Virus record (IMG/VR): IMGVR_UViG_3300009474_000022
Span: 1 to 20,288 of that record
Source of the DNA: a virus
Direction: 5' to 3' (one strand)
DNA length: 20,288 bases
The notes under the pieces are model-generated. The model was given only the letters and a program-made list of their open reading frames with translations, was not told where the DNA came from and did not search any database. Made by a program: the position numbers and the translations under genes. Below are positions 1 to 20,288 of the stretch, in pieces; the stretch's first letter is position 1; every line of letters starts with the position of its first letter.

Positions 1-1
1 A

Positions 2-127
2 CCACAAGATGGCAAACCCAAAATATATCACTGGACGGAGGGTGGTCCTTGGTTCGTGGACAACTACTTCGAATGCGAATATGCAGATCTTTGGAAGAAA
101 GAAGTTATTAATCTTTTTTCTAAATGA
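2..127 (+). CDS. C-terminal end of a probable glycosyltransferase (5' truncated)
   Basis: An open frame enters from the left edge and gives 41 residues before a TGA stop; the start lies outside the window. The visible tail contains YHWTEGGPWF followed by a C-E-Y-A-D-L-W segment. A histidine/aromatic run of the 'H-x-T-x-GGPWF' kind closes many GT-A (GT8-like) sugar transferases, where it helps bind the nucleotide-sugar diphosphate; that is the basis of the call. Its stop overlaps the start of the next gene in an ATGA junction, so the two are probably co-translated. Because only the last 41 residues are visible, the donor and acceptor sugars cannot be inferred. Confidence 0.55.
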   Translation, partial: PQDGKPKIYHWTEGGPWFVDNYFECEYADLWKKEVINLFSK

Positions 128-564
128 TAGAAAAAATTAATCATAATCATTTATTATTAAACCCAAAGCATATCTATGTTAGACACATTATTGACCAAAA
201 GGTATATGATGTACTATATGAAAATTGGAATAATTTAAAACATTTTAGATGGAAAAACTTTATTGAAAATTATAACTTAAATTTAAAATTTTATAACGAT
301 TTACATGAAATCAATGACGATCATCAACAAAGGTACAAGGGTTTTTGGTTTTTTAAAGATCGTATTGACAAACGTAAAACAAAAATTATCATTAGCGATA
401 AGAAAGAATATCAATATTGGCCTAATGTTCTATTAATTGTCGAAAATAACACCAAGGTTCAATTTACTAGTGATAAAATAGATACAAATATGTTTAAGCC
501 TTGCATAACTATTAAATTTACAGACAGCCAATTGAAACTGTTAGATAATTTTTTTAGAATATAA
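124..564 (+). CDS. Hypothetical protein, 146 aa
   Basis: I do not recognise this protein. It is lysine/asparagine rich, with aromatic clusters (KGFWFFKDRID near residues 72-82, YQYWPNVLLIVEN near 96-108), and has no signal peptide or membrane segment. Its ATG overlaps the stop of the upstream glycosyltransferase fragment by 4 nt (ATGA), so it belongs to that operon and may share a glycan-related role; this is inference from position only. Its last 24 nt overlap the tail of the convergent FkbM methyltransferase gene. Composition is very AT-rich, like the rest of the plus-strand glycan genes. Confidence 0.7.
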   Translation: MIEKINHNHLLLNPKHIYVRHIIDQKVYDVLYENWNNLKHFRWKNFIENYNLNLKFYNDLHEINDDHQQRYKGFWFFKDRIDKRKTKIIISDKKEYQYWPNVLLIVENNTKVQFTSDKIDTNMFKPCITIKFTDSQLKLLDNFFRI

Positions 565-1134
565 CACATCCACCTGTTTTGGTTCACAAACGTGTTCTGC
601 AATGATTTTATGATAGGTAAAACCAATGGTCTTCATGTAATTTGTCATTTCCTCTAAGCTGGGTAAGTCATTGACTTTTTTTATATTAACTTCATTAAGT
701 ATGTAATCTGCTTTCTTAAAAATGTCTTCACTACCTTTCATTATCAACAGCTCACTGCCTTGGACATCTTGTTTAATAAAATCATATCGTTGATTTCCTA
801 CAACAGATTCTAAAGTTACCATTTGACGTTTATCTATTTTTTTGTTGTTTGAGGGAAAAATACTAGCGCCTTTGGTATATCCAACTTTGTTTATGTATAC
901 GTCAACTTCGCGATGTTTGTCTCCTAATAATGCTATGTGATATTCGTTAGATATATTTTTTAAAAACTGTTCATGTTTAGGCCCTGCTTCGATGCAGGTA
1001 TAATAGGAGTCTGGCCAAAAAGTTTTACAGTTTTTTGTCCAAAAACCATTCCAAGCACCCAGATCTAATATTCGTTTTGGAGTATATCCTTTATCGGCAA
1101 GATTTGTTTTTAGCCAGTTGTATTGCTCTTCCAT
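541..1134 (-). CDS. FkbM-family SAM-dependent methyltransferase
   Basis: A 197-aa Rossmann-type methyltransferase. The SAM-binding motif I is RILDLGAWNG (residues 21-30). An acidic residue follows strand 2 (CIEAGPKH, E49). The FkbM hallmark DVQGSELLIMKG lies at 123-134, after YDFIKQ. FkbM proteins O-methylate sugars or polyketides and are frequent in phage and bacterial glycan clusters, so methylation of a glycan hydroxyl is the likely role; the substrate is unknown. It is the last gene of a three-gene minus-strand operon. Its ATG overlaps the stop of the upstream GT-B-like gene by one base (TAATG), a translational-coupling junction. It is more AT-rich than the two genes before it. Confidence 0.85.
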   Translation of the reverse strand: MEEQYNWLKTNLADKGYTPKRILDLGAWNGFWTKNCKTFWPDSYYTCIEAGPKHEQFLKNISNEYHIALLGDKHREVDVYINKVGYTKGASIFPSNNKKIDKRQMVTLESVVGNQRYDFIKQDVQGSELLIMKGSEDIFKKADYILNEVNIKKVNDLPSLEEMTNYMKTIGFTYHKIIAEHVCEPKQVDVLYSKKII

Positions 1135-1946
1135 TATAATAATCTAATATTTTTTAGTATTGATACAGCAGTGCCATTGTCATACTCCTCTGGTGTAAAT
1201 TGTTGATAACAAAGGCTGTTAAACCATTCTGTGGGATCAACCCATTTGGGATTTTCAATAAATCTCAAATCTGTATTTGCTATAGGTTCTGCAAAACTTT
1301 TTGTATGACAGAACACAGGAACACCTTGTGCTATTGCCTCCACAGCACTGATAGAACAACTAGTCACACAGGCCCAGGCATCTTTGAGCTGTTCTTCGAT
1401 AGGAACGTCTGCCACTGCTGGACCACTGGTTCCGTTTTTTCTGGGTTTGTCTCTCCATACAACAGGTCTATCTGTGTAGTCTTGTATCTCACCGGTAATG
1501 TGTACGTGCCAATCATTCCAGTCGATATAATTCTGTATTGTGTAACTGCTGGGACAAACTAAAATATGTTTGCCTGATTTTTTTCTTTCTTTTATGTTGA
1601 TATTAAATTTTTTAAATCTATCCGATGGACAATCTTTGATCAAAGGTACGTGAATATTATTTTTAGCAATACGCCAATAGTGATTGTCTGATTTCAAATT
1701 ACGATTATCAAATCTTCCAAAGTATGGAGTATCTGTAAACCAATAATTCAACGACTGCTGTTCTATTTTTTTTACTAGATCTAAATTTCGATTCACAAAT
1801 CCCCAGAACATAGAGTCAGCGGGTGGCTGTTCGTTGACTGCGTTATTCCTTATTTCTACTTCACTGGGCCAGGTTTTTTCTATGCCTCTAAACACTTCCC
1901 AACACTTGCTTTTTGGATTATTCTGCGGTGCGTAAATTGTTAACAT
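1134..1946 (-). CDS. GT-B-like glycan biosynthesis protein (paralogue A)
   Basis: A 270-aa protein of a family that appears four times in this window (also 3694-4512, 4502-5485, 7190-8065). Shared landmarks are a basic WRDKPRK segment (164-170), a glycine-proline loop in 'CVTSCSISAVEA...GVPVFC' (193-213), then PIAN (221-224) and a closing QQFTPEEYDNGTA (248-260). The pattern V-x-T-x-x-S-x(5)-A-x(3)-G-x-P-x-F resembles the nucleotide-sugar-binding C-terminal half of KpsC/KpsS-type capsule transferases and other GT-B enzymes, so a glycosyltransferase role is likely but unproven. It overlaps the SGNH gene by 29 nt upstream and the FkbM gene by 1 nt downstream. GC content is clearly higher than in paralogue B. 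Confidence 0.65.
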   Translation of the reverse strand: MLTIYAPQNNPKSKCWEVFRGIEKTWPSEVEIRNNAVNEQPPADSMFWGFVNRNLDLVKKIEQQSLNYWFTDTPYFGRFDNRNLKSDNHYWRIAKNNIHVPLIKDCPSDRFKKFNINIKERKKSGKHILVCPSSYTIQNYIDWNDWHVHITGEIQDYTDRPVVWRDKPRKNGTSGPAVADVPIEEQLKDAWACVTSCSISAVEAIAQGVPVFCHTKSFAEPIANTDLRFIENPKWVDPTEWFNSLCYQQFTPEEYDNGTAVSILKNIRLL

Positions 1947-2586
1947 CTATAAATTCAATCAACTGCTCTGCCCACTGTTTGTGCCCATCTGTGCTTGGAT
2001 GTGGATCTTGTGGACTCACAATTTGGTTATTTTTAATTATGTAATTGTAGTGAGAATCATTTATGTTGAAGTATCTTCTTGTGTTTATTCTGCCCAATAA
2101 AGCGTTCAAATCTCCCGTATTTTTAACGATATCAATGGGCAACGAGTTATACATCACATAAGGAATATCATGATTTTCAAAGTAGTTTTGTAGATCTAAC
2201 ACGTGATTCAACCATCGCATTGTGCCTGTTTGTTCTATGTCCCAGCCCGGCTGAGCATCTATAAATCTCAATTGTTCTCCAATTTTCCAAGTGCGCCAAG
2301 TAAGTTCTGTTCCAGATATTCTACCTTTTTTCCATCCGTCGTTGGTCACGTAATCCATTCTGTGTGTGCTTGAAAATCCTATAACAGCAAAAACATTTTC
2401 TTTGGAGTTGGTTTCAAACCAGTGTTTGGTTGTAAAACATAATCTGTCGTTGCCTCGACCCCCCATGGCAAGATTGTGTAATTCCATACCATAGTGTTCA
2501 GCAATAATTTTAGAAGTAAATGTATCAACACCGTCTTTTGGACGAGTGGTAAGAAAACTGCAACCATTAGAAAAGAGTTTGAACAT
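1918..2586 (-). CDS. SGNH/GDSL-type hydrolase (esterase or acetyl-transfer enzyme)
   Basis: A 222-aa protein with the block structure of SGNH hydrolases. FSNGCSFLT at residues 6-14 carries the nucleophilic serine (block I). MGGRGNDR at about 41-48 supplies the oxyanion glycine/asparagine (block II). DPHPSTDGHKQW near the C terminus holds the Asp-His pair (block V). Such enzymes remove or transfer acyl groups, commonly O-acetyl groups on polysaccharides. Sitting first in an operon with a GT-B-like protein and a methyltransferase, it plausibly edits the same glycan. No signal peptide is visible, so it should act in the host cytoplasm or on the virion. The start is the ATG at 2586, next to the divergent promoter gap. 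Confidence 0.8.
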   Translation of the reverse strand: MFKLFSNGCSFLTTRPKDGVDTFTSKIIAEHYGMELHNLAMGGRGNDRLCFTTKHWFETNSKENVFAVIGFSSTHRMDYVTNDGWKKGRISGTELTWRTWKIGEQLRFIDAQPGWDIEQTGTMRWLNHVLDLQNYFENHDIPYVMYNSLPIDIVKNTGDLNALLGRINTRRYFNINDSHYNYIIKNNQIVSPQDPHPSTDGHKQWAEQLIEFIDVNNLRTAE

Positions 2587-2607
2587 GACTATATTTTATA
2601 GTATAAT
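2579..2607 (+). promoter_or_regulatory. Sigma70-like promoter for the plus-strand glycan operon
   Basis: TTGAAC (2579-2584), a 17-bp spacer and a perfect TATAAT (2602-2607) lie just before the ATG at 2621. A start of transcription about 7 nt past the -10 box would leave a leader of only some 7 nt, and no Shine-Dalgarno sequence is seen. The -35 box overlaps the first codons of the divergent SGNH gene. On the opposite strand TTGTAA and TATAAA occur with a 15-bp spacer, a weaker candidate for the minus-strand operon. Confidence 0.5.
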
Positions 2608-2620
2608 TAACTGAATTACA

Positions 2621-3697
2621 ATGATTGTTAAACCTATTTCTGACATAAATTTTTTTCTAGAAAAGTTTGGGCATACAGATCCACGTTCTGGTTATGTTGT
2701 GCGTTGGCACGAAAAACAACAACAAGATACATTTTTCTCCCCGTATACTTTTGTTGGTAATTTTTACAACTGCACTGTACATAGTACACCGCCTCTATTA
2801 ATAACAGAAGAAAAACAAATGGTCACAGACCACGTGTGGCCACTACTTTGGCAAGTTAAACACAAACCACAAAAAACACACTCGTTGTGGAGAGAATGGG
2901 GAAATAATATAAATTTAAATATTCCAACTGTTTCTAAAAATTTTAATGACGAAAATACTTACATCTGGATGCCCATTGACGAGCAGTCTTGTAATAATCC
3001 TTGGCACGTGTGGATAGATATAATTTCTAAGTTGAGATTGATATCTCTCAAAAGAGAAAAACATATATTAGATTATGTTTACATATTTCCTTGTATTGGA
3101 GAATATTTAACAAATGTATTAAAAGAAATTTATCCTAAGATGAAATATTATGTTATGCCAAAAAATTGTTCATGGCAATTTAAAAATTTATTAGTACCAA
3201 GCATGTCAAATCATCTCGACGGAGAAACACAACCGGAATCTATTAATTGGTTGCGAGATCAGAAAAAAAATTCTATAGAAGAATGTGGACCTTCTAAAAA
3301 AATTGTTATTACAAGATCGGACGCATCAAGTCGCCGACTTTCAAACCAACAGGAGTTACTTTTGGCGTTGGTAGGGTTCGAACCAATTGAGTTATCTAAA
3401 CACACAATAAAACAACAAATGCAGATATGTCATGAGGCCACACATATAGTTTCAACACACGGTGCAGGACTGGTTAATTTATTATGGGCACAATCGGGCA
3501 CAAAAGTGGTCGAAATAACACATGATTTATACAATAAAAAAGTTTATCCAATCCTCAGTTATCATTGTGGTCATAATCATAAAATATTAATAGGAGAAAA
3601 AGTTGATTTACATCATGAAAAAAAAATATCCGGAATAAAGAAAAAAAATGACGGAAACATAAAGATAAACATAAATGAGGTGCTGAAATTATTATGA
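2621..3697 (+). CDS. GT61-type (DUF563) glycosyltransferase
   Basis: A 358-aa protein with the hallmarks of glycosyltransferase family 61 (DUF563, capsular polysaccharide/EOGT-like). These are a conserved NNPWHVWID segment (125-133), a basic motif ITRSDASSRRLSN (230-242), and the HGAGLVNLLWAQSG motif (280-293) followed by KVVEIT (295-300). Family members transfer a pentose or N-acetylhexosamine from a nucleotide sugar; the specific donor cannot be told. It is the first gene of the plus-strand glycan operon, directly behind a promoter, and its end overlaps the next ATG by 4 nt (ATGA). The gene is strongly AT-rich, unlike the minus-strand SGNH and GT-B-like genes beside it. Confidence 0.82.
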   Translation: MIVKPISDINFFLEKFGHTDPRSGYVVRWHEKQQQDTFFSPYTFVGNFYNCTVHSTPPLLITEEKQMVTDHVWPLLWQVKHKPQKTHSLWREWGNNINLNIPTVSKNFNDENTYIWMPIDEQSCNNPWHVWIDIISKLRLISLKREKHILDYVYIFPCIGEYLTNVLKEIYPKMKYYVMPKNCSWQFKNLLVPSMSNHLDGETQPESINWLRDQKKNSIEECGPSKKIVITRSDASSRRLSNQQELLLALVGFEPIELSKHTIKQQMQICHEATHIVSTHGAGLVNLLWAQSGTKVVEITHDLYNKKVYPILSYHCGHNHKILIGEKVDLHHEKKISGIKKKNDGNIKININEVLKLL

Positions 3698-4512
3698 CAA
3701 ATTATCTAAGTACTACAAACAGACAAGTAACAGAAAAATATATTGAATTTTTTAAAAAAGGTATTCCAAATTCTCAAATAGAAAATTACGAAACAATATT
3801 AAAGAAAAAAGATATATCATCTATAACATTTTTTGGAATATTAAGAGGAACCAACATACTTTACGAGTATTGTATTAATAATAATATTCCTTTCTATTAC
3901 ATGGATAGACCTTATTGGGGGGAGAGTAGAATGGATCCTTTTTGGTTAAGAATAGTTAAAAACGGCCATGTTAAAAATGTCATCGATCAACGATTCGAAG
4001 ATAGATTTAAAAGCACATGTTCGTGGAATATAGATCCTTATCATAAAAATGGTAAAAAAATATTAATTTGTCCGCCCACCGAATCGATTAGTGTTTTTTT
4101 CAAATGTGAAGATTGGTTGAAAAAAACTTTAACCAAATTAAAACAACACACGGATAAAGAAATGATTATAAGAGACAAACCGTATAATCCATCGGCAATG
4201 ATCGACGAAAACGGAATAATACGTACAGGAAAAAACACCACCACAATCGATAAAGAAAAAATAAACTGGAGAGAAATACACGCCGTGGTGACTTTTAATA
4301 GTTCAATTACACTTAAAGCACTTGCCAATGGAGTTCCGGTATTTTGTGATAAAAATAATTGTGCTTTTCCTATCGCAGAGAACGATTTTTCAAAAATTGA
4401 AACCCCTCGATACGAAGATCCCAGACCTTTATTTTATAGTTTGTCATATGGACAATTTAATAAAACAGAAATGGAAAACGGATTTGCATGGAGTATATTA
4501 AATGGACGTTGA
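3694..4512 (+). CDS. GT-B-like glycan biosynthesis protein (paralogue B)
   Basis: A 272-aa relative of the 1134-1946 product. The two align along their whole length: a 'FxGxxR.N' patch near residue 47, a D-x-P-Y-x-G motif (71-76 here), W-R-I and K-N near 84-90, ILICPP (123-128), IRDKP (159-163), VVTFNSSITLKALANGVPVF (198-217), FPIAEND (225-231) and GQFNKTEMENG (253-263). The C-terminal motifs point to a GT-B-type nucleotide-sugar-binding domain as in KpsC/KpsS-like transferases. No membrane segment is visible. It overlaps GT61 by 4 nt and paralogue C by 11 nt, so translation of the three is probably coupled. Confidence 0.65.
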   Translation: MTNYLSTTNRQVTEKYIEFFKKGIPNSQIENYETILKKKDISSITFFGILRGTNILYEYCINNNIPFYYMDRPYWGESRMDPFWLRIVKNGHVKNVIDQRFEDRFKSTCSWNIDPYHKNGKKILICPPTESISVFFKCEDWLKKTLTKLKQHTDKEMIIRDKPYNPSAMIDENGIIRTGKNTTTIDKEKINWREIHAVVTFNSSITLKALANGVPVFCDKNNCAFPIAENDFSKIETPRYEDPRPLFYSLSYGQFNKTEMENGFAWSILNGR

Positions 4513-5485
4513 AATATTTAGAAGAACAGTAAAAGATAGAAAAAGGGGAGCCAGTTGGAAATTATTAGAAGACATGGGGAGAGGTATACGTGCTTGTGGA
4601 GACAACCCCATTTTTATAAACAAAGATAAAGAAGGTCCTACGGAACAAGGAGAAATGACTCCAACAACTCCTATTTCCTGTATGTTTGGGTATGGTGGAA
4701 CAAATCAAAGGCATCACACGAAAGGTAGGAGATTAGAACTTGTTGAAAATGCCAAGTCCAGGGGTTCTTACGTTATAACTTTCGATGGGGGGGTTCTTTC
4801 AAGTTTTGGAAATACAATAACCCACCCCCAGCATCACTGGAGGGTAAGTCTTTATTCACCCATGAACAATGGAGATTTTTTATCAGATAACTCCCCACCA
4901 GATCGTTGGAATATGATGTGTAAACTTTGGAATATAAAGTATCAACCATGGAGAAAGTCAAATAAAGAAGATCCAATTGTTTTTGTGCTTCAACCAGCAG
5001 ACAACTGGTCTATGAACGAATTAGATCCCATTGAATGGTTTAAATCGGTATATGATAAAATTAGACCATTGACGGACCGACCCTTTATTGCGAGACCTCA
5101 TCCAAATCACATGGCACAAATGGAAAAAAGAAAATCGGAATTTCCTTCGGACGTTAATTTAGTTATAGGTCCCACTATATTCTCCGGAGACAACAAGAAA
5201 TTTTATAGATTTAATTTTCAAGACATGATCAGTAATGCCCACGCTGTAATTACACATAATTCGACTGCAAGTGTAGATAGTTGTATAAGAGGTATTCCAA
5301 CTTTTTGTACATCGGATCTTGCACTTTGTTGGCCCGTAGCAAATAATGATTTAACTAAAATTGAATCACCCGAGATTCCAGACAGAACTCAATGGGTTTA
5401 CGACTTAGGTTACAAAATGTGGAGTACGGAAGAAATTAAAAATGGGACTGTGTTTAAAAGATTTAAAAAAAAATTAGGATTGTAA
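4502..5485 (+). CDS. GT-B-like glycan biosynthesis protein (paralogue C)
   Basis: A 327-aa, longer and more diverged member of the same family. Recognisable parts are FIARPHPNHM (195-204), corresponding to the RDKP segment of A and B, then AVITHNSTASVDS (248-260), GIPTFC (264-269), WPVANNDLTKIESP (277-290) and the closing MWSTEEIKNGT (306-316). The combination of an R-P-H-P motif with 'THNSTAS' is close to the classical signature of KpsC/KpsS and CDP-glycerol-type GT-B transferases, which strengthens the glycosyltransferase assignment for the whole family. The ATG at 4502 lies 11 nt inside the preceding gene, and the stop shares one base with the next start (TAATG). Confidence 0.68.
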   Translation: MDVEIFRRTVKDRKRGASWKLLEDMGRGIRACGDNPIFINKDKEGPTEQGEMTPTTPISCMFGYGGTNQRHHTKGRRLELVENAKSRGSYVITFDGGVLSSFGNTITHPQHHWRVSLYSPMNNGDFLSDNSPPDRWNMMCKLWNIKYQPWRKSNKEDPIVFVLQPADNWSMNELDPIEWFKSVYDKIRPLTDRPFIARPHPNHMAQMEKRKSEFPSDVNLVIGPTIFSGDNKKFYRFNFQDMISNAHAVITHNSTASVDSCIRGIPTFCTSDLALCWPVANNDLTKIESPEIPDRTQWVYDLGYKMWSTEEIKNGTVFKRFKKKLGL

Positions 5486-6282
5486 TGAAATATCAAAGGT
5501 TTAAAATAATTAAAGAAGAATTACAAAATTGTTCATCTTTAATATTAAGTTTTCCTAGAAGTGGCAGAACCTGGATGAGGTTTGTTTTAGGACATTATAT
5601 TGAACGATATTATAATGTTCCATTTACAAAATTTCTAGAAAGACCAAGAGGAAATGGTGCTCCACAAATTAGTATGAGACACGATTTCATGAGCACAACC
5701 GGTCATATTCCATGGAGTGACTATTTTGAAATACAAAAAAATAAAAAATTTATTTTTACTAATGAAATCAAAAATAAAAAAATTGTGTATCTTTTTAGAA
5801 ACCCTTTGGATGTATTGTTTTCCTATTGGCCTTATCTGCAGAGCATACCATACGATAATTTTAAATGTAAAAATTATGATAACATCGTTGAGTTTGCAAA
5901 GGACCCAGATTGGGGATTGCAAATAATTATAAATTTTATGAACGAAATGATATTACATTTTAATAATCATCGGTCGCCAAAATTAGCAATAACATACGAA
6001 GCAATGAAAAATGACGAAAACACTTGGAAAAAATTAATAGAGTTTACTTGTAAAAACTTTGATCAGAAAGCCTACGAGTATGCAAAAAGTTTAACTAGTT
6101 TTCAAAAAATGCAAAAGAAGAACGATTCTTCCAAACCAAAAAATCTTCATTTTTATCGTAAAGGTGGTAGTAATTATATTAGCGAACTGCCAACATATCA
6201 GCAGGAATTACTTAATAATTGGCCGGGACTAAAAGAGTTAACTGTAAAAATAAAAAACTTAAATATAGATATACAAAAATGA
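5485..6282 (+). CDS. Sulfotransferase (PAPS-dependent)
   Basis: A 265-aa protein with the two PAPS-binding signatures of the sulfotransferase superfamily. The 5'-phosphosulfate loop is LSFPRSGRTWMR (21-32) and the 3'-phosphate motif is VYLFRNPLDVLFSYW (101-115). A YRKGGSN segment (224-230) corresponds to the C-terminal RKG loop that contacts PAPS. H66 in 'SMRHDF' is a candidate catalytic base. It should transfer sulfate from PAPS to a hydroxyl, most likely on a sugar given its position inside a glycosyltransferase operon. Sulfotransferases are unusual but known in marine phages. It begins at a TAATG junction and ends overlapping the next ATG (ATGA). Confidence 0.85.
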   Translation: MKYQRFKIIKEELQNCSSLILSFPRSGRTWMRFVLGHYIERYYNVPFTKFLERPRGNGAPQISMRHDFMSTTGHIPWSDYFEIQKNKKFIFTNEIKNKKIVYLFRNPLDVLFSYWPYLQSIPYDNFKCKNYDNIVEFAKDPDWGLQIIINFMNEMILHFNNHRSPKLAITYEAMKNDENTWKKLIEFTCKNFDQKAYEYAKSLTSFQKMQKKNDSSKPKNLHFYRKGGSNYISELPTYQQELLNNWPGLKELTVKIKNLNIDIQK

Positions 6283-7193
6283 AAATCAAAATTGTAACAT
6301 CATATAAACCGGGTACCTGGAGCAAATATGCTGAAAAATGTGTACGTAGCGTGATAGAAAATTGGCCCGATGGTATAGCGGTCAATGTATATCACGAAGG
6401 TCCGCAGGAAGAAACTAAAAATTTTATGTCTCCTAGATTGAAATGGATTGATCTCCATGAGGTACAGCCAGAACTAGTTAAATTTAAACAACGTCATAAG
6501 AACGATCCTGTGGCCAACGGAGAATTACAACAAATCCCAAACGGTGTCAGACGGTTGCCAGAAGCAGGAGGCATGGACCGAGGCAAGGGGTCTTATTTGT
6601 GGGACTCTGTCAGATTTTCAAACAAAGTTTTTTGTGTCACACACGCCATTAAAGAATCTATCAAAAAAGAATACGATTACATAATATGGCTAGACGCCGA
6701 CACATACACATTTAGACCAATGCCAAGAAATTTTTTAGAATCTCTTTTACCAGATACTACTATGTTAACTTATCTGGGAAGAGAAAATCCTAATTTAAAA
6801 GATGGTGGAAAATATCCGGAATGTGGGTTTGTGGGGTATAATCTGCGACACTGGGACATACAAAATTTTGCACGTGATTGGGAGCAACTATACATCACCG
6901 ACAAGGTGTTTAATCTTTTAGAATGGCATGATTCATATGTTTTTTGGCATTTGTCAAAATGGTACAGGCGATACAAAAACATAAAAGTGAATGATATCGG
7001 TTACTGGAAAGGAGTCAAAGGTCATCATGTTTTTGTTAATTCAGAACTGGGATTGTATATTGATCATATGAAAGGTAAAAGAAAAAAAATAGGTAGTAGT
7101 GCTAAAAATGATTTTCGACCACAGCAATTAGATGCTACAAAAAATATATCACAACTAGATTATTGGTCTAAAGTGCCTCCGGAATTAAAATGA
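6279..7193 (+). CDS. GT-A-type glycosyltransferase with DAD motif
   Basis: A 304-aa protein. An in-frame ATG at 6219 would add 20 basic residues lying wholly inside the sulfotransferase gene. The ATG at 6279 fits better because it forms the ATGA overlap typical of this operon and starts directly with the first beta strand (MKIKIVTSY). The metal-binding motif is IIWLDADTYTF (135-145). ECGFVGYN (181-188) and EWHDSYVF (215-222) follow, matching acceptor-side elements of GT-A enzymes, and a C-terminal DHMKGKRK (262-269) ends the domain. The metal and nucleotide sugar are expected to be bound at the DAD. Specificity cannot be inferred. It is co-transcribed with sulfotransferase and GT-B-like genes. 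Confidence 0.78.
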   Translation: MKIKIVTSYKPGTWSKYAEKCVRSVIENWPDGIAVNVYHEGPQEETKNFMSPRLKWIDLHEVQPELVKFKQRHKNDPVANGELQQIPNGVRRLPEAGGMDRGKGSYLWDSVRFSNKVFCVTHAIKESIKKEYDYIIWLDADTYTFRPMPRNFLESLLPDTTMLTYLGRENPNLKDGGKYPECGFVGYNLRHWDIQNFARDWEQLYITDKVFNLLEWHDSYVFWHLSKWYRRYKNIKVNDIGYWKGVKGHHVFVNSELGLYIDHMKGKRKKIGSSAKNDFRPQQLDATKNISQLDYWSKVPPELK

Positions 7194-8065
7194 AAATAGC
7201 AGTATTTCCTGATTATGGTAGTTTAAATTCAGAACCAGTTTTCAAAGCATTCATAGAAAACTTGAGGTACAAAAACGAAAATTTCGTACTTAATAAATTT
7301 GATAATACGTGTGACGTGGCTGTAATTTGGTCTGTGTTGTGGCAAGGACGCATGGAACAAAATAAAAAAGTTTGGGATTTTTTTAAGGAAAATAATAAAC
7401 CTGTAGTAGTTCTCGAGGTGGGCGGTATTAAAAGAAATGTAACTTGGAAAATAGGAATAAATGGCATTAATAGAGATGCCGACTTTGCCAATCAAACAGT
7501 TAATGAAAAAAGATGGTCAAAATTTAACATAGAATTAAAACCATGGAAACAAACAGGAAATATAATTGTGATTTGCGGACAGCACGACAACAGTGAACAA
7601 TGGAACGGTCTTCCTAAAATGTCAAAATGGATTGAAAATCAAATTTTAGAGATAAGAAAATTCTCTGACAAACCAATATTAGTTCGTCCTCATCCTAGAA
7701 ATATTATTAATTTTAATGAAAAAAAATTTAGTGATGTAAGAGTTAAAATTCCACAGAGAGATTGGTCCACCTACGACGATACCGATTTTAAGAAAACTCT
7801 AACCTCAACCTGGGCTGTGGTAAATCATTCGTCAAATCCGGCAATGGAATCAATTTTTAATGGCATACCGGTTTTTGTCTCAGAATCAAGTCTTTGCTAC
7901 GATGTTGGAAATTCTTCTCTTACAGAAATTATAAAACCGAGAATGCCTAATAGACACTCGTGGGTGGAAAAGTTATCTTATACAGAATGGTCAATTAGCG
8001 AAATCAGAGAAGGGGAACCGTGGAAAAGAATTAGAGAAAGGTTGCTTGAAAAATATATAAAATAA
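7190..8065 (+). CDS. GT-B-like glycan biosynthesis protein (paralogue D)
   Basis: A 291-aa member of the four-copy family, closest in motif form to paralogue C. It shows ILVRPHPRN (163-171), AVVNHSSNPAMES (209-221), NGIPVFVS (224-231) and a tail YTEWSISEIREG (264-275) that matches MWSTEEIKNG in C and QFTPEEYDNG in A. The N-terminal half begins with MKIAVFPDYG and contains a VVVLEVGG strand-loop (72-79), compatible with a first Rossmann domain of a GT-B enzyme. It overlaps the GT-A gene by 4 nt (ATGA). The next gene begins on the base after its stop. The reaction is inferred from fold motifs only. Confidence 0.66.
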   Translation: MKIAVFPDYGSLNSEPVFKAFIENLRYKNENFVLNKFDNTCDVAVIWSVLWQGRMEQNKKVWDFFKENNKPVVVLEVGGIKRNVTWKIGINGINRDADFANQTVNEKRWSKFNIELKPWKQTGNIIVICGQHDNSEQWNGLPKMSKWIENQILEIRKFSDKPILVRPHPRNIINFNEKKFSDVRVKIPQRDWSTYDDTDFKKTLTSTWAVVNHSSNPAMESIFNGIPVFVSESSLCYDVGNSSLTEIIKPRMPNRHSWVEKLSYTEWSISEIREGEPWKRIRERLLEKYIK

Positions 8066-8827
8066 ATGTCAATAGTTATACACAATACTAAAAAACACAC
8101 TATAAAAAGAGTGGAACCCATAGAGTGGGAACCTTATACTGGCGAAACCATTATCTTAAAAACAATTATTCGAGGCGGTAAAAAAATTCAGGAGACTGCT
8201 TTTTACGAGGACAAGGTTAAAGCAATACCGCGAGGCAATGCTTACATTATTGGTAACGGTCCATCTAGGAAGGGATTTGATCTTTCTCTTTTGAAACCAA
8301 CCGGACAGATATATGGCTGTAATGCCTTATATAGAGATTTTATCCCGGATTATTTGTTTAGTGTAGATCGTTTTATTTCAGAACAAATTGTAAAAGATAA
8401 GGTTTATGAAAAATGTGTTTGTTATGCTCCGTCATTAGAAGTATCTCGTTCAAATCATGCATTAAATTTAATTCCTAAAAATCCCCATTGGATATCTGGA
8501 AACGCCGCATTATGGACTGCGTTAGTACACGGACATAAAAATTTATTTTTACTAGGCATGGATTTTCGAGAATACGGTAAAAACCAACTTAATAATATCT
8601 ATCAAGGTACAGAGTTCTATGGCGAAAGAACAGGGAGCGATGTTTTCGAAGGATGGTTAACACAATTTAGAACAATGATAAAACAACGTCCTTATTGTCA
8701 TTTTACAGTAGTTCACGACGATCCTCCCGAATACATGCGACACTTGCAATCGGGTGATGATTTAAAAAATACCTCTTTAATGAACTACGAAGAATTTAAA
8801 AAGAAAGTTTTAGGCCTAGACTCTTGA
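8066..8827 (+). CDS. GNGPS-motif protein, DUF115/GT42-like
   Basis: A 253-aa protein with AYIIGNGPSRKGFDL (59-73) followed by YGCNALYRDFIPDYLFSVD (83-101). Further on, SGNAALWTALVHGHKNLFLL (144-163) leads into GMDF. A G-N-G-P-S nucleotide loop followed by a 'G-x(2)-A-x(3)-A-x(3)-G...LLGMDF' element is seen in DUF115/MAF flagellin-glycosylation proteins and in GT42 sialyltransferases, so transfer of a CMP-linked nine-carbon sugar or a related activity is possible. This is family-level inference from motifs. It is the last gene of the glycan operon. Its final 32 nt overlap the tail of the convergent SprT-like gene. Confidence 0.62.
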   Translation: MSIVIHNTKKHTIKRVEPIEWEPYTGETIILKTIIRGGKKIQETAFYEDKVKAIPRGNAYIIGNGPSRKGFDLSLLKPTGQIYGCNALYRDFIPDYLFSVDRFISEQIVKDKVYEKCVCYAPSLEVSRSNHALNLIPKNPHWISGNAALWTALVHGHKNLFLLGMDFREYGKNQLNNIYQGTEFYGERTGSDVFEGWLTQFRTMIKQRPYCHFTVVHDDPPEYMRHLQSGDDLKNTSLMNYEEFKKKVLGLDS

Positions 8828-9281
8828 AACGATTGCGCCAGCGATAGAAGTTGGCATTGTGATTGGAGTAGATATCTCGATCAACGGTCATTTGATACAA
8901 GTGAACCATTTCGTGTGCCAGTGTTTCGATAAAATCTTTCCATGTTTCATATTTGGTTCGCAATTCGATCTTGAAAGTAACTGCTGGGTTTGGTAGTTGA
9001 TCCACAGGCAGTGCTCGTTCGTTAACTGATTTTACTTTCCTTGCGTCCCATAAACAGAAACACTGTCCCCAACAGTCTTTTAGCCTGCGAAGTTCTATTT
9101 CTGGCATTGTCAAACGACTGTCGAATATTCCTTTGTTCAGTATGTTGAACCAGCTCTGTGCCTGTGCCACTGTGGGTCTGAAATTTTTAACATCTGCACG
9201 TTTTACCAACGCCTGCTTGACCTGGAAGCGAACTTTCTTCACTGCTTTGACTGACATCTTTCTCTGTTTCTTGCTTTTCAT
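8796..9281 (-). CDS. SprT-like zinc metalloprotease
   Basis: A 161-aa protein with the zincin motif AHEMVHLYQ (122-130) and a downstream HNANFYRWRNRF (141-152), matching the HExxH plus third-ligand layout of the SprT/Spartan family. The DCWGQCFCLW segment (69-78) corresponds to the family's conserved 'lG.c' strand. Cellular SPRTN relatives cleave proteins crosslinked to DNA; in phages the role is unproven, but SprT-like genes are common in T4-like marine phages. The N terminus is very basic. An internal ATG at codon 9 is an alternative start, since neither has a good Shine-Dalgarno. The gene is about 43% GC, richer than its neighbours. Confidence 0.82.
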   Translation of the reverse strand: MKSKKQRKMSVKAVKKVRFQVKQALVKRADVKNFRPTVAQAQSWFNILNKGIFDSRLTMPEIELRRLKDCWGQCFCLWDARKVKSVNERALPVDQLPNPAVTFKIELRTKYETWKDFIETLAHEMVHLYQMTVDRDIYSNHNANFYRWRNRFKSLGLKLSF

Positions 9282-9302
9282 AAAGTACGCACATAACGGT
9301 GG

Positions 9303-9330
9303 TTGACAATATTACCATTTGTGTTATACT
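9303..9330 (+). promoter_or_regulatory. Sigma70-like promoter upstream of the uvsW operon
   Basis: A perfect TTGACA (9303-9308) is separated by 16 bp from TATACT (9325-9330), 19 nt before the ATG at 9350. The predicted start near 9337 leaves about 13 nt of leader without a Shine-Dalgarno sequence. It sits in the 68-bp gap between divergent genes, consistent with early transcription by the host polymerase. Confidence 0.65.
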
Positions 9331-9349
9331 GTAATTATCTAAAAACACC

Positions 9350-10687
9350 ATGGTTAAAACTACACATAATTCAATCACCACGATAGAGCAGGCCGTACAG
9401 ATTCTAGCCTATAACGAGCACTTTTGGGAGGATTTCAAGGTGCATCCAATGGACCGCAAAACAGTGACCAGCCTAGCTGATGCTCCATATGCCTGGACCG
9501 AGAAACAAGGTAAATTGGCTGTGTCACTACTCAAAAGATATCACACATTATTTCAAAAATATAATATTGACCTTACAAAATTATTGAATAATCCTGTATT
9601 TAACAGACCGTTTAGAGTTATCGATTATGAAAAATCTATAGAAAAATATGAAGATGACGATGGAGAATGGATAGAATTTAAATTTCCATATAATGAAAAA
9701 TTAATTAGACTTGTGAGGAATCTTAAAAACAAAAAAACTCAAACATTAGTTCCGATGATCTATGACGGTGAACAAAAAAAATGGAAAATTTCTTGCACCG
9801 AGATCACTGTATATTTTTGTGTTTTAATTGCTATTCGTTATGATTTTAAGTTTATAACTCCGGAATTATTAGATTTGTATGAAGAAATTAAAAAAGAAAA
9901 AATTTCTTATCGCCCTCCTATAATTGTTTTAAAAGAAAATAAATTACGCATCGAAAATGCAACAGAAAGTTTAACAGACTGGTGGCATAATAATTATGCC
10001 GATAAATCTTTTTTACATCAATGCGATATTCTAAAAAATTTAGAGATAGATAATATGGTCAATTTTACTATAACCAAAACAAGTACTCTTGCTGATAGAA
10101 TAGCCATAAACAAAAATAAGGAAATCTATGTGGATAGAGATAGTTGGTCTAAAAAAGATTTTTTAAATGCTTTGTTAAAACTCGATAGTTTACCAGCATT
10201 GGTGACCACAGGGTCTGAATTTACTTCATTTAAAGACATAGACGAATTATATGATTGGTATCAGGCGTTTGAATCTGTGGGAATAAAACCTTGCGAAGTT
10301 GCTTGGGGATATACCATGGAAGACGCTCCAAATTGGAAAAGAGAAAAAAATAAGGATAATGTGTTTTATTCGGATCCTTATCCGTTGGAAATGCCCGAGC
10401 ATGAACGAGAAAAACTCTACGACCGATGGTGCGATTTACAAGTTAATTCAAAATCATCTAAATATATAGACGAGCATACTAAAATTATTTTTGTAAGAAC
10501 TAAAATACCAAGAACATTAATTAAAGCAAAAATTCCTATTAAAAGTTCTTTTACCATGTTTGATTCAAGTTATTGGCCAAGCGGAACAGAAACTTTAGGA
10601 AGAGTACTTGAAAATCTTCCAAAAAGAGTTTATTATGTTAGTAAATCAAAAGCATGGTTAGGTGACAATAAAAATGAGTTCCTGTAA
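9350..10687 (+). CDS. Unknown protein with HARP-like segment, partner of UvsW
   Basis: A 445-aa protein that I cannot name. An N-terminal helical segment (TSLADA...WTEKQGKLAVSL, about 40-60) resembles the short 'SL...LTEKQ...L' module found before helicase domains in phage proteins. Residues 108-180 (IEFKFPYNEKLIRLVRNL, then an IYDGEQKKWKIS turn and helices) look like a HARP-type domain, the DNA-annealing module of SMARCAL1-like proteins. The remaining 250 residues lack Walker motifs. It begins the uvsW operon and overlaps uvsW by 14 nt. GC falls sharply inside the gene, from about 45% (9361-9540) to about 24% (9541-9660). A role in DNA branch migration or annealing is inference. Confidence 0.7.
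   Translation: MVKTTHNSITTIEQAVQILAYNEHFWEDFKVHPMDRKTVTSLADAPYAWTEKQGKLAVSLLKRYHTLFQKYNIDLTKLLNNPVFNRPFRVIDYEKSIEKYEDDDGEWIEFKFPYNEKLIRLVRNLKNKKTQTLVPMIYDGEQKKWKISCTEITVYFCVLIAIRYDFKFITPELLDLYEEIKKEKISYRPPIIVLKENKLRIENATESLTDWWHNNYADKSFLHQCDILKNLEIDNMVNFTITKTSTLADRIAINKNKEIYVDRDSWSKKDFLNALLKLDSLPALVTTGSEFTSFKDIDELYDWYQAFESVGIKPCEVAWGYTMEDAPNWKREKNKDNVFYSDPYPLEMPEHEREKLYDRWCDLQVNSKSSKYIDEHTKIIFVRTKIPRTLIKAKIPIKSSFTMFDSSYWPSGTETLGRVLENLPKRVYYVSKSKAWLGDNKNEFL
10660..10665 (+). promoter_or_regulatory. Ribosome binding site that fixes the uvsW start
   Basis: AGGTGA lies 8 nt before the ATG at 10674. A GTG in the same frame at 10662 falls inside this Shine-Dalgarno sequence, so the ATG is the more credible start. 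Confidence 0.6.
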
Positions 10688-12140
10688 ACTAGTTATAAAA
10701 GATGAAGTAAATGTAAAGTTTGAAGATTTGTCTTTGGATCATCGCAAAAGATTACATACTAAATTTAAATTTGAGATTCCTTATGCAAGACATTTGCCCG
10801 CAGTAAAGTTAGGACGCTGGGATGGCAAAATTAGTTTTTTTGGATTGGGAGGTACTACATACCTAGCATTAGTGGATCAAGTACTTCCTATATTAGAAGA
10901 TGCAGGAGTGTATGTAGAACTTGTAGATGAAAGAACTAAGCACGACTTTGAATTTAAATTGATAGATAAAAATTATCTTAGTGATATTACCTGGCCAAGC
11001 ACACACCCTTGCTCTGGTCAACCTATAGAACTTAGAGATTATCAAGTCGAGATCATAAACAAATTTATTGAAAATCCTCAATGTATACAAGAGATTGCGA
11101 CGGGAGCAGGCAAAACAATTATTACTGCGGCTCTTTGTAAATTAGTTGAAAATTATGGGAGAACACTGACCATAGTTCCAAATAAAAGTCTAGTAACACA
11201 AACCGAAGACGACTTTATCGCTTGTAATCTCGATGTAGGAGTTTACTATGGTGATAGAAAAGAATTAGGTAGACAAAATACTATTGCAACTTGGCAATCA
11301 TTAAACGTATTAGAAAAAAGAAGTAAAGACGATCACACAACTGAATTTTTAGAAGCCATACAAGATATTAATACAATTATTGTAGACGAGGTTCACATGG
11401 CTAAAGCAGATGTTCTCAAAAAAATGTTAACAGGGCCATTTGCTCATTGCGGAATACGTTGGGGTTTGACCGGTACGGTACCTAAAGCAGATTTTGAATT
11501 CTACGGCTTAAGATGTTCTATAGGTGAAGTTGTAAACAAAATTCCTGCCAAACAATTACAAGACAAGGGTGTCTTGGCACAATGCAATGTAAATGTCTTG
11601 CAAACACAGGACCACCCCGAGTTTAAAAACTATCAAGAAGAATTAAAATGGCTGACAACAGATTCTGTAAGGATGGGATGGATCGCCGATACAATAGAAC
11701 ATATTGCTTCTTCGGGTAATACATTAATATTAGTCGACAGGATTTCAGCAGGAGAAATGTTAGAACAAAAAATAAAAAATTCGGTATTTATATCAGGGTC
11801 AACCAAAAATTTAGATAGAAAGGAGCACTATGATGAAGTATCTACTGCAAAAAATAAAGTTATCATTGCCACATATGGAGTTGCCAGTGTTGGCATTAAT
11901 ATTCCTAGGATTTTTAATCTTGTTCTCATAGAACCAGGAAAATCCTTTGTGAGGGTTATACAATCTATAGGGCGAGGAATTCGTAAAGCAGAAGACAAGG
12001 ACAATGTTCAGATATGGGATATTACCAGTTCCTGTAAATTTGCAAAAAGACATCTAGGACAAAGAAAAAAGTTTTACAAAGAGGCTAATTATCCGTATAA
12101 TATAGAAAAAATAGATTATGAAAATCCTTACACTCGATAA
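10674..12140 (+). CDS. uvsW: UvsW-type superfamily 2 DNA helicase
   Basis: A 488-aa helicase, close in size to T4 UvsW. The N-terminal domain carries the conserved GRWDGKISFF patch (47-56). Helicase motifs follow in order: RDYQ Q-motif (121-124), Walker A ATGAGKT (142-148), DEVH box (238-241), LTGT (265-268), and motif VI in QSIGRGIRK (430-438), preceded by ATYGVASVGIN (399-409). UvsW unwinds branched DNA such as R-loops and stalled forks, and in T4 switches replication from origin-dependent to recombination-dependent mode. The ATG at 10674 is chosen for its AGGTGA site. It follows the HARP-like gene with a 14-nt overlap and overlaps the next gene by 23 nt. Confidence 0.95.
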   Translation: MSSCKLVIKDEVNVKFEDLSLDHRKRLHTKFKFEIPYARHLPAVKLGRWDGKISFFGLGGTTYLALVDQVLPILEDAGVYVELVDERTKHDFEFKLIDKNYLSDITWPSTHPCSGQPIELRDYQVEIINKFIENPQCIQEIATGAGKTIITAALCKLVENYGRTLTIVPNKSLVTQTEDDFIACNLDVGVYYGDRKELGRQNTIATWQSLNVLEKRSKDDHTTEFLEAIQDINTIIVDEVHMAKADVLKKMLTGPFAHCGIRWGLTGTVPKADFEFYGLRCSIGEVVNKIPAKQLQDKGVLAQCNVNVLQTQDHPEFKNYQEELKWLTTDSVRMGWIADTIEHIASSGNTLILVDRISAGEMLEQKIKNSVFISGSTKNLDRKEHYDEVSTAKNKVIIATYGVASVGINIPRIFNLVLIEPGKSFVRVIQSIGRGIRKAEDKDNVQIWDITSSCKFAKRHLGQRKKFYKEANYPYNIEKIDYENPYTR

Positions 12141-12621
12141 CGAAACATATACATTAGAAAAAATACCCGAATACGTAGATGATAATTTACGTTTTGCGGT
12201 CTTGGATAACTCCAACCCAATAGATCCAGACTACTATTTTGTTCCGTTAATATTTTTAGAAAGTTTTTCTGCACCTGCGGCAGTATTGCAAATTGGGGAT
12301 AAAAAAATAAAAATGCCATTGGATTGGAAAATGATTATTGGAGATCCCGAAGAGGGAGAATTATATGTGATACCTATCACTAGTTTGAACGATCGAGGAT
12401 TTGAAACTTTCTTGTTTAATCCCATTACTGGTTCAAAGCCAGAATTTAAAGTTGTAGATATCGTAGATATCTATCAAGAAATAAAATGGTATTTTCCTAA
12501 ACTTAAATCAGGACAAATACTTGCAATACCACTGGAAGAAGGCAAAAATCCTCAGTGTGCTTATTTTGTTAAGGATATTTCAAGACAATCAGAAATATTA
12601 GATTATAGTTTGGTATGGTAG
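12118..12621 (+). CDS. Hypothetical protein, 167 aa
   Basis: I do not recognise this protein. It is acidic and beta-rich, with short strands alternating with turns (YYFVPLIFLE, GELYVIPITSL, GQILAIPLEEG) and no cysteine pair, membrane span or nucleotide motif. The start lies 23 nt inside uvsW and the end overlaps the following gene by 7 nt, so it is translated as part of the replication/recombination operon. Its position between a helicase and a putative clamp-loader subunit suggests a DNA-metabolism or transcription accessory role, but nothing in the sequence shows it. It carries a GATATC repeat pair near 12456-12472 with no evident function. Confidence 0.7.
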   Translation: MKILTLDNETYTLEKIPEYVDDNLRFAVLDNSNPIDPDYYFVPLIFLESFSAPAAVLQIGDKKIKMPLDWKMIIGDPEEGELYVIPITSLNDRGFETFLFNPITGSKPEFKVVDIVDIYQEIKWYFPKLKSGQILAIPLEEGKNPQCAYFVKDISRQSEILDYSLVW

Positions 12622-13070
12622 AAAAAAAAGATAATAGAAAATTTTTTGAACTGCGTAATGGAATGAAAGCCATCGATTTCCGTAACAAGGATTATTACGA
12701 TAGAATTGATGATAAGGAAAGAAGTCTTTATTCTCCTTACATGATAATGAGGTATGCAAGTTCTGTTTCCGGCGATCGTTTCTATCAGGAACACTATGTA
12801 GAAATGATTAACGAGTGTGTGAACAAACACTTGTTTACACTTTCCAGCAAACATAAAAAACTATGTTGGATGCTAACTTCTATGTGTGGCTCTCTTAAAC
12901 AACAGTTTCATCCATGGGTAAAACCAATGAAAAAAATTCCAAACAAAAGCCTACAATTATTGCAAGAACTGTTTCCAACAAAAAAAGAACAAGATCTTGA
13001 AATATTGGATAAAATTATTACAGATAAAGAATTAGAAGAACTGTTAGAGGCACATGGAAAACAATCTTAA
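12615..13070 (+). CDS. Possible clamp-loader small subunit (gp62-like)
   Basis: A 151-aa, helix-rich protein. The segment LYSPYMIMRYASS (38-50), followed by a helix ending in YVEMINECVN (61-70) and later FHPWVKPMKK (98-107), resembles the layout of T4-type clamp-loader subunit A, where 'Y-x-P-F-x-x-N-R-x-x-S' precedes an aromatic/basic stretch. In T4, gp62 joins four gp44 ATPases to load the gp45 sliding clamp. The assignment rests on motif resemblance and context only; gp44 and gp45 are not in this window. It overlaps its neighbours by 7 and 17 nt. Otherwise it should be treated as a hypothetical operon member. Confidence 0.4.
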   Translation: MVEKKDNRKFFELRNGMKAIDFRNKDYYDRIDDKERSLYSPYMIMRYASSVSGDRFYQEHYVEMINECVNKHLFTLSSKHKKLCWMLTSMCGSLKQQFHPWVKPMKKIPNKSLQLLQELFPTKKEQDLEILDKIITDKELEELLEAHGKQS

Positions 13071-13740
13071 TACCTGCACATATTGTAATAAAAGTTTTCA
13101 AAAAGAAAGAACTTTACAAGTTCACGTATGCGAACCAAAAAGAAGACACTTACAAAAAAATGAAAAATGGGTAAAAAACGGGTTTTTAGTTTTTCAAAGA
13201 TGGTACGAGATACATCAAAAAAACGGAAAACAAAAAACATATGACGAGTTTTGTGATAGTTCATATTACAATGCTTTTGTAAAGTTTGGAAGATATATGA
13301 TGTATATCAATCCTTTATATCCAGAAAAATATATTGATTATGTAATATTATCAAAGATAAAATTAGATCATTGGGCAAGGGACGATCTATACGAGACGTA
13401 TCTCATTGACACATTAAAAACCGAACCAGTAGAATCTGCATTACGTAGATCTATACAGACCATGATGGATTGGGCACAAGAACAAAATGTACAATGGGCA
13501 GATTATTTTAGATTGGTCAATACTCCTAGAGCAGTTCAACATATTCAATCTGGAAAAATATCACCATGGCTGGTATTGGGTTGTAAAGCAGGTAAAACTA
13601 TGTTAACGTCATTTACCGACGAACAATTACAAATGGTTCAAGGATTTATTGATCCTAATTTTTGGAACAATAAATTTAAAAATTATCCGGCAGATGTTTT
13701 GTTTGTACAGGAAACAGCAAAGGAGGCCAAAATTGTATAA
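13054..13740 (+). CDS. C2H2-type zinc-finger protein, 228 aa
   Basis: The N terminus holds a single finger: C8-x2-C11, a 12-residue loop with F15 and L21, then H24 followed by C26 and H32. Spacing to the final ligand is longer than in the classical C2H2, so either C26 or H32 closes the site. A basic KRRH stretch follows. The remaining 190 residues are helical and tryptophan-rich, with no enzymatic motif that I recognise. A nucleic-acid-binding role is likely from the finger; the target is unknown. It overlaps the preceding gene by 17 nt, and its 3' end contains the strong AGGAGG that serves the next gene. Confidence 0.65.
   Translation: MENNLNTCTYCNKSFQKERTLQVHVCEPKRRHLQKNEKWVKNGFLVFQRWYEIHQKNGKQKTYDEFCDSSYYNAFVKFGRYMMYINPLYPEKYIDYVILSKIKLDHWARDDLYETYLIDTLKTEPVESALRRSIQTMMDWAQEQNVQWADYFRLVNTPRAVQHIQSGKISPWLVLGCKAGKTMLTSFTDEQLQMVQGFIDPNFWNNKFKNYPADVLFVQETAKEAKIV
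13721..13726 (+). promoter_or_regulatory. Strong Shine-Dalgarno that defines a TTG start
   Basis: AGGAGG lies inside the end of the zinc-finger gene, 6 nt before the TTG at 13733. It is the best ribosome binding site in the window and marks the start of a 73-aa gene whose upstream in-frame ATG (13649) would force a much longer overlap. Confidence 0.65.
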
Positions 13741-13954
13741 AGAAAAATTTGATGACAGTTTAGAAATACAACCAGGAGATAGTGTTTTGGTCATAGGAAA
13801 AAACGGTAAACTTAAAAAATTAATCATGCCCGAAATAAAAAAAAATATACCACATACTGCGGGAACCGAAAAAGTTTTAGAAATATTAAAAATATTTGAT
13901 CCCGATGCCGAATTAGAAACTTTTGAAAATGTTGATAAAAAAATTATAAATTAA
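13733..13954 (+). CDS. Small hypothetical protein, 73 aa, TTG start
   Basis: The protein begins M-Y-K-E-K-F and contains a PGDSVLVIGKNGKLKK beta-hairpin (residues 14-29), then a helix around TEKVLEILKIFD and an acidic tail. I do not recognise a family. The TTG at 13733 is chosen over an in-frame ATG at 13649 because AGGAGG sits 6 nt upstream and the overlap with the zinc-finger gene is then only 8 nt. The 28 extra residues of the longer form (rich in I, F, Q, R) look like read-through of the neighbour's other frame. It ends at a TAATG junction with the DnaE-like gene, suggesting coupled synthesis of the two. Confidence 0.65.
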   Translation: MYKEKFDDSLEIQPGDSVLVIGKNGKLKKLIMPEIKKNIPHTAGTEKVLEILKIFDPDAELETFENVDKKIIN

Positions 13955-14520
13955 TGCCTGATATAGATATAGATTTTTACGATCGAGAACAAGCACTTAA
14001 ACTTTTTAAGAACATACCTGCATCAATTATTAAGGACAACGAAAGCGAAAAACACAATACCGGTGTTTATTTTCATGATATTCCAACAGATCCTATCACA
14101 GGTTATTCTAGCCTAGACTATAAACAGGCAGAGGAGCGAGGATATTTTAAAATTGATTGTTTGAATGTTAATATCTATAAAGACATAAAATCAGAAATAG
14201 AACTTGTTGAACTCATGATACAAGAGCCAGACTGGGACATGCTAAAAGACAAGTCGATTGTAGACCAACTATTTCATCTTAATGGTCACTACGATATTGT
14301 TTCAAAATTAGAACCAAAAACTATACAACAACTTGCGGCAGTGTTAGCAATTATACGACCGGCCAAAAGAAATCTTTTATATAAAGATTGGATTGATATA
14401 GAAAAAAAAGTATGGGAACGTCCCAAGGACGATTCTTATTTTTTTAAGAAATCTCATGCCGTGGCCTATGCCCAAGCGATAGTGGTACAAATGAATATCA
14501 TGACAAGACAGAAAAAATGA
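13954..14520 (+). CDS. Miniature DnaE (Pol III alpha)-like palm/fingers protein
   Basis: A 188-aa protein that matches the motifs of bacterial C-family polymerases in order. MPDIDIDF (1-8) equals the catalytic PDFDxDF with D5 and D7. KHNTGVYF (33-40) equals KHAGGVVI. GYFKIDCLNV (63-72) equals the 'VKFDFLGL' motif with the third catalytic aspartate, D68, and lysine K66. LFHLNGHYDIVSKLEPKTIQ (106-125) and IIRP (133-136) equal 'VFQLES..M..L..L.P' and 'LFRPGP'. KKSHAVAYA (165-173) equals 'NKSHSAAYA'. PHP, beta-binding and OB domains are absent and the thumb is cut to about 25 residues. A 188-aa stand-alone polymerase is unlikely; regulation, decoy or a split complex are alternatives. The match is by motif recall, not a search. 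Confidence 0.7.
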   Translation: MPDIDIDFYDREQALKLFKNIPASIIKDNESEKHNTGVYFHDIPTDPITGYSSLDYKQAEERGYFKIDCLNVNIYKDIKSEIELVELMIQEPDWDMLKDKSIVDQLFHLNGHYDIVSKLEPKTIQQLAAVLAIIRPAKRNLLYKDWIDIEKKVWERPKDDSYFFKKSHAVAYAQAIVVQMNIMTRQKK

Positions 14521-14801
14521 TAAATAGTTTTTTAGTGTACACGTCAGAAAACAACAATGCTAAAAAACCACTTCATAAAACAGTAGATCTTTCCACTTCC
14601 ACAAACACCTATCTAGACGTTGAGATGATCAAGATATTTGAACAGAGTATAGAAGAAGATTGTCCTTATTTGATACAGTTAGATAACAGTGATTGGTCTG
14701 AATGGGTCAAAAGAAGAAGGCAGTATTGGGAAGAAGAAAAAAGAGTCAGTGTCACTTACCACAATCTAAGTCGCAGTATATACGTCGTGCCTATGCGGTA
14801 G
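14517..14801 (+). CDS. Hypothetical protein, 94 aa
   Basis: I do not recognise this small protein. It has an acidic middle (MIKIFEQSIEEDCPYLIQLD) and a basic, tryptophan-containing segment (DWSEWVKRRRQYWEEEKR, about 60-77), followed by a short beta-strand end (SRSIYVVPMR). The ATG overlaps the stop of the DnaE-like gene by 4 nt (ATGA), so it is the last member of the uvsW operon. Its 3' end overlaps a convergent minus-strand gene by 11 nt. Nothing in the sequence indicates a specific function. Confidence 0.6.
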   Translation: MINSFLVYTSENNNAKKPLHKTVDLSTSTNTYLDVEMIKIFEQSIEEDCPYLIQLDNSDWSEWVKRRRQYWEEEKRVSVTYHNLSRSIYVVPMR

Positions 14802-15168
14802 GTCTTCGCATCAGTTGAATTGTTCTTCTCTTGATTCTTTTTTTCGCTATTTCATCTAGGCGGACTACTGGTCCATGAACTATTTTTACATCTTTACTAG
14901 CAAGTGTGACTAATGTAGATTTAAAATAAGAAAAATCATTTTTTAAGAATATGTTGATTGGAATTTTTCTATTAGATTCCCACCACCATGTTTCTCCAAG
15001 TTTTAAAAAAGTTATTTTATCAGCAGGTTGCATGATTCTTCCATAATCATAAAAACTAATCACCTGGTTATCCTGATTCTGTACAATACCCACGTATTCG
15101 AGGTCTCCTTTACGTATGAGAGATAAAAATGGGAATTTTTTTCCTAATGTTTCAAAAATTTCATTCAT
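14791..15168 (-). CDS. Conserved-looking hypothetical protein, 125 aa
   Basis: The protein begins MNEIFETLGKKFPFLSLIRK, followed by GDLEYVGIVQNQDNQVISFY and later GETWWWESNRKIPINIFL (about 57-74), with a very basic C terminus (AKKRIKRRTIQLMRRP). I recall similar short proteins with the 'YVGIVQNQDN' and 'TWWWESNR' segments in T4-like marine phages, without assigned function. The tryptophan triplet and strand-rich layout suggest a small globular protein, and the basic tail may bind nucleic acid; that is inference. It faces left from a 32-bp gap shared with the structural gene and overlaps the convergent gene by 11 nt. Confidence 0.7.
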   Translation of the reverse strand: MNEIFETLGKKFPFLSLIRKGDLEYVGIVQNQDNQVISFYDYGRIMQPADKITFLKLGETWWWESNRKIPINIFLKNDFSYFKSTLVTLASKDVKIVHGPVVRLDEIAKKRIKRRTIQLMRRPTA

Positions 15169-15176
15169 GTGTTTCC

Positions 15177-15184
15177 AATAAATA
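15177..15184 (+). promoter_or_regulatory. T4-type late promoter motif
   Basis: AATAAATA matches the NATAAATA core used by T4-like phages for gp55-dependent late transcription. It lies 16 nt before the ATG of a probable virion gene, which is the class expected to use it. Transcription would start near 15190. A similar but imperfect AATAAGTA occurs at 20030-20037 before the gene at 20042, and both are followed by CTG. Confidence 0.45.
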
Positions 15185-15200
15185 CTGTTAAATATGTACT

Positions 15201-15986
15201 ATGCAAACAGTATCAAGGTATTTACTCACAAATTTGGTAATCGCCTATATAAATGGTTATACAGGAAGGAATTCTAAAGTGTACGATAGACAATTAAAAG
15301 TATATAAGGGTGTTTCTAATCCTATCACATTTGCGTTTAAAAATGAGGATCAAAAAGCCCAGGATATAACCTCAAAAACATTTGAATTTAACATAATTGA
15401 CATAGAATCAATGAAGTCTGTATTAACTAGAAATTTAACTATTTTAGATGACGGATCAACAACAAATACCAAAGGAACTGCTATTGTAACCATATCAGAA
15501 GGAGACTTACTGTTACTTGATTCAAAATTTTACAATTATAGCGTAAGAGAAATTAATGCCGACAACAGTCAAACTGTAACGTATAGCGATACATCTTACA
15601 ATTCGCAAGGAACGTTAGAGTTAATCGACGATGCATATCCACAGTTTCAGGCTAGTCAAAATATTAACTCATTTACAGTAACTACAGGGCCATTAACAAA
15701 AACATCCGGAGCCATCGATGCATATCCCGGAAATAATAATAATTCTGCCCTACACACTGCGGTAATCTACACAACTGGGTTTACTGGTAGAGTAAAGATA
15801 CAAGGTACGATGGTAACAACGTCACCGGTAGACGCTGATTACTTTGACATAACAAATATTGACATAACTGCATCTGATACTGTAACATACACAAACTTCA
15901 ATGGGGTTTATCAAAATATCAGATTCAGTTACGGTAATACAAGTGGTAATACTGGCACAGTTGACAAAATCCTATATAGACATTAA
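15201..15986 (+). CDS. Probable virion structural protein (baseplate or fibre-associated)
   Basis: A 261-aa, serine/threonine/asparagine-rich, beta-strand-rich protein lacking cysteine. The N-terminal part (about 30-130: VYKGVSNPITFAFKN, TFEFNIIDIES, then SEGDLLLLDSKFYNYSVREI) resembles the first beta-sandwich domain of upper baseplate/fibre proteins. The C terminus, YTNFNGVYQNIRFSYGNTSG followed by NTGTVDKILYRH, is of a type I associate with marine T4-like structural proteins. Two DAYP segments (about 142 and 173) mark a short internal repeat. It stands behind a late-type promoter motif and between two replication blocks. The assignment to tail rather than head is uncertain. Confidence 0.6.
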   Translation: MQTVSRYLLTNLVIAYINGYTGRNSKVYDRQLKVYKGVSNPITFAFKNEDQKAQDITSKTFEFNIIDIESMKSVLTRNLTILDDGSTTNTKGTAIVTISEGDLLLLDSKFYNYSVREINADNSQTVTYSDTSYNSQGTLELIDDAYPQFQASQNINSFTVTTGPLTKTSGAIDAYPGNNNNSALHTAVIYTTGFTGRVKIQGTMVTTSPVDADYFDITNIDITASDTVTYTNFNGVYQNIRFSYGNTSGNTGTVDKILYRH

Positions 15987-15995
15987 AATACATTA

Positions 15996-17012
15996 ATGAA
16001 TCTAATCCAGAGTACAATTCTGAATTCGTTGCCTGCTGGCAAGAAAAAAACTCCCAGCGGATGGACTAGTTTCAATGCTCCTTGTTGTGTATACAATGGA
16101 GAATCACAAGACAAGAAAAAAAGAGGAGGTATAATGACCACCGCCGACGGTACATTAAGTTATCATTGTTTTAACTGCGGTTATAAAGCAAATTATACTA
16201 TTGGTAGAAAATTAAATTTTAAGATGAGACAGTTCATGGGATGGATTGGTATCTCCGAAGAAACTATACGTAAACTTTCCTTAGAGGCGATGCGTTACGA
16301 GGAGGCTGGTAATACTCACGAGAAAAAAAGATTTGTTGAGTTTAAAGAAAAACCTCTGCCGAAGAATTCTCATAGATTAGATTACTGGTTGGAAAAATAT
16401 CTTAAAAAAGATCTAACAGATACACAATATAATAAAATAGATCAATTATTAAATTATCTCAAATCTAGAGGAGTTGAGCCACACTGGTACAATTTTTATT
16501 ACTCACCAGACCAAACATCAAATTTTGATAGAAGAATTATTATTCCTTTTTATTGGAGAGGAAATCTTGTAGGATATACAGGAAGATTATTTGATACACG
16601 TAATAAAGAAATAAAATATTGGACAGAAACACAACCCGGCTATGTGTTTAACATGGATGTTCAGGATTGGTCTCGTAAATTTGTTCTGGTAACAGAAGGA
16701 CCATTTGATGCACTTACCATTTCTGGTGTAAGCATATTGGGCTCAGAGATAAATGATATACAAAGAGAACTCATTGATGGACTTGGTAGAAAGGTGATTG
16801 TTGTACCAGATAGAGATACACCCGGAGAAAAATTGATAGACCAAGCAATAGAATTTGGATGGAGTGTGGCATTTCCAGAATGGCAAAAAGGTGTTGATGA
16901 TGTGGCGGATGCTGTGTTAAAATATGGAAGATTGTTTGTGATGCAAAGCATATTAAAAACGACCGAATCAAGTAAACTAAAGATCGATTTAAAGAGAAAA
17001 ATTTATGGCTGA
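15996..17012 (+). CDS. gp61: DNA primase, gp61-type
   Basis: A 338-aa primase with an N-terminal zinc-binding region (FNAPCCVYN with C30/C31, then YHCFNCGYK with C58/C61) and a C-terminal TOPRIM domain. In TOPRIM, the glutamate motif is VTEGPFDAL (232-240, E234), the DxD motif is VVPDRDTPG (269-277), and KGVDDVADAV (298-307) is the conserved end. Size equals T4 gp61 (about 340 aa). It makes RNA primers for lagging-strand synthesis in complex with gp41. The end overlaps the gp41 gene by 8 nt, the arrangement expected for stoichiometric partners. It starts 9 nt after the structural gene, with no clear promoter of its own. Confidence 0.93.
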   Translation: MNLIQSTILNSLPAGKKKTPSGWTSFNAPCCVYNGESQDKKKRGGIMTTADGTLSYHCFNCGYKANYTIGRKLNFKMRQFMGWIGISEETIRKLSLEAMRYEEAGNTHEKKRFVEFKEKPLPKNSHRLDYWLEKYLKKDLTDTQYNKIDQLLNYLKSRGVEPHWYNFYYSPDQTSNFDRRIIIPFYWRGNLVGYTGRLFDTRNKEIKYWTETQPGYVFNMDVQDWSRKFVLVTEGPFDALTISGVSILGSEINDIQRELIDGLGRKVIVVPDRDTPGEKLIDQAIEFGWSVAFPEWQKGVDDVADAVLKYGRLFVMQSILKTTESSKLKIDLKRKIYG

Positions 17013-18444
17013 TTATAGTTTTGACGTACAAAAGTTGTATCTAGAAATGTTTCTGGCAGATGCAGAATCTTTCGCCCGAGCACAAAACATTTTTGAACCT
17101 ACAAGTTTTGATAGAAAACTACAACCGATCGCTAAGTTTGTAAAAGAGTATTCTGAAGAGTATAAGGTTATGCCGGATGTTGACCAGGTCAACGCCAAAC
17201 ACGACATCAAATTAAAATCGGCAAAGGATCTAGATCCATCACACTTTAGTTGGCTGTTAGATGAATTTGAAACATTCTCAAGACACAAGGCCATGGAGAA
17301 AGCGATACTCGAATCTGCTGATTTGTTAGAGAAAGGTGATTATAACCCTGTTGAGGACAAAATCAAGGCCGCAGTTGGTATAAGTTTAACTAAAGATTTA
17401 GGAACAGACTATTTCGAAGATCCCAGAGGTAGATTGGAGGCATTAAAAAACTCTAATGGTCAAGTCAGCACAGGATGGACCAACGTTGATAAGAAACTTT
17501 ACGGTGGATTCAATCGTGGTGAACTAAACATATTTGCTGGTGGATCAGGAGCAGGAAAGAGTTTATTCCTACAGAATCTAGCAGTCAACTGGGCAACCGC
17601 TGGGTTGAACTGTGTATATATCTCATTCGAATTAAGCGAGGCATTGTGTGCAATGCGTTTAGATTCCATGATGGCAAATATATCAACAAGACAAGTTATG
17701 AAAGATATTGACACGGTTGAAATGAAAATCAAAATGTTAGCAAAGAAAGCCGGAGGCATTCAAATTAAATATCTTCCTTCCGGTAGCAATGTTAACGACA
17801 TAAAAGCATATGTCAAAGAATTACAATTGAAACAAAAGAAAAAAATCGACTGTATCTTGATAGATTATCTGGACCTTATGATGCCGAAAAGCAAACGTGT
17901 AAGTCCAGCAGATTTATTCATTAAGGACAAATATGTTTCAGAAGAATTAAGAAACTTTGCCACTGAGTCACAAATGATAATGGCAACAGCGTCACAATTA
18001 AACAGGGCAAGTGTAGAGGAGATAGAATTTGATCACTCTCATATAGCAGGTGGACTATCAAAGGTGCAGACAGCAGACAATGTAATTGGTATCTTTACAA
18101 GCAGGGCCATGAAAGAGCGTGGAAGATACCAAATACAATTTATGAAAACTAGAAGTAGTTCGGGGGTTGGTCAGAAAGTGGATCTAGAGTTTGATGTGGA
18201 CACATTAAGAATTAGATCACTCGATGAGGAAGAAAGCCATTATCAATCAAAACCACAATCTTCAATAATGGATAGTCTCAAAACCAAAAGTAAAGTATCG
18301 TCGTCGGATAATAAAACAGATGCTAGAAATGAAAAAGAAATTAATCCTCGCAAAGGCGAAGATTTTGGCAAAGTTAAAGCCACAGTAGAGGGAGGAAAAT
18401 TGAGACAACTTCTGAACGAACTACACTCAGATGAAGAACAATAA
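17005..18444 (+). CDS. gp41: Replicative DNA helicase, gp41/DnaB-type
   Basis: A 479-aa protein, very near T4 gp41 (475 aa). An N-terminal helical domain (1-130) precedes a RecA-like core starting at STGWTNVDKKLYGG (155-168). The core has Walker A AGGSGAGKSLF (178-188), FELSE (208-212), Walker B CILIDYLDLM (283-292) and the sensor/finger ATASQLNR (327-334). The hexamer unwinds DNA 5'-3' at the fork and carries gp61. The C-terminal 70 residues (from about 410) are charged, serine/lysine rich and probably disordered, a likely contact for partner proteins. It overlaps the primase gene by 8 nt, and the largest non-coding gap follows. Confidence 0.95.
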   Translation: MADYSFDVQKLYLEMFLADAESFARAQNIFEPTSFDRKLQPIAKFVKEYSEEYKVMPDVDQVNAKHDIKLKSAKDLDPSHFSWLLDEFETFSRHKAMEKAILESADLLEKGDYNPVEDKIKAAVGISLTKDLGTDYFEDPRGRLEALKNSNGQVSTGWTNVDKKLYGGFNRGELNIFAGGSGAGKSLFLQNLAVNWATAGLNCVYISFELSEALCAMRLDSMMANISTRQVMKDIDTVEMKIKMLAKKAGGIQIKYLPSGSNVNDIKAYVKELQLKQKKKIDCILIDYLDLMMPKSKRVSPADLFIKDKYVSEELRNFATESQMIMATASQLNRASVEEIEFDHSHIAGGLSKVQTADNVIGIFTSRAMKERGRYQIQFMKTRSSSGVGQKVDLEFDVDTLRIRSLDEEESHYQSKPQSSIMDSLKTKSKVSSSDNKTDARNEKEINPRKGEDFGKVKATVEGGKLRQLLNELHSDEEQ

Positions 18445-18485
18445 AAGTTAGTATTATCCCAACAAACTTGTATTTAGAAAAACAA

Positions 18486-18554
18486 GCGGAGCGCCAAAGT
18501 TCGAGAAAGCGTTAGCGTAAATTTTAAAACAGCGAAGCGTAAACAGCGTAAAGA
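18486..18554 (+). repeat. Degenerate 23-nt repeats with GC-loop-GC mini-hairpins
   Basis: Three units start exactly 23 nt apart at 18486, 18509 and 18532. Each opens with a potential mini-hairpin: GCGGAGC, GCGTTAGC and GCGAAGC. AGCGTAAA occurs three times (18514, 18536, 18545) and AAACAGCG twice (18527, 18541). d(GCGNAGC) heptamers with a GNA loop are known to form unusually stable DNA mini-hairpins. The units are otherwise poorly conserved. Possible roles include an origin or protein-binding array, RNA stabilisation, or transcription attenuation. Confidence 0.5.
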
Positions 18555-18590
18555 CTATTTGACCCTTTTTGTTTTTTACCATTAAGTATG

Positions 18591-18619
18591 TTGTTCAATT
18601 ATTAAAAGTATTATATAAT
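18591..18619 (+). promoter_or_regulatory. Sigma70-like promoter for the cupin gene
   Basis: TTGTTC (18591-18596), a 17-bp spacer and a perfect TATAAT (18614-18619) lie directly before the ATG at 18626. Seven bases past the -10 box is the start codon itself, so the transcript may be leaderless; no Shine-Dalgarno is present. The -35 box is weak. Confidence 0.45.
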
Positions 18620-18625
18620 CAAAAT

Positions 18626-19174
18626 ATGAAAACAATTAAATCATTTAAAAGAATAGTAACCGGAATCAACGAACAGGGCAAATCAACAGTGATGTCGAAT
18701 GACATTGCTGGGGGTGTTCTAGATTTTGGCGATGCCCGACCGTTCCACACACACACATACTTGTGGAAAACACGAGACGAAGAACAAGACTTTACAGGGT
18801 TCGACGATCCCATAGATTCCAATTTCAAAACATTTCCCACACCGGGAGGAACAACTTTTCTTGTTGTACAGTTCGATCCCCAAGACGACGAAGTGCTTAA
18901 AAAAATTGATCCAAAAAAAGGATTCGAAGCCATGGGTGCTGTTGATAATCTCAAGGTCAGCAGTCGACATCCTTATATGCACGCCACTCCCACTGTGGAT
19001 TACGGTGTCGTACTGTCGGGCAAAATCAAACTGTTGCTGGACGAAGGTCAGGAAGAAGTGGAACTGAATCAGGGAGATGTGTTGGTGCAGAGGGGAGCAT
19101 TGCACGCCTGGTACAATCCGTTTTCTGAACCTTGTGTTATTGCTTTTACTTTAGTAGACGCTAGGAAAAATTAA
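18626..19174 (+). CDS. Cupin-domain protein
   Basis: A 182-aa protein whose C-terminal half is a single cupin barrel. It shows HATPTVDYGVVLSGKIKLLL with metal-ligand candidates, then EVELNQGDVLVQRGALHAWY (G-D and H-x-W motif 2), and ends FTLVDARKN. An upstream frame extension to 18569 would add 19 hydrophobic residues across the promoter, so the ATG at 18626 is preferred. Cupins of this small type often bind iron or another divalent metal and act as dioxygenases, isomerases or sugar/acid-binding regulators; the substrate is unknown. Its GC content is well above the phage average. It meets a TauD-like gene tail to tail with a 4-nt overlap. Confidence 0.8.
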   Translation: MKTIKSFKRIVTGINEQGKSTVMSNDIAGGVLDFGDARPFHTHTYLWKTRDEEQDFTGFDDPIDSNFKTFPTPGGTTFLVVQFDPQDDEVLKKIDPKKGFEAMGAVDNLKVSSRHPYMHATPTVDYGVVLSGKIKLLLDEGQEEVELNQGDVLVQRGALHAWYNPFSEPCVIAFTLVDARKN

Positions 19175-19992
19175 GCATCTCCGTGTCGACAATTCATACG
19201 CCATAATTCACGAGAATATTGTTCTTCGGTGCTGTCGATTGTTCCCTTGGCCGAGTGTAGCATGGAAATGTTATCCCATATTAAAAAATCTCGCTCTTCC
19301 CAATGATGCTCATAGATGTACTCATCCTTGATTGCGTGATCTCTTAGTTCCTCTAACAGTTTGTCTGATTCCTCTTTGCTCAATCCAAGCACCTGTTGTA
19401 TGTGTCCGTACACCGAATAGATACAGTTCTCTCCGGAGATCCAGTGCGGCATTATCAAAGGATGGTATACATATCCGTCCACTCCCAAGCCCTTGAGTTC
19501 TTCTTCCGTGGGCACCGCCGCTAGTGCATAATCGGTGGCGTGCTTGTGTGCGGCCACCTTGCCCGTGGCTTTCTTTTTTAGATTGTCCGGTAGATTCTTA
19601 TACGCCATGGACTGATCTGCGAATATTGTGGTCCCCCCCACTTTTGCAACGGTTATGGAATATAGAAAACTAAACGTCGGAGGACATTGTAAAAAAGATT
19701 GATCGATGTGCCAAATTTCAGGACTGAGTTGCCCTTTGGTTTTGTCGTTGTGTAACACATAGATCTCTGGATGTGTCTTGAGAGCATTCTGTTTCCATTT
19801 AGCGTGACGTACGGGTGTACCAAACTTGTTCAGTATCTCTACGAGGTCATCTGGGCTGGCCTGGAAATTTTTAAAAATCAATATCTTGTGTTTCTCCATT
19901 AGAGATATTATGTGATCAATACCTTCCACTATATCTGTTTTTGTGACGTCAAATATCTTCACACCGTATGGCAAAATGGCTTCTGTTTTCAT
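19171..19992 (-). CDS. TauD/TfdA-family Fe(II)/2-oxoglutarate dioxygenase
   Basis: A 273-aa enzyme with all expected residues. The iron motif HxD is in EIWHIDQSF (H95, D97), the distal histidine is in SMLHSAKG (H246), and the 2-oxoglutarate-binding arginine lies 15 residues further on (R261 in SRELWRM). GGTTIFADQSMAY (119-131) and DFLIWDN (235-241) are typical of the family. The reaction is oxidative hydroxylation of a small molecule with decarboxylation of 2-oxoglutarate, as for taurine or 2,4-D in named relatives; the substrate here is unknown. AAAGGA precedes the ATG by 6 nt. GC reaches about 60% locally (19501-19560), far above the replication genes, which suggests recent bacterial origin. 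Confidence 0.9.
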   Translation of the reverse strand: MKTEAILPYGVKIFDVTKTDIVEGIDHIISLMEKHKILIFKNFQASPDDLVEILNKFGTPVRHAKWKQNALKTHPEIYVLHNDKTKGQLSPEIWHIDQSFLQCPPTFSFLYSITVAKVGGTTIFADQSMAYKNLPDNLKKKATGKVAAHKHATDYALAAVPTEEELKGLGVDGYVYHPLIMPHWISGENCIYSVYGHIQQVLGLSKEESDKLLEELRDHAIKDEYIYEHHWEERDFLIWDNISMLHSAKGTIDSTEEQYSRELWRMNCRHGDA

Positions 19993-20041
19993 GTGTTTTC
20001 CTTTATATTTTTATCAGTGTAAAACAACAAATAAGTACTGT

Positions 20042-20288
20042 ATGTTGTTTACCTACTGTTATTTAAACCTTCCGACAATCCCGGAATCGATATTAGAGTC
20101 TGCTTATAGACAACTGGCACAATGCGAATCCAACGTTGGAGGATCGCAACACAAAATGGCCGCAGATACAAGAACAGTACCCGGTTATCGAGAATACCTA
20201 ACGCGAACTGTTACAGACGGCTCTGGTAAAAAATTCCGTGCTCCTGGCCATCGAAGATATCGTTTGGATGACGAGTTTGATCGCTGGG
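20042..20288 (+). CDS. N-terminal part of an unidentified protein (3' truncated)
   Basis: An ATG at 20042 opens a frame that runs unbroken to the right edge, giving 82 residues. It begins MLFTYCYLNLPTIPESILES and continues with a QLAQCESN segment, then a basic region (REYLTRTVTDGSGKKFRAPG, RRYRLDDEFDRW). I do not recognise it securely. The layout, a short strand, 'P-x-I-P', a helix and a later DDEFDRW, would suit the N terminus of a 2-oxoglutarate oxygenase-like phage protein, but no catalytic residue is in view. It diverges from the TauD-like gene across 49 bp, lacks a Shine-Dalgarno, and has a late-like AATAAGTA 4 nt upstream. GC is high, as in the cupin/TauD pair. Confidence 0.6.
   Translation, partial: MLFTYCYLNLPTIPESILESAYRQLAQCESNVGGSQHKMAADTRTVPGYREYLTRTVTDGSGKKFRAPGHRRYRLDDEFDRW

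Follow-up and report, generated by a model that had tools for sequence, protein, structure and literature searches.

A marine jumbo-phage gene for the C-terminal half of a predicted split, minimal C-family DNA polymerase

The DNA analysed here is a stretch of 20,288 nucleotides, positions 1-20,288 of IMG/VR virus record IMGVR_UViG_3300009474_000022, which we call the window. It carries a replication and recombination cluster (Table 1), and within it an ORF of 188 codons whose product begins with MPDIDIDF. We refer to this product as the C-piece. The cluster runs from a UvsW-type helicase through the C2H2-like gene to the C-piece, an opposite-strand phrog_11637 gene, a structural gene, primase and helicase, and this order is shared with eight of nine reference jumbo phages, the C-piece cluster being rearranged in XacN1. 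In several reference phages UvsX, UvsY and a DnaQ-like exonuclease are encoded directly upstream. The 73-aa ORF ahead of the C-piece matches no known family and has no clear part; its stop overlaps the C-piece ATG (TAATG), so translation of the two is probably coupled. Elsewhere in the window, a run of glycan-type genes (500-8830) includes an FkbM-like methyltransferase, a DUF6716-like putative glycosyltransferase, a sulfotransferase (PF00685) and several mutually similar proteins of 265-330 aa, and an SprT-like gene lies at 8796-9281 (-). A search of the window for structured RNA and tRNA found none.

Table 1. Genes of the replication/recombination cluster around the C-piece
Feature	Coordinates	Strand	Basis or remark
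UvsW-type DNA helicase, upstream end of cluster	10662..12140	+	homology, synteny
Conserved hypothetical neighbour, phrog_11279	12118..12621	+	homology, synteny
Conserved hypothetical neighbour, phrog_11758	12615..13070	+	homology, synteny
C2H2-like zinc-finger protein, phrog_11058	13054..13740	+	upstream neighbour kept in 8/9 reference phages
Small 73-aa ORF, TTG start	13733..13954	+	stop overlaps C-piece ATG
C-piece, C-terminal half of split minimal Pol III alpha	13954..14520	+	188 aa; family, motifs, predicted fold, invariant residues
Small ORF directly 3' of C-piece	14517-14801		in only 3/80 marine relatives; probably a recent insertion
Conserved 125-aa protein, phrog_11637	14791..15168	-	downstream of C-piece in 9/9 reference phages
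Virion-structural-protein homologue, phrog_14467	15201..15986	+	conserved neighbour
DnaG-type primase (T4 gp61-like)	15996..17012	+	homology, synteny
DnaB-type replicative helicase (T4 gp41-like)	17005..18444	+	homology, synteny

The original prediction held that Pol III alpha motifs occur in the correct order within the 188 residues, and they do: PDIDIDF (2-8), HNTGV (34-38), FKID (65-68), IIRPAK (133-138) and KKSHAVAYA (165-173). A chance match was rejected on the basis of 170 aligned relatives, membership of phrog_11778 and the predicted fold. When aligned to E. coli alpha, numbered on the stretch FERFLN393-PERVSM-P400-D401-F-D403-V-D405, the metal ligands are D3 (D401), D5 (D403) and D68 (D555), residues that are absolute throughout C-family polymerases (PMC3919608). 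D7 corresponds to the non-catalytic D405. The prediction was therefore right that all three catalytic aspartates are present, but its numbering (D5/D7/D68) was shifted by one repeat. The C-piece starts at about E. coli residue 399-400. As had been proposed, the PHP, thumb, beta-binding and OB parts are missing, since 188 aa leave no room for them, and so is the first palm half. The frame opens at a true start codon: in 155 of 169 relatives, an ATG two or five codons ahead of the first D is the closest start. The DxD and HxGG motifs lie only ~31 residues apart, compared with 87 in a contiguous phage DnaE, so the thumb has been lost. RP and KSH are separated by ~33 residues rather than ~92, and the fingers are shortened.

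The C-piece belongs to phrog_11778, annotated "DNA polymerase" (hmmscan, E 1.8e-66, residues 3-185). It also matches the DnaE-like phrog_405 (E 1e-6), and its sole Pfam match, to the Pol III finger domain, fell under the cut-off (E 0.025). A PDB profile search returned collinear pieces of M. tuberculosis DnaE1 (412-424, 617-673 and 773-788) at a weak E of 0.057. When the two halves of the enzyme were compared with contiguous phage DnaE by hhalign, the C half reached 1.1% probability, in the correct register, and the N half described below reached 94.7%. The similarity between the C-piece and DnaE is thus weak at the level of sequence.

Relatives of the C-piece are numerous in phages. Cultured jumbo phages account for 90 records, with 36-57% identity among the matches listed, and include Sinorhizobium phage Phosso, Agrobacterium Atu_ph07, the Pseudomonas PA5oct group, Xanthomonas XacN1, Salicola SCTP-2, Vibrio 2.275.O and RaK2/121Q/Kaldavass types. 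IMG/VR holds more than 550 related stretches, the best 82% identical. In the genome collection we found only 10 loci, all on MAG contigs; these are most likely binned phage DNA, and a cellular origin of the separate C-piece was rejected. The MAG-binned members (L216-L225) were assigned to Pelagibacter, Verrucomicrobia, Natrialbaceae and others, probably through contamination. Across 170 C-piece sequences, D3, D5, D7, R11, H34, G37, K66, D68, N71, R135, P136, K138, H168 and Y172 are invariant, and 16 of the 18 motif positions inspected are strictly so. The median dN/dS is 0.069 (132 pairs, dS 0.1-1).

We modelled the C-piece with AlphaFold2 using 109 window/locus sequences (pLDDT 92.4, pTM 0.80). 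In a Foldseek search of the PDB, ranks 1-12 were all Pol III alpha (T. aquaticus, M. tuberculosis, E. coli), the first seven with a probability of 1.00; matches after rank 12 were mostly noise. The best E value was 1.5e-3 and TM scores were 0.39-0.55, modest values that are expected because the C-piece is a fragment with deletions. Against a viral structure library, phage DNA polymerases came first. Neither outcome that would have refuted the original prediction was seen, as Pol III alpha ranked first in the fold search, and the model predicts a Pol III alpha core fold for the C-piece.

All nine reference jumbo phages encode one ORF of ~175 aa that matches PF07733. By profile, this protein, the N-piece (family phrog_11127), matches residues 317-393 of E. 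coli alpha; it forms the beginning of the palm and carries the GRGS nucleotide-phosphate-binding motif. Its model (pLDDT 90.9) has only Pol III alpha and PolC as top structural matches. The N-piece carries a stretch like GVGRGSSVASYVLFLIGIHRVNSITYELDFDEFLN and ends there, at the residue that matches N393 of E. coli. This end lies 33-39 residues past the start of GRGS in 80 of 80 IMG/VR copies, and exactly 33 residues past it in 75; among the same 80 copies we found no fused N+C gene (Rosetta stone). The GS motif is not in the C-piece chain, which holds only the second palm half. Because the N-piece ends at ~393 and the C-piece starts at 399-400, the break parts the GS motif from the DxD metal ligands, and the alignment places the split inside the presumed nucleotidyltransferase active site. 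The C-piece had been described as a stand-alone DnaE palm/fingers protein in a T4-like phage. DnaE homology in a T4-like jumbo phage stands, but "stand-alone" does not, because a second phage gene encodes the palm's nucleotide-binding half.

The two genes are far apart in most reference phages (97.5 kb and 321 kb in Phosso). In all five divergent phages inspected (L306-L310), the N-piece is followed by a gene of ~110-155 aa that could encode a further subunit, by a gene for a GroES-like co-chaperonin or a comparable small gene, and by the clamp loader (a gp44 homologue) or, at the same position, an AAA-ATPase. Every one of the nine reference phages has both halves, as do nine of the ten viral contigs that reach 200 kb or more. 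In one 359-kb contig the N-piece is present and the C-piece was not detected. The N-piece is absent from the 20-kb window, which is all that is known of this phage genome, and we infer that the phage carries it elsewhere in its genome. The two pieces diverge together (Mantel r 0.904, 24 pairs, 0 of 2000 shuffles as high), although an r of 0.90 may partly mirror shared phage history, because it was measured on this gene pair alone.

These phages also encode other polymerases. A B-family polymerase is present in all nine reference phages and in every one of the eight large viral contigs checked, all of which carry both halves; none lies in the 20-kb window. A contiguous PHP-less DnaE (~560 aa, phrog_405 E ~1e-67) is additionally encoded 4.6-5.5 kb downstream, directly behind the DnaB helicase, in nine of the 36 close marine relatives whose sequence extends far enough. 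The contiguous DnaE loci are L047 (11274-12560), L064, L062, L003, L005, L037, L040, L010 and L080, with a further one at the start of contig G003. The window lacks this gene and has a cupin gene (18620-19171) and a TauD/TfdA dioxygenase gene (19171-19992, -) at that place; neither occurs in the loci of 80 nearby relatives. One contig of 150,743 bases (G032; L233/L314/L325) encodes three polymerases: a B-family enzyme, a contiguous C-family enzyme and the split C-family one, of which it has both halves.

These data suggest, with a probability of about 0.72, that the C-piece is the metal- and template-binding half of a split C-family polymerase, that it rebuilds an active site with the N-piece, and that the enzyme is accessory to the B-family replicase. 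The C-piece would supply the second part of the palm and the shortened fingers, and the N-piece would supply the start of the palm with its GRGS motif. When the two chains dock, GS/R from the N-piece and D3/D5/D68/K66 from the C-piece would form one nucleotidyltransferase active site. The complex would then be a thumb-less, PHP-less, two-subunit C-family polymerase working beside the phage B-family replicase, perhaps in repair, recombination-primed or strand-specific synthesis. Assembly into such a two-subunit enzyme is the most likely outcome for the two halves, and we infer polymerase activity and an accessory role from the same evidence. The absence of a thumb counts against a polymerase, as it leaves the grip on the primer-template unexplained.

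Because no thumb is left, the main rival is that the assembled pair is non-processive, acting as a template-independent or short-patch nucleotidyltransferase in end-tailing, gap filling or modification. The loss of the clamp-binding and PHP parts together with the thumb, the short DxD-HxxG interval and the B-family polymerase already present in these phages all fit such an enzyme. However, the Pol III alpha finger motifs RP-x-K and KSH are invariant or nearly so, which suits templated synthesis, and the C-piece sits in a replication cluster. We regard this alternative as unlikely. It is far less probable that the C-piece is a mimic of Pol III alpha that titrates host tau, epsilon or template and so halts host replication. 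It does resemble part of a host replisome subunit, but the regions that bind epsilon (PHP) and beta/tau (C-terminal) are missing from it, and its family is an old and diverse one with ties to phage replication genes. Mimicry would need neither the invariant metal ligands nor GRGS, and the decoy, inhibitor and structural roles raised by the original prediction are disfavoured because every active-site residue is kept on both halves. Least credible, and strongly contradicted, is a decaying remnant or a structural protein of the virion that retains a fossil polymerase motif: the adjoining genes are annotated as virion proteins, but the low dN/dS (0.069) excludes the "remnant" of the original prediction, and the 16 strictly invariant motif positions and more than 550 relatives in viral contigs do not fit either version.

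If the halves assemble into a two-subunit C-family polymerase, it would be among the smallest of its family, with an active site rebuilt in trans. We put at about even odds the fuller picture of a working polymerase whose active site comes from two proteins, split inside the nucleotidyltransferase signature and lacking thumb, PHP and clamp-binding parts, that serves as a second replicase across hundreds of jumbo phages, beside a B-family and, in some marine phages, a contiguous C-family polymerase. The minimal needs of a Pol III core would then become directly testable. Tests could also address what makes T4-like jumbo phages retain a second polymerase, and whether the two-gene arrangement came first, as Iyer et al. 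proposed, or arose later by reduction. Such work is practical because the split point is strict and there are cultured relatives on E. coli, Pseudomonas and Sinorhizobium.

The original prediction left open whether such a protein had been described, and it had. For group 2.2 jumbo phages, Iyer et al. 2021 reported, in silico, a minimal Pol III alpha that is specific to phages and split into distantly encoded NTP-binding and Mg/template-binding proteins, in addition to a B-family enzyme (PMC7824862). A small Pol III alpha gene that is apparently the N-piece is noted in the papers on Atu_ph07 and CBB, and a survey of marine jumbo phages found PF07733 in about half the members of one group (PMC9123017). 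Our literature search, later papers included, found no laboratory test of the split enzyme, and the text of Iyer et al. gives no residue-level split point, selection data or experiment (PMC7824862). Because that work described the split enzyme, what the window adds is a new marine member and not a new kind. New here are the exact, invariant split point, the synteny of the N- and C-pieces and the contiguous extra polymerase in some close relatives.

The C-piece corresponds to the separate C unit of the minimal split Pol III alpha (phrog_11127 N plus phrog_11778 C), starting at the DxD strand; in that system the N and C genes are separate and distant, and the phage encodes a B-family polymerase as well. 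Only the C unit lies in the window fragment, and the window protein comes from a marine lineage, with at most 57% identity to those of cultured phages among the matches listed. The contiguous phage DnaE (phrog_405, ~560 aa) is likewise a reduced C-family phage polymerase that lacks PHP, but it keeps both palm halves on one chain, and its DxD-HxGG segment and its fingers are longer. Bacterial Pol III alpha (DnaE1 of E. coli, T. aquaticus and M. tuberculosis) is the closest fold to the modelled C-piece. The two share D401/D403/D555, K553, HxGG, RP and KSH in order, whereas the bacterial enzyme, at ~1160 aa, also has the PHP, first palm half, thumb, HhH, beta-binding and OB parts that the 188-aa C-piece lacks.
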